Assembly: GCF_921293095.1 (NCBI RefSeq) | Contig: NC_060258.1 | Span: forward strand, 5,394,001 to 5,458,000 | DNA length: 64,000 bases | Direction of reading: 5' to 3' | Source: Ischnura elegans | Taxonomy: Eukaryota > Arthropoda > Insecta > Odonata > Coenagrionidae | Shown here: piece by piece, positions 1-64,000 of the stretch | How the letters are laid out: each line of letters starts with the position of its first letter | Numbering within the stretch: position 1 is the first letter of the stretch | The notes under the pieces: model-generated | Seen by the model: the letters and a program-made list of their open reading frames with translations, nothing else | Databases searched by the model: none | What the model was told of the DNA's origin: nothing | Program-made: the position numbers and the translations under genes

Positions 1-1573
1 GGAGAGGGGATTAAAGAGTTTTGAATTTGCTCATTCGTCATGTATGAAAATATGTTCTGAAGCAGAAAGAATTGCAATGTTTAGTGTTGACAATACTTTG
101 TCAATTTTGTTCATAGCAGTGGTTATAAAAAATACTTTCTTGAATTTCTGTTAGTAACTTGGCTTTTCCGAGTTTATATTCGTAATCCAGTTTGTTGCAT
201 AGGCTTCTTGTACATTTTTTAACATCAGTCAATGTCATAAAGTTTTCAAATAAAAAGTTTTCACGTCCAACGGCAGTCCCACAACTGCCATGTTTTTTTC
301 TAGAATTGCAGGTACTTGACTGTTGCAACTGGAATTTACATTTGTGTTGCTCGTTTACTTTTGTTTTTAAAGAAATGCAAAGTTAGTTTGTTGGCATAAT
401 TTGAATAACATGTTGAGTTTTCTTCCATGACTTGGTGCACACAGTTCAAGGAAGTAGGGCCATCTACTCTTATAAGTTCAGTTGGTTCTAATTTTATTCA
501 TTTCTTATCTAGTGCTCCGAGCTGTGTGGTCACAAGGAAAAGCAGAGGTGTTGTTTCACATTGAAGATGGTCGAATAGCTTTGAAGGATCCTGGTCAGCC
601 TGATAGGATGGAGACCGTCAGAGATGTAGCTTCCTGTGTCTGCAGCCAGACCTGAAATATTGGTAAGTTTGTCTGTCATTTCACATGGACCAATAAAATA
701 TATTGTTTAGCCACTACCAGCCATGGGATGAACTTGGTAGTTTTGAATACTAACATTAAAAGGTTATTAATTGCTCTGTAAAAATTATCAGGCCACCATA
801 AGATGTCTTTCTTCCTAATTAGGTGTTGAAAAAGTGGTATTTTTCCTAAATAAAACCAGGGGATCGATGGTTTTCAGTGATTATATCATAAAAACATGCC
901 CAAAAATTGTGTCTGACTGTACACCTTCATGAAGCCTTCGTTATGGTCAACAGTACTTAAATTTTTGTTGATGTTTCATCCTAAAAGTGTTGTTGTTATA
1001 TATGCATATGACAGTGTCACTTTTTAACGTAATGTGTATGAAGTCAGTGGGACTGGAAAATTGGCACTTTAAATTGAGTTTCGTAATTTCAAACCTTTTT
1101 CGCAAATAATTACAGCAGACTTTCAGGACAGGAATGGGTCTTTTAATAGACATTCCAAGAGCGGGTAGCGGTACCACAAATGGTGGAAATACGAGCGAGA
1201 CGTTTCTTCTCAAATCCAAAGCTATCGGTGGAAATTAGTGGTGCGTAAAAAAATCAATTACTTGTGTGTTTGTGTTTCATTATCTTCAAACCCTTTCACT
1301 GCTATGAACGTATCTAGTATGTTGGCATGGCAGACTGCTGTGAACGTACTTTCTCTTCCTCCCTACCACGCACATTCGCCCAAGCAATCCAAAAGGTTGC
1401 TAATCTGGGACCCTTACCTCGACGAGCTCACCCTTGCTGGGCCTTATCTTTAACCCTTCAAGCCCACGGTAATAAATCCTCCAAGCCCCAAATTGACCCG
1501 CTCTGACAGCAATTTGAAAATCAATCAATCCATCCCATCATCAAGAAATGATTGTTTTCGTTGCACTCCTGCT
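1..1573 (+). repeat. Partial copy (A1) of the 37.4-42.2 kb segment
   Basis: This stretch aligns along its length with 37421-42180 and runs off the left edge of the window. Relative to that copy it lacks the 2.6-kb transposon at 38216-40807 and one of two internal duplicates (40940-41280 and 41533-41870; here only about 915-1285). It stops being alignable where a TTAA-flanked element begins at 1578. Intronic sequence is conserved along with the candidate exon, so it was duplicated as DNA and not through RNA. Confidence 0.8.
513..662 (+). CDS. Candidate exon of unknown product (copy A1)
   Basis: An acceptor (ttatctag) precedes 513 and a good donor (gtaagttt) follows 662. One frame reads LRAVWSQGKAEVLFHIEDG and continues open to a stop at 653-655, about 46 codons. 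The paralogous exon at 37937-38090 keeps both splice sites and the first 13 residues, then shifts frame. It lies about 0.65 kb downstream of the 120-nt stop-bearing exon in copy B, so it may be an alternative 3' exon of the zinc-finger family or part of a separate transcript. I do not recognise the peptide. Confidence 0.35.
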
Positions 1574-1577
1574 TTAA

Positions 1578-2035
1578 CCCTTTCGAGATGGCGGAGTTTT
1601 CGTCTTAGCATGACTGCCGTACTGAGCCCCAAGAGACTCTTCTTTCTCGTGGTATGGAGCATTTTTGGAGGGTATTCCTTAAGAAGGGTGTCGATAAACC
1701 TTCTTTCGACCCCTCCCTGCTGGGACTCCGCATTATACCAGACTCCGAGAGTAGTTGTGCTCCCTCCTTTCCGGGTTTACGACCATACCTGCGGCATTGG
1801 TTCGCATTCAACTGATGTATTGTTCATATGTATTTGGCTCATGGATAATTGTTGCTTGCACGTTAATTGCAGACTTTGAATTGAATTCCTCATTTTTATC
1901 TGAGCATTGTCAACTTTTAAACTAAGTTCTAAGGCCATTATTAATGCATTTAATGCAGCAACAATTTCCATGTGGATGTTTATACAAAACTCGAGATATA
2001 AGTTAATATTTGTCATAGAATTTCGTTTAACAATT
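1578..2035 (-). mobile_element. piggyBac-type MITE, truncated
   Basis: A TTAA target site (1574-1577) is followed by CCCTTTCGAG. The body is the reverse complement of the complete 612-bp element at 12675-13286 and of 25703-26386. The far end (the GTACACGTA / tatata part) is missing. There is no transposase, so it would depend on a piggyBac enzyme supplied elsewhere. Confidence 0.75.
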
Positions 2036-2703
2036 GTAAACGCTACAAAAGACAAGTAATTCTATTCTTAGTTTATTTTTCATGAGAAATAAACAAGTAT
2101 TTATTTCGAAACCTGACTGGATAACCTATATACCTATAAGCCCGATAACCTATGACGGCAAAAGTACGTCTCAAACCGTATTGCTGAAAAAAAAATCATT
2201 TCCACTAGCCCCATGCTTAATTAACGATCTAAATTATTTATTATCATTCTGTTAAGGAGACGAGATAAATTACTTCGGTGGGCCGGCCATCTGGACCCAA
2301 TGACAATTAATACTTTTGGCCATTGCACAGCAATGGATTTCGATTAATATATAAACAAAAAAGAAGATTTGAGGCAAGCAATAATATTAATATGCATAAA
2401 ATGATAGAAATTTCATGTGTACTTAGCGCAAGTTCACGTTCTATCACGAGAGCGTTTAAGACTTTTGATTAGGCTGCACTGCGTTGCAATGTTTCCCCGA
2501 GGAACGAATTTGCGCTATATCGAAATTGCTCTAATTGAAGTTGTGCTATACGAGACATGGGTGTATTGAAGACATTAGAATGAATATATTCGTCTCCGCT
2601 AGATGTCTTTTAGACTACTCTTTGGATGTAGCAAGTCAAGATGTTAAAACACGTGGTGCCTAATTCTGAACTCCATTTGGCTATGCCCCATGGTCCTTTT
2701 AAT
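2036..2703. other. Gene-free stretch
   Basis: No coding pattern, repeat end or RNA gene recognised. A small inverted repeat around 2080-2095 (gtttatttttcatgagaaataaac) is the only local structure. It separates the truncated MITE from the 2-kb TA-flanked element. Confidence 0.5.
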
Positions 2704-2705
2704 TA

Positions 2706-4727
2706 CCTTATAAGCGCGTGTAAGAGGCGCACCTTTTTACCCAGACATTGCAGCCGAAAATGGGGGTGCGCCTCTTACACAAACTTCTTATCTCCCCCCC
2801 TCCCCTTCACCGGTCGCAAGTCCAAGGGGAACTGAGTGGCTTTGGTTTTCAGCGTGCGTCAGTCATCTGAAACCCTGGGTCAAAATCAAACGGCAGGCAG
2901 GGGAGTTTATCCCTTAGTGACGTATTTTTAAAATGCTCCTGTTTGAATTTCTTGCAAGCATCGCGCCGTCACGTCGGTACCCCAGAGGTGAACACTGGAA
3001 AGATCGCGCAGGGTTTTTCGCTCAGGAGCGTGCGCTAAATTTGCTGCCATGAGTGGGAATCCCACAGCATTTATACTGCATAGTGTAATCGCTTATCAAA
3101 AGTATAGAAACGCGTCGTTTTGAAGGACATACCAAGTTAATAGTCAACATGTCTTACCGAGCAATTTCCATTACGTTGAGCACCTGATTTTTCAAAAATC
3201 ATCTTCAGACGCTAATATGAGGATTTTTGCAACTGAAAATTTTATTGCTGTCTAAACCTGCGGTTTAAAAAAATTGAACGAGTGTGTTCATTTTTGGAAT
3301 AAATGGTGGATAGAAGAAATCGGAAATGCTTATAAGTGAAGAGCGCTGAAGGCGAGGTCGAGGGGAAGGAGCGCGCTCCCTCCCCTCCGTATTTCAAGCT
3401 ACGAGGCTATGAGCGAAGGAGCAAGGGAAGCACACGTCCGATCTTGCATGTGACGTCGTTGCCTTTAATGCGAAGGGGCGAAGGCGCAGCAATGTGATAT
3501 ACGCAGTTTGCGTTGCCTGAAGTTTCCAGTCCATCTCGTCTTGTTTGAATGCGCTTATGCTACACTTCTTTCTTCCGAAATTGTGCTGTTTGGACTATGT
3601 TGAATATTAGTACCCTTGTTTTAGCTATAAATCTTTGTGTCAATCAATTAGAGCTCAAAAAACTTAAATGCTGTCAGATATACATTGCGTTAGGTCAAAT
3701 TCTTTTTAGAACCTCGTGCGTGTCTTACGATTGCTGAAAGATATCGAGATATCTCCGAGCTCAGAAGGTGACTCACCTAGCATTTGACCTCCAGAAACTC
3801 GGAAAATTGAACCTGGTAGACCGAAAAAGGCCAGTTGGTGAGATGGGGTAGGGATGAAACACGTTTCAATTGTTCCCTTGTAACTTGAAATTTTCCTATT
3901 TTCCTGCGGAGTCTCGGAAAGGAAAAAAACGGCAGAGGCATTGGTTGATGGAGGGCCGAGTGTAGTTCCATTAAATCTACGACGTGGTTATTATCCTACG
4001 GCACACCGATTTTGGACAGCCGGTAAAATGTTGTCCGATATTTTACCGGCGAAGCGATGCTTGCACACACGCCAGATTTTTACCGGTCAAACGATAAGTT
4101 GCTATGTTTTTTAGCCGACGCCGGCGATCCACAGTGACCATGGCCGGCAGCTAACCGGCATTTTGCCGTTGCCGGCGCGTGGTCGGTACGTGTGCAAGCT
4201 CCAATGCTCTCCCATTGTTCACGATTGGAATGTGGATGGCCGATATTTTACCTGCCGTCCAAAATGGGTGTGTGTCCTTAAGTCTACGACGTGGTTATTA
4301 TCCTACGGCGCTGAGATTGTCCCGATTGTTGTCCAATCTCTTGTGAAGGTTCATGCTATCTGCCTGTCGTGTTTTGCCTTAAAATTTTCCACGGCTGCAA
4401 TTCTATTGCAATACTTCTGCAAGAGCTTTTAAACAAAATTGTTCGTGAGTAGGACAAGCAACGTAGAGCAATGGCGTATGCGAAAAGAGGATCGGAACTC
4501 TTTCTACTCCCTCTTATGCCGCTATTACCGCCGCAGTTATCAAAATTTCCTCTTTCAAATGGTACTAAAAGAGGAAATTTCGATTACTGTCGAAATTCCA
4601 GGCATACATCTGCAACACCGCATGATAGGATAAAAAAAATGCCGCAAAATTTTTTCTTTATAGCTTCGATCCTCAAAATAGGGGTGCGCCTCTTACACGT
4701 GTGCGCCTCATACACAAGCTTATACGG
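2706..4727. mobile_element. 2.0-kb TA-flanked DNA element, non-autonomous
   Basis: Terminal inverted repeats begin CC(T/G)TATAAGC and contain GTGTAAGAGGCGCACC at the left and its complement at the right. A TA lies at each border (2704-2705, 4728-4729). A second member is at 46468-48243 with the same interior. No transposase reading frame is visible; short open frames inside are not shared between the copies. A smaller inverted-repeat element is nested at about 3999-4277. The TA target fits the Tc1/mariner-pogo group and some others, but the end sequence does not identify the superfamily for me. The family copy A2 resumes exactly at its right border. Confidence 0.75.
3999..4277. mobile_element. 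Nested short inverted-repeat element
   Basis: Ends are CACACCGATTTTGGAC and a complementary GTCCAAAATGGGTGTGTG, with a secondary GGCCGATATTTTACC inverted motif just inside. The same unit lies in the sister element at 47540-47815. The interior is rich in CCGG and GCCGGC. Either a MITE that inserted in the ancestor of both host elements or an internal palindromic part of that element. Confidence 0.5.
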
Positions 4728-4816
4728 TACTTTAGTCCATGCTAATCACCCAAATTCTACCTTTTCCTATGCGGAAACATAGTTCATTCCCGTTAATTAA
4801 GTTTTCCCAATTTTAG

Positions 4817-5056
4817 GATGCTGATACATCTGTGGAGGACGGGTCTCCACAGTCAAAACTGTCACAGGTGAATACAGAACCTAGGTGAATAGCAGTTTTA
4901 GACAACAAAATTTTCATTTTGTTACTTATCCCATTTCTTTGTAAAAACATTAGTGTAAAATGTCTTCTTTTTGTTTCTTTCATGTGTAAGGAAACGGATT
5001 CAGTGCATTTGGAGGAAACACTAGTTGTTTTGAACGGGGAGATATGCCCTATTTAT
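4817..5056 (+). CDS. Two small exons of the zinc-finger family (copy A2)
   Basis: Exon 4817-4867 (51 nt, phase 0) encodes DADTSVEDGSPQSKLSQ between acceptor ttttag and donor gtgaat. Exon 4991-5056 (66 nt, phase 0) begins ETDSVHLEETLVVLNGE and ends CPIY before donor gtgagtc. Copy B has the same pair at 36187-36237 and 36365-36439, the second 9 nt longer. Both lengths are multiples of three, which keeps frame whether an exon is used or skipped. The peptides are acidic with no known domain. Confidence 0.55.
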
Positions 5057-5279
5057 GTGAGTCAACCATTTATTCTCACTTGATAATAAGACTAGAGGGA
5101 TACTTATTTTAGTCCATGCTATTCAACCAAATTCTACCTTTACTAGTAAATGCTCGAAAAAAAATCCAGTAAAAATGTATACTGGATGTTTACAACACAA
5201 CAATTTTACATGTGTAAATATTTGTAATGTAATTCTTTTGAAGTGAAAACTTCTTATGTCGCACTGAGAACTTTTGTAG

Positions 5280-5399
5280 GTGGGTAAAAGGCATGGACTT
5301 GTGACTCGATTTTTTTATGCGTTCAATTTGAGTAGCTTATTTGAATGTTGTGCCATAAAATTTGATGAGTGTTTACAACAATATATTGAAGAAATATAG
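5280..5399 (+). CDS. 120-nt stop-bearing exon (copy A2)
   Basis: Follows acceptor cttttgtag and encodes VGKRHGLVTRFFYAFNLSS, continuing to a stop at 5397-5399 (39 residues). Copy B (37160-37279) has exactly the same length, the same stop and a handful of substitutions. Neither copy is interrupted, unlike neighbouring intron sequence, which has indels. It would accept any phase-0 upstream exon, so it is a good candidate for a terminal coding exon of the zinc-finger family. No domain recognised. Confidence 0.5.
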   Translation: MGKRHGLVTRFFYAFNLSSLFECCAIKFDECLQQYIEEI

Positions 5400-5555
5400 A
5401 AAAGGAAACACTTGCAGAACAGTTTTGAAGTGAAAACTTCTTATTTTGAACTGGCACACTTTTTTCAGATTGGTAGAATAAAATGAACTTGTGTGACCGT
5501 CACCTCAATATCGTCACCGCCGTGCTGTTAACGAAGGAGAGGGGATTTAATAGTT

Positions 5556-6326
5556 TTCAATTTGCAATTAATTTTTAAATGGGATTCTTGGTATGGTTTC
5601 TACCTAAAATATTAAACTTTACTACTACTTGTTGACGTTTAACTAACTAATACATTTAATAAGTTTCAAAAGGATAAGTAAAGTCATATTCATATGCGGA
5701 ACAGCCATTTTACATTACATATCTGGTACACTTGTTAATTTCTTGGGATTTCAATCCCATTTGTAGCTTAAATTAATTTTTTCATGCTCCATCCATTGGA
5801 CAATCAATAATGAGTACCAAAGTTCAAAAATCCATTAGGCATTGTGCACTTGTGACCACGTAGCACTAGATATCTCATTCCATTATTTAATGTCATGAAG
5901 TAATCTACTCAATAAGGTGGAAATAGTTCTTTGTAACATGCATATTTCTTCCATTTATTATAGAACCATTGTCTCCTTGCCCTTGCTTGTGACTAAAAAT
6001 CCTATATCACTTTTGTCTGCATCTCAAGTTTGCTGCACACTTCATCCACATCATTTATATATCTAATTCATCTCCTGCATTAATTCCCTCACCTCACTTA
6101 ACATGTCTAGCCTTTCCTACTTTCTTTCAATCTTATCTATATGTTCCTGTGTACCCCTATTCTTATCCTTTATCTGGGTCAATACCAGTTTCACACTTAA
6201 CCTTCCTCCATATGTCTTAACCAGACTTTTATTTGCACTTTGGTGCAGTGATTATCCCCCTAAATCTTCTCTTTTTATTTATTGCCTGTCTGTCTCATTC
6301 CGATCTGTACTCCTAGAGATGTATTT
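5556..6326. other. Gene-free stretch
   Basis: AT-rich, with a pyrimidine-rich part at 6040-6280. No splice-bounded open frame or repeat end recognised. Confidence 0.5.
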
Positions 6327-6509
6327 AGGCCGTTTTACACGGGGCACGGAATTGCATGAATGCATGAACAAAATTAGAACAGGGGCTATTTTAGCATCAC
6401 GCATTCTCGCATGTGTTCCAGCAATACACAGCTTTACATGACGCAATTTTGATTGCGCCTTCGCATGTACGTTAGATTGCGCAATTCCATGTACCGTGTA
6501 AAACGGCCT
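6327..6509. mobile_element. 183-bp MITE with GGCCGTTTTACACGG ends
   Basis: The left end AGGCCGTTTTACACGG and right end CCGTGTAAAACGGCCT are exact inverted repeats. A second, inner inverted motif is GCACGGAATTGC / GCAATTCCATGTAC. There is no coding capacity. The flanks are T-rich, so the target duplication cannot be defined. Confidence 0.8.
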
Positions 6510-7529
6510 TTTTAACATGCAAAGCAGCAATTTATGTAATGAGAAACAGTCTATGATCATGTCAGAAAGGCTAATTTTCTTAAAAGATTTATGAAAGTGG
6601 CGTGGATGTAAGAGAAATTGCTTCTTTAATCACTTCTAAAATAGCACATGGTATGATAAAATTCTATGAGGAGGTCATATTATCCCAGTTATGGTCATGA
6701 AAGCATATACATATATTATTAGCGAGTGATGTCATTATGGTGCTTTCAGAGATTATTTGGTGCCATATTCGAAAGAATTACCACAGAGGTAGGTAGTAAA
6801 AAAATGACTAGCTGTGACACCTGGTAACAACATAATTCCTTTGAAAACTCATATCCCAAAAAGTCAGGTGTAGTTCAGTAGTCTTAATTTTGGAATCATT
6901 ATGCTTTACATTAACTACAAATTAATTCCTTAAATGCTATGGATATAAGGGTATGTTTGTACAGTGGTGGATCTATGTGGGGGCTAAGGGGGATATATCC
7001 CTCCCCTCCCCCCCTTGGTTATCCAATTCACACTAGATAGAATGACTTTTTCGACCCCCACTACAGCTGGAATTTTAACCCCTTGTCCCTATTGTGGATT
7101 CACTACTGTCTTTCACTCTGTATAATTCACTCTGTATAATTTAGAACTTTGCTCAATATTTCAAACATGCTCAATGAAAGCTTCATATTTGGTGGGCTGA
7201 GAATAAAGGAAAATTTGTATCACATATATATGTATAGTATCCGTAAACACCACTGAGAGTTGAAAAATTTCATTTCAAGCTTTCATTCTGATTAGATAGG
7301 CTTTTCAATAGATTATTTTTTTATAAATTGAACCCAACAACTTTAATATATTCGCAACCTGTCTCTTTTCCGTTTATTTTTACTTTGCTGTTGATTAGAT
7401 GTGAAGTCTAGTTGCTCTTGTTATAGCACTTAAAACTTATTCTAACACAAGCTTTGCCAAAATTGTCTTTTGGTAAAGAATACATCCCCATCCCAAGCTG
7501 TGTGCCAGAAAGAGTAGCTATATTTTGTT
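6510..7529. other. Gene-free stretch
   Basis: AT-rich. It holds a CCCTCCCC-rich patch at 6990-7015 and a short direct repeat (ttcactctgtataa) at about 7112-7140. Nothing else supported. Confidence 0.45.
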
Positions 7530-8095
7530 ATGTATGCATATTGTTATAACATGCACCCTTTTATCAAGTATGCCTTGCCTTTTCATAACTTCTCTCTCAA
7601 TAAGATTAGATCCTCTCCTGGCATTACAACTTTACCTGATCGCCATATCCTCAATGACCAGAGACTCTTCTTTAATTTCATTAATGGCAAATACACATCA
7701 TCTGACTTTCTTCCTTTTTTTCTGCTTCGTGTTCCTTCGTGCACGACAAGGTTGAGTGACCTATTTCATTGTTTCACCCCCTGCCTTTCTGTCTCTTAAC
7801 ATTCTTTTCTATTTAAACTTCCTTCTTCCATTAACTTGGATGCCATTTTCCAAATTTTCATCCTTTTTTCATCCCTCATCCATCTTGAACCATCAGTATC
7901 GTAATTTTCCCCCTATTCCTTGCACCACCCAATGAAATTTATTATTCTTTGTTATTTATTTGTAAATGCTGCTGAATATTGTTTGTTCATTATTGGTTAC
8001 GTTGCGTAATATTATTAATTTGATTCTCCTGTTATTGTGTGTACTCTGATATTGGCCTCACTGTTTTTGGACAGCATGAATAAATGAAAGGTTTG
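7530..8095 (+). pseudogene. LINE 3'-end remnant
   Basis: The translation of 7530-7799 includes LPDRHILNDQRLFFNFINGK followed by RVPSCTTRLSDLF. It resembles the tail after the reverse transcriptase in Jockey/CR1/I-type LINEs, where a leucine-rich stretch with FxxLxNG and a VPSRxTRxxxLF motif precedes the end. The frame is lost soon after. The stretch ends near 8070-8090 with tgaataaatgaaagg, a plausible 3' end. The catalytic part is absent, so this is a 5'-truncated copy, as is usual for LINEs. Confidence 0.55.
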
Positions 8096-8571
8096 CTGCA
8101 AACTGTTCATTTATTTAATAATTGGATGTCAAGTTCACTAGACCACGAGCCCCTGAAGTAAATGTGGTAGGGCTACGTAATGTTCTTTTAGGTAATTCAA
8201 ATTTCATTCATTCTACTTAAATTTTAATTTGAGACAATAACGTTGTGTTTCGTAATCAGTGATTTGTGACCATCAATTTTGATGGCAATGAATTCATTCT
8301 CAATGGCATTACCATTTAAAAAAAGCAGTCTTCTCTATTACAATATTAGCTACACTATTGACAGCATGTTTCATAGTATGTTTCTCCTTATACTTCAATG
8401 GGAAGGGCTGATTGCTGTTATGCAATAGGTATTCGTCTTACTAATGAAGAAATTTAAAGTTGTACCTCATAATTTTATTTGGCCGAGACTATGAATTTTA
8501 TGAAACATGTTCCTTCTTAGCAGTATTTATAGTCACAAATAGAGGCAGATACTTTGTGGAGATCCATTATC

Positions 8572-8687
8572 AGATATGAAGTGAAACACTGCACATTCCA
8601 CATAAAATATTTTTATTACACTAGAGTCCACTCTAATGTAATAAAAATATTTTATGTGGAAAGTGTAAAGTGTTTCACTTCACATCT
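8572..8687. repeat. 116-bp near-perfect palindrome
   Basis: The left arm (8572-8627) and right arm (8631-8687) are reverse complements with only a few mismatches and one small indel, around a tiny loop (gtcca). Arms include GAAGTGAAACACT and CCACATAAAATATTTTTATT. It could extrude as a cruciform or give a hairpin RNA; it may be a snap-back MITE. Confidence 0.85.
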
Positions 8688-9845
8688 CACAAATATGATG
8701 ATTATATTTTAAGTTATGGAATATTTGCAGCTTGTTGATAATCATATGGCTTGATTCTTTTCGTGTCTCTTACACCTAATTACCTCCTAAATACCACCTT
8801 ATTGTGTACATTTTTATAAAACTGAAAATGCTATATAGGCATAAAGTGATGAAATGAATTACCATGAATTACTTTTAAATTAATTGATTTATAATCAGAT
8901 CTGTGTGATAGAAGCCATTCTGCACAATATTGTTTTTAATGAACACAAATGAATTTTTCTATTAGACGGTGGTTGGTTATAAATTTTTGAATTAAAATTA
9001 TGGCCATGATGAGTGCTTTGAAAAGGATAAAGGCTTTGATTATTCACAGTCTGCAAGAAGTCTCTAATTGCGTAAGGAAAGATGATAAACTAGGGTACGG
9101 GCCATACCATTCACCTGAAGAAATATCCTACTCCAAATGTACGCTTAAAATTTATGGTCATTATGGTTACATTGTAGCCTTAAAATACTCTTAAAATCAC
9201 TCCGGTTGTCTACTCAATAGAAATCCATTTCAGTTGGTTTCACAATACAAATGAGAATAATCGTTCCTGTGTTATAAGCACCAAGGACTAATTTCCCACT
9301 ATTTATTTCAAAGGGACTCCACTTTGATTCGATCCATTCACAAATAGTCATTCATTATCTCCATGTAATTTATGGTTTACTCGTATCGCAGCACTCCAAC
9401 AATTACACTTGTACTTGCCAATATTTCCAAATAGACAGATGCATTTTTATTTTAACCACACGCTGATGATTGGCCATAGTGTCTTCTTTGTTTTCAAGCC
9501 TAACCATTATTCAATAGAAAGGTAAACAAATATTTCACCGTACTCCGCATTTCGTTGACTTAAGTTTTTTTAACTTTTCGAGATCAATTGTTGGTATGAG
9601 AATTACAGTAGCTATGCTTTCCTCTCGTCAAAGTTGCAATCAGCCAACCGGCTGTAGGTTTGCTTTGCAAAACTGCTGTTACACGGTAGGTCACCCTCAT
9701 CTCCACGTTAGTTAATGTGAGGTTTAACCAGATATTATAACACCAGGCCTATGATTTTGCTCTCTCTGCCTGAATTGAGATGAAATTACCCAGCAGCTAG
9801 GTCGTTTGTTGGTTCATCCCGATGTTTACTGGGCTCAATGGATTT
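8688..9845. other. Gene-free stretch
   Basis: AT-rich. Open frames up to 64 codons (9000-9194) lack homology that I recognise and splice support. Confidence 0.45.
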
Positions 9846-9849
9846 CCCT

Positions 9850-10640
9850 GTTAACTACAGAATCATCTGCAAATTATCCTAGTAAACTGTGTACTATTTC
9901 ACCATATTCGTTGATATAGACGGGAATACGAGTGGGTCTATAACACTACCCTGTGGGATACCAGAAGTGACTTTTACCTCACTGGAAACTGCACCGTGTA
10001 ATACTACGTACTCTAAGCATGGGGTCGCTCAAAACTACTATTATCCTGGAAATGGCATCTTTATCTATGCCATAAGATTTTAGTTTTATTAATAATTTTC
10101 TGTGAGGCAATTTAATTTTTTTTAAAGTATTTTTTTGAAATTGGGAAAAATCGTGTCCTGGAATGGTGTCCCCTCTGGAGACTGAAATATTGTGGGGGGA
10201 AAGCGCTAAATGGGTTTCGCATCATTTACTTTTCCTTAATCCATGTTGAGTTCTCATTAACAAGTTTTGTAAGTCTAGGTGTTTCATTACTGAGCTGACT
10301 ACTAAGTCTTCGAGGACTTGTCATGAGATGGATGTTAATGATATCGGTCTGTAATTAGATGGCTATTCCTTGTTTCCACTCTTATCTATTGGGGATGCAT
10401 TAGCAAATTTCCAATCATTAGGCACTTCGTGTTGCTCATTGGATTTACTGGATATAAACTATGTGTAGTGGGTAAATTTCTGTGGCTCATTCTCTAAGTA
10501 TGCGAGAAAAGATTTCGTCTGGACCAGGTGATATATTTGGTGTAAAGAGTTCTGTTCATTTTCTATTCCTTGAGCACTAAACTCAAGAGGTGGCATTTTC
10601 ATATGTAGAGATTGTCAACTGTCTTGATTGAGTTCTCAGG
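9850..10640 (-). pseudogene. LINE reverse transcriptase fragment, broken
   Basis: Reading the minus strand from 10600 down gives pieces of a Jockey/CR1-like reverse transcriptase in order: a VPNDWKFANASPIDKSGNKE piece, then PSNYRPISLTSISS, MRTQHGLRKSK, KLLIKLKSYGID and VTSGIPQGSVIDPL with YINEYG after a shift. These are the palm and fingers motifs of the family (NYRPISL, QHGFR, SGVPQGSVLGP). Several stops and frame changes separate the pieces, and the YxDD region is not present. It is a dead 5'- and 3'-truncated copy. Confidence 0.8.
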
Positions 10641-11756
10641 AGGGTTGGTGAATATGCTCTTGAAGTGGGAACTTCATAAATTTGCCATTATTGTAACTGT
10701 TTGTCAACACATCTGCATTGTCATTTTTCAGGGAACATACGGTAGATATTTGATGTTGCATGCTTGGTGGGAACTAACACAGCCTGCAAACTCTGCTTTT
10801 GTAACTAACAACGAGACGTAGCCAAAGTGATGTTCAGGATCTGGATGCGGATGTTATATGCTGAAACTATGTAGGTAAGGTAGAAAATGTATCACGGCTT
10901 TCTTCCACATAGGCCTGGGTTCTAGAGATGTTCACATGTAGATTTCGCGCAGCATGACATATACATTGAGTATGCACTACCTCTCAACTACGGCTGCACA
11001 GTGGTCCCAAATTGAAAGAAGCTGGCCAAAATTAATTACTATTAATTTCTATAAGGTCTATTCCAATGGTTTTTGACCCTCTTATTCTGAATTTATAACT
11101 ATATTTCGTGTTTGCAATACTTTTATAGTTATTTCACACATTGTTTAAAGGATTAATTTTTTTCATTGGAATTTACATTAACCAGGCGATCGTAAATACA
11201 AATTATACATATCATAAAACTGAATTAGTTATTTAAAACACACATTTGCATATAAAATGTCTGCATTGTTTATTTTTGGTCAATCTTTGAACAACTGATT
11301 TTCAATGAACCAAGAGAACATTTTCTACTTTCTCGCACGTTTGATCGTATTTGATACAAAAAAAGAAGGAAATATTATTTGGAAAATTATATTACAAGTA
11401 TATTATTCATATTATTGTACTGCATTAATTGTTTGAAAAATTATAACATCTAATTCTAATTAAGCGGATAATTTTATAGTTCCTTGAAATGTGCCTATGG
11501 ATTTGGAAGCTATCTTACACTAGGTTGTTTATTTCTCAAGTTTCAATCATTGAAATGTTATTAACAAATTTCATACCTCCTATAACTCAAAACCAAATAT
11601 ATGCTTGCAATGAGCTCTTAACGCGGTGGGGTACTTAAGGGGCACATGATTTGGTACAAAAATTAAATGAGATTTTCCATTCATTTGGGTTTTTATAATT
11701 GTAAAAAAAGTTAACATTTCTCCTTATCTTTCTCAGTCTTTGTTACGAAAAAATTT
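10641..11756. other. Gene-free stretch
   Basis: No supported feature. Very AT-rich from about 11040 to 11760. Confidence 0.45.
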
Positions 11757-12260
11757 AAATACATTCATAATCACTATCCAACAAATCCTCATCACTCTGC
11801 TCACTCAATTCTTCCAGGATTAATAAACTCTTTACCTTGACTGGTAATTGAACTCCTTCTTTGAACCTAAGAAATACTTGATATCATTGCATCAGAAGTT
11901 AGGAGTAATCTTTTAAACAGGTCTTCATTCGTTACTATCCAGGAAAATTTCATTGCATGGTGCTCCCTGAATCTTCTTATGTTCGTATTCCTCGCCTCCA
12001 TTGCCTCCTTGGACAAGTGGCCAATGGGAAGGGCAGCTTCTTTAGATGTCCGTCGGAGGAGCAAGTACTGAGGTTTTGTGAAATTACCAGAAGCGATCAT
12101 GGAAAGGGCTTCTTCCTGGGAGATTTGACTTTGCCTCACCTCCATTTCGATTATACTTGCCGCGCTCTTGAGAGAGTGGTAGTTGTCACCTCTTTTATTA
12201 GTTTCGCCACGAACTCATCACCTTTGCTTCGACAACTCATGGATGCTCTGCTGGTGATAT
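11757..12260 (-). pseudogene. Remnant of an insect-common transposon-associated protein
   Basis: The minus strand gives a run from about 12210 to 11867 containing SAASIIEMEVRQSQIS, LPIGHLSKEAMEARNTNIRR, FREHHAMKFSWI and LLLTSDAMISS. After one frame change it gives LEELSEQSDEDLLDSDYE and a stop near 11757. I recall the pattern LPIGxxSxEAQEARNKDxRxxREHxxRKxSR...LLxSSDPLISS from many uncharacterised insect proteins that behave like mobile-element products. The superfamily is unknown to me. The N-terminal part is not found, so it is a 3' remnant. Confidence 0.5.
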
Positions 12261-12670
12261 GCTAGCTCTATGATCTTCCGTTTTCCTTCTCTTGGCCCTT
12301 TCTCTGGATTTATTTTTGTGGCTGACCAATTTCAAAAAACCTGATGAACCTTCAAAAGTAGCAATTTTGATGAACATATTGAAGTAGAATGAATATCACT
12401 CTTAATTCATCACAAATTCCATATTAAACACCTACTGGATATAATAGGTCGACATTTAAATAAAGACAGAGGAAATTTCAACTTCTGGTTTAGGCAATCA
12501 GGGAACTTTCTTCTTAAAAACCTGTCATTTCTTTTTCTTTCCTTCCACCGGCAAGGCTAATTTGAGAAAAAACTTTCTACGCAAAGTTTTTCTGGTTACT
12601 TTTGAATTAACGTCCTCATCTAACTCTAACTTATTGCTCCAGCAGTCCAATAGGCAATAATTATTGGCTT
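12261..12670. other. Gene-free stretch
   Basis: May hold more decayed sequence of the element that contributed 11757-12260 (minus-strand fragments such as KRKIIELAYHQQS near 12250-12300), but no clear frame. Confidence 0.35.
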
Positions 12671-12674
12671 TTAA

Positions 12675-13286
12675 CCTTTTACCTACTGTACACGTAGGTA
12701 TATATAGGTGTGGACGTTTCCTGACGCGGAAGACAATGGGCATATATATACCTGTGAGATTTTCCTGGCCAGGAGAACGAAACCCATATATATACGTTTT
12801 TTAGCTCTCCCCCATTTAGGACGGTCGTGGGTTTATGACGTCTGCTTTGGGACAAATGTTAACTTCTATCTCGAGTTATGCCTAAACATCACCATGGAAG
12901 TTTGTGCAGCTTTAAATGCATTAATCATGGCCTTAGAACTTTGTTTAAAATTTGACAATGCTCAGATAAAATTGAGGAATTCAAATCAATGTCTGTATTT
13001 TACGTGCTAGCAACAATTATCCATTTGCTAAATACATATAAGCTATACACAAGTTGACCGCGAACCACTGCCGCAGGTATGGTCATAAACCCAGAAAGGA
13101 GGGAGCACAACTACCCTCGGAGTCCGAGATAATGCAAAGTCCCACCGTGGAGGGGTCGAAAAAGGTTCAGCGAGCCCCTTCTTAACGAATGCCCTCCAAA
13201 AATGTGCCGTACTACGAGAAAGAAGAGTCTCTCGCAGCTCAGTACAGCAGTCATGCTAAGACGAAAACTCCGCTGTCTCGAAAGGG
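12675..13286 (+). mobile_element. Complete 612-bp piggyBac-type MITE
   Basis: TTAA lies on both sides (12671-12674 and 13287-13290). The ends are CCTTTTACC and the complement of CCCTTTCGAG, as expected for TTAA-targeting piggyBac elements. The left part has a GTACACGTA...tatata palindromic section. There is no transposase. Truncated relatives lie at 1578-2035 (inverted) and 25703-26386. Confidence 0.85.
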
Positions 13287-13290
13287 TTAA

Positions 13291-13759
13291 GCGATATGGA
13301 CCCTTTTCCACTTACAAGAAATTTTTCATGCATCTCAAGTTGCGTGAAAATTTTCATATCCCCTGAGGTGTTAGATGAAGGCACTAACAAGGATAGCTTA
13401 ATCAAATGTCCTATATTGCACGAAAATTAACAATGGAATTGTTTGGCAGGGGATATCGAACTAAAACACTATGGGCACTCTTCTTCAGCCCTACAAGTCC
13501 CCTTAACAAAAGTTCAAGGATACTCGACTTTTTCAGGCCTCGAGCTTCACGCTGGCGGAAACTCACTTTCACGTCTTTCGTTTGGCAAAATCTGAGGAAA
13601 ACTGAGTTTTGGCGAGGAAATTTCGGGCGAGCGATGTCTAGATATAATTTCGGTTTTCCATAGTGTGAGGTTCGCGATGCTATTATCTCACTTTTGGGGA
13701 GGGAGGCCCCCCGCTCAGAGGGTAATCAAGGAAAGGGTTTTGGATAAGCATCCTTTTGC
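13291..13759. other. Gene-free stretch
   Basis: An 85-codon open frame (13406-13663) has no recognisable similarity. Nothing else supported. Confidence 0.4.
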
Positions 13760-15935
13760 AGTGCTTTGGCGAAAGTGCTGAGCACATGGCAGGGAGGACG
13801 AAAAGGTACACTCACGTCAGCCTGCCTTGTGTACGTACCAGGTACATTCACGGTACTGAAAGTGTTTAGCTAAGAGGGAAATTTGTTGTCAAAGGTAATC
13901 ACCCATATTTTACCCATAGCTGTCTTGAAATTTCATCTGCAGACATGTGATTTTGGTTTTTTTTTATACTCTTAGGTTTTGTTTGATGGCCTCATGGCAT
14001 GACTTGTAATTGGGGCTACTGTTGCCAGTGTAAATTTGGAATTCTTTGGAAGCATTTGCCAGTGACACACAAGTATGCGATGAGAAAGTGACATTTGGGG
14101 AAACGTGCTTGAGGGGAATTTGAATGCCGTCAAATATCTTGAAAGCTTGATTTTTAATCAGGTAGAATATTAAGATGTGTGTCGAAATCTTAACCCTTTC
14201 CTGCCGGCACCCTCAATTTGAACACGTTTTCAGTGCTATGAGTAGTATGTCAATATTTTTTATTGGAGGCATGAGACCAAAACCATTTTACCTATATACC
14301 GCTAGAGAACCTAAGAAGTCATCAAAATAAGTTTAAATAAACGTATACACGGCTTAAAAACACACCTTTTTCCTCAGAAATTGCATTGATTGATTTTCAA
14401 AATGCACAGTCAGAGCGGTCACTTTTGGGGAGGGGTTTGGTTGCTTTCTTCTTCGCATACTTGTGTTTCACTGGCAAATTCTTCCAAAGAATTCCAGATT
14501 TACATTGGCAACAGTAGCCCAAATTACAAGTACAGGCAGTCCTCGACTTTTGTACAATTCGCACTTTCGTACGTTCAAAATTGGCACCTTTTACTTGACT
14601 TTCGTATGCTAAATTCGGACTTCTGGACGTTGGCCTGTAATTTTTTTTTTAATTCCCACGATGCCTATTGCACATCCCAGCATTCAATTGTTTCAAATGG
14701 CAGTATATGCGAACAATACGAACGTATTAAATGAAGGGAATTGTTGGTAGTTGACTCTAATATAGGTGATTTATTTGGGAGAGATCTGCTATAGGCTCCT
14801 TTATCAAGAGAAGAAGAAAACCTTCATTGAAGATATTTTTCAAAAGAAGTTGACTAGACATCATCAAATAGCTTTCAATAAAACAAGTAAGATCTTGTTT
14901 CTAATTGTGTCATATTTTGTTTTTTTTGGTCGAGTGCTGTTTAACTCATGTACACCTTCAGCAACGATATTGCACAAAATATCACCCGATTTCCATTTGT
15001 CTTTTGTCTTTTTTGAATAAAATGCAAAATATATGCAATCACGAATGTCACCTGCCAAATGTCGAATTTTGGTGTAAAAATAAAAAGGTATCCAGAGTGC
15101 GGGTTCAACAACTACATTTTGTTATGCTTCTTGATATGTCTTTTCATTTATAGTGGACGTAATAAGTGGAATGTCCATTTAAACGCCAAGAGGAAGTTTC
15201 AGTCAAAAGCCAACGGAGTTCTTGTTTTTTAAACTTTTATTTGCATTTTCTGCGTATTTTCGAAAGAAATTAGATGATTTGAGGAGTTTTATCGACATAT
15301 TATTAAAATTAAGTCAATTGAAATAAAATCCGTGAAAAAAAATGTTTTAGTACATATATTACGCTTTTTTGGAACGTAACCCCTAATTAGTATGGAATTC
15401 AATGGTTCGACTTTTGTACAGTCGGGGACCGCCTGTAATGCCATGAGGCCATCAAACAAAACCTAAGAAAGTATTTAAAAAAAACCCAAAATCATATGTT
15501 TTGCACATGAAAGTTCAAGAAAGCTATGGGTAAAATATGGCTGATTACCATTCACAACAAGTATCCCTCTTAGCTTAACACTTTCACTACGGTGAACGTA
15601 CCTGGTACGTACACACAGCAGGCTGCTGTGAGCGTACCTTTTCTTCCTCCGTGCCACACGCTCAGCACATTCGCCAAAGCACTGCAAAAGGACGCTCATC
15701 CAAAACGCTTTCGATTTCCTTGGAAGCATTTGCCAGTGTAACACAAGTATGTGACGAGAAAGCGACAACATTTGGGGAAACATGCTTGAGGAGAGTCTGG
15801 ATGCAGTCAAATATCTTGAAAGCTAATACCATTGATTTTTGATCATGTAAAATATTAAAATGTGTGTCGAAATCTTAACCCTTTCCTGCCGGCACCTGCA
15901 ATTTGAACACGTTTTCAGTGCTCTGAGTAGCATGA
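13760..15935. repeat. Large imperfect inverted repeat with a third direct copy
   Basis: The unit at 13760-14100 is repeated as its reverse complement in 14400-14532 plus 15436-15700, with a pogo-like element (14533-15435) splitting the second arm. The part around 14050-14260 recurs in direct orientation at 15715-15935. Shared landmarks are GATGGCCTCATGGCATG, GGAAGCATTTGCCAGTG and TTAACCCTTTCCTGCCGG. The last resembles a piggyBac-type terminus, so the unit may derive from a TTAA element. Confidence 0.7.
14533..15435. mobile_element. 903-bp pogo-like element
   Basis: Ends are CAGGCAGTCCTCGACTTTTG and the complement of CAGGCGGTCCCCGACTG, with TA duplicated at 14531-14532 and 15436-15437. The other arm of the surrounding inverted repeat (13990-14015) shows the unfilled site. 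No transposase frame is present. The TA target and CAG ends fit the pogo/Tigger branch of Tc1/mariner. Confidence 0.8.
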
Positions 15936-16142
15936 GAATATTTTAAACCTCTCAGTGGGGAGCTTTTTTTTTGTAGATCCCCTGGTATTTTTGTCCCTCA
16001 GCTTTGATACCCAATGCAAGGGGGCTGAGGCTGCAAATTGCCCATCCCATATCCCACCCTCTTGTCTCGACTCTCTAACTCCATCTTAGCTCGAATCCAT
16101 GGTCAACTTATAGCATTACCAGTGTTTTCTTTTGACCAAATA

Positions 16143-16370
16143 CAGTGGAACTTGGTTAGTACGTTCCTCCTTCGTACGTTTTCCTCCTTAGTACGGCGAT
16201 TTCTCTCGGTCCCGGTACCACCCGAACAAAAAAAAGATTAAGGATACAGGTAAAAGCATTTGGTTAGTACGTTTGAAAAAATTGCGCTTTCCTGGTTAGT
16301 ATGCTCAATTGCTTGCCGTGACAAAACCCTCAATTCGTTCTCTAGTATCTTCTTAAGGATCGCAAACCTC
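16143..16370 (+). mobile_element. Left end of a pogo-like element
   Basis: Begins after TA with CAGTGGAACTTGGTTAGTACG-type sequence and matches the first ~200 bp of the element at 23876-25128, including the cggtcccggtacca block. No matching right end is seen nearby, so this copy is truncated or has decayed. Confidence 0.7.
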
Positions 16371-17224
16371 TGAATTCATGATTTAATTTATTATTATTAG
16401 CCATTAACATTCTTCCATTCATTCCACATCTTTCGTTGACTATATTTTTTAAGCTTGTAGGATTTTAAATGAATTTCTACCGTTAATAATGACGAAAGTT
16501 AGTGAACATTACATACTTAGACTGTAAGTCCAATAAGTCAATTGTTTTTTATGCTAACATTTCGTTTAAAAATTGCTGATGCACAGAACAAAAGGAGTAA
16601 TTCATTTGAAAGTATAAAAAAATTGTTATTTGCCACAAAATTTATACTTGAAAAAAACTATTGACAATATGCTGTGCAACCTTGATAATACAAGACTCCA
16701 CAGTGCTCAAAGTAACACTGGCGTGTCCACATGCATGTTATTTGGATTGTTATTACATTATTTACATGCCTTGTAGCAAGTGGACCGAATAAGAAAATTA
16801 GTGTAATGGAACAGCTAGATAGGTTTGTTTACCTATTAAATGCGTCATTACTTATGTGTGTTTTCAACTTATGTTCGGAGGGTCATAGGGTTACTATTCC
16901 ATTTTAGGATTTAATATGTATGTAATCTGAGATCTTGCCGGAAGATTGGTTCAACATAACACATTCAAATGTCAAAATGAAAGATGGAACTATATGTTCA
17001 TGATGTCAGGCTATATGATTCGTTTGTATACTTCATCCTGCGATATTCTTTCAAATACATTGCGATGTCATGGCTTTGGACTATGAAACTTTTTAAATTA
17101 AGAATTTTAGTAACTTTTTCTCGAATTAAATAACATGATATTCTGTCTTCATAGGTATTAAATAAATCATATGAATTGGAATCACCACTTTGTAAAAAAG
17201 AATATTCTATTAATGATTCAAATT
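16371..17224. other. Gene-free stretch
   Basis: AT-rich, no open frame of note and no repeat end recognised. Confidence 0.45.
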
Positions 17225-17365
17225 GTTACATTGATTCCAGCGTATTACATGTAGAATGGTTGGTAACTCTATGAATTTTTTCCTTCGATTGTTAAACAGA
17301 GTTATCAACAAAAATAGCCTTGACTAAAGGAGAGAGATAAGTGTTTTAAACAGGCTAGTGTTGAT
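17225..17365 (+). repeat. Dispersed repeat, shared with 28215-28345
   Basis: Shared features are gtattacatgta, ggttggta, a cttcaattgt-like block, cttgactaaaggag and gtgttttaaacaggctagtg. A weaker third copy of the first part is at 28612-28690. Identity unknown. Confidence 0.55.
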
Positions 17366-18716
17366 AGTAAAGGTGTTATAAAAACTTTCCTGGTCCATTG
17401 GACCTGCTCCGGCTGCAACGCAATTTTTTTTTCATTCTTCCTAGGGTTAATGTAGGAAAAAATCATTTCTTCAATACATGCCTGCAAAGCACACAAGATA
17501 TTTTGTATTCACGATGAGTGTTCTATACATGACATAGTAGAAAAGACAATGGTTTCCATTTTCCGTCCGTTTTAAGTAGCCCTGAATTTCACTAGATTAT
17601 TATAACAGGCATTTTTATTTGTGCCTGTAACCAACACTCCACACGTCAAGAAAGGATATTGGTGTGGCTTTAGTATAGGTGGTGAGGTATTGCCTAAAGG
17701 GGTGCCCCACACTCCCCGAGAACCATAGTTTGCGGTTGTGTACATGAATTTCCACACTGCTGAAACAAAAAAGAAAGCAGAAAGTATTATGTAGATGAGG
17801 TAAATAATATCATGTTTTTCTAACAACGAGAAATTTTCTTGCTGTGGTAACATGAATGCCTGAATGTTATTTACCGAAAACTTTTGGTGGATCTCTATTT
17901 GCAATCAGCATTGAGGAAATAAGAAAGGAGTAGCAATAGTTACATTGTTTAAAGGGTGCAACGACATTGGAGGTCATTTTGCACCACACCATATCTTTTG
18001 GTAAAACCTTTGTGAAGTTGTTCTTTAAATTGTGTAGAATGCCAGTGACTTTCAAAAAAAAATTACCTGGCGAAATGTCTGTTTTAAGCGAAACTGTATG
18101 TGCTCATGGCAATTTAGGTGTTGACTGAGGCCAATAAAGATCACAAAAATATTTATTTTTCAGATCCTTCCGACGTCAATACTAGCCTCAATTGGGCGTG
18201 AAAGAAAAGCAATCACATGTCCATGAAATCGAAAGGACTATGGACGACAGGTGACAGTGCACGGATGAACAACCTTTTATAAAACAGCTGAATGACTACT
18301 GGACATAACAAAGGGGGAATGATAACCCCCAAAATTATTCAAGAAATGTAAGACACCTGCTTATCTACCCTCCAAGATTGCACAGCTTCACTGGGCCCTG
18401 CGGTTATAGGAACGCATTGGTCGATTTTTTGGGACATGTCCTATATTTGCGGCAGTACTCGGCCGCAGTAGGAATGACTGTAGTCAATAAAGAGCCATGG
18501 GCAGAACCTTGTTCAAGCCTTAACTTTCTCACGGATAAGGGCGATAAATGAAAGTTGGGACAAAGCTTTTAAGGAGAGAAGGGAGCAAGATCTTACTCTC
18601 TGAAATTGATTACTGAGGAATTAACGTGAAGAGAATTTCAAAGGAAAAATGTAACAGGAGGAAGCTCTGGAAGATATGAGTGTGACAAAGGAGGACGCAA
18701 TTTAAAAATACCTAGT
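17366..18716. other. Gene-free stretch
   Basis: Minus-strand open frames at 17572-17904 (110 codons) and 17867-18055 overlap in different frames. The first has a hydrophobic run that could span a membrane (LIYIILSAFFFVSAVWKF), but no family or splice support. I do not call a gene. Confidence 0.35.
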
Positions 18717-19088
18717 GTGATAGTGGGAATTAATTTTTTAAACCAGGACGCTCTAGGTAAGAGGGATGATTACTATAGTAAGTATGAGAATACTGGACAA
18801 CGTTTTGTGGAAAAATTGAGAAATGATCTACTTTTACTAATAATCTACTTAGGAGTCACGAAGTACGGCAAGTGCATGGCAGATTTTTGGGGTGCGTAAC
18901 CCTTACCAGAACTACCTAAAGAAATGGAGTGCTCACAAATATGGCTATTGGTGAAGTACAGAATGTCACCTTCAAGCAAGTCAACAAACAAGTTTCTAAC
19001 AAATACGCAGGGTGGAAGCAAAATATTTTTCGAAGAGCTAAATGAGGACTTGAAAAATGAAATTATAAGAGAATTATGCTCTGCGTAA
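18717..19088 (+). CDS. Candidate 5' exon upstream of the decayed zinc-finger copy
   Basis: A single frame is open from 18717 to a stop at 18897 and again from 18924 to 19088 (MECSQIWLLVKY...NEIIRELCSA). Its end carries a strong donor (TCTGC|gtaagtaagg at about 19085). The next acceptor (tactttacag, 19115-19124) would join in phase to the zinc-finger exon at 19125. No domain recognised. It may be a real leader exon or a piece of another element; the in-frame stop at 18897 argues against a long functional protein. Confidence 0.3.
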
Positions 19089-19124
19089 GTAAGGATGTTA
19101 ATTTTTACAATATCTACTTTACAG

Positions 19125-20330
19125 GATGAGGGTACCAGTGGTAGGGTGGCTAAGGGTCCTTCACCCTAAGGAAGAGACATTCAAAAGATACTCACCGAAG
19201 CCCTGCCCTATTCGTGGAAGACGATACCAAACACAGATGGTCCGCCACATTGAACGTGTTCACCCTTCCGTTTTTGAAAAACACGGAAGGGAAACCGTGG
19301 AGAAATGTTGCCATCACTTCCTCATATGCTAAAGGTATATATAGGTACCCGGAGCATTTCATACTAAGTGAGTAGCAAGTTGAGACATAATATTTTTATA
19401 CATAGTTTACTTCCTCAATTTCGGCAGTGGGAAGTTGTTTACGCTATCCCCATTGACTTTATTGTTTCCTTTTAAGAACGCTGAGACAACGGACGAGGTG
19501 GGAGAATCATCATCTTCACTTCGGCAGGTGGGTCAAGGGCTTCGGGAAAACGTAGCTACAGAAAACAGGTTCTGCCGTTGAGAGCCTAGATTTTACTCCA
19601 CTTAAACCGTTTTTCATTTGCACAAACAATGGTTGCAATTGTCTCGTTTTTTTCTTCTTTCATATCTAGGGACACAGGTGGATGTGCTGACACCAGCCTG
19701 GGTATTACTTCTCGCCGAGGTGGAAATGCCAAATCTCCTGGATGTGAGTCAATGAAGTTTATACACTTTATTAGTATATAGGACACTTTTTGTATCCCAT
19801 GAGATTTTTTCTTTACGCCCTGTAATTTTATGTCTTACTTTTCAGAACTCTGATACCAGTACAAAAGAGACGACGCAGCTTGTGGTGAGTTGAGCACTTC
19901 GATGATACATAGAAGTAGTTATGAGGTTTTTTAATTACGTGCCCTGTTAGCACTCAACTGCTCCATTTTCAAATCATACAAACAGCCGTTGCAAATGTCT
20001 TACTTCATGCTTCATTCATATCTTAGGACAGAGTCGAGGTTCCAGACTTGGAGGCCCCTGGAAAAGTCTGTGAGTTAATATATTTATACTTATGCATGTA
20101 TACAATATTCATACTTAATACTTAGACTAGAAAAATGCCTATTGCATACCATGGAAGTCATCCGAATTCAACCTTTAACTTTCTCAAACAAATATTAACA
20201 AATATGTGACTTTGGGTTTCTTTATCCTCTGTTAGGGATACATAAATGACTTGCCCATTTTTCTTGCATCTGAGGATTTAAGTCTTCCCGCAATGCCAGA
20301 TATTTTTCAGCCACCTCCGATGCCGTGAGG
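19125..20330 (+). pseudogene. Decayed copy of the zinc-finger multi-exon gene
   Basis: Exon 1 (19125-19330) keeps SPKPCPIRGRRY and MVRHIERVHPSVFEKHG, but the second zinc cysteine is replaced (CPIR). Exon 2-like blocks follow at about 19478-19528 (NAETTDEVGESSSSLRQ) and 19678-19743 (ending AEVEMPNLLD). Exon 3 is at about 19846-19884 (NSDTSTKETTQLV). Exon 4 is near 20026-20069 (DRVEVPDLEAPGKV, two bases short). Exon 5 is near 20237-20330 (GYINDLPIF...PDIFQPPPMP, then a stop). Splice sites are mostly kept. A further weak duplicate of exon 5 is at 20650-20700. This is the oldest-looking copy. Confidence 0.75.
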
Positions 20331-21177
20331 TACGTAATGGAAAGAGTGTTTCAAATTGTGACATTGAAGACTTTTCTTTTATAGCTCTTACAAAGGAAAG
20401 ACATAATAATTAAATTTAGAATCCTATTCTTTAAAATCTTTATAGTATATCATCTCTGTATTTTTTAAATATATATATGCAACAAATTTTTTCATTCCCA
20501 ATGAGATTATACAATTCATTCTAGTAGCAACTACGCATTTCCAAAATTTTAATTTGGATCTCAAGTGGCTCAAGAAATAAGGTGTCCCAAATTACAATAT
20601 ACAGGCCTTATACAGGTGGAACCACATGGGAGGATTGGACATGGAGTCTCCCCAAGATTACGGATATTTATCAATGGCCTCCCACGCCATGAAGTATGTT
20701 GAAAAATGGTAAGTAAAGGAATTACTGTTTCAAATTGGAACATTAAATGTTCAAGTGCTAATGTAAGTTTCTCACATTGATTTTTCGTAGTTTCAGGGAG
20801 GGATAGAGGGAGTTTTCTTAATATTTCCTCGTAAAAATTACTTAAGTGAACGCTGTAATTAATTTTAAATGTATCAAAGTATTTTTTTAAATATTTATTG
20901 CATTTATTCTATATACTTTTTAAATATTTGTATGGTATAAATTTTTTCATTCAAGATCAGATTATTAAATTCATGCAATTGGCAACTGCTTTTCCAAATT
21001 TTCAACTCTGACCCTATGTAGACCAAAAAATCTGATATATCTGAAAGTAGATTACATAGGCCTATTTGGTCATGAGTTGCATAAAAATAAAAGAATGTGT
21101 GGAAATAACTTTCTGATTTTTTTGTTGTCTTAGATTTTGTTTCTCTATATTATACAAAGAAAGGCTATTTTCAAATG
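20331..21177. other. Intron-derived and AT-rich repeat sequence of the decayed copy
   Basis: Contains two stretches of the AT-rich minisatellite seen at 32470-32668 (around 20440-20480 and 20870-20950) and a duplicated exon-5/intron block (20640-20770). No intact exon. Confidence 0.5.
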
Positions 21178-21182
21178 CAGGC

Positions 21183-22409
21183 ATCCCTCGACTTACGTTA
21201 ATCCATACTTAGTTAGCGTATAATGGAGTACCGTTAATCCGTAAGTGATTACTGTGTTTCAAGTAGTTACATTAATGTTCGAATGCTCAAATGAATGTAT
21301 AGGATTTATTTAACAAAAAAGTCTCATTACAAATATGAAAGAGAAATATTTAAACACATCCACAGAGATGTACGTAAGTCACTGGTAAAGAAAAGCATCA
21401 ACTAAATTTTTCATATGGGATAAATATGAATTCGGAGTATTGAATCTGTACCTCTGTACGTAATTAATAGCTCACTTTCGTTGCGAGATATAATGGGGCC
21501 AAAGTCATCGTGATGGCAAGCAAGCAATGTTTATATCTTCCGGACCTCCAGGACCTTTCCTTCGCTGCACCTCTCATATCATTTGCTGCCGAATTTACCA
21601 TGCAGAGATAAAAAAAAAGTACGGATACATTTTTCAAATTAACATGCTGTATTTAGCAAATGAAAAACAATAAATTTTCAAATGTTATACATTTGTGGAA
21701 ACGCGTAAGAAGTCCTTGTCTCCTTCTGTGGGAAAATGGTTGCTAAGTCATGGCATGGAAGACATCCGTCATTGTTAATTAGTATGTGACTGCCATAGGC
21801 AAATTTAGGGAGGGGGAGCGGGGGCACCTCTTTTAATAGCCTGCTTTGCACCACGAAACTCCCTTTTGGAATGCCTGGATAAAAGTATCAAGAGATATGC
21901 GACAAATGTTCCAACTATAACTTGAGTAACTGAATGACCACCTAACTGGCTATTGCTGCTAGTGCGGGTGTTATGAATTGAGGGGTTCGGGCCACCCTGT
22001 TAGATCTGTCATTGATGATAAGATAATCTGGAATAGGGTGAACTAGGAAGTAACATAAATCTTTTTTATTTGCATTGAGAATCACCGAGTGTGTTTTCAA
22101 TAGCTGGAACATGAAATTAGAGATTTTTGTACAGTAATATCAGTGATTTTTGCCAATGATGTCTATACCCCTAGCTTGCATTTTTCATGTACCCTCCTCA
22201 TAATCAGCGTCAGTTGCAGAGGAGAAATTTGGACGGCTGTACCTCTTCCCCATATTTGATCTTAGAATTTCACTCCATGAAAAATGGTATTTCACAGTGG
22301 ATTTACATCTACCAAAATTATATCCCTTCATTTCATGTATTTGAATGGCTATACTGCAGGTTCTAAATGATTGGTCATACATACTTGCTCTCATGGCCAT
22401 TTTACTCTA
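21183..22409. other. Gene-free stretch with a pogo-like left end
   Basis: At 21183 the sequence CAGGCATCCCTCGACTTACG resembles a pogo/Tigger terminus, but no matching right end was found. The rest shows no supported gene. Confidence 0.4.
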
Positions 22410-22690
22410 GATAGTGTTAAGCCTTGCTAACTGTCTGCCTCCAACTCTTTCTAACATCTGCATCCGCCCCACTGACTCTCATTCTCCCCGTATCAATCAG
22501 CACGTATCTTTACATGTTTTTCCCAGTCTTCCTGGAGGTCGTCTTGCATCAGGGTTTTCTTCCCAGACTTGTTTTAATAGGGCCTCTTGCTCTCTTCATA
22601 TTATGTACTCTGCCCAATGCAATCTGTGGCTCTTAGCTTCAGATACGACGTCGGGCGAGTCAATAAGGTCCCTGCTGCACTGTTAAGTTT
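22410..22690 (-). pseudogene. LINE C-terminal remnant
   Basis: The minus strand reads DLIDSPDVVSEAKSHRLHWA, then EALLKQVWEENPDARRPP and GRLGKTCKDTC. This is the well-known tail found in many arthropod LINE polyproteins and their mRNA-like relics (SPDVVxEIKxRRLRWAGHVxRM...GRRPxGRPRxRWxD). One stop interrupts it after WAEYI. The rest of the element is absent. Confidence 0.75.
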
Positions 22691-23299
22691 ATATGTAAAA
22701 AAATAGCTGCGATGACTCAAAAAAAGCACAATAGCACCTTCTTGAGTCACTGGAATCTTGGAATCACAAGAAAATAATTGGGAGGGTCAGTTGTTACTAA
22801 AGGGTCTGAAGATAATATTTTTGATCAGAAAAAAATGCTTTTGTACAGAAAATGGTAAAATTAAATAGTATATATGCCACACTAATACACTCTATTTTTC
22901 CATATTATAGATTAAGAGGATGCTGTCACAAAAATATGAAGCCATCAGCATTGTCCGCCAGGCAGTCTAATGTGTGAGGAGGGTTTCTTTCACTATGGAT
23001 GCAGCAACTGTTATGAACTTCATCGTATTGACTGGACACTGCATTGGTAAGCCATAATCTACCAACAATTTTGCGGTGAATTGTAGTGATAAATAAATGT
23101 TGAGTCGTTGAGATAAATGAATTTTTACAAATTGAGGCTATTATAATAGTAACCAGAACTATAGTCGTTGGATCCATATTAACAAGATGTAATCATCTCT
23201 TACTCTTCTAATCAAAATTTCTGTACCATGAAATTATACATTTCTATTGAAACTGTGGCGCAATTTCCTTTTCATTACATATGAATAGAGCTTCACTAT
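22691..23299. other. Gene-free stretch
   Basis: No feature supported; may include decayed 5' sequence of the hAT element that follows. Confidence 0.4.
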
Positions 23300-25698
23300 G
23301 GTATCTACGATTTTCGGGATAAAGCAATTTACTCCACACCACACCGCATACTATATGTGCTGTGATCTGAAGGATATGATGTGCGGATGGAGAATTGATG
23401 AAAAAAATTGTTAGTTTAACCACTGACAATGGTTATAATATTGTTGGGGCTACAAGGCTACTAATTCCCAATCGTGAGGTACATGTGTCCTGCCTGGCAC
23501 ACAAAACAAACCTGGTCGTGACTAAAGCTCTGAGAGCTAAGGAAGAAGTGGTGGAAGTGATTGAGAAAATTAAAAGAATTGTGGCTTACTTTAAGCGGAG
23601 TAATGTGGCCCAAGACCACTTAAGACAGGAGCAGAAGAAGGTGAGAAGGAGCATTTACTTTTAAAGCAGGATGTTCCTACCAGGTGGAACCACACATTTT
23701 ACTGTATCGAAAGATTCCCATTACTGTTACCAAGGGTGGGTAAAATACTCCTCTCCCCATCCCACAGGGATGCTCCTCCTATGCCAACGTCAGAAGAGTT
23801 GGAGATTATGGGAGATGTTGTAATGATTTTAGCACCTTTTGAGGCCTCCACTAAACAGATATCAGAATATAAGTACAGTGGAACTTGGTCAGTACGCTCC
23901 TCCTTCGTATGTTTTCCTCCTTAGTATGGCGATTTCTCTCGGTCCCGGTACCATTCGAACATTATACAGTTAAAAGTATTTGGTTAGTACGTTTGAAAAA
24001 ATTGCGCTTTCCTGGTTAGTACGCTCAATTGCTTGCCGTGACGCAACCCGCAATTCGTTCTCTAGTATCTTCTATCTGAGCCAATTATTATTAGCCATTG
24101 ATCTCTTTCTTTGATTGTGATTCATCCAAAGGCATTTCTCAATTCTAGTGACGTGTTGAGTATAAAATATGGCCATTTATCAGGAATGTCTCACTAACTA
24201 AACTGCAGCCAATGAGAAGCCCCGATTTTACCCACCCCAAGCTCCTCACCTTCTATTGCCTCTGCAGTGCCCTCTGCACACAAATTTTGCAGGTGGGCAA
24301 TTGTTGCTACTGTACGACATATCATGATGAAGAAATCGTAATCTAATAGTCTTATCCTAATCCCACTTTATCTAAAGCAGTACTCCATAAACTCGACGTC
24401 TAGGTGGTTTAGGCTCTGGAGTACGTGCATATTTACTTGACTACTGCTGTGGGAGCAGACGATGCTCTGGGTATCCACGCGAAGCTTAGCTTAAAAATAC
24501 GGTGAGAAAGCAGACGACAATGGACAATTTTTTAAAGTAAATTTCAACTGTATAATAAAAAAACTTCTTGTAATTACGTCGTAATCTAATAATCTTGCGT
24601 GTTATTAATCGATATATCGATCGATATCTTAATCGATATGGTTTCATTCCAGAAGCGAATGTGCACGGCTGTCGCTGTACTTAAAGGCTAATATAATTTT
24701 GTCCAATTTTTATAATGTTTAAAAACAACCAGTTGACATACTCAGGGTTGTTGCTATATTCTCCGAGTATGCTGTGACAAAAAATAAATGACTTAGCTTT
24801 TCTTGTCCTCTTTCTATGAATATATATTTAGGATTAATCACGGGAGATAGACGCCGTTTTCATGTAAATGTCTTCAGGAAATCTATGAAACATTGTGATT
24901 TTTATTCATATGGTATTGTTTTTCAATATAGTGCACATTTTAAAAGTGAAAAGAGTTCAGGAAGGCGATGGTACAAGCACTACCGATAATATTTCTAATT
25001 ATGACGACTTTTCCACAGACCGCAATTACCCTGAATGCTATTATTTACTTTCCTCGTTAGCATATATTCCTGGTTAGTACGTTCATTTTTTGTGGTTCCT
25101 TCAGAAACGTACTAAACAAGTTCCACTGTATATCAGTGGTAGCCTGGTGATTCTGATGTGGAATTGTATATGCATTGCACTCTCAAAAATTAATGTGAAT
25201 AATTCTGTGGTAGGTGAGCTCCTACAGAAATTGAGAGAACAAGTTGAGGGAAGATTGGACCCCATTGAGGAACAGCCTTTTTTAGCTGCAGCCACTATCC
25301 TCCACCCCCATTTAAAAAAATATTTATTTCAAATGGCAGTTTAATGCTGCAAAAGCAGTGACTAATATCAGGGATGAAATAAAGGACGTACTGAGGAGTC
25401 AGGGGCCCCTTAGTCCCCCCATAGTAACCAACCAGCAAAATACAGATGACCTATGGTCAGTACATGATACCATGGCAGAAGAAAGTTAGCATGCGATTCC
25501 TGATCCCCAAGATGGGAGTTTACCCACAGAATTAAAATTATACCTGATCCACCCTTACTGAGTAGATTATCGAATCCAATACAATTCTGGAAGGATATGA
25601 GAAATGCCTTCCCTGGAATGTATGAGGTCGCAATGAAGTACTTGACTATAGAAGGTGCTTCAGTTGTGTCTGAGAGGGTGGTTTCTCTCCTGAACTTT
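23300..25698 (+). pseudogene. hAT-superfamily transposase, broken and interrupted
   Basis: 23395-23660 encodes the RNase-H-like core SLTTDNGYNIVGATR, HVSCLAHKTNLVV and a lysine-rich helix. This is the second catalytic-aspartate block of hAT/ZBED transposases. A frame change leads to LKQDVPTRWNHTFYCIERF (the conserved TRWNST motif) at about 23660-23720, then 23755-23875. After the inserted element, the same protein resumes at 25129 in frame (SEYKY|ISGSLVILM). It continues with LDPIEEQPFLAAATILHPHL and, after another shift, SNPIQFWKDM and ERVVSLLNF, the hAT dimerisation region. The N-terminal BED finger is not found. A possible last piece follows the MITE at 26390-26440. Confidence 0.88.
23876..25128. 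mobile_element. 1,253-bp pogo-like element nested in the hAT
   Basis: Ends are CAGTGGAACTTGGTCAGTACG-type at left and TTTAGTACGTTTCTG...complement CAGTGGAACTTG at right. TA is duplicated at 23874-23875 and 25129-25130. Removing the element and one TA restores the hAT reading frame. The interior has no transposase. A run of atcgat motifs lies at 24608-24645. A truncated relative is at 16143. Confidence 0.88.
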
Positions 25699-25702
25699 TT
25701 AA

Positions 25703-26386
25703 CCTTTTCTGTACCGTACACGTATATATACGTGTGGACGTTTCCTGACCCGGGAGACCACGGGCGTATATATACGAGTGAGACTTTCCGCGGTCAAGAA
25801 AACGAAACCCGTATGTATACGTTTTTTAGCTCTCCCCCTTTCAGGACGGTCGTGGGTTTAGGTCGCCTTTGTCTCGGGACCCAACGCTTCAGGGTTTAGG
25901 ATTAACCCTCCGAATCCAATATTTGTTCAATTCTCAAGAAATATAAACTAAGAATTGAATTTTTTGTCTTTTGAGCATCGTTTAGAATTTTTAAACTAAA
26001 TTCTACGACAAATATTAACTTATATCTCGAGTTATGTATAAACATCAACATGGAAATTGTTGCTGCGTTAAATGCTTTGATAATGGCCTTAGAACTTCGT
26101 TTAAAATTTGACAATGCCCAGATAAAAATGAGGATATATATATATTCTATGTCTGTAATTTACGTGCAAGCAACAATTATCCATTTGCTAAATACATATA
26201 AGCAATACATAAGTTGACCGCGAACCAATGCCACAGGTATGGTCATCGTAAACCCGGAAAGGAGGGAGCACAACTACTCTCGGAGTCCCACCATGGAGGG
26301 GTCGAAAAAGGTTCAGCGAGACCCTTCTTAACGAATGCCCTCCAAAAATGCTCTATACCACGAGAAAAAAGAGTCTCTTGGGGCTC
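25703..26386 (+). mobile_element. piggyBac-type MITE nested in the hAT 3' end
   Basis: Starts after TTAA (25699-25702) with CCTTTTCTGTACCGTACACG and follows the 12675-13286 element almost to its end, stopping around the ggggctcggg position. The right terminus is missing. It interrupts the hAT dimerisation region right after LLNF. Confidence 0.75.
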
Positions 26387-28214
26387 GGGATATGTAATAT
26401 CAGATTCCCAAAAGTTGACTTATTTCCATCAGATGCCATTGCTTGTAAGTGTATCATGCATTTTTATCAATTTGCACCTTAATGATTTTTTAGTGTGATA
26501 CATAGGTTCTATTCTATGTTTCAAGGTTGACCTAAATGATAAAATTTTTTTCAAAGCTTTTAATGAATATTATGTTTTTAATTATACGAACACATTTTTT
26601 TATGTAAAACACTTAAATGTTTTTCTTAATCAGTATTTTAGAACTGATACCTATGCATGTATAGCAGCATAGAAATGTTAGGTACTCTTACTGTAATCCT
26701 ATTTGCTATATGCATTTTTTGTATGAAAATCTATTTGACTTGCTGATTTCTGTATTGAATATTTATTTCTGTATTAATTACACACAGCACTGTATTTATT
26801 TTTGAAACTGCAAGGCAAGGTTTATGAATATGCTTTTTGTATGTGTCTAATGTGTAGGTTTATTCATATTTTTTTCATTGCAAAGAGTTTTAATGTTATA
26901 AACTTAATATTTTCTAGTAATTGGTATTACAAAATTTTTGGAATGTTTACATCTAACGTAGCTACTCAAAGTACAGTGCATATTTTTTATTGATTTCTTT
27001 GAGTAAATAATATTACTACATTAATGTACATGTGCATCCAATCATTTTTTCATTTGAAGAGAAAATCAATTCCTTTTTTTATATCAATATTAAATTGAAT
27101 TGAATCTTGGATTAATAAATATATTCATAGTTAGGGCATAGTGCCCCCCCTCTCCCCCCTGGAGCACTGTAGTCCCCCTAGAAAATCTGGGGGGGAGCCC
27201 CCTTAGCTGTGATGAAGTTCCTTCAATAGGGTGGTTTCCTATTATTTTTTTATTGCCTAAATCGAAAGCTTATTACTCCTGGAGTACGTATTTCACACTT
27301 TTAGATTTTTAAATGGCATTATCTATTTTTTGCGATTAAATGAAAAGTGAAAACTTTTAATCACGCGAAAACGCGACGCGTAAGTAGGAATGATGGGAAA
27401 AGTTTGTATGACGCATTTCTGGTTCCCCCTCCCACCTTGTGAGGTGACCTTGATCAAGGCTCTCAGCGCTGATAGGACGCAGGATGCTAGCGGGTAGCTG
27501 AGTACCTTGCTGGCTGGTAGTTGGCTTTAAAAAGGTTTATTAATACCTTATCAAACTAAGAAAACTTTCCGACCTTAGCCAGTTTTAATAGGTGATTATT
27601 AAGGCATGTTTACCTGAGCTCTGTGCCTCATGCATGTATTAGTAACCTCGGGCGATGTATAACTCCTATCCTCTCCTGTAGAAACTAGGTCCCTGTGACG
27701 TCATGTGGAGTGGAATCGCATGGGAGCCAATCTGGCCTATTTCAAATGAGGATAAAATTTGACCCTTACCATTCGTCTAAACCGGTATTTCAAAAACCAA
27801 ATAATTTGTGTATTATGAATACACTAATGATGATTAACGAATCGCAATCAATGCCTTTTGTTTTCTTTGGTGAAGGAAACTACCCTATTTATGTCTGCTA
27901 CATCAGAGTGGCTACTGGGTCTCTGTGTACCATGCCCCCATCAAAATCCGAGGGGACTGTATGTATTTTTTTCCCGCCCCCAGATATTTTAGAGGTACTA
28001 CGAAACCTTTGGAGGGGCCAGGATCCCTCCAGATACGGCCACGTTTGAAAATAACAAAATCTAAACAAACAGCGGGACCAGACATCCCCCAGCCCCAATT
28101 TTTTTCTCGGTGGCCAGGTACCTAAATAATAATGATAATAATGTCGTCTTTATTATAACAAGCAAATTTAGGACTATAAAGCCCTCTCTTTTAATAAATT
28201 TTAAATGAACGAAT
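26387..28214. other. Gene-free stretch
   Basis: 26440-27100 is very AT-rich. 27145-27205 has runs of C and G (ccccccc, ggggggg) that can pair. A 117-codon open frame (27695-28048) has no recognised similarity and an overlapping frame of similar size on each strand, so it is not called. Confidence 0.4.
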
Positions 28215-28345
28215 TCAAATGTATTACATGTAGGTAATGGTTGGTAGCTGTATGAATGTTGTCCTTCAATTGTATACAAAGTGTCATCAAGAGGGATAGT
28301 CTTGACTGAAGGAGAAAGATTAGTGTTTTAAACAGGCTAGTGATG
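28215..28345 (+). repeat. Dispersed repeat, shared with 17225-17365
   Basis: Same landmarks as the earlier copy, ending gtgttttaaacaggctagtg. A partial third copy follows at 28612-28690. Confidence 0.55.
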
Positions 28346-28854
28346 TCTGCTTAGAATTAAATATTAAAATTTTTATGAATCAACTACTTGTGCATAAGAG
28401 AAGAAATGAAATTGTCCATCCAAAACGTATGACTCGTAACAAATATTGGCCAAGTTGGTCAAACCTCTGGTACGGTTTTAGTAACTGCAGATTTAAAGCT
28501 TGGTGGTGCAAGTTAGGTGAAGCAATAGTGTGTAATGAGGAATAGTAACTTCATATAGACATTACTATAATGTAATATTTTTCTACTAACAATTCAGAGT
28601 ATGAAATTGATGCCAGCGTATTACAAATGCTATGGATGGTAACACTATAAATATTTCCTTTCCGAACGTAAACAATCCGTTTTCAAGAGTTTATGCCTTA
28701 TTGTGAACATTGTTGTTTTGATCAATCAAGTGATGTTTCTTTATGAAAATATTGTTACTCGTACGGTATTTTTATTTGTGTTCAAATTTAAGAATCGGAA
28801 TCTGCCGGTCGATTTTTTGAGTCCAAAATGTTAGACTTGTAAGAAATATTGGCC

Positions 28855-29268
28855 GTGTTAGTCCAATCTCTTGTATCCATTTATTTTTATCTCTCTCCCT
28901 CATGGCTAAAACTTATTTATTGGCATACTTTATGGACTATATGTAGCTGCCGACAGGGCTTGTTCAGCATTGCATTTGTTTCTATATTCTCATAAGAAGG
29001 AAGGGCCTTTAAAATTTTTAGGCATTAACCTAGTCCATGAGTATCACTGTGACACCTTTTCTTTCCTTCCATGAGTTTAAAGTAAATTTTGAAAAGTTCA
29101 CATTTGGATATTTCCTGTGTTTAACTTCAATTTGTACGAACATACCTCTCCTTTCCGGTAAGCTTAGTTAATTATGAGTTGTTATTTTTGGGGAGGCAGG
29201 CGTAGGTTTTTGCTTCTCCTTTGCAAAAATTCGTGCCTGTTTAAATAAATATTCTTCTATTTTTAGAG
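28855..29268 (+). repeat. 5' flank of a zinc-finger unit
   Basis: Sequence with gttagacttg, ggccgtgtt...gtccaatctct and gccgac(a/g)...ttgttcagc recurs at 30610-30775 and inverted at about 59690-59860. Each lies between or before zinc-finger exon units. It is followed by the stretch tttgcttctcctttgcaaa...tttaaataaatattcttctatttttag that precedes the zinc-finger exon acceptors. It could hold a promoter or leader exon, but no signal decides this. Confidence 0.45.
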
Positions 29269-29625
29269 ATGCGGACATGAATATCGATCGTAAGAGAAGG
29301 ATGGTATCTAAGACCACCAAGGGTAGAGGCTCACCGAAGCCCTGCCCTATTTGTGGAAAATGTACCAAACACAGATGGTCCGCCAAATCCAACATGTTCA
29401 CCCTTCGTGTGTGAAAAACCATTGAGAAGTGCTCCCGGGCAATAACTTAGCTGGTTGCGAAAGGTTTATTCCGATACCTGGAGCACTTAATATTAAACCT
29501 TTTCGGGGCACAGTGGAGGAACTCCCCTGAAGAAATACATGTGAGCCTTGCATGCCTCGGGTTAGAGGTAATCCCTTCGGGGTTATCCCTCGAGGACGAA
29601 TGCGGGGTGGATGACGACAAATGAA
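29269..29625 (+). pseudogene. Degenerate zinc-finger exon 1
   Basis: After acceptor tatttttag it reads MNIDRKRRMVSKTTKGRGSP then KPCPICGKC, losing frame in the finger at the position of the two histidines. The remainder still aligns with the family tail (GLEVIPSGLSL region near 29560-29595). The stretch 29400-29800 is repeated almost unchanged at 30775-31180. Confidence 0.7.
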
Positions 29626-29809
29626 GAGGAGGTAAGTGACGAGTCTAAGGGTTATTTACTATGTTTGAGATCTTTCTCTATGAACACATATTTTCTTTCC
29701 AATAAGCTTATTTTGTTATAAATTGTTAATTCCGCGGAGGCAGGCTGTAGTTTTTGCTTCTCCTTTGCAAACGTTCGTGTCTATTTAAATAAATATTCTT
29801 CTATTTTAG

Positions 29810-30188
29810 AAATATGGAAATTAACAAAACCATCATGTGGAAGATGGTAACGAAAAAAAAGGGCAGTGGCACGCCCAAGCCGTGCCCGATATGTGGAAAG
29901 AGATTTACTTCTCAATTATCCCGCCACATCGCAAAGGTTCATCCTGCCATATTTCAGAGATATGGCAGGGATGTGGTCGACAAGTGCTCCCGGGGTATCA
30001 CCAGGCTGGTGGCAAGCGGCACTTATAGGTACCCGGAGCACTATGTGTTGAGATCTTTTGGGGCCCTGTGGAGGGACTCCCCACAAGAAATGAGGGAGAG
30101 CCTCGCATGCGTCGCGGTGGAAGTAATCCCATCGGGGATATCCCTCCCGGAGGCACGCGGGGTGGAGGAGGAGACGGATGTTGACGGA
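29810..30188 (+). CDS. Zinc-finger exon 1, intact (MEIN type)
   Basis: An acceptor (ctattttag) is followed four bases later by the ATG at 29814. 125 codons run without interruption to the donor GACGGA|gtaagt. Residues 24-42 form a C2H2 finger: C-P-I-C with two residues between the cysteines, twelve residues to the first histidine (SRH) and four to the second (KVH). A basic stretch (MWKMVTKKKGSG) precedes it. A conserved tail follows with YPEHYVLRSFGALWRDSP and VEVIPSGISLPEARGVEEE. A single finger with a linked conserved helix suggests DNA, RNA or protein binding; the target is unknown. Near-identical exons are on the minus strand at 60271-60649 and 62830-63208. Confidence 0.7.
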
Positions 30189-30313
30189 GTAAGTGACGGG
30201 TCGTCCTCCATGGAGACATGATATTTTCCATTTTTTCATAAATATTCTTCTTCGTTTTCGGTAGTGGAAAATTGTTTACGATATCCCCATTGACATTATG
30301 TTTTCTTTTTTAG

Positions 30314-30397
30314 AACGCTGACATCAGAAGAAGGGAGGAAGTGGGAATTTCGCCTCCGTCAGCTCTCCTCGAGACGGAAGCTGAAAATATTACGGAT
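30314..30397 (+). CDS. Family exon 2 of the 29.8-kb unit
   Basis: 84 nt, phase 0 at both ends, encoding NADIRRREEVGISPPSALLE then TEAENITD, between ttttttag and gtgagtc. Joins in frame to the zinc-finger exon. The next exon (starting at about 30502) is cut after AACTCT, where the unit breaks into a shared 5'-flank repeat, so this unit ends here. Confidence 0.65.
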
Positions 30398-30774
30398 GTG
30401 AGTCAATGAGTTATTTACACTTTTTATAGTATACAGGACACTTCTCTTATCCCATGAAACTTTTTACTAAACGCCCTGTAACGTTACGTTTTCCTTTTCA
30501 GAACTCTTAGTATATTTACTAATCAGATGTCCAAAGGTTTGTTGTCAACAATTATTTACAGTGAAAAATTAACTTTATATGACATATTTTAATTAGTTTC
30601 ATTGGTCCGTCCTTTTTTGAGTCCGAAATGTTAGACTTGAAAAACTGGCCGTGTTTGTCCAATCTCTGTTTTCCATTAATTTCTATCACCCTTCTCGCGG
30701 CAAGTACTTGATTTTTAGCATACATTATTGACTCTTTGTTAGCCGCCGACGTGGTTTGTTCAGCTTTATTTTCA

Positions 30775-31015
30775 CCCTTCCGTGTTTGAAAAACCATTGA
30801 TAAGTGCTCCCGGGCAATAACTTAGCTGGTTGCGAAAGGTTTATTCCGATACCTGGAGCCCTTCATATTAAACCTTTTCGGGGCACAGTGGAGGAACTCC
30901 TCTGAAGAAATACATGAGAGCCTTGCATGCCTCGGGTTAGAGGTAATCCCTTCGGGGTTATCCCTCAAGGACGAATGCGGGGTGGATGACGACAAATGAA
31001 GAGGAGGTAATTGAC
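30775..31015 (+). pseudogene. Truncated zinc-finger exon fragment
   Basis: Begins abruptly at HPSVFEKP-like sequence and repeats 29400-29640 nearly base for base, with the same frame breaks. Downstream intron sequence is also shared. The step between copies is about 1.37 kb, a local tandem duplication. Confidence 0.65.
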
Positions 31016-31187
31016 GAGTCTACGGGTTATTTACTATGTTTGAGATCTTTCTCTACGAACACATATTTTCTTTCCAATAAGCTTATTTTGTTATAAATTC
31101 TTAATTCCGGAAAGGCAGGCTGTAATTTTTGCTTCTCCTTTGCAAACGTTCGTGTCTATTTAAATAATTATTTTCTTCTATTTTTAG

Positions 31188-31567
31188 ATACATGGAAATG
31201 AATAAAAAATAAATTGGAAGATGGTGTCCATAAAAAAGGGCAGGGGGAAACACCTAAGCCCTGCCCTATATATGGCAAAAGGTTTTGCACGCAATTGGTC
31301 CGCCACATCGCGAAAGTTCACCCTTCTGTGTACAAAAAATATGGAAGGGAAGTTGTAGAAAAATGCTCCCGGGGAGTAACCAGCCTGGTTTCGAAAGGTA
31401 TAACCAGGTACCCGGAGCACTTCATCTTGAGTGCATTCGGTCAAGCATGGAGGGACCCCCCAGAGGAAGTTCGGGAGAGCCTCGCATGCCTCGGGGTTGA
31501 AGTGATCCTTTCGGGGATATCCCTCCCGGAGGCATGCGGGGTGGAGGTGGAGAGGGATTTTGACGGG
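31188..31567 (+). pseudogene. Zinc-finger exon 1 (MEMN type) with frame damage at its start
   Basis: An acceptor tttttag precedes the ATG at 31192. The first codons run into a stop after MEMNKK because the A run is one base shorter than in the minus-strand relatives. A second small indel near 31235-31250 brings the frame back. From there TPKPCPIYGKRFCTQLVRH to the donor at 31567 is open. The second zinc cysteine is tyrosine here (CPIY), so the finger is probably not functional. An in-frame start at 31214 could give a shortened product. Confidence 0.65.
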
Positions 31568-31692
31568 GTAAGTGACGGGTCGTCCTCCATGGAGACATGA
31601 TATTTTCCATTTTTTTATAAATATTCTTCGTCGTTTTCGGTAGTGGAAAATTGTTTACGATATCCCCATTGACATTGTGTTTTCTTTTTTAG

Positions 31693-32333
31693 AACGCTGA
31701 CATCGGAAGAACGGAGGAAGTGGAAGTTTCGCCTCCATCAGCTCTCCTCGAGGTGGAAGCTCAAAACATTCCAGATGTGAGTCAATGAGTTATTTACACT
31801 TTTTATAGTATACATGACACTTCTCATATCCCATGAAGCTTTTTACTGTACGTCCTGTAACGTTATGTTTTCCTTTTCAGAACTCTGAAGCTACGGAGGA
31901 GACAGCATTGCCTGTGGTGAGTAGAGTACTTGGATGAAAATAGATATATATTAGAGGTTTCTTTATATGTATACAGTTTGGACTCCACTTCACCATTTTC
32001 ATATCATACAAACATCCGTTGCAAATGTCTAAGTTCATTCTTCATGTCTATCTTAGGACAGAGTCGAGGTTCCCGGACAGGAGGCAGATGGTGGAAAATC
32101 TGTGAGTTAATGTTAAATTTATATTTGATAGACTAGAAAAATACCTATTGCATATCATGGAAATCATCCAAATTCCACTTTTCATATTCCCGAACCAGTA
32201 TAAGCAAAAATTTGACTTTGGGTTTCTTTATCCTCTTAGGGATACATTAATGACCTCATAATTTTCTTTGAGTCGGAGGAGTTGAGTCTTCCCGCGACTC
32301 CGGATATTTTTCAGCCACCTCCGACGCCGCGAG
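31693..32333 (+). CDS. Family exons 2-5 of the 31.2-kb unit
   Basis: Exon 2 31693-31776 (84 nt, NADIGRTEEVEVSPPSALLE...). Exon 3 31881-31916 (36 nt, NSEATEETALPV). Exon 4 32057-32101 (45 nt, DRVEVPGQEADGGKS). Exon 5 32240-32333 (94 nt, GYINDLIIFFESEELSLPAT then PDIFQPPPTPR). All have GT-AG borders; the first three keep phase 0 and exon 5 ends in phase 1. The same four exons with identical lengths are on the minus strand at 62065-62704. The product is acidic and proline-rich, resembling a linker or activation-type region, with no known domain. Confidence 0.65.
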
Positions 32334-32469
32334 GTAAGTAAAGGAAAAACTATTTCAAATTCTGATATTGAAAGTTAAAGTGCTAATTTATGCGAAATTG
32401 TTACCTAGGTTTTTCTATATTTAGGAAAGGACATTTCCCAGATTAATTTTCTATGAATTGTATAAAGGA

Positions 32470-32668
32470 ATTCACATAATTTTTAGATTTGTATTTTTTT
32501 AAATATTTATCTTATTTAATATCTGTGTTTTTTAAATATTTATTGCATATAATATCTGTATTTTAAAAAATATAAATTACATTTAATATCTGTGTTTTTT
32601 AAAAATATTTATTGTATTTTATGTGTGTATTTTCTAAAAATATTAAGTGTAGTTTATCTCTGCATTTT
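32470..32668 (+). repeat. AT-rich minisatellite
   Basis: About five units of 35-45 bp with the theme tttttaaatatttattgcatttaatatctgtg. An inverted counterpart is at about 61650-61910 and remnants lie near 20450 and 20900, in each case in the intron after family exon 5. Its right edge (32668) is a junction with the tail of another exon 1. Confidence 0.8.
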
Positions 32669-33085
32669 TGCGGGGTGGAGGAGGAGACGGATGTTGACGG
32701 GGTAAGTGACGGGTCGTCCTCCGTGGACACATGATATTTTCCATATTTTCATAAATGTACTTTGTCGTTTTCGGCAGTGGAAAATTGTTTACGCTATCCC
32801 CTTGACACTATGTTTTCCTTTTTAGAACGCTGGGACATCAGAAGAGGTAGGAGAGTCGTATGCAACGCTTACTCAGCCTCCATCATGTAACACCTCAGCT
32901 CTCCTCGAGGTGGAGACTGAAAATCTCCCGCATGTGAGTCAATGAATTATTTACACTTTTTATTTGTGAATAGGACACTTCTCATATCCCATGAAGTTTT
33001 TTTACTTTATGCCCTGTAATTTTCAGTTTTCCTTTTCAGAACTGTGAAGGTACCAGTACGAAGGAGTTGGCGTGGCATGTATTGA
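32669..33085 (+). CDS. Partial family unit: exon 1 tail, exons 2 and 3
   Basis: Starts in mid exon 1 (GVEEETDVDG, donor gtaagt at about 32703), with no zinc finger. Exon 2 is longer than elsewhere (32826-32933, 108 nt, NAGTSEEVGESYATLTQPPS then NTSALLEVETENLPH) and resembles a fusion of the two exon-2 forms in the decayed 19.1-kb copy. Exon 3 starts at 33040 (NCEGTSTKELAWHV), but its usual donor is altered. A 2.28-kb element sits in the next intron. Confidence 0.55.
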
Positions 33086-33129
33086 TAATAGAACTTCGAT
33101 AAAAAATAGATATAGATGATTTTCAAATA

Positions 33130-35413
33130 CAGTAGAATCCTGATTTAAAGTTTTTCAGCGGGGACAAAATTTAAAACACTAAATGCGGAAAAACACTAAA
33201 TGAGGACCTGCCATTTTTTTCAGGTTTTAGGGCCTGTAATGATTGAAATGGCTTTTTATGAATAAAAAATATTATTTTAAGTAACTTGAAGGTGCTAAAT
33301 GCAGCAACAAATTCATTGATTAAATGTCTTTGCCCAATTACGGTTGGATTATACTTTTCAGGAATCAGTTAAAAAATTGGTAGTAAAAATAAGTAATGAG
33401 AGGATGACAATTGTTTCAATGAAATATTTTAAGAAAATTATAATATTCATCAACTTAAAAGCATTCCCACACGGAATATTATTATGGAAATTAGTGATTC
33501 CATTTTACGCATATTTCAGTGGCCTCGAAGTAATTTTAAATTTTTTTCTGTAAAAGTGACATGTAGTGACTATTGCATTTCTAATATCATAAAAAAAAGG
33601 TGTAAGTAGGTACTTGAAAAATTGTCATTGCATCAGTAAAGATGAGTGAAATAAAGGGACAGCAGAAGATCGCTAATCCCGAATTATAAACTATTGAATA
33701 TATAGGAAAAGGAAGGTTTTCTGGAATTTTGACAATTTAACGTTTTCTGTTGCCTCGGCGAAACGAGCGATTTATGAGCCTCCTGTGCGCACATTTTGGA
33801 TTTCGAGGTCATCCAAATAAAGGAGAATCTTTTTTCTAGTATGCGTACAAGTCGATGAGAACACCAGATTCGTTATTATATATCCGCGGCCTCATGCAGG
33901 TCGAATGGAGCCTGGAGAAGTTGCTTACGCGGCGCGCTGATCACCTTGACTCCGACTCACCATGTTTCTCAGCAGCTTTTAATAAAATTTGGTTGGACCT
34001 TGAATAACCATTAGCTAAACTGTGTTAAGTTGAAAGGTTTAATCTTCAACAGAACTGGATTTCATCTGAAAAATTGACAGTGCCTCTGCAGTTTTGGCAA
34101 TTTCGTCCGAGTTATGGTGTCGCAGTCAAGCACCAAGGGATTCCTGCTGGATTTTCGTATTTTTCCGCGCTCATCTATTTTACCGTGATATATGGTGATT
34201 TTTTTTCCAGCATGAGCGATTTATTTAGAGTCATGGGCATGCCGAGGACAGCCGAGAAACATGGTGAGTCGGAGTCAAGGTGATCAGCGCGCCGCGTAAG
34301 CAACTTCTCCGGGCTCCATTCGACCTGCATGAGGCCGCGGATATATGACATTGAATCTGGTGTTATCATCGAGTTGAATCACCATCGACTTGTACGCATA
34401 CTAGAAAAAAGATTCTCCTTTTTTGGATGACCTCGAAATCCAAAATGTGCGCTCAGGAGGCTCATTGTCAAAACTCCGATTGTCATTCTCTTTAGACATA
34501 AAATAGCACCAGATCTTTGAATCGACAGCGATATCAACCAGCCACATGTTGGTATCTAGGCTCCGGGATATCTAAATTACGATGTAAAATAATGTTGTTC
34601 CATTAGGAAAGAATGTTTTCACTCACGATCATGACAGAGGAAACACTTCCTCGTTTCTTTCGCTGTTCCTCCGTGGAAACTGACCTTGGAATGGATTATA
34701 AAAATAATCTTCTAGTGAACTTCACAAATGATATCGAGCCTCTTATGAAAAGAGAAAGTAGCTGACTGGAAAAATATTGGGCTAACAATGGACTGCCCGT
34801 AGAGAGTAGAGTAGAAAGGGGCATAAGCCGTCAATTGAAAACATTACGAGGAAACCATCATTGTAGCGGCCCTCGGATGATAACTCGTGTCATCAGTCGT
34901 CACGTATCATCGAAGTTCACGAAGTGAAGGACAAGGTAGTTAGAGGTTATCAAGGGATGACTTAGCTCCTTTAGATCGGATCTGATACAAAAAGTGTTTG
35001 GTGTGTTTGGATCAGAAGGGGAGCGAAACATTACGAGAGGACAAATCACCCAGCTTGCGAGTTGAAGGTCCCAGCGCTGCATTCGCGGAAGAAAGCAGTT
35101 GAAGGAGCGTTCCCCGGTAAATTCTAATGACTCTTGGTAAACTTTCATGAGAGACTTCTTGTCGATGAGCAGAAATTCCAAGATTTTGATAATCATTTGC
35201 ATGAGCCGTCTTGAAAAAACGTTAAATCGGGCAAATAAATCTTGTGCGGGAAAAATTTTTACGACCATATATGCGGAAAAACGCAAAATGCAGAAACACT
35301 AAATACAGATAATTTTTACATTGTCCTAATAGGGAATGAATCGGGACCGCAAAAAATAAACGCTAAATGCGGAAAAACGTTAAATGCGAAGATGTTAAAT
35401 CCGGATCCGACTG
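33130..35413. mobile_element. 2,284-bp pogo-like element in an intron
   Basis: Ends are CAGTAGAATCCTGATTTAAAG-like and the complement CAGTCGGATCCGGATTTAAC. TA is duplicated at 33128-33129 and 35414-35415. Repeated ctaaatgcggaaaaac motifs lie just inside both ends. Other copies of this intron (19960-20025, 31990-32056) show the unfilled site. The interior has no transposase but a large inverted repeat (33774-33975 / 34246-34465). Confidence 0.85.
33774..34465. repeat. ~200-bp inverted repeat with 270-bp spacer
   Basis: Arms 33774-33975 and 34246-34465 are near-exact reverse complements, for example GAGCCTCCTGTGCGCACATT, TCATGCAGGTCGAATGGAGC and GCGCGCTGATCACCTTGACT. It could be a nested foldback element or a long hairpin transcript source. 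Confidence 0.85.
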
Positions 35414-35466
35414 TAATGCAAACAGCCGTTGCCAACTTCTTACTTCATTCTTCATTCATACCTTAG

Positions 35467-36048
35467 GACAGAGTCGAGGTTCACCTGCAGGAGGCAGATG
35501 TCGAAGAATCTGTGAGTTAATGCTATATTTATATTTGATACTTAGACTAGAAAAGTACCTATTGCACACCATGTAAATCATCTGAAATCAACCTATAACT
35601 TTCCCGAATCAATATAAGCAAATGTCTGACTTTGGGTTTCTTTATACTCTGTTAGGGAAACATGGATGACATAATCCTCTTACTTACAACCAGGGATTGG
35701 AGTCTCAACTACCTCAGATGCCGCGGGGTAGGTAAAGGAAGAACTGTTTCAAGTTGTGACATTGAAAGTTATAGTGCTAATTTTAGTTATTTTAGGGCGC
35801 CGAGATATCGAGGAAGAACGGATCCCCACCATCGCCATTGCCTCGGGTGAGTTAATATACAGCAGAAAGAGAAGAGGAGAGTTGTGAACAAGTGCTTGGA
35901 TTTTATTGAACTTCTTCATTTTTCATTTGAACAAACATAAGTTAAAAATGCCTTTTTTCTTTATTTCTTTCAGGGGTAAGGATACGGATTCAGTTGGAAT
36001 GGAGGAAACACCAGTTGTTTTGAACGAGGAGGTTGATGCCCTATTTAT
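35467..36048 (+). CDS. Family exons 4-7 of the unit after the insertion
   Basis: Exon 4 35467-35511 (45 nt, DRVEVHLQEADVEES). Exon 5 35656-35727 (72 nt, GNMDDIILLLTT...LRCRG), which is 22 nt shorter than in other units and so changes its exit phase to 0. Exon 6 35796-35846 (51 nt, GAEISRKNGSPPSPLPR in the phase-0 reading). Exon 7 35981-36048 (68 nt, DTDSVGMEETPVVLNEEVDA), 7 nt shorter than its duplicate at 36365, which breaks its frame. Splice sites are retained throughout. Exons 4-6 still join in frame. Confidence 0.5.
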
Positions 36049-36186
36049 GTGAGTCAACCATTTGTTCTCACTTGATAATAAGACTAGAGGGATACTTACT
36101 TTAGTCCGTGCTAATTACCCAAATTCTACCTTTTCCTTATGCGGAAACATGGTTCATTCCCGTTAATTAAGTTTTCCCAATTTTAG

Positions 36187-36439
36187 GATGCTGATACATC
36201 TGTGGAAGACGGGTCTCCACAGTCAAAACTGTCGCAGGTGAATACAGAACCTAGGTGAATAGCAGATTTAGATAACAAAATTTTCATTTTGTTACTTATC
36301 CCACTTCTTCATTTGTAAAATCATTAGTGTAAAGTTTCTCCTTTTTGTTTATTTCATGTCTAAGGAAACGGATTCCGTTCATTTGGAGGAAGCACCAGTT
36401 GTTTTGAACGGGGAGGTGGACAGGCTATGCCCTATTTAT
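36187..36439 (+). CDS. Two phase-0 family exons (copy B)
   Basis: 36187-36237 (51 nt, DADTSVEDGSPQSKLSQ) and 36365-36439 (75 nt, ETDSVHLEEAPVVLNGE then VDRLCPIY). Both have clean acceptors and gtgaat/gtgagtc donors. The first peptide is identical to the one in copy A2 (4817-4867). The second differs by a 9-nt in-frame difference, consistent with coding constraint. Confidence 0.6.
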
Positions 36440-36575
36440 GTGAGTCAACCATTTATTCCTACTTGATAATAAGACTAGAGGGATACTTATTTTAGTCCAT
36501 GCTATTCAACCAAATTCTAAATTTACCTTACTCGGAAACAATTTATCCCCGGCAATTTATTATTTACAATTTTAG

Positions 36576-36862
36576 GATGCTGAGACATCTGCGCTAGACA
36601 GGGCCCAAAATCGCAACTGCCACGGGTGAATTCATAACTTCGGTGAATAGCAGATTAGGAAAGAAATTTTTTATTATGTTCCCAGGTTTTACACCGCTTC
36701 TTTGTTTTATCTTCGTGCATACATATGTTGATAATGTCTCTCGTTATGCTTGTTTCATATTTTAGTGAATATAGTGAATTGTAGTAGTATTCGGATATAG
36801 TGAAATTGGGGGAGACACCAGAGGTGATTATCCTGGATTTGGAGGCTCAGTTGAAGACCTCT
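36576..36862 (+). CDS. Two further family exons, the first damaged
   Basis: 36576-36625 is a duplicate of the DADTS exon (DAETSALDRAQ...), one base short. An open stretch ending at 36862 reads SDIVKLGETPEVIILDLEAQ then LKTS before donor gtgagtcc, phase 0. Its start is uncertain because the nearest acceptor (atattttag, about 36765) is followed by stops in that frame. It would splice in frame to the 120-nt exon at 37160. Confidence 0.4.
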
Positions 36863-37159
36863 GTGAGTCCATCAAACTTGTTGCCAATGGTGACACTTTT
36901 TTAACTTTCTTGAACCGTTATTTACCATTCATTTTATCATTCACCACTATTTATCATTCAATTAGCATGAATTGAAGCGAAAAATAAAACCACTCTCATG
37001 GAGCTCTTTAAGTATTGGTATATGATCCAATTTATCATACTTTTCTCAGTTTAGGTGGTAAGTAAATGCTCGAAAAAAAATCCAGTAAAAGTGGATACTG
37101 GATGTTTACAACACAACAATTTTACATGTGTAAATATTTGCAATGTAATTCTTTTGTAG

Positions 37160-37279
37160 GTGGGTAAAAGGCGTGGACTTGTGACTCGATTTTTTTATAC
37201 GTTCAATTTGAGTAGCTTATTTGAATGTTGTGCCATAAAATTCGATGAGTGTTTACGACTATATATTGAAGAAATATAG
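37160..37279 (+). CDS. 120-nt stop-bearing exon (copy B)
   Basis: Acceptor cttttgtag, then VGKRRGLVTRFFYTFNLSS, continuing to a stop at 37277-37279 (39 residues). Length and stop match 5280-5399 exactly. Differences are few and none is an indel. Best candidate for the terminal coding exon of the zinc-finger transcript, about 300 bp beyond the last phase-0 exon. Alternatively the transcript could skip it and continue to the SGNH exons at 45.1 kb. Confidence 0.5.
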   Translation: MGKRRGLVTRFFYTFNLSSLFECCAIKFDECLRLYIEEI

Positions 37280-37936
37280 AAAAGGAAACACTTGCAGAAC
37301 AGTTTTGAAGTGAAAACTTCTTATTTTGAACTGGCGCACTTTTTTCAGATTGGTAGAATAAACTGAACTTGTGTGACCATCACCTCAAAATCGTCACCGC
37401 CTCACTGTTAATGTAGGGGAGGGGATTAAAGAGTTTTAAGTTTGCTCATTTGTCATGTATGAAAATATATTCTGAAGCAGAAAGCATTGCTACGTTTAGT
37501 GTTGACAAAACTTTGTCAATTTTGTTCATAGCAGTAGTTATAAAAAATATTTTCTTGAATTGCTGTTAGTAACATGGCTTTTCCGAGTTTATATTTGTAA
37601 TCCAGTTTGTTGCATAGGCTTCTTGTACTTTTTTAATGTCAGTCAATGTCATAAAGTTTTCAAATAAAAAGTTTTCACGTCCAACGGCAGTCCCACGACT
37701 GCCATGTTTTTTTCTAGAATTGCAGCTACTTGACTGTTGCAACTGGAATTTAAATTTGTGTTGCTTGTTTACTTTTGTTTTTAAAGAAATGCAAAGTAAG
37801 TTTGTTGGCATAATTTGTATAACATGTTGAGTTTTCTTCCATGGCTTGGTGCATACTCAAGCCCTTAGTTCAAGGAAGTAGGGCCTTCTACTCTTATAAG
37901 TTCAGTTGGTTCTAATATTATTCATTTCTTATCTAG

Positions 37937-38090
37937 TGCTCCGAGCTGTGTGGTCACAAGGAAAAGCAGAGGTGTTGTGTCAGATAGGAGATGTTGAAAT
38001 AGACAGCTTTGAAGGATCCTGGTCAGCCTGATAGGATGGAGACCGTCAGAGGTGTAGCTTCATGTGTCTGCAGCCGGACCTGAAATATGG
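37937..38090 (+). CDS. Candidate exon of unknown product (copy B)
   Basis: Paralogue of 513-662 with the same acceptor and donor. The frame LRAVWSQGKAEVL continues CQIGDVEIDSFEGSWSA and then meets a stop at about 38029, earlier than in copy A1 because of small indels. Probably decayed here. Confidence 0.3.
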
Positions 38091-38215
38091 GTAAGTTTGT
38101 CTGTCATTTCACATGGAGCGATAAAATATATTGTTTAGCCACTACCAGCCATGGGATGAACTTGGGAGTTTTGAATCCTTACATTAAAAGGTTATTAATT
38201 GCTCTGTAAAAATTA

Positions 38216-40807
38216 CACAGGTCAACAGTGGTTTTGGTGCCGGAGCTTTTAAAGCTGATTTCAAGTGTAATTAGGGTGCTGAATCCAAATATGATGTTAG
38301 TTTTTTCCTGTCAGCTCTAGTTTTCAAGATACAGATATGTTGTTACTTATGCAAAAAAATGTTCAATATGACGATTTGGGATAATTACATAAATGATAAA
38401 ACCCACTAAACATAAAGACTTGATTTATGTATAGGAATGTTAAATCACCTACAATTACAATAGTTTTAAAATACAATTGAATATAAATAGTAACATTTTT
38501 AATGAAATTACACAATTTAAAAGAAAAGATGTAAAAATGTCACTCAACACTTCGGATGCTTCTTTTGCGTGATTTTCTTGCGTGCACTTTGTTGAAACAC
38601 TTGTTTTAAGCACCAGAAGTAATCTGTCATCATATGGTTACCCCATCTTCCTTGGTAGCGATCTTCCATTGTTTTGATTTCCTAGTGAAATCTTTCACCA
38701 TGTTTTTCTATTGGTCGCCTAAATTTTCAGGCAAACAGTCAAAGCGCCTGTATAGGTAGTGAACGTTTATGCTCATGTTACATCCTAGTGATTTAAAGTT
38801 AGAGAGCATATTGTTTACCAGCTTGAGATAATTCTACCGTTTCAGTTTGTGATTCAGTTTGTTTTTTTTACCAGAAAACCAGAAAAATTTTTATTACCTC
38901 AACAAATGAAAGCCAATTGTTTTTTTCAATCTCATTCTTTGACTTGACAAAAGCAGGATCCTTTGTTAGTTGTTTGACTTGTGGCCCGTCAAAAATTCCA
39001 GCTTTAAGTTTTTCTATACCTATCTGTGGCATTTTTATTCTTATGTAGCCGAAGCATGGTCCATCCTTGTCAAGAGCCTTTATAAATTGCTTCATTAGGC
39101 CTAGTTTAACATGAAGGGGCGGTAAGGTGATTTTCTCCCGTTCTCCCGAGACTCAGCAATAATGTTTTTACCCAGCAATTAAATTTTCTCTCTTTGACCA
39201 CTCCTCCTTAATCCAGTGGTTTGTCTGTCCTTGCTAACACAGAGGCAAAAGAAATAAGGATTTTTGTGTTGCTAAACTGCTGCCCAAGAAGAAAGTTCAC
39301 CATTTTTAAATCTACACAAACTACCTAGCGATATCCCTGGTATTTTTATCTTCTATAAGAAAAAAGCTATTGTATCATATTCTTCTTCCATTTCAGTTGA
39401 ATGAGCGATTGGTATTAAGCCAAACTTGTTGACATTGTGAAGAACACATTTTAAGGTGCGCTTGGAGGTATCAATGAACAAACGCCAATCACTAGCTTCA
39501 TGATGCGGTAGTTCAATTCCTTTCAGAAGACCTCTAACGTCTAAAGTAAGATTGTCTTCTTGAGTAAAGAAGAGTAGCAAATCCTTTTCCCTTGTGCGAT
39601 AAAAATTAATTTTTGCACCTTGTTCCATCAAATTATTTTCATGAATCCTTGAAGCTGGTAGTTCAGATGCTTTCTTCGATAAGTTCAATTCTCTAACAAG
39701 GTTGCTTAGTTCATCATGATTAAATAGTTGAGGATTTGTTGATACTGCCTCGCAGTCACTACCACTATTGTTAATAACATCAAGAATGTGTTCACATAGC
39801 TCATATTCATCCTCACACGAATCTGGTAATGCCTGAAATATTAGGATCGGGATTTCTTCTGAATAGGGTACTGGGCATCTAGCTGAAGGTACATATGGAT
39901 ATTTCCAATTATGGCGATTTCTTTGACTAATTCCCGAAACATTTACCATGCAAAAATAACAGTTGTCAATATGGTTTGTAGGTTCTCTCCAAACCATTGT
40001 CACACCAAACTTTAAAATTTTCCTTTTTCCTGTAGTCCACTACCGCTGATGTTCTGTACATGTTTTACAAAAAACGTACGGTGCTCACTTTTTAGCTTGG
40101 TCACCAAGCTGAACACCGAAATATCCCAAGCATGTGCGTTTCATGAAGTCTGTAATGTTTTTCCTATTTTCTTTTAAAGTATATTCCCCACAAATGTAAC
40201 AAAACACATCACAGTGATTTACACAGCTTCTTCGATTTGAGCTCATTTTTAGAGGTGGCTTAAAAACCTTTGAGAATTTGACCATTTGCTTTCGGGAATC
40301 CCCTTACCTACTTACTCCCGCCTCTCCATTTTCAAGGACACGCTATCTTTTTACCACATCCCCCTTATTTACTCTGCTCCACTTTTCTGTGATTCTTCCC
40401 ACGTGTCGTTATTCCACAGTTATGACTTTGGTCCTTTTCCACCGCGGATTTCCATATCCCTTAGTTGGATCTTTTCCCACTGTCTCCACTTGTACCTACG
40501 CCTGTCTCCCCTTCTTCTAACACGATAATCCTCCCCAACCCCTTCTCAAAGGTAAAAAGGTGATTTTCAAAGTAAATACTGCATAGTGGCTATGAATTAG
40601 TTATTTTTATAAATTCATTTGAATTTGAAAAAAATTTCTGAAAAATATCAAATATTTAAAAGACTCTAATCATAAAATTTGCGGTATCTAAAAAGGTAAA
40701 GCTGTTACATAAAAACAGACAACATATTTGGATTCAACACCACGCATATTGTAAATACCAGCTCAAAAACTCCCGGCTCCAAAAAAAAACTTTTTTGTTG
40801 GCGTGTG
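38216..40807 (-). mobile_element. 2.6-kb DNA transposon with CACAG/CACAC ends
   Basis: The ends are CACAGGTCAACA and the complement of CACACGCCAACA. They extend as imperfect inverted repeats of about 85 bp that share GCTGAATCCAAATATG / GTTGAATCCAAATATG. TTA is duplicated at 38213-38215 and 40808-40810. Copy A1 shows the empty site at about 790-795. The CAC(A) ends with a 3-bp duplication recall CACTA/EnSpm elements, while TTA also fits PIF/Harbinger; I cannot decide. It carries the broken protein at 38546-40285. Confidence 0.88.
38546..40285 (-). pseudogene. Broken transposon protein with N-terminal zinc motif
   Basis: Reading the minus strand from about 40250: CVNHCDVFCYICGEYTLKEN (Cys-rich start) and YFGVQLGDQ, then CKTCTEH and TTGKRKILKFGV. 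Next is a 216-codon open run (40003-39353) with MVWREPTNHIDNCYFCMVNV, SARCPVPYSEEIP and LLKGIELPHHEASDWRLFID. After breaks come MKQFIKALDKDGPCFGYI, LKAGIFDGPQVKQLT and finally GERFH, TMEDRYQGRWG and DYFWCLK. I recognise this order from a protein abundant in insect and cnidarian genomes, usually unannotated. At least four frame breaks or stops separate the pieces, so this copy is dead. The Cys pairs (CYIC, CKTC, CYFC) suggest a zinc-binding N-terminus. Confidence 0.8.
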
Positions 40808-40939
40808 TTATCAGACCACCATGTGGTGTCTTCCTTCATAATTAGGTGTTGAAAAAGTGGTATTTTTCCACAATAAAACCAGCAGATCGGCGGTTTTCAG
40901 TGATTATATCATAAAACCATGCCCAAAAATTTCTTACTC

Positions 40940-41870
40940 TACACCTTCATGTTATGGTCTACGGTACTTAAAATTTTGTTAATATTTCATCCTAAAAGTG
41001 TTGTTGATTTTTGCATATGAAAGTGTCACTTTTTAACGAAATGTGTATGAAGTTAGTGGGACTGGAAAATTGGCACTTTAAGTCGAATTTCATAATTTCA
41101 AACCTTTTTCGCAAAGAATTGCAGCAGAATTTCAGGACAAGATTGGGTCTTATAATAGACATTCCAAGAGCGGGTAGCGGTACCACAAATGGTGGAAATA
41201 CGAGCAAGACGTTTCTTCTCAAATCCAAAGCTATCGGCGGAAATTAGTGGTGCATAAAAAAATCAAATACTTGTGTGTTTGTGTTTCATTATCTTCAACC
41301 CTTCTTCTTGGCGTTGATTTTCAATAAATGCAGCATGTACGTTTTCAGTTATTCTAAGTTATGAACAAAAAAATAAGTCACTGTAATTTTGGCTCACAAC
41401 AAAGAACTGAGAGTGTCATATTTTATTACTTTACGAGGGCTTTTTTTCATAGGCAATAAATCGGATATTTTGTCAAACTTCGCTACAAATCTACACTTAG
41501 AGGGAGGTCTGTTTGAGATTAGTGTCTTAATCTACACCTTCATGTTATGGTCTACGGTACTTAAAATTTTGTTGATATTTCATCCTAAAAGTGTTGTTGA
41601 TTTATGCATATGAAAGTGTCACTTTTTAACGAAATGTGTATGAAGTCAGTGGGACTGGAAAATTGGCACTTCTTTAAATCGAGTTTCTTAATTTCAAACC
41701 TTTTTCGCAAGGAATTGGTAAAAAAGGCAAGGCTTTCAGGACAAGAATGGGTCTTATAATAGACATTCCAAAAGCAGGTAGCGGTACCACAAATGGTGGA
41801 AATACTAGCGAGACGTTTCTTCTCAAATCCAAAGCTATCAGCGGAAATTAGTGGTGCGCAAAAAAATCAA
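40940..41870 (+). repeat. Local duplication of a ~340-bp block
   Basis: 40940-41280 and 41533-41870 are near-identical (ctacaccttcatgttatgg ... gtttcttctcaaatcc). The single counterpart in copy A1 is at 915-1240. About 250 bp of unrelated sequence lies between. Confidence 0.8.
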
Positions 41871-42180
41871 TTACTTGTATGTTTCATTATCTTCAAACCC
41901 TTTCACTGCTATGAACGTATCTAGTATGTTGGCACGGCAGACTGCGGTGAACGTACTTTTTCTTCCTCCCTACCATGTGCATTCGCCCAAGCAATCCGAA
42001 AGGTTGCTAATCCGGGACCCTTTCCTCGACGAGCTCACCCTTGCTGGGCCTTATCTTCAACCCTCCAAGCCGGGGGCTTCCTTCCCCAAAATTGACCACT
42101 CTGACAGCAATTTGAAAATCAATCAGTCCATCCCATCATCAAGAAATGATTGTTTTCATTGCACTCCTGCTTTTAGAGCA

Positions 42181-43631
42181 ATCTTTTTCGTCTTTGAAAC
42201 ATGTTTCTGCGATAAAGATAAGGATTTTGTTAACTTTGCTAAAGTGGCCATTTTCTGGGTTATGCCCCGAAGTAGTTCCTAAGTCATTGATTGTACTTGT
42301 ATGAATATAATAAGCAGCTAACCTGCAGCACTTTTAATATTAAAATTAGGGAATTTTTTATGTCTCCACCATTTTGTTTTAGAGAAGCCCCTGATTGTTC
42401 TAAATGCCTCGCAATGACCGCTATACTATTGTTTTTTTCTTAAAATTGTTTGAATAATAGCTCAAATATTTTTGTAACAAAAGGATGCATAAAAATAATG
42501 CCGAAACGGGTTTCAAGTGATTCAAATCTGCTACCAAATTTCATTTTTGAAATTACGACATTGTAATTTTTTTTCCAGCTTCCTTCGATTTGGGACCACT
42601 GTGCGTCATTGACATCTCAATAACCAAGTACTAAGCCTTCTCTAACCAGTGGCATTTCCTCCTTTACTCCATTCCCAAATCCCAGGGCCCCTCTTCATTT
42701 GGTTTATTTAACAGTAGCCACTCACTTCCCGTGTTGGAACCCCAACCCAATAGGATTTCCCATCTCATTATTTGCTAACGTCCCAAACTGAACCACTTCA
42801 CATTATCTCCTTACGGCTGCGCAATTTTTTCCATTTCTATAAATATAAGAAGAAAAATGTTCACTACAATTGGCAACAACAATGGAAGTATTGGATGGAT
42901 ACACAAGTAACCATCAATCACAATGACATATATATTGTTGGTTTTCTTAAAATTGTTTAAATAGTAGCTGGTGGAATCATTCTAAAATGAAGGGATAGCA
43001 TCAAAATATCACCATTTCAAACAGTGTGTGGCAGTATAACTCGTTAGCATGCATGACGTTTTTTCAATCATGTGGTGAGCAAGTGGGAATCCAACTGCAT
43101 GCTGCATATTCATGATTGTTCACACCTGGCCAAAGAGTGTAGATGTGGCTCGTAGGGTGATTTCATTATTTTATCTAACAGCCTACGGTGGTATAATTTG
43201 TCAGCATGAGTGACGTTTTTGCAAAAATGTCAATTCCAATACTGTTTTCCCATGTTTTGTACCGATGTTTCCCACCGATTGTAACTGTACCACTGCAGCA
43301 GCTAACCCATTCCTTACCATTGCCGCGAGAACGCAACGCAAACTTTGCAATTTCTTTTCTCCGTATGTGTCCCTTTTTTTGCTTCTCCATGAGATACGTA
43401 AAACGCTTTTTGGATTACCTCTTTCTCTTTTTTATTTAGCTTAAGCTTTCCTCTTTTTTATTTTCTATTTTCAGAAGTGGGGGAAGCGGTGGAGGATAGT
43501 GGGGGGGCTAGGTTGCATGCAAATGTCATTCGCGTCTCGACAACACAAACAATGCAGTGGATAGCATTATGTGAACTTTCGCAAACCCTGCTGCTCTCCA
43601 AGGCATAATGACATTGTATGGTCAATATATA
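42181..43631. other. Gene-free stretch
   Basis: No recognised gene. A weak exon-like patch follows acceptor ttctattttcag at 43475 (EVGEAVEDSGGA-like in one frame) but lacks a good donor, so it is not called. Confidence 0.4.
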
Positions 43632-44743
43632 CAGTAGACTCTCGTTAATACGAACAACGTTGTTACGAAGTTCTCGTTATTACGAAGCAAATCGTTGGTC
43701 CCGTCGAAAAGGCCTATCCAAGCTATAGTATAAGAAACGTTATTACGAAATTTTCGTTTTTACGAAATTACGAACCTAAGTCCCGGTCCCGGCGGTTACA
43801 ATATGAACTTTATTATGAAGTTACACGCACAAGTCACGGCATTTAGGTGGATATTCACTGCACTTAATTTTTAATAATCGTGCCACGTTTAAGTTATTCT
43901 CGTGTACTGTGCCAAAGAGCGTCAATTATGGTTCTTTATTCAGTTTACGCGCTATATCATATAACAGCCTTCATTCCTGTGAAGTCGTGGTGGCCCACTC
44001 ATAGTTAGTAAATTGGATGTACAGTCAATCCTCTTCCTTGTACACATTCGATGTACGATTTTTCAGAGATACGAGAATTCAAAACTTTCAAATTTCAAAT
44101 TCGGCACCTTTCGATTTGGCCTATACTATGCGGTGTGGCGCTGGGAAACTCTCACTGTGATCACAATCTAAATAAGGTATCATTGAATCTGGTGTGAATT
44201 TTGGAACTGTTCAGCGTTTCGCCCGTTCTTCATTACCGCGGGGAGCTATTTTTTCGTCTCCGGATGCATCGCAGGCCCCGCTAGATTAGTTCGCCACAAT
44301 CGTGAGTTAGCGCATACGTGTAATGCAGTGTTGCATCCCGCAGGATAACCGTACTTCCCGATAATTTACATGCAGTCCGGCTGGTGAGAGTTGTCCGATT
44401 ACGGCACAATAGGAGGGGCGGATAATCCTGTGCCAGCACGGTTTAGAGCCAATCGCTGTCCCCCAAACGCACCCCACACCCTCGCCTAGTCATACAACGT
44501 TGTCAAATGCATAAACGAGCACTGAAATAAGCCTGATCCACCAAAATAAGCCCATTCTTCAAATCACAAGAACAAGTAATTATTCCTCTAGGTCCTTCAC
44601 GGTCGTCGTCCCTTCCGGTTCTTTTCTTCATGGAACACTTTGTAAGCGTTTCCCTTTCTTACCTAGCCCCTTTATCCCCTACCCAGACCATTGTCTGTTA
44701 CTGGACAACTCTCGGGTCAACTGGACAACACGAGAGTCTACTG
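43632..44743. mobile_element. 1.1-kb pogo/Tigger-like element
   Basis: Ends are CAGTAGACTCTCGTTAAT and the complement CAGTAGACTCTCGTGTTG, with TA at 43630-43631 and 44744-44745. Inside the left end are repeated ttacgaa motifs typical of this family. At about 44023 a second terminus-like sequence (CAGTCAATCCTCTTCCTTG) suggests a nested fragment. No transposase. Confidence 0.85.
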
Positions 44744-45098
44744 TATATAAATGTCTTATAAATGTAAAAATGAACCTGCACAGCCATAAAACTGGTTGTG
44801 ACGTTCACCATCATGACACACTAGGCTAAAAAATAATCTCATTCAGCCTCAATGTAGGCTGTCAACAACAAGCAAGTCTTTTGACCATGTAAAGCTGTGC
44901 CTTTTTGACCACCTACCCTGAGAGGCCAGAGACTGTTCATTACCAGAGTTTAAGCGTTGTCTCCACCTATGGATATGTAGACAAGCTTTCTACTCTATGA
45001 ATGAATTTCTTGAATGCAGTACTCGTAATTGTATTATTTAGCTCTAGTATTTCATTGACTTTGACGAAGACTATTGCATTGTATTGTGTTAAACGTCG

Positions 45099-45135
45099 AA
45101 TAAATAATAATAATAATTATTATTATTATTATAAT
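45099..45135 (+). repeat. (ATA)n/(ATT)n microsatellite at a splice acceptor
   Basis: A run of aataataat followed by attattatt, a self-complementary microsatellite, directly upstream of ataatttcag, the acceptor of the first SGNH exon. It occupies the position of the polypyrimidine tract. Confidence 0.85.
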
Positions 45136-45140
45136 TTCAG

Positions 45141-46048
45141 CAACGGACCAAGGAAGGGCCCGTTCTGTTCGGTGATCAGCTTTTGGGCGACTCACACGTA
45201 GTGCACTTGGGTGCGCATATAGGGTGGTGGTTGGAGGGAGGTAAGTACATACTTGTACTATGATGAAATACCTTCTCCATTAACATCTCCTCACATTCAT
45301 CCCCTGTGATTTCTTACAACAGTTCGCCCTGCCCGCATCGGCTTATGTGTATCGGGGCAGAAAGTCATCCAATTGAGGAGACTTGTGGATGACCATGGAT
45401 ATTTTGCGAGGCCTGTGATTGTCCTTATCGGGTCGAACGACCTCCGGAATGTAAGTGTTCCTATTTCAACTTTTCGGTGAAAGAGTGTCAGTGGACTCCT
45501 CTCTCGTGGAGAATAACGTATTATTTCTCCCCTTTCATCCAGGATTGCGTATATCGAACGTTGAGGGCCGATATACATCGATTAATAATGAAGCTGCGGG
45601 TGTTGGCCCCTGGAGTAACCTTTCTCACAATACCTCCAGCTCCAGCTATGTGGAGTAACGTAATATACAGGAGGCACGTACTGGCGCTGGGACGGTGGCT
45701 ACACCGGTATTACAGATGTAAGATATTACACAGTATTCGCACTCACGTATGCTGGCTGACGTTAACCGTTTCTCTCATAACTGACTTCCTTTACAGGGGG
45801 GATCCGGGTCGTGGATATCACAACTCCTTTTCTTCTCGATCACGGTGGGGTAGACGACACATTTTTTGAGAGGTTAGTATTTCATTCTCATATGCTTTTC
45901 CAATGCCCAATGAAGGTTGTTTTCATTTCCTTTCCTTCTTCCGTACAGGTATATGGGTCAAGGTAATCGTCGCCGTCCCGACGGTGTCCACCTTAATCAG
46001 AGGGGGATGGAGGTGGTGATGGAATGCTTGGAGAGGAGTGTATGGTAG
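45141..46048 (+). CDS. SGNH-hydrolase domain, five exons, intact
   Basis: Exons 45141-45240, 45323-45450, 45543-45717, 45797-45872 and 45949-46048 (stop TAG) have GT-AG borders and mutually consistent phases. They give 192 residues without interruption. Block I is LFGDQLLGDSHVVHLG (Ser of GDS at residue 18). Block II is LCVSGQKVIQL, block III VIVLIGSNDLRN, and block V RPDGVHLNQRG (Asp-His). All four SGNH residues are present. The middle exon has TIPPAPAMWSNVIYRRHVLA. The length fits a complete SGNH esterase/lipase-like fold. The first exon needs a phase-0 partner upstream, which the family exons at 36-37 kb could supply, though 8 kb and several elements lie between. SGNH domains occur in host esterases and also in CR1 LINE ORF1 and Ngaro-type elements; introns argue against a recent retrocopy. 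Confidence 0.85.
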
Positions 46049-46169
46049 GGAGTGCTTGCACGTGTGAATGTGATGCGTGAATGGCTGTGTGTGTCTTTGT
46101 GTTTGTCGGTTACAAGTAGGCCTATGTGCCAGTTGAAAAATATTGTCTTTACCTTCGCTGTTCTCTTTC

Positions 46170-46408
46170 TTAATATACCTCCAGCGCCAGCTATGTGGAG
46201 TAATGTAATATACAGGAGGCATGTACTGGCACTGGGACGGTGGCTACACCGGTACTACAGATGGAAGATATTACAGAGTATTTGCACTCAAGCATGCTGC
46301 CAGACGTTAACTGTTTCTCTCATTACTGACTTCCCTTCCAGGGGGGGACTTTTGCCACACCTTTCCTTCTCCAGCACAGTGGGGTGGATGGCAGCTTTTT
46401 CGAGAGGT
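46170..46408 (+). pseudogene. Partial duplicate of SGNH exons 3-4
   Basis: Repeats the IPPAPAMWSNVIYRRHVLAL part of exon 3, the following short intron and most of exon 4 (to FFERGE-like sequence and a donor). It has small indels, including a shortened start of exon 4. It lacks blocks I, III and V, so cannot encode an enzyme by itself. It lies only 120 bp after the stop codon of the intact copy. Confidence 0.85.
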
Positions 46409-46467
46409 GAGTGTTCTATCCCATGTATGCCGAAGGTTTGAAAAATTTTAACCTAAATTTTTACATA

Positions 46468-48243
46468 CCGTATAAGCGCGTGTAAGAGGCACACCTTTTT
46501 CCCAGATATTGCAGCCGAAAATGGGGGTGCGCCTCTTACACAAACTTCTTATCTTCCCCCCCTCCCCTTCACCGGTTGCAAGTTCAAGGGGAACTGAGTG
46601 GCCTTGGTTTTCAGCGTGAGTCAGTCATCTGAAACCCTGGGTCAAAATCAAGCGGCAGGCAGGGGAGTTTCTCCCTTAGTGACGTATTTTTAAAATGCTC
46701 CTGTTTGAATTTCTTGCAAGCATCGCGCCGTCACGTCGGTACCCCAGAGGTGAACATTGAAAAGATCGCGCAGGGTGATTCGCTCCGGAGGGCGCGTTAA
46801 ATTTATTGCCACAAGTGGGCATCCCGCGGCATTTATACTGCATATAGTAATATTGGTGTCAAAACCTGCGGTTGAAAAAATTCGAACGAGTGTGCTCATT
46901 GTTGGACTTAATGGTGGATAGAAGAAATCGGAAATGCTTATAAGTGAAGAGCGCTGAAGGAGAGGTCGGGGGAAGAGGGCTCCCTCCCCTCCGTATTTAA
47001 AGCTACGAGCGAAGGTGCAAGGGAAGAACGTTAGAACGTAAAGCGAAGGGGCGAAGACGCAGCAATGTGATATACGCAGTTTGCGTTGCCTGAGTTTCCA
47101 GTCCGTCTCTTCTTGTTTGAATGCGCTTATGCTACGCTTGTTTCTTCCGAAATTGTGCTGTTTGGACTATGTTGAATATAAGTAGCCTTATTTTAGCTAT
47201 AAATCTTTGTGTCAAACAATTAGAGCTTAAAAACTTAAATTCTGTCAGATATGCATCGCGTTAGATCTCTTTCTATTTTTGAACCTCGTGCGTGTCATAC
47301 ACTTGCTGAAAGATATCGAGATATGTTCAAGCTCAGAAGGTGACTCACGTAGCATTTGACCTCCAGAAACTCTGGGAATTGAACCTGGTATACCGAAAAA
47401 GGTCAGTTGGTGGAACGGGGTAGGGATGAAACAAGTTTCCATTGTTCCCCTGTAACTTGATATTTTCCTGTGGAGTCTCGGAAAGGAAAAAAACGGCAGA
47501 GGCATTAGCTGATGGAGAGCCGAGTGTAGTTCCGTTAGGTACACACACTGATTTTGGACGGTAAAATATTGGCCGATATTTTACCAGCAATGATGCTTGC
47601 TCACACGCCGGATTTTTACGGTCAAACGATACGTTGCTAAGTTTTTGAGCCCGCTTCGGCGATCCACAGTGACAGTAGCCGGCAGCTAACCGGCATTTTG
47701 CCGGTGCCGGCGTATGGTCGGTACGTGTGCAAGCTCTAATGCTCTCCCATTGTTCACTATTGGAATGTGGACGGCCGATATTTAACCGGCCGTCCAAAAT
47801 CGGTGCGTGTGCAAGGGGCCTTAAATCTACGACGTGGTTATTATCCTGCGGCGCTGAGATTGCCCCGATTGTTGTTCAATCTCTTGGGAAAGCTCATGCT
47901 ATGTGCCTGTCGTGTTTTGCCTTAACATTTTCTGCGGTTGCAATTCTATTGTAATACTCCTGCGAGAGCTTTTAAACAAAATAGTTCGTGAGTAGGACAA
48001 GCAACGTGGAGCGATGGCGTATGCAAAGAGAGGATCGGAACTCTTTCTACTCCCTCTTATGCCGCCGCAGTTATCAAAATTTCCTCTTCAAATAGTACTG
48101 AAAGAGGACATTTCGATAACTGTCGAAATTCCAGGCATACGTCTGCAACACCGCACGATAGGATAAAAAAAGTCGCAAAATTTTTTTTCTTTATAGCTTC
48201 GATCCTCAAAATAGGGGTGCGCCTCTTACACAAGCTTATACGG
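46468..48243. mobile_element. 1.8-kb TA-flanked DNA element, second member
   Basis: Ends CCGTATAAGCGCGTGTAAGAG and the complement of CCGTATAAGCTTGTGTAAGAG, TA at 46466-46467 and 48244-48245. The interior matches 2706-4727 with indels. The nested CACACCGATTTTGGAC unit is at 47540-47815. No transposase. The two copies differ enough that shared ORFs can be excluded. Confidence 0.85.
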
Positions 48244-48845
48244 TAATTATATGAGACGTAGCTTGCTGAAAGTGATTCATAATTAAATTAAGAAAGAAGA
48301 ACTTTGTGCTTTCACATAAATATTTATTTACGTACCATGGTTTCATCGTTAGACGTATGTCCCAATGACGACATTGTAAACGAATTTTTGTATGACTTCC
48401 ACTCCCCTCTTTTAAGCCTCCCACTCCAAAATTCCTGGGCTAATGACATGACGAACTCTTCGGCCTCTCTCTCACCTGAACCATCCCCCCTCCACCTGCC
48501 ATGCCCTCCGTAAGGGAGCCTCCTCCCCCTAACTTCTTTCATACCAAATGACCTAGTTTTTCCCCTCCCTCTTCTCTGTCGACCAATCCGTTCAACAACT
48601 GCTATAAAGGGATGTGATGGACCTCTGTAGAGTTCACCCGATGATGACCTCTAACATTGAAACCATGGTCGTGAATAAATATTAATGTATGAAAACAATA
48701 TCCGAAAGAAAAAAAAAAACAATGTATCTCTTGCCAATTATTAATTACGAGGTGTTCCAAAAATGGAGCATTAGGCAAATCCAATACTATAAGGAACTCA
48801 ATGGTAACTGGCAAAACATTAGTTTCAGACAGTTATTAACTAACT

Positions 48846-49266
48846 CGCTACCTTGGTTTGACAAGGTTCTAACTAACATTTTTGCAAAATTTGGTGTTTT
48901 CACTCAAGATAACTAAGTTTATGTTTCTCTATGTGTTGCACCGGTTTTTATTCCTCTATGTAAAATAATAACAGATTTTGAACAGTGAAAAAGTTCCAAC
49001 TGGAAGGAGAAAAAACTAATATTTGGTGTGACAAGGTTCTAACTGCATTTTACTTATTTTATTACTCATATAAACATGTATAAAAATAAAATACATAACA
49101 TATTTTCTTAAAGTAATAATTACTAGTGTATCTAGTAGATCACTAGTGTATGTGCCAAAAATCAAAAATAAATACCTAGTAATAATAGAAATAGAGCAGT
49201 TTTAAATTTTGGTTTTTCTCAAAACCAGCTGATGGTCAGTTAGAACCTTGTCAAACCAAGGTAGCG
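48846..49266. mobile_element. 421-bp MITE with perfect 28-bp inverted ends
   Basis: 48846-48873 and 49239-49266 are exact reverse complements (CGCTACCTTGGTTTGAC... AAGGTTCTAAC). A third copy of the inner motif tgacaaggttctaac lies at 49030-49045. No coding sequence. Its right end abuts the last codons of the piggyBac remnant. Confidence 0.85.
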
Positions 49267-49830
49267 TACTATTAAGGGAGATATCCAAGTGAACACTTGA
49301 CATGCAATTATATATTGCATATTTTTACATTAAAAAGTGTTATTTTTGTGACATTGGACACAGCGAATTTGCTTTCCTTGCTTTCCAATCCTATGATTTG
49401 AGTCAAGTTTACGATTCATAGATGGACTCCCTTTCCCACCAGGCTCAGCAGTATTACCATATGTCTCTATATAATGACAGACCACACGGTGACGGCATTT
49501 AAGAAGGTCCATTGGCTTCAAATCTTTTATTTTATGCAATTGTCAAGCATTTTGTAAAGCCAGCAGTAAAATAACGGAAGGCTAACGGAAGGAAGAGTAT
49601 CATTTCTTTCCACGGATTGATGCTTGTTACTTGTCAATATTTTCATCAGCTCAATCCACTCCCCCCATATACTGATTATAGGCCTTGATTTTATTTTGCT
49701 GATTTACCCAGGCCAGGATTTTGGCTGATTTCCAAAGTTGCATATTAAAGCCAGGAGGGATGAAGTCATCGTAATTCTCGAAGCTTGAAGACGAAATTAA
49801 AGCTTAGCAGTATGGTTATAACCAGTAATT
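49265..49830 (-). pseudogene. piggyBac transposase C-terminal remnant
   Basis: The minus strand gives NYDDFIPPGFNMQLW, then KIKAYNQYMGGVD followed by DENIDK and SIRGKK. This is the conserved piggyBac block with N-x-YMGGVD-x-x-D. After breaks come LALQNA-QLHKIKDLKPMDLL and a Cys-rich end (KQIRCVQCHKN ... CNI-LHVKC) resembling the piggyBac C-terminal zinc-binding domain. Several stops interrupt it and the two upstream catalytic aspartates are missing. It shows that piggyBac enzymes able to move the TTAA MITEs once existed in this genome. Confidence 0.85.
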
Positions 49831-49881
49831 ATGACTAATCTAAATGTAATGGGAATTGTTTATGCTAATCTGTAGCCTTAA

Positions 49882-50146
49882 CCCCTTGGTTGGGGGCAGA
49901 AATTTCCTTATCTTTCACCTGGTGGGGAGCAGATCCACCGATTTTCGGAGATGCCGTTTTCGAAAAAAAATTAATAGTAAACCTATTGCACAAAAATGGC
50001 AATATACTTAAATTATATTGGTACAGAACCTTTGACAAAGCAAAAAACATGCAATGATGCATAAAGAATGAATATTCATGCCTTCTCCGCCTAACATTGC
50101 GACGTGATGGCACGTGCGACTATGGTCGCACTCCCCATTTAAGGGG
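49882..50146. mobile_element. 265-bp TTAA MITE
   Basis: TTAA on both sides (49878-49881, 50147-50150); ends CCCCTTGGTTGGGG and the complement of CCCCTTAAATGGGG. Typical piggyBac-type MITE, different in sequence from the 612-bp family. Confidence 0.85.
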
Positions 50147-50695
50147 TTAATCAATAATATTACAAACTGATCAACAATCGTTGCTCTCAACAATCAATTC
50201 AAATTTCCTCCTGGAATACATAGATGCAAATGGCGCAAAGCAGTTTTTCGTGTTTTTCATGGTGTTCCACCGATTTTAAAAATTTGAAAAAAAAAATTAG
50301 GAATATACTTTGGCGTAAGGGTAACAACATATATTTATTTCAGCGTGTCTACTGTTTCCTAAATTTTTTAATTAAATTTGAATATTTCAAACTTTGTAAA
50401 AGTTTAGTTTTCAGTCTGAAAATTTTGAAAAAAATCGCGGTGGTAGAAAGTTTTTGTATTTACATTTTAAAATCAAGATAACAATTTTACTTAAATAAAA
50501 ACTGGAGATATAGTTAAATAAAAATGAAAATCGTTTTTCATTTTTTTTTGGGTTATAATCCATTGTTAAGGCCTGTAACTTTGGGGAAACATAATTTTTG
50601 ATGCACTTCAAGTGTATATTTTTTTTCAAAACATTGGGGGGCACTTTTCGCCATCTTAACCAGCTAGACCCTTTGCTATGCGACCCATCTCTAGT
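50147..50695. other. Gene-free stretch
   Basis: AT-rich with poly-A and poly-T runs. Open frames on both strands have compositions expected from such sequence. Confidence 0.45.
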
Positions 50696-51690
50696 TTTTT
50701 AATTATAATTCTCGAAAGTTATCCCAAAACCAGGAGTAAATTGTGATAGGTGGGAGAGAGAAGGATGTGCTCGGCTGACACCAAAAATGATCGCATTGGC
50801 TCGACCAGTCACTGCGTCACTTTGTGGCGTGAGGGTATTGTGGATTGAGAGTTTCAAGTGAAGTTCTAATATTAATATCAAAGGAAGTCCGTTTAGTCCC
50901 AAATCAGTCAATGTGGAATTGATAAATACACTAAATCCATTAGCATGAACGTTTGGACTAAGTTTGAAATTTCTTCTTGCTCATAAAAATGTAGGGAATT
51001 AATTTTATATTTTCCAAAATCAATGGGAGCAACAAATACATGCTAATAAATGAAACGCGACCACTTCATTCACTTGACTGTGGACTCGGACAGAAGGGGA
51101 TCTTTGTCCTCTTTGAGTTGGGTCCCAGCCTTAGGATGGGTGCGAACCTCTGCCTTTTTTCGGTGCGAGAAGGGTTCTTAAAAGGGAGTGTCACAGTCAA
51201 TGCATCACTTTGTGGCATGAGGGTATTGAGGATTGAGAGTTTCAAGTGAAGTTCTAGTATTAACATCAAAGGAAGTCCGTTTAGTGCGAAATCTGTCGAT
51301 GTGGAATAGAAAAATATTATAAATTACAAAAAAAGATTGCTGCCGTGGTAAGTCTTCACCTTAACCACTAGTCTATCTCACTCGTTGAATTCGTAGTGGA
51401 TTCATTACGAGCCTTGTCAGGCAAGGGAAAGAAGCAGTCTTCTAGTGTCACTAAATCAAACTGATTTTAAACACTCAGTGGCATTATTTGCTGTGATATT
51501 GCGGCGGATATTTTATATGTATGTTATGCTTGCTATCGCTGATTGAAAAGCTTCAGCGTTAATTTTAAGACAAAATAATTCGACTCGGAATGAAGGGGAT
51601 CTTTGTACCCTGAGTTGGGTCCCAGCTTAGGATGGGTGCGAACCTCTGCCTTCTGTCGGTGCGAGAAAGCTTCTGAAAAGGGAGTGCATA
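50696..51690 (+). repeat. Three overlapping copies of a dispersed unit
   Basis: Block P (gcatcactttgtggc...gaggttttaag-like part, ending gaaatctgtcgatgtgg) is at 50810-50925 and 51200-51305. Block Q (ggggatctttgt ... gtgcgaacctctgcctt ... aaaagggagtg) is at 51095-51192 and 51595-51686. Orientation is the same in all. No coding frame is conserved between them. Confidence 0.7.
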
Positions 51691-51908
51691 AAATTTTCAA
51701 GAGATTCTTAAAGTGGTAGATTTTCCCTACATTAGGTTCCAGCACGAAATGGTTGAAGTAGCCAATACTTCCTTAAACATATGCTTTCCAGCTCCGCATA
51801 CGAGTCTAGGGGTGTGGCATATCGTCAGGATGATAAGAATGAGCTGGATATTAGGTTTGTGGAAAAGTGGTTTTATTTAAAGTGGCTCATTACCTGCATG
51901 TACAGATA

Positions 51909-52301
51909 TCAGAATTTCACGTGCATTATTTTTAAATTGGAAATGATATCCTCTGTTGCTGTAGCTGTGAAGATTATATTTCTGCTAAATATCAGGCTGA
52001 ATTCAGAAACAAACTGTAATGAAGAATAATTTCTTGCAATTGGAGGATAGTGAATAATTGTTTGTATGTACTTTGTAAGCGGAAGGGTCATATTGGTGTA
52101 ATCATGCCCATACGAGCACAGTAAGTTGCCTTCAATAAAGATATAATTAAGATAATATGTCCTGTAACATATTTTCAAAGTTTTTACGTTTCTTTGCATT
52201 TTCAAATCTGTGGTTGTATAAAAAGCAGTTGGTATTGGATCTATGTCACCTACCTTGACAATTTCAGGCATGACTGGTGCAGAATTGGCCAAAAAAAACA
52301 T
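51909..52301 (-). CDS. 130-codon open frame, unknown
   Basis: An uninterrupted frame starting MFFLANSAPVMPEIVKVGDI with TALK-like charged and aromatic stretches (YYLNYIFIEGNLLCSYGHDY). It has no recognised domain, no clear splice sites and ends in low-confidence sequence. It is longer than most chance frames in this AT-rich window, but I see no second line of support. Confidence 0.2.
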   Translation of the reverse strand: MFFLANSAPVMPEIVKVGDIDPIPTAFYTTTDLKMQRNVKTLKICYRTYYLNYIFIEGNLLCSYGHDYTNMTLPLTKYIQTIIHYPPIARNYSSLQFVSEFSLIFSRNIIFTATATEDIISNLKIMHVKF

Positions 52302-53725
52302 TTAAATCAGAACATTTTATCACCAAAGCAGAATATAAAGAGGTTATGTGTTGCGGGTGTCCTAAGCTAAGCACAAATGGCCCTGGCATCACTGCAGGAT
52401 GTCAACTTATAGGAACAAAATTTTTCTGTTCATTTGGTTCCTCGGGCTACATTTTTCCGTGTGTCAAACTTTGAATTACCAAAAAAGTTGTTTGATGACT
52501 GGCCCCTACTGCACAAATCAATGCCATCTCTAGGCAGTGGCTAGAAGTGGTCAGTGGTTGTGTAGTCAAATCTGTGTCAGCTGTGATATTACATCTGGGA
52601 TCATAACTTGTTCGAACTGTGGTATACCTACATTAGAAAAATATTAAATATCCTAATATGCTTAATGTGTATCATAATTTTTTTGCCATCCTCTTTTGGC
52701 CATGCCATATTTAAGGAAATCATTTTTAGTTTATCCAGCTCGTTTGCCTAATTATTGTCTTGCATTATTTACTTTGATGTTTCAGCTGGATTTCCTGATA
52801 TTCGTGAAAGGCAGAGCAGAAGCCAACTAGGGTAACAGGAAATCTCTTCCCTCTGTCTATCCAAACTGTTCGAATACATGGCAGAGAGGTGTGCCTGTAA
52901 AATTTCCAAAGGCTCAACTCGAGGCTGTGAAGTGACGTATGGATGTTAACCCAGAAGTGCAGAGGAAGAAGGCATTCATCTCAATCCATGGGCAGCAGAG
53001 GCTGGCAGTAATGATAATGAAGCATTCCTGCCCTGCCTGCATACAACTGAGCATCAAGAGAGGAATCCCATGGTGTGCATCTCTCATCTTCACTGCTGTC
53101 CTACCTCATTGTTTGGTGGAATAGGAGAGGAATTGGATCAAAAGGCTGTGAAAGAAAATAAAGAGATCTTAATTTGAACTCTTTTAAACATACCACCCCA
53201 CAAGATGAAACAACCATTGGCTTATTTTGCTGATAGTGTTTATTGATTGTAATAAATAAAGAAATCTCACCTTCATATCTGCTTCACAAAATAAACCTTA
53301 TTAATACTGCGCTACAATACTTTTGTCTGTGTGAGCAACTTTCTTTTACAGGACGACTTCTACCAAGGGAGTGGTGATACGACTGAAGACAGGTAAAGGT
53401 GAAGATATAAGTAACTATTTAATGCGTCATGCCATGTTTCCTTGTAACATGGTTATTCCTTAACAATATGCACATAATCCTGACTAAAATGCATTCAAAG
53501 TGCATCACCATGCATTGGAAGAGAATTCATGCAAGTCATGTGATCTTTATTGCTATCAGTTGTAACTACCATGCGTATTGTGAATTAGTCATTTTAAAGT
53601 ATTTCTTTGCTATGACGTTTCACAATTGAATACCGTAGTTGCTTTTAAATGTCCTTGAGATAAAAAATTGTATCAATTTTCATTGGGTGAGTATTTATGT
53701 AGTAGTAATTGTCTAAGAGAAAATT
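52302..53725 (+). other. Stretch with a possible short exon and polyA signals
   Basis: Between acceptor cttttacag and donor gtaaag, 53352-53392 could encode DDFYQGSGDTTED. Two aataaa signals lie near 53157 and 53255. The 52790-53150 part has non-AT-biased, mRNA-like composition, but no long frame. Could be part of a non-coding or untranslated host exon. Confidence 0.25.
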
Positions 53726-53794
53726 CCCTGCGGATGGGGTATTTTAGAATACATCCGCAGTATCCCTGCTTGTCGTAAGAGGCGACTAAAAGGG
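53726..53794 (+). ncRNA. 69-nt structured motif, copy 1
   Basis: Core CCCTGCGGATGGGG...CATCCGCAG then TATCCCTGCTTGTCGTAAG, AGGCGACTAAAAGGG. It can fold with an outer CCC/GGG pair, a CTGCGGATG/CATCCGCAG hairpin and a GTCG/CGAC hairpin. Five copies lie within 2.8 kb, four exactly 69 nt long. It may be a repeat family core (SINE-like) or an RNA gene; transcription is not shown. Confidence 0.5.
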
Positions 53795-53823
53795 TTTGCA
53801 AGTACGGAAACTATTTATTACGC

Positions 53824-54170
53824 TGACTGTTTCTTCGTTATTAAAATTTGAAATTGGTAATAGCCACAAAAACTTCAGGAAGCACGAATTTCCTAAATGC
53901 AGACCTTTGCGATGCAAAACTTTCACAAAAACTGTTACGTTGACTGTTTCTCCGTTATTCAAATTTGAAATTGGTAATAGCCACAAAAACTTCAGGAAGT
54001 ACAAAGTTCCTAAATTCAGACCTTTGCGATGCAGAACTTCACAAAAACTATTACATTGACTGTTTCTTCGTTATTAAAATTCGAAATTGGTAAGAGTCAC
54101 AAAAACTTCAGTAAGTACAAAGTTACTTAATGCAGACCTTTGCTGATGCAAAGCTTCACTTATAATCGGC
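53824..54170 (+). repeat. ~117-bp tandem repeat, three units
   Basis: Units start tgactgtttct(t/c)cgttatt at 53824, 53941 and 54057 and end in gcagacctttgcgatgca. A fourth unit follows the next 69-nt motif at 54579. Composition and spacing suggest local unequal exchange. Confidence 0.85.
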
Positions 54171-54480
54171 CAAGTCTATCTGCTTTTTAAAGCTGTTGCA
54201 AGCCTTATTTAGCAATATTTGAACTGATAGTTTTTCATTTGTCAGAATAAGGTAGTACCTGGTCCAGTTCATCATACGCATAAGTTGCAGAATGGTTGGG
54301 TTAATTAATGGGTAGTAATAATTTACGATAGTGATGTTGGTGAATGTTGATCTTGACTATGCCTTTTAATTGTATTTTCGCAGTTGAAGACCTTTGTAAG
54401 ATTATTGTTAATAAAAATCAAGGTAATACTTTTCATTGTTGTTGGTAGCATGCAAGGTTTGAGCTGTTTAGGGAAGCATA

Positions 54481-54549
54481 CCCTGCGGATGGGGGATTTT
54501 AGAATGCCTCCGCAGTATCCCTGCTTGTCGTAAGAGGCGACTAAAAGGG
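54481..54549 (+). ncRNA. 69-nt structured motif, copy 2
   Basis: CTGCGGATGGGGGATTTTAG with TGCCTCCGCAG gives the first hairpin; second hairpin and outer pair as in copy 1. Preceded by gcatgcaaggtttgagctgtttaggg, which also precedes copy 3. Confidence 0.5.
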
Positions 54550-55010
54550 TTTGTAATAACAAAAACTATTTCTTACGTTGACTGTTTCTACGTCATTAAA
54601 ATTTGAAATTGGTAATGGTCACGAAAACTTCAGGAATTAAGAAGTTACTCAATGCAGACCTTTACAGCTGCAGAAATTTCACTTGTAATCGCCCAAGTCT
54701 GTCTGAATTTCAAAGCTGTTGCCAGTCTAATTTAGCAATATTTGAACTGATAGAATTTTTTTACTTGTCAGAGTAAGGTAGTTTAAGTACTTGGGCCAGT
54801 TCATCATACGCATAAGTTGCAGAATGGTTGGGTTCATTAATGGGTAGTCATCATTTACGATAGTGATGTTGGTGAATTTTGACCTTTAAATTACCTTTTA
54901 TTTGTATTTTCGCAGTTAAAGACCTGGGTAAAATTGTTAATAAAAATCAAGGCAATCACTTTTCATTGTTGTTGGTAGCATGCAAGGTTTGAGCTGTTTA
55001 GGAAAGCGTT
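54550..55010 (+). repeat. Unit repeated with 53795-54480
   Basis: Follows the same order as the preceding inter-motif segment: the tgactgtttct unit, tcgcccaagtctgtctg, catcatacgcataagttgcagaatgg, gatgttggtgaat, cgcagtt(g/a)aagacct and tttcattgttgttggtagcatg. Tandem duplication including the 69-nt motif. Confidence 0.8.
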
Positions 55011-55079
55011 CCCTGCGGATGGGGGATTCAAGATTACCTCCGCAGTATCCCTGCTTGTCGTAAGAGGCGACTAAAAGGG
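55011..55079 (+). ncRNA. 69-nt structured motif, copy 3
   Basis: Stem halves CTGCGGA/TCCGCAG unchanged, while the loop differs (ttcaagattacc in place of ttttagaatgcc). Second hairpin unchanged. Confidence 0.5.
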
Positions 55080-56052
55080 TTTGCAATTGCAATAATTCTG
55101 AAATATTCTGGTTCCTGGCAGTAATTACTTGGAACAAATGAATTTGGAACACGAAAGCAAATGCAAAATACATTACCAATCTCGGTGAGGGCTCATGCCA
55201 TGCTTAATTCTTCACAATCGTTTGAGCTTTTTCAAAGCTGTTACAACGTTTGCTTAGCTATATTGTGTGATTGAATTTTGGATTTTCTAAGTTATAGGGG
55301 TAACATGTAATCGCTTGTAGTAGCTTGTTCTATACGTGGGATACAGAGTGGTTCAGTGCACGTTGTACAGTGGTCAGATGCTATGGGGGTTGTTGGTGAA
55401 TGTTCTTGGCGAGTGTGGAGTGCCGATGAAACTTCTCCGGATAGAAATCTGAAGGGAACAAGTTTTACCACAGTACAAGTTGGCATAAGGGATTAATAAG
55501 GTAAAGTGATTGGGTGCTGTGATTTAAAGATGGACACTTCAGCTATGGCTTTACTGCTGCTGAGTGGCGCAACAATGCTCCGTGCTGTGGTTTGAGACAC
55601 TGTTTATATATGGGAAGCCTTATTCACTTGACTAGGTACTGGGGTACATAGTTGAGGCAAGCACATAGTACAGAGTAGTACAAGCACATAGTTGAGAGTT
55701 ACAGCATTGACAAATGTCTTGTTGTCAGTGACTCATTGCAGTATCTTTATCTGAATCGATCCAAGCATTTAGATGTTTTCAGAAGTAATCCTTTTCCTAT
55801 GATCCTTCCAAATTTCAACACAATACCATGGAAGGCTAACTAAAAAATGTTTACAAAGAGACTCCGCTCAAAATGATGTATGTTAGACATCTCGTTGATT
55901 TTATAATATCCACGGCATTGATGATACTCTAGGCGTGGTGGTGGTGTTACAATGTTTTAAGACATTGCAGTTATTTTCCAGATATCTAGAAGATATTTAG
56001 TGCTACCCGGGTAGTTGAACAGTGCTGGATAGTAACTGCTTAGGGAAGCATT
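55080..56052. other. Gene-free stretch
   Basis: No gene recognised. Direct repeat of gtacagagtagtacaagcacatagtt-like sequence near 55650-55700. Confidence 0.4.
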
Positions 56053-56121
56053 CCCTGTGGTTAGGGAATATGAGAATGATTCCATAGTATCCCTGCTTGC
56101 CGTACAATACGACTAAAAGGG
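56053..56121 (+). ncRNA. 69-nt structured motif, copy 4 (divergent)
   Basis: First stem is CTGTGG/CCATAG: one C-G pair has become T-A on both sides and another is a G-U pair, so pairing is kept. The second stem has lost one pair (GCCG/CGAC). Outer CCC/GGG kept, total length still 69 nt. Confidence 0.45.
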
Positions 56122-56159
56122 TAACAGCACAATAGTGAGGGTGGCCATTGAAGCGGTTC

Positions 56160-56345
56160 AATTAAAAGCTGCTCCCACGTAAGACACTGCCTCCAAAAGG
56201 TGGCACTGCCTCAAAGGTGCCTTTTTTAAGGCAAGGCACTGCCTTCATAAGGCACACACAAGGCGCATATAAGGTGCCTATCATCTTCAAGCTTACATGC
56301 GTCTTTTAGGCGCCTTGTGAAGGCATCTCAAAAAGGCTACTTGTC
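56160..56345. repeat. GCCTT/AAGGC-rich palindromic cluster
   Basis: Many short inverted copies of aaggc(a/g)c and (g)tgcctt (for example ggtgccttttttaaggca and aggcgcctt) that can pair with each other. No coding frame. Confidence 0.6.
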
Positions 56346-56412
56346 AATTTTTCCAATTTATATACATACAGGGTTCTCAAGCATAACATTAGTGGATAGG
56401 AAAGGAAAGTCA

Positions 56413-56478
56413 CCCTGCGGATAGGAAATATAAGAATGCTTCAATAGTATCCCTGCTTGTCGCACAATGCGGCTTAGG
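56413..56478 (+). ncRNA. 69-nt structured motif, copy 5 (decayed)
   Basis: Keeps CCCTGCGGAT and TATCCCTGCTTGTCG, but the first stem pairs poorly (CTGCGG/CAATAG) and the 3' end has lost the actaaaaggg block. Confidence 0.35.
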
Positions 56479-57793
56479 GTGCCTTCATAGCTCGGCGTTG
56501 CGTACTTGGGGTCGGAGCTAAATCGTATCGGTAACTCGGAGCCCTTCACAAATGAAAGGCAAAAAGCGTTTGCTCCTTAAACTCGGCCTGGGAGCGTATC
56601 GTATCATGATTTCGAGCCAAACGCAGAATACATATGCTGTTTTGTGTATTTTTACGCAATTTGATTTCTCAAAATATTCTACTTAACTATAAATAGCATT
56701 TGAAGTTAGTAAAGCGACCATAATGTCGACAATAATGCATGAAATGATGGCCCTTGCCTATGCATTACTATGATCTTTAAATTTTATTTCCTAACTCGGA
56801 ATATTCGAAAAATTACTAATTACATACACTTGGTGAACATTATTAACGTGGAATGTTATGAGGAATATTTATTAATGATAACAGTTGTTCAAACAGATTG
56901 TCCTAGTCGTGTTATCTAAATTGCTCACGTTGATAGAAATGATCTTGAGTAGATCACGAGGCAAAATTATTATGTATAAATTGGAATTTAAACGACCGAA
57001 GTCACCAACTAGGAGCTCTCACACTGTATTTATCTTGTGATACCATTGTTGGATGTGGCGGACCATTTGGGTTTGGGACCTCTTGCCGCAAATTGGGCAG
57101 AAATATAAAATGCATGTTTTGTGGGAAATAACCGTGGAGTAATTAATTATAAAGAGTGAAAATTACTTGATTTTTCACAATAAATTTTTTTAATCAATAA
57201 GAGAAAAGTTATGTATAATTTTCTTCCTATTGTTATGCATTAAAGCTTTGCATTTTACATTTTTCGAGTGCGCAAAATTATCTAGAAAACTTAAATAAAT
57301 GCAGTACCTCCGTTAAAATTTGATCGGTGAATTCAATATGAACGCGTTATTACTCATTAAAACTGCGAATCTATTAATCGTTGCATTCTTCGGTAAACCT
57401 CCTTCTCATTTTAACACATAAGAAGTCTACGTTTGCATCCTTCGGGCTATTTTGCATAATGACTTTTTAATTTCTTGGATATCATTTCTGCTTTTTTAAT
57501 GATTGTTGTTTTTTTTTATTTTTACGGTTTATAATGCACTTCGACGTTAGTTAAAACTGGCGCACATCCAAAATCGCCTTTAATGGTTTTCTCTTTCCTT
57601 TACATATGCTGAGATTTCATCAATGATACTCGATTCCTTTCATGGAAGCATATCAAAAAATGCATTTCTAAACTAAAAAAAAAACATTTTTCCGGCTATT
57701 ATTCATTATTCCTAATATTTGTAGAACGTAACGAGCAATACCACAACATCTTATGTATATTTCATTTATTCTGAACTTCCCGAGTGACTAACA
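56479..57793. other. Gene-free stretch
   Basis: AT-rich. A short piece at 57050-57105 (gatgtggcggaccatttgg ... cttgccgcaaattgggcag) resembles the reverse complement of the zinc-finger coding region, so a very decayed minus-strand family exon may lie there. Confidence 0.4.
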
Positions 57794-58653
57794 CAGTGGA
57801 ACTTGGTTATAACGCCATCAAAGGGACCAGAAGATTTTTAACGTTATATCCGAATGACGGTATAAAAAATCACCCTTAAACCTGAGGGAAAGGACGAAGT
57901 AAAAACGCAAATGTTCTGCTATATACAACACTGTTTACTGTGCTGTGACTTATATTCTACCGTAACTAACGAAACAAACAATACAATACAGTGTGCCTGC
58001 GTCAGTGGCCTTGTAGAATGTAGGGGTGGGAAGGGATAAGACCTAGGTATGCGGGACAGCCCCCTCTCCCTCCAGACACCAATTAAACAAAAGAGTTGCA
58101 TCCTGTCAGCAGCTCAACGTCCAGCTTGTCGCCTGTTTTTGCTTTTGATGTTTCTACACATGGTTTTTATGAACTTTGGGACATAATACAATCACAGTAG
58201 CACTTTTGCAACCTAAGAACCGCGAAATATTTGACGCTATACCCGAGTGTCGCAATATTTGTAAATACAACATGAAATGTTCAACTTTGGTTGGTCTGTA
58301 TGAAATGTGCCGTTGAACCCGAGTTGACGTTACAGCAAATGCCCTTATAACAAAGTTCCACTGTATACGCAACGTTTAAAAGAGTTGCATCCCGTCACAA
58401 GCTCAACGTCCAGCTTGTCACCTGTTTTTGCTTTTAATGTCTCTACACGTGGTTTCTTTGGGACATAATACAATCGCACTACCACTTTTGTAACCTAAGA
58501 AGCGCAAAGTATTTGACGCGTCGCAATATTTGTTGACGATATAAACGGGTTTTCGCACAACGTAAAATGGTCAATTTTGGCTGGTCTGCATAAAATGTGA
58601 CGTTAAACCCGAGTTGACGTTACAGCCGATGCCGTTATAACCAAGTTCCACTG
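57794..58653. mobile_element. 860-bp pogo-like element with duplicated right half
   Basis: Ends CAGTGGAACTTGGTTATAACG and its complement. The right part (58090-58370) is repeated at about 58375-58653, including a second internal right terminus (gttccactgta at 58355-58366). No transposase. The end resembles, but is distinct inside from, the 23876-25128 family. Confidence 0.8.
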
Positions 58654-58889
58654 TGTATAAATGTAAGGTGAAGTCCGTACGTCCAACGCGTTGGACGATT
58701 TCACGCAGAAAATGTTGCGGGTTGCATCCGTAATGAGGTCACATCTTTCTTATGGTACATTAAGTTAGGCCAAACGGTTTGCCTCGAAGTATTGACATTA
58801 GTTGATGGTTTCCTCCATTCTAATCTAGGCATTCAATGGCATAAACCTTTTTTTTGGTACTTTTCCGCTGCCCTGAATCCACATGAGAA

Positions 58890-59437
58890 ATCTATGACGA
58901 TGATTCTCCTACATCTTCCGATGTCTCAGCGCTCTTAAAAGGAAAGCATAGTGTCAATGGGGATAGCGTAAACAATTTTTCACTACCGAAAACGACGAAG
59001 TATATGTATGAGAATATGAAAAATATCATGTGTCCACGGAGGACGACCCGTCACTTACCCCGTCAACATCCGTCTCCTCATCCACCCCGCATAACTCCTC
59101 GCGGGATAACCCCGAAGGGATTACCTCTATCCCGAGGCATGCGAGGCTCTCCCGAACTTCCTCTGGGTACTCCCTTCATACTGCACCGAATGCACTCAAG
59201 ATGAAGTGCTCCGGGTACCTGCTTATACCTTTTGCAACCAGGCCGGTTACTCTCCGGGAGCATTTTGCTACAACTTCCCTTCCATATTTATGGTATATTG
59301 AAGGGTGAACCAACTTGATGTGGCGGGCCAATTGGTTTGAATACCTTTTGCCACATATAGGGCAGGGTTTAGGTGTTCCCCTGCCCTTAGTTTTTGACAC
59401 CATCTGCCAATTAATTTTTTTATTCATTTCCATGTAT
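58890..59437 (-). pseudogene. Zinc-finger unit, MEMN type, with broken exon 1 tail
   Basis: Exon 1 runs from 59437 (ATG at 59433) to the donor at 59059. It is open through MEMNKKINWQMVSKTKGRG, KPCPICGKRYSNQLARHI and YPEHFILSAFGAV, then loses frame by a small indel before the conserved tail, which continues in another frame. The finger itself is intact (C-x2-C, H-x4-H). Exon 2 (from 58933, SAETSEDVGESSS) meets a stop. It is the last recognisable unit of the inverted array on this side. Confidence 0.65.
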
Positions 59438-59639
59438 CTAAAAATAGAAGAATATTTATTTATATAGACACGAACGTTTGCAAAGGAGAAGCAAAAACTA
59501 CAGCCTGCCTCCCCGAAAATAACATTATATAATTTACTAAGTCTATTTGAAAGAAAACGTGTGTTCATAGAAATGGAATTAATAAAAAGGAAAATTGCCA
59601 AATATAAATTTTTCGAAATTTACTTCTAACTAATGGGAG

Positions 59640-59955
59640 GCAAAAAAGGTGTCACACTCTGTCTTCTCATGAGAATACGAAGAGCAAAAATAAAGCTGAA
59701 CAAACCACGTCGGCGGCTAACAAAGAGTCAATAATGTATGCTAAAAATCAAGTTCTTGCCGCGAGAAGGGTGATAGAAATGAATGGAAAAAAGAGATTTG
59801 ACAAACACGGCCAGTTTTTCATGTCCAACATTTCGGACTCAAAAAAGGACGGACCAATGAAACTAATTAAAATATATCATATAAAGTTAATTTTTCACTA
59901 TAAATAATTGTTGACAACAAACCTTTGGACATCTGATTAGTAAATATACTAAGAG
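59640..59955 (-). repeat. Inverted copy of the 30.5-30.8 kb flank
   Basis: Contains the complement of the gttagacttgaaaaactggccgtg and gccgacgtggtttgttcagc blocks. At about 59950 it joins a truncated exon 3 (AACTCT) at exactly the same base as the + strand unit at 30508. Confidence 0.75.
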
Positions 59956-60061
59956 TTCTGAAAAGGAAAACGTACCGTTACAGGGCGTACAGTAAAAAGT
60001 TTCATGGGATATGAGAAGTGTCCAGCATACTATAAAAAGTGTAAATAACTCATTGACTCAC

Positions 60062-60649
60062 ATCCGGAATATTTTCAGCTTCCGTATGGAGGAGAGCTGA
60101 CGGAGGCGAAATTCCCACTTCCTCCGTTCTTCCGATGTCAGCGTTCTAAAAAAGAAAACATAATGTCAATGGGGATATCGTAAACATTTTTCCACTACCA
60201 AAAACGAAGAAGAATATTTATGAAAAAATGGAAAATATCTTGTCTCCATGGAGGACGACCCGTCGCTTACTCCGTCAAGAACCTTCTCCTCCTCCACCCC
60301 GCGTGCCTCCGGGAGGGATATCCCCGAAGGGATTACTTCCACCCCGAGGCATGCGAGGCTCTCCCTCATTTCTTCTGGGGAGTCCCTCCACAGGGCCCCA
60401 AAACATCTCAACACATGGTGCTCCGGGTACCTATAAGTGCCGCTTGCCACCAGCCTGGTGATACCCCGGGAACACTTGTCGACCACATCCCTGCCATATC
60501 TCTGAAATATGGCAGGGTGAACCTTTGCGATGTGGCGGGATAATTGCGAAGTAAATCTCTTTCCACAAATCGGGCACGGCTTGGGCGGGCCACTGCCCTT
60601 TTTTTTCGTTACCATCTTCCACATGATGGTTTTGTTAATTTCCATATTT
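60062..60649 (-). CDS. Zinc-finger exons 1-2, intact (MEIN type)
   Basis: Exon 1 60271-60649 (ATG at 60645, 125 codons) has the complete finger (PPKPCPICGKRFTSQLSRHI and AKVH) and the tail YPEHHVLRCFGALWRDSP. Its donor is GTAAGC in place of the usual GTAAGT. Exon 2 60062-60145 (84 nt, ending in a GTGAGT donor) is open and joins in phase. Exon 3 from 59957 is cut after six bases. Closest relative is 29810-30188 on the other strand, with about a dozen residue differences in 125. Confidence 0.65.
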
Positions 60650-60790
60650 CTAAAAATAGAAGAATATTTATTTAAATAGACACGAACGTTTGCAAAGGAA
60701 AAGCAAAAACTACAGCCTGCCTACCCGGAAATAACATTATATATTTTACTATGTCTATTTGAAAGAAAACGTGTGTTCGCAGAAATGGTA

Positions 60791-61143
60791 TTAATACAAT
60801 GTTAATAACCAAAAATTATTAGGGATTACTTCAACCCCGAGGCATGCAAAGCTCTCCCGCATTTCCTCTGGGGAGTCCCTCCATGTTTCACCGAATAAAT
60901 TCAATATGAAGGGGTCCGGATACCTGGTCATGCCTTTTGCAACCAGGCCCGTTACTCCCCGGGAGCATTTGGCTATCATTTACCTTCCATATTTGTGGTA
61001 TACTGAAGGGTGAACTAACTTGATGTGGCGGGCCAATTGGTTTGAATACCTTTTGCCACATATAGGGCAGGGTTTAGGGGTTCCCCTTGCCCTTAGTTTT
61101 CGACACCATCTTCCAATTTATTTTTTTATTCATTTCCATATAT
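60791..61143 (-). pseudogene. Truncated MEMN-type zinc-finger exon
   Basis: Starts at acceptor and ATG (about 61139). It has an extra C after GRG and a stop replacing the codon after YGR, and breaks off after VEVIP where unrelated sequence begins. The paralogue at 63350-63701 shares the same truncation point but not the frame damage. Confidence 0.65.
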
Positions 61144-61441
61144 CTAAAAATAGAAGAATATTTATTTATATAGACACGAACGTTAGCAAAGGAGAAGCAA
61201 AAAGTACAGCCTGCCTCCCCGAAAATAACATTATATAATTTACTAAGTCTATTTGAAAGAAAACGTGTGTTCGTAGAAATGGAATTAATAAAAAGTAAAT
61301 AACCAAATATAAATTTTTACATATGAGTGATGGTAGGTCAAACGTGTGAGATTAATAGCGTTAATCTATCCTATTTTGAGCTTAAATTTCTCAAAATTTG
61401 TTAAAGATTCGACAATGACCTTCAGTATATCATATAAGAAT

Positions 61442-62064
61442 TTGTATTCTATGGCATATTAAGATTCGTATTTTTCTTTCCATTTGCTTTTTGTTTCAAT
61501 GCATTTTAAGACCAATAGGGCCTTTATATTCTAATTTAGGACACCTTTATTTCCTGAGCCACTGGAGATCCGAATTAAAATTTTGAAAATACGTACTTAT
61601 AAATCGAATGAATTGTATACTCTTATTGGTAATAGAAATGTTTCGAATATATATGCATATATATTTTTTATTTAAAAACTAGAGACACTAAAAATATTTT
61701 AAATACAATTTATAAATACAATAAATATTTTAAAAATGCAGAGATAAACTACACTTAATATTTTAAAAAAATACACAGATAAAATGCAATAAATATTTAT
61801 AAATACAAAGACATTAAATATAATGAATATTTTTTAATATACAGATTTAATGCAATAAACATTTACAAAACACTGATATTAAATAAGATAAATATTTAAA
61901 AAATACAGTTCTAAAAATTATGTGAATTCCTTTATAAAATTCATAAAAAATTAATCTGGGAAATGTCCTTTCCTGAAATTAAGAAAAAACTAGGTAATAA
62001 TTTCGCATAAATTAGCACTTTAACTTTCAATATCAGAATTTGAAAGAGCTTTTCCTTTATTTAC
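61442..62064 (-). other. Intron-like sequence with AT-rich minisatellite
   Basis: Inverted counterpart of 32334-32668: the minisatellite (about 61650-61910) and the conserved intron start after exon 5. No exon is seen. Confidence 0.6.
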
Positions 62065-62704
62065 CTCGCGGCGTCGGAGGTGGCTGAAAAATATCCGGAG
62101 TCGCGGGAAGACTCAACTCCTCCGACTCAAAGAAAATTATGAGGTCATAAATGTATCCCTAACAAGATAAAGAAACCCAAAGTCAAATTTTTGCTTATAC
62201 TGGTTCGGGAATATGAAAAGTGGAATTTGGATGATTTCCATGATATGCAATAGGTATTTTTCTAGTCTATCAAATATAAATTTAACATTAACTCACAGAT
62301 TCTCCGACATCTGCCTCCTGTCCGGGAACCTCGACTCTGTCCTAAGATATAGATGAAGAATGAACTAAGGCATTTGCAACGGATGTTTGCATGATTTGAA
62401 AATGGTGAAGTGGAGTGTACACTGTATACATATAAAAAACCTCTCATATATTTCTATTATCATCCAAGTAATCTGCTCACCACAGGCAACGCTGTCTCCT
62501 CCGTAGATTCAGAGTACTGAAAAGGAAAACGTAACGTTACAGGCCGTACATTAAAAAGCTTCATGGGATAAGAGAAGTGTCCTGTATACTATAAAAAGTG
62601 TAAATAACTCATTGACTCACATCCGGAATATTTTCAGCTTCCGTCTGGAGGAGAGCTGACGGAGGCGAAATTCCCACTTCCTCCCTTCTTCCGATGTCAG
62701 CGTT
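62065..62704 (-). CDS. Family exons 2-5 of the intact minus-strand unit
   Basis: Exon 2 62621-62704 (84 nt), exon 3 62481-62516 (36 nt, YSESTEETALPV), exon 4 62297-62341 (45 nt, DRVEVPGQEADVGES), exon 5 62065-62158 (94 nt, GYIYDLIIFFESEELSLPAT then PDIFQPPPTPR). All are open, with GT-AG borders and lengths identical to 31693-32333. With the zinc-finger exon at 62830 this is the best-preserved 5' half of the gene in the window, about 211 codons. The exons that should follow at lower coordinates are not found before the next unit begins. Confidence 0.68.
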
Positions 62705-62829
62705 CTAAAAAAGAAAACATAATGTCAATGGGGATATCGTTAACAATTTTCCACTACCGAAAACGACGAAGAATATTTATGAAAAAATAGTATATATCAT
62801 GTCTCCATGGAGGACGACCCGTCACTTAC

Positions 62830-63208
62830 TCCGTCAAAAACCTTATCCTCCTCCACCCTGCATGCCTCCGGGAGGGATATCCCCGATGGGATTACTTCCA
62901 CCCCGAGGCATGCGAGGCTCTCCCTCATTTCTTGTGGGGAGTCCCTCCACAGGGCCCCAAAAGATCTCAACACACAGTGCTCCGGGTACCCATAAGTGCC
63001 GCTTGCCACCAGCCTGGTGATACCCCGGGAGCACTTGTCGACCACGTCCCTGCCATATCTCTGAAATATGGCAGGGTGAACTTTTGCGATGTGGCGGGAT
63101 AATTGCGAAGTAAATCTCTTTCCACATATCGGGCACGGCTTGGGCGTGCCACTGCCCTTTTTTCTCGTTACCATCTTCCATATTACGGTTTTGTTATTTT
63201 CCATGTTT
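62830..63208 (-). CDS. Zinc-finger exon 1, intact (MENN type)
   Basis: Acceptor ctatttttag, ATG at 63204, 125 codons to donor gtaagt. The finger is complete (KPCPICGKRFTSQLSRHI, AKVH) and the tail ends VFDG. It heads an unbroken series of five exons (62065-63208). The upstream leader is shared with the other units (tttgcttttcctttgcaaacg...tttaaataaatattcttc), so a common non-coding 5' exon is likely. Confidence 0.7.
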
Positions 63209-63349
63209 CTAAAAATAGAAGAATATTTATTTAAATAGACACGAACGTTTGCAAAGGAAAAGCAAAAACTACAGCCTGCCTACCCGGAAATAACATTATA
63301 TATTTTACTATGTCTATTTGAAAGAAAACCGGTGTTCGCAGAAATGGTA

Positions 63350-63701
63350 TTAATACAAAGTTAATAACCAAAAATTGTTAGGGATTACTTCAACCCCGAG
63401 GAATGCGAGGCTCTCCCGCATTTCCTCTGAGGAGTCCCTCCATGTTTCACCGAATAAATTCAATATGAAGGGCTCCGGATACCTGGTTATGCCTTTTGCA
63501 ACCAGGCCCGTTACTCCCCGGGAGCATTTGGCTATCACTTCCCTTCCATATTTGTGGTATATTGAAGGGTGAACCAACTTGATGTGGCGGGCTAATTGGT
63601 TTGAATACCTTTTGCCACATATAGGGCAGGGTTTAGGTGTTCCCCTGCCCTTAGTTCTCGACACCATCTTCCAATTTATTTTTTTATTCATTTCCATATA
63701 T
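63350..63701 (-). CDS. Truncated MEMN-type zinc-finger exon, finger intact
   Basis: ATG at 63697 after acceptor tttag. Open through MEMNKKINWKMVSRTKGRG, KPCPICGKRYSNQLARHI and FLGVEVIP, then running into non-homologous sequence with a stop at 63350. The normal donor is lost with the deleted tail, so it cannot splice like the full exons. If transcribed, it would end as a short single-finger protein of 115 residues. Confidence 0.5.
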
Positions 63702-64000
63702 CTAAAAAAAGAAGAATATTTATTTATATAGACACGAACGTTAGCAAAGGCGAAGCAAAAACTACAGCCTGCCTCCCTGAAAATAACATTATTTAATTTA
63801 CTAAGTCTATTTGAAAGAAAACGTGTGTTCGTAGAAATGGAATTAATAAAAAGTAAATAACCAAATATAAATTTTTACATATGAGTGATGGTAGGTCAAA
63901 CGTGTGAGATTAATAGCGTTAATCTATCCTATTTTGAGCTTAAATTTCTCAAAATTTGTTAAAGATTCGACAATGACCTTCAGTATATCATATAAGAATT
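63702..64000 (-). repeat. 5' flank of the minus-strand array
   Basis: Matches 61144-61441 with very few differences, so it is part of the 2,559-bp tandem step. It runs off the right end of the window. Confidence 0.75.

Follow-up and report, generated by a model that had tools for sequence, protein, structure and literature searches.

Introduction

Oskar, the germ-cell protein of insects, joins a LOTUS domain to an OSK domain in which the catalytic triad has been lost, according to three papers (PMC8662646, PMC2848206, PMC13389597). The last of these describes insect OSK as being without key hydrolytic residues (PMC13389597). Another study found no eukaryotic relatives for the OSK domain except some fungal enzymes, and favors a bacterial origin for it (PMC7250577). 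Enzymes resembling this unusual domain could help to test the origin of Oskar. In fish, SGNH genes named texim are reported as Helitron-linked and testis-expressed (PMC4021074).

The window analyzed here comprises 64,000 nucleotides from the damselfly Ischnura elegans, chromosome 13 (NC_060258.1, positions 5,394,001–5,458,000, forward strand). It likely carries two unrelated families, one encoding a C2H2-like finger and the other a free-standing OSK-type SGNH enzyme, in one segment that has undergone many duplications, chiefly on chromosome 13. This two-gene reading is based on the separate ATGs of the SGNH paralogs, the loss of linkage at other loci, the broken state of the linked copies, signs of selection in the coding exons, and affinity to the OSK profile. 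Since dN/dS is well below 1 in both families, these features are more than chance resemblances. The first-pass annotation had proposed either a single locus or two adjacent co-amplified genes; the latter fits, while the former fits poorly with SGNH paralogs that have their own ATG and upstream region and with a splice acceptor that adjoins a dispersed repeat.

Finger genes

The plus-strand finger exons previously recognized near 29.28, 29.81, and 31.19 kb are present, and one of them is intact. Unit 1 is a decayed exon 1 (29277–29624, +) with two in-frame stops. Unit 2 begins with an intact exon 1 of 125 codons (29814–30188, +), which encodes a C-X2-C-X10-H-X4-H finger and a conserved tail; it continues with an 84-nt phase-0 exon flanked by AG/GT splice sites (30314–30397, +) and with exon 3 (30502–30510, +), where a stop follows two codons, so that the predicted protein has about 155 amino acids. 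Exon 1 of unit 3 (31192–31567, +) is broken by a stop just past the ATG and by a frame change. It is followed on the same strand by a repeat of the 84-nt exon (31693–31776), a 36-nt exon (31881–31916), a 45-nt exon (32057–32101) repeated at 35467–35511, and exon 5 (32240–32333). The claim of small phase-0 exons therefore holds for the lengths of 84, 36, and 45 nt, all multiples of three, with the 84-nt exon repeated, but not for exon 5, which at 94 nt is not phase 0; in the family as a whole, small exons are mostly phase-0. Further exon-like blocks (35797–36863, +), some duplicated approximately 390 bases apart, show no conservation advantage over their surroundings (89.4% and 89.4%). An array of finger units on the opposite strand (58902–63876, −) includes two with an intact exon 1 (60271–60645 and 62830–63204).

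Segments on contigs C13 and C16 can be aligned across most of the 29–46 kb region, including introns and intergenic parts. Exons 2 to 5 of unit 3 are 98, 97, 93, and 99% identical between the two contigs, with the starts of three of these four exons set one base late, compared to 91.3% for the non-exon bases of the block. Exon 1 of this unit is 91% identical and broken in both copies, and exon 4 of the C16 copy contains a stop.

Finger exon 1 has evolved under purifying selection, with a median dN/dS of 0.24 (281 pairs, 34 open frames). Among the 150 matches scored out of 223 candidates (138 of the 150 typed), the family was found on C13, C14, C16, C17, and C38 only. Classical C2H2 fingers follow the spacing C-X2-C-X12-H-X3-5-H, from which that of the damselfly finger differs, and all the Pfam finger models listed scored below cut-off for the finger in the window. 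The structure model of the exon 1 tail has a pLDDT of 65, and its best PDB match an E-value of 3.1. The predicted product is small, with one C2H2-like finger, a conserved helical tail, and a part encoded by short tail exons, and it is most likely a nucleic acid binder. Its finger module recurs in an ORF beside a recombinase-like ORF, which makes descent of the gene from a mobile element plausible.

The SGNH gene in the window

The five-exon SGNH domain noted earlier, with every catalytic block, is borne out at 45141–46048 (+). Exon 1 (45141–45240) carries block I (GDSH) and has AAG where the paralogs have their start codon; exon 2 (45323–45450) carries GLCVSG (block II) and GSND (block III); exons 3 (45543–45717) and 4 (45797–45872) follow; and exon 5 (45949–46048) ends with DGVHLN (block V) and a stop. 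All five exons are open, and a partial second copy of exons 3 and 4 lies downstream (46165–46407, +).

A relic of the gene's own upstream region (43062–43600, +) matches the corresponding regions of three paralogs piecewise, at 70–76%. Two insertions stand between this relic and the coding part. One is a MITE-like inverted-repeat insertion of 1.1 kb (43632–44743, unstranded) with the ends CAGTAGACTCTCG, and the other is a dispersed repeat of about 390 bp with a TTA-rich tail (44745–45135, +). The latter has at least 44 matches, on C2, C3, C5–C10, C12–C14, C16, C17, and C19 (40 of 144 candidates scored). The acceptor AG (45139–45140) comes directly after the tail of this repeat, which is why the sequence before 45141 looks like the end of an intron.

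SGNH loci across the genome

The SGNH paralogs start with an ATG of their own, and the upstream region in front of it is likewise their own; in types A1 and B, some 14 codons separate this ATG from the serine of block I. Among the finger matches listed, 11 of the 29 SGNH loci have one 11.8–16.1 kb upstream on the same strand, one has a match on the opposite strand at a distance of 3.3 kb, and 17 lack any match on the same contig within 100 kb. None of the 11 finger-linked copies read is intact compared to 9 of 16 unlinked ones (Fisher p 0.003, although the copies are not independent). Copies in finger-bearing segments, having lost the start codon or acquired stops, are probably dead passengers, with intact copies elsewhere. 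The copy in the window is probably one of these and without function. A discrete mobile SGNH cassette was considered and rejected: the copy at C1:21.530M and the chromosome-13 copies share a block of 1.29 kb, compared to 2.6 kb for its neighbour at C1:21.546M, so there are no fixed ends.

Less damaged SGNH copies show dN/dS values of 0.13–0.28 among themselves, including 0.13–0.17 for the B type (C1, C8, and C66) and 0.21–0.28 between chromosome-13 copies and C1 copies, the latter with a frame change in exon 1. Values among L012, L018, L019, and L032 range from 0.30 to 0.83. The window copy gives 0.19–0.29 against most copies and 0.46 against the start-less C16:1.857M; its relaxation is not clear-cut, because comparisons with the start-less L032 and L036 also give low values (0.29 and 0.20).

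Enzyme features and affinity to OSK

The A1 and B types contain the blocks GDSH, GLCVSG, GSND, and DGVHLN or DGIHLN, which supply the Ser, Gly, Asn, and His of SGNH/GDSL enzymes, and both exceed the cut-off of 32.9 bits for PF13472 (GDSL_2; 43.9 and 35.3 bits, respectively). The free-standing gene, of about 190 codons, would encode an OSK-type SGNH hydrolase whose active site and oxyanion hole comprise Ser15, Gly42, Asn69, Asp168, and His171 (residue numbers as in the C16:0.57M copy). With this set of residues, the enzyme is probably still active and should cleave small esters or acyl-lipids. Alignment with 5a4a indicates that the damselfly proteins keep the catalytic triad that Drosophila Oskar has lost.

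The Pfam OSK profile (PF17182) matches above its cut-off and outscores GDSL_2 in all four damselfly types tested: B (62.6 versus 35.3 bits, covering 14–201 of the 202 profile positions), A1 (56.9 versus 43.9), the window copy (46.1 versus 38.7), and a partial gene on C4 (64.3 versus 30.6). The damselfly enzyme thus looks like a free-standing relative of the OSK domain. Of 14 control genomes, one gave an OSK profile match, under cut-off, and searches for bacterial, viral, or plasmid relatives, conducted partly with short patterns only, found none. No LOTUS domain was found in the same protein as SGNH; the 12 LOTUS matches (E-values up to 10) lie on C1, C2, C3, C12, and C19, and 3.2 Mb separates the B-type gene on C1 from the closest of them.

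Alternative explanations

The finger exon 1, the small exons, and the five SGNH exons might constitute one chimeric gene, in which start-less SGNH copies were recruited as 3′ exons. The two parts share a strand and have compatible phases, their spacing is kept at 11 loci, the window copy and its twins lack an ATG, so that finger exons might be spliced into 45141, and the linked copies L009, L010, and L025, with a common lost ATG, are stop-free in the exons read. However, the acceptor before 45141 adjoins the dispersed repeat, unit 2 closes with a stop and exon 1 of unit 3 is broken, the DG of block V is missing from L025, and stops occur in 8 of the 11 linked copies; we regard this possibility as very improbable. 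A giant transposon carrying finger genes, SGNH genes, and a recombinase-like ORF as its cargo is a better but still quite unlikely explanation. The finger also terminates a 576-amino acid ORF, just 5′ of another ORF that, from its motifs, looks like a tyrosine recombinase, and many finger clusters have recombinase-like matches nearby on the same contigs. On the other hand, no element ends or target duplications were found, and the recombinase assignment comes from reading motifs, with no recombinase match in profile or fold searches and a mean pLDDT of 38 for the structure model. (PPR matches of a second recombinase-like frame were judged spurious.) Furthermore, the finger and recombinase-like matches listed are confined to C13, C14, C16, C17, and C38, and a distribution over the same few contigs is more readily explained by duplication inside one chromosome than by free transposition.

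The SGNH genes of the two-gene reading could also be ordinary GDSL esterases whose OSK scores reflect no special kinship. Two bacterial sequences, a part of 3p94 (32.4 bits) and a full-length Bacteroides protein (27.4 bits), pass the OSK cut-off; in a single-sequence phmmer search, the A1 type matched a LINE esterase first (E 0.015) and then Oskar (E 0.2); and a Sphingomonas hydrolase outscores Drosophila OSK in pairwise comparison with the window and A1 copies (17.7 and 20.3 versus 8.3 and 12.5 bits). Nevertheless, none of seven non-Oskar controls, three of them fragments, scores higher with OSK than with GDSL_2: four full-length bacterial SGNH proteins give 73–107 bits with GDSL_2 and at most 27.4 with OSK (none in one of the four), the LINE esterase part 33.3 versus 14.4, and two bacterial SGNH parts 61.2 versus 18.6 and 68.9 versus 32.4. 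Among PDB chains, Drosophila Oskar is also the best match of the B type (E 3.5e-6 over 6–189; runner-up 0.098) and of a profile built from four damselfly rows (4.9e-11; runner-up 1.9e-4). An ordinary esterase is therefore unlikely. That such many-copy, free-standing, catalytic enzymes are the lineage from which the OSK domain of Oskar came is somewhat more credible, yet doubtful. A first tree, of partial sequences, had long branches and gave no informative grouping. Second trees, unrooted and with one Oskar and four bacteria, place OSK with the damselfly proteins and apart from the bacteria (94/94 and 95/93); a placement of OSK to the bacterial side of the former is not rejected in one of these trees (p-AU 0.37) and is also a branch of the best topology in the other (73/75). 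If this descent is true, Oskar arose by fusion of a resident, duplicating insect hydrolase gene with a LOTUS gene, and any bacterial transfer predates the fusion and lies further back.

Comparison with known systems

Tyrosine-recombinase transposons resemble the damselfly finger family in that a finger ORF adjoins a recombinase-like ORF, but the damselfly ORF is without profile support and element ends were not found. The ORF1 esterase of CR1/L2 LINEs (4c1b; PMC3905857) is also an SGNH hydrolase, and A1 alone matches it first; however, this esterase scores with GDSL_2 rather than OSK, and the damselfly genes have introns. Like the damselfly SGNH genes, the fish texim genes are multi-copy, have introns and intact SGNH blocks, and are amplified on one special chromosome amid mobile elements (PMC4021074). 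The word oskar is absent from the text of that paper (PMC4021074). Among titles and abstract openings of the open-access literature, we found no description of damselfly OSK-type genes such as these.

The OSK domain of Oskar resembles the damselfly enzymes through a profile match over nearly the full domain and the GLCVSG block in common. Compared to Oskar, the damselfly genes are free-standing and multi-copy, and the Ser, Asn, and His of catalysis are present. If an early-branching winged insect has an OSK-type family that is catalytic and unfused, the published view of the domain, with its bacterial origin and its lack of hydrolytic residues in insects, becomes directly testable by trees and enzyme assays.

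Probably two families in place of a chimeric gene

The window holds both the finger exons and the five-exon SGNH gene (45141–46048) reported in the first-pass annotation, which had proposed that they form either one locus or two adjacent co-amplified genes. Of these proposals the second is retained and the chimera is set aside, on the evidence of the ATG in paralogs, the insertions between the two parts and the 17 of 29 SGNH loci unlinked to a finger. The proposed chimera is most readily accounted for as two families that were duplicated together and are separated by insertions.

The 29 loci are those with exon 3 matches at at least 84% identity (150 of 392 candidates scored); 28 lie on contigs C1, C13–C17 and C71 and one on C3. 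A same-strand finger match lies 11.8–16.1 kb upstream in 11 of them, and a twelfth has one at a distance of 3.3 kb on the opposite strand; in 17, no finger match was found within 100 kb on their own contig. Paralogs such as the copy at C16:0.57M share a common upstream region and carry an ATG about 14 codons ahead of the block I serine. In the window, what remains of that region (43062–43600; 70–76%, in pieces) comes first, then a 1.1-kb inverted-repeat insertion and a 390-bp repeat (44 matches over 14 contigs, with 40 of 144 candidates scored), and finally the SGNH coding part, which has AAG in place of the ATG and an apparent splice acceptor directly after the TTA-rich tail of the 390-bp repeat. 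The window also contains a hAT transposase C-terminal region (25504–25896), a 228-aa ORF with no Pfam match (39353–40039, minus strand) and 2.9 copies of a 117-bp tandem repeat (53816–54159) with scattered relatives to 56.5 kb.

The genome searched comprised 1,722,721,009 bases in 110 contigs, the window being C13:5394001–5458000. Excerpts of a paper on ioIscEleg1.1 (Ischnura elegans) give 21.32 Mb for chromosome 13 and 1,722,763,890 bases in the snail plot (PMC9975421), and those of another paper give one main plus five unlocalised scaffolds for that chromosome (PMC10781644). By contig order, C14–C18 would fit as these unlocalised scaffolds, and from this order we infer that C14, C16 and C17 belong to chromosome 13. 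C15, which carries an intact SGNH/OSK copy at 1220578, may by the same order be unlocalised scaffold 2, the bearer of the female colour-morph locus. C17:4005000–4034999 matches about 32500–64000 of the window in inverted orientation, mostly at 98–99.7% identity, reflecting either a recent duplication or an unmerged haplotype.

The finger family

Intact finger exons 1 lie at 29814–30188 (plus strand) and, on the opposite strand, at 60271–60645 and 62830–63204. All 150 finger matches scored (of 223 candidates) are confined to C13, C14, C16, C17 and C38. Exon 1 has a median dN/dS of 0.24 (281 pairs, 34 open frames), and the finger itself 0.15 (180 pairs). The finger spacing is unusual in an alignment of 22 rows, four of which lack the second cysteine. 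The exon tail is predicted, with moderate model confidence, to be helical, and its predicted fold found no match among solved folds.

Small exons follow exon 1. In the third window unit, the C13 and C16 copies agree at 98, 97, 93 and 99% of positions in exons 2–5, against 91.3% for non-exon bases of the block; exon 1 is 91% identical and broken in both copies, and the C16 copy has a stop inside exon 4. At 35.8–37.2 kb, conservation is the same in exon-like blocks as in the remaining bases (89.4%, with some exon bounds off by one base).

On C38, a 40% identical finger-tail module sits near the end of a 576-aa finger ORF, which is followed by a second ORF with tyrosine-recombinase motifs as read by eye; profile, sequence and fold searches gave no tyrosine-recombinase support. 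Among the matches listed (119 of 132 candidates scored), relatives of this second ORF occur only on the same five contigs as the finger. The C38 array repeats at intervals of about 50 kb, its units having the finger exon and the two ORFs on opposite strands.

State of the SGNH copies

Twenty-seven A-type loci were read, 11 finger-linked and 16 unlinked, leaving aside finger-linked C13:3.96M. None of the 11 (L009, L010, L012, L018, L019, L025, L031–L034 and L036; L012 is linked on the other strand only) is intact. The ATG is gone from L009, L010 and L025, the last of which also lacks the DG of block V, and the other eight have in-frame stops; stop-bearing L032 and one of two L036 exon-1 copies are without the ATG as well. 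The dN/dS pattern of start-less copies is not clear-cut. Nine of the 16 unlinked loci are intact (L014–L017, L020–L024), several nearly identical to one another; L011 and L013 have a frame change in exon 1, and exons 1–2 were not found in L026–L030.

Of five B-type loci, one has a stop and four keep every aligned exon open; the ATG was read in a single locus, on C1. The B-type genes at C1:60.59M and C7:77.72M have identical aligned coding letters across two chromosomes, and a high-copy repeat adjoins both.

Affinity to Oskar

Judged from its sequence, the SGNH half is a free-standing OSK-type family of putative enzymes, which we consider of more interest than the proposed chimera. The Oskar-domain model (OSK) outscored the generic GDSL_2 model in all four damselfly types tested: 46.1 versus 38.7 Pfam bits for the window gene, 56.9 versus 43.9 for the A1 type, 62.6 versus 35.3 for B and 64.3 versus 30.6 for a partial C4 gene. 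All controls gave the reverse order, namely a LINE esterase part (14.4 versus 33.3), bacterial parts (18.6 versus 61.2; 32.4 versus 68.9) and four full-length bacterial proteins (none versus 107, 27.4 versus 94.3, 19.5 versus 98, 23.6 versus 73); two controls (32.4, 27.4) nonetheless passed the OSK cut-off of 27.

Against all PDB chains, Drosophila Oskar was the top match of B (E 3.5e-6; next 0.098) and of a damselfly profile (4.9e-11; next 1.9e-4), and A1 alone placed a LINE esterase (0.015) ahead of Oskar (0.2). With Oskar as query, the best other chain was a bacterial-type GDSL esterase (E 0.041). Pairwise, B scored 29 bits with Oskar; the window and A1 copies scored 8–12 with Oskar and 18–20 with a Sphingomonas hydrolase. 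A first tree was uninformative; a second, with one Oskar and four bacteria, tentatively grouped OSK with the damselfly proteins (94/94 and 95/93).

An OSK-type gene at C4:48389560–48392450 has GDSL and GTND intact, with exon-like ORFs upstream. It may be the damselfly's oskar; no LOTUS candidate was found on C4.

In our alignment, Drosophila Oskar has other residues at the catalytic positions that A1 and B keep, in agreement with excerpts of published accounts (PMC8662646; PMC2848206). Members of the oskar cluster span winged insects, according to a passage that is itself silent on Odonata (PMC13389597). With I. elegans as the one insect genome compared, it is conceivable, if rather unlikely, that Oskar acquired its OSK domain from the lineage to which the damselfly SGNH family belongs.
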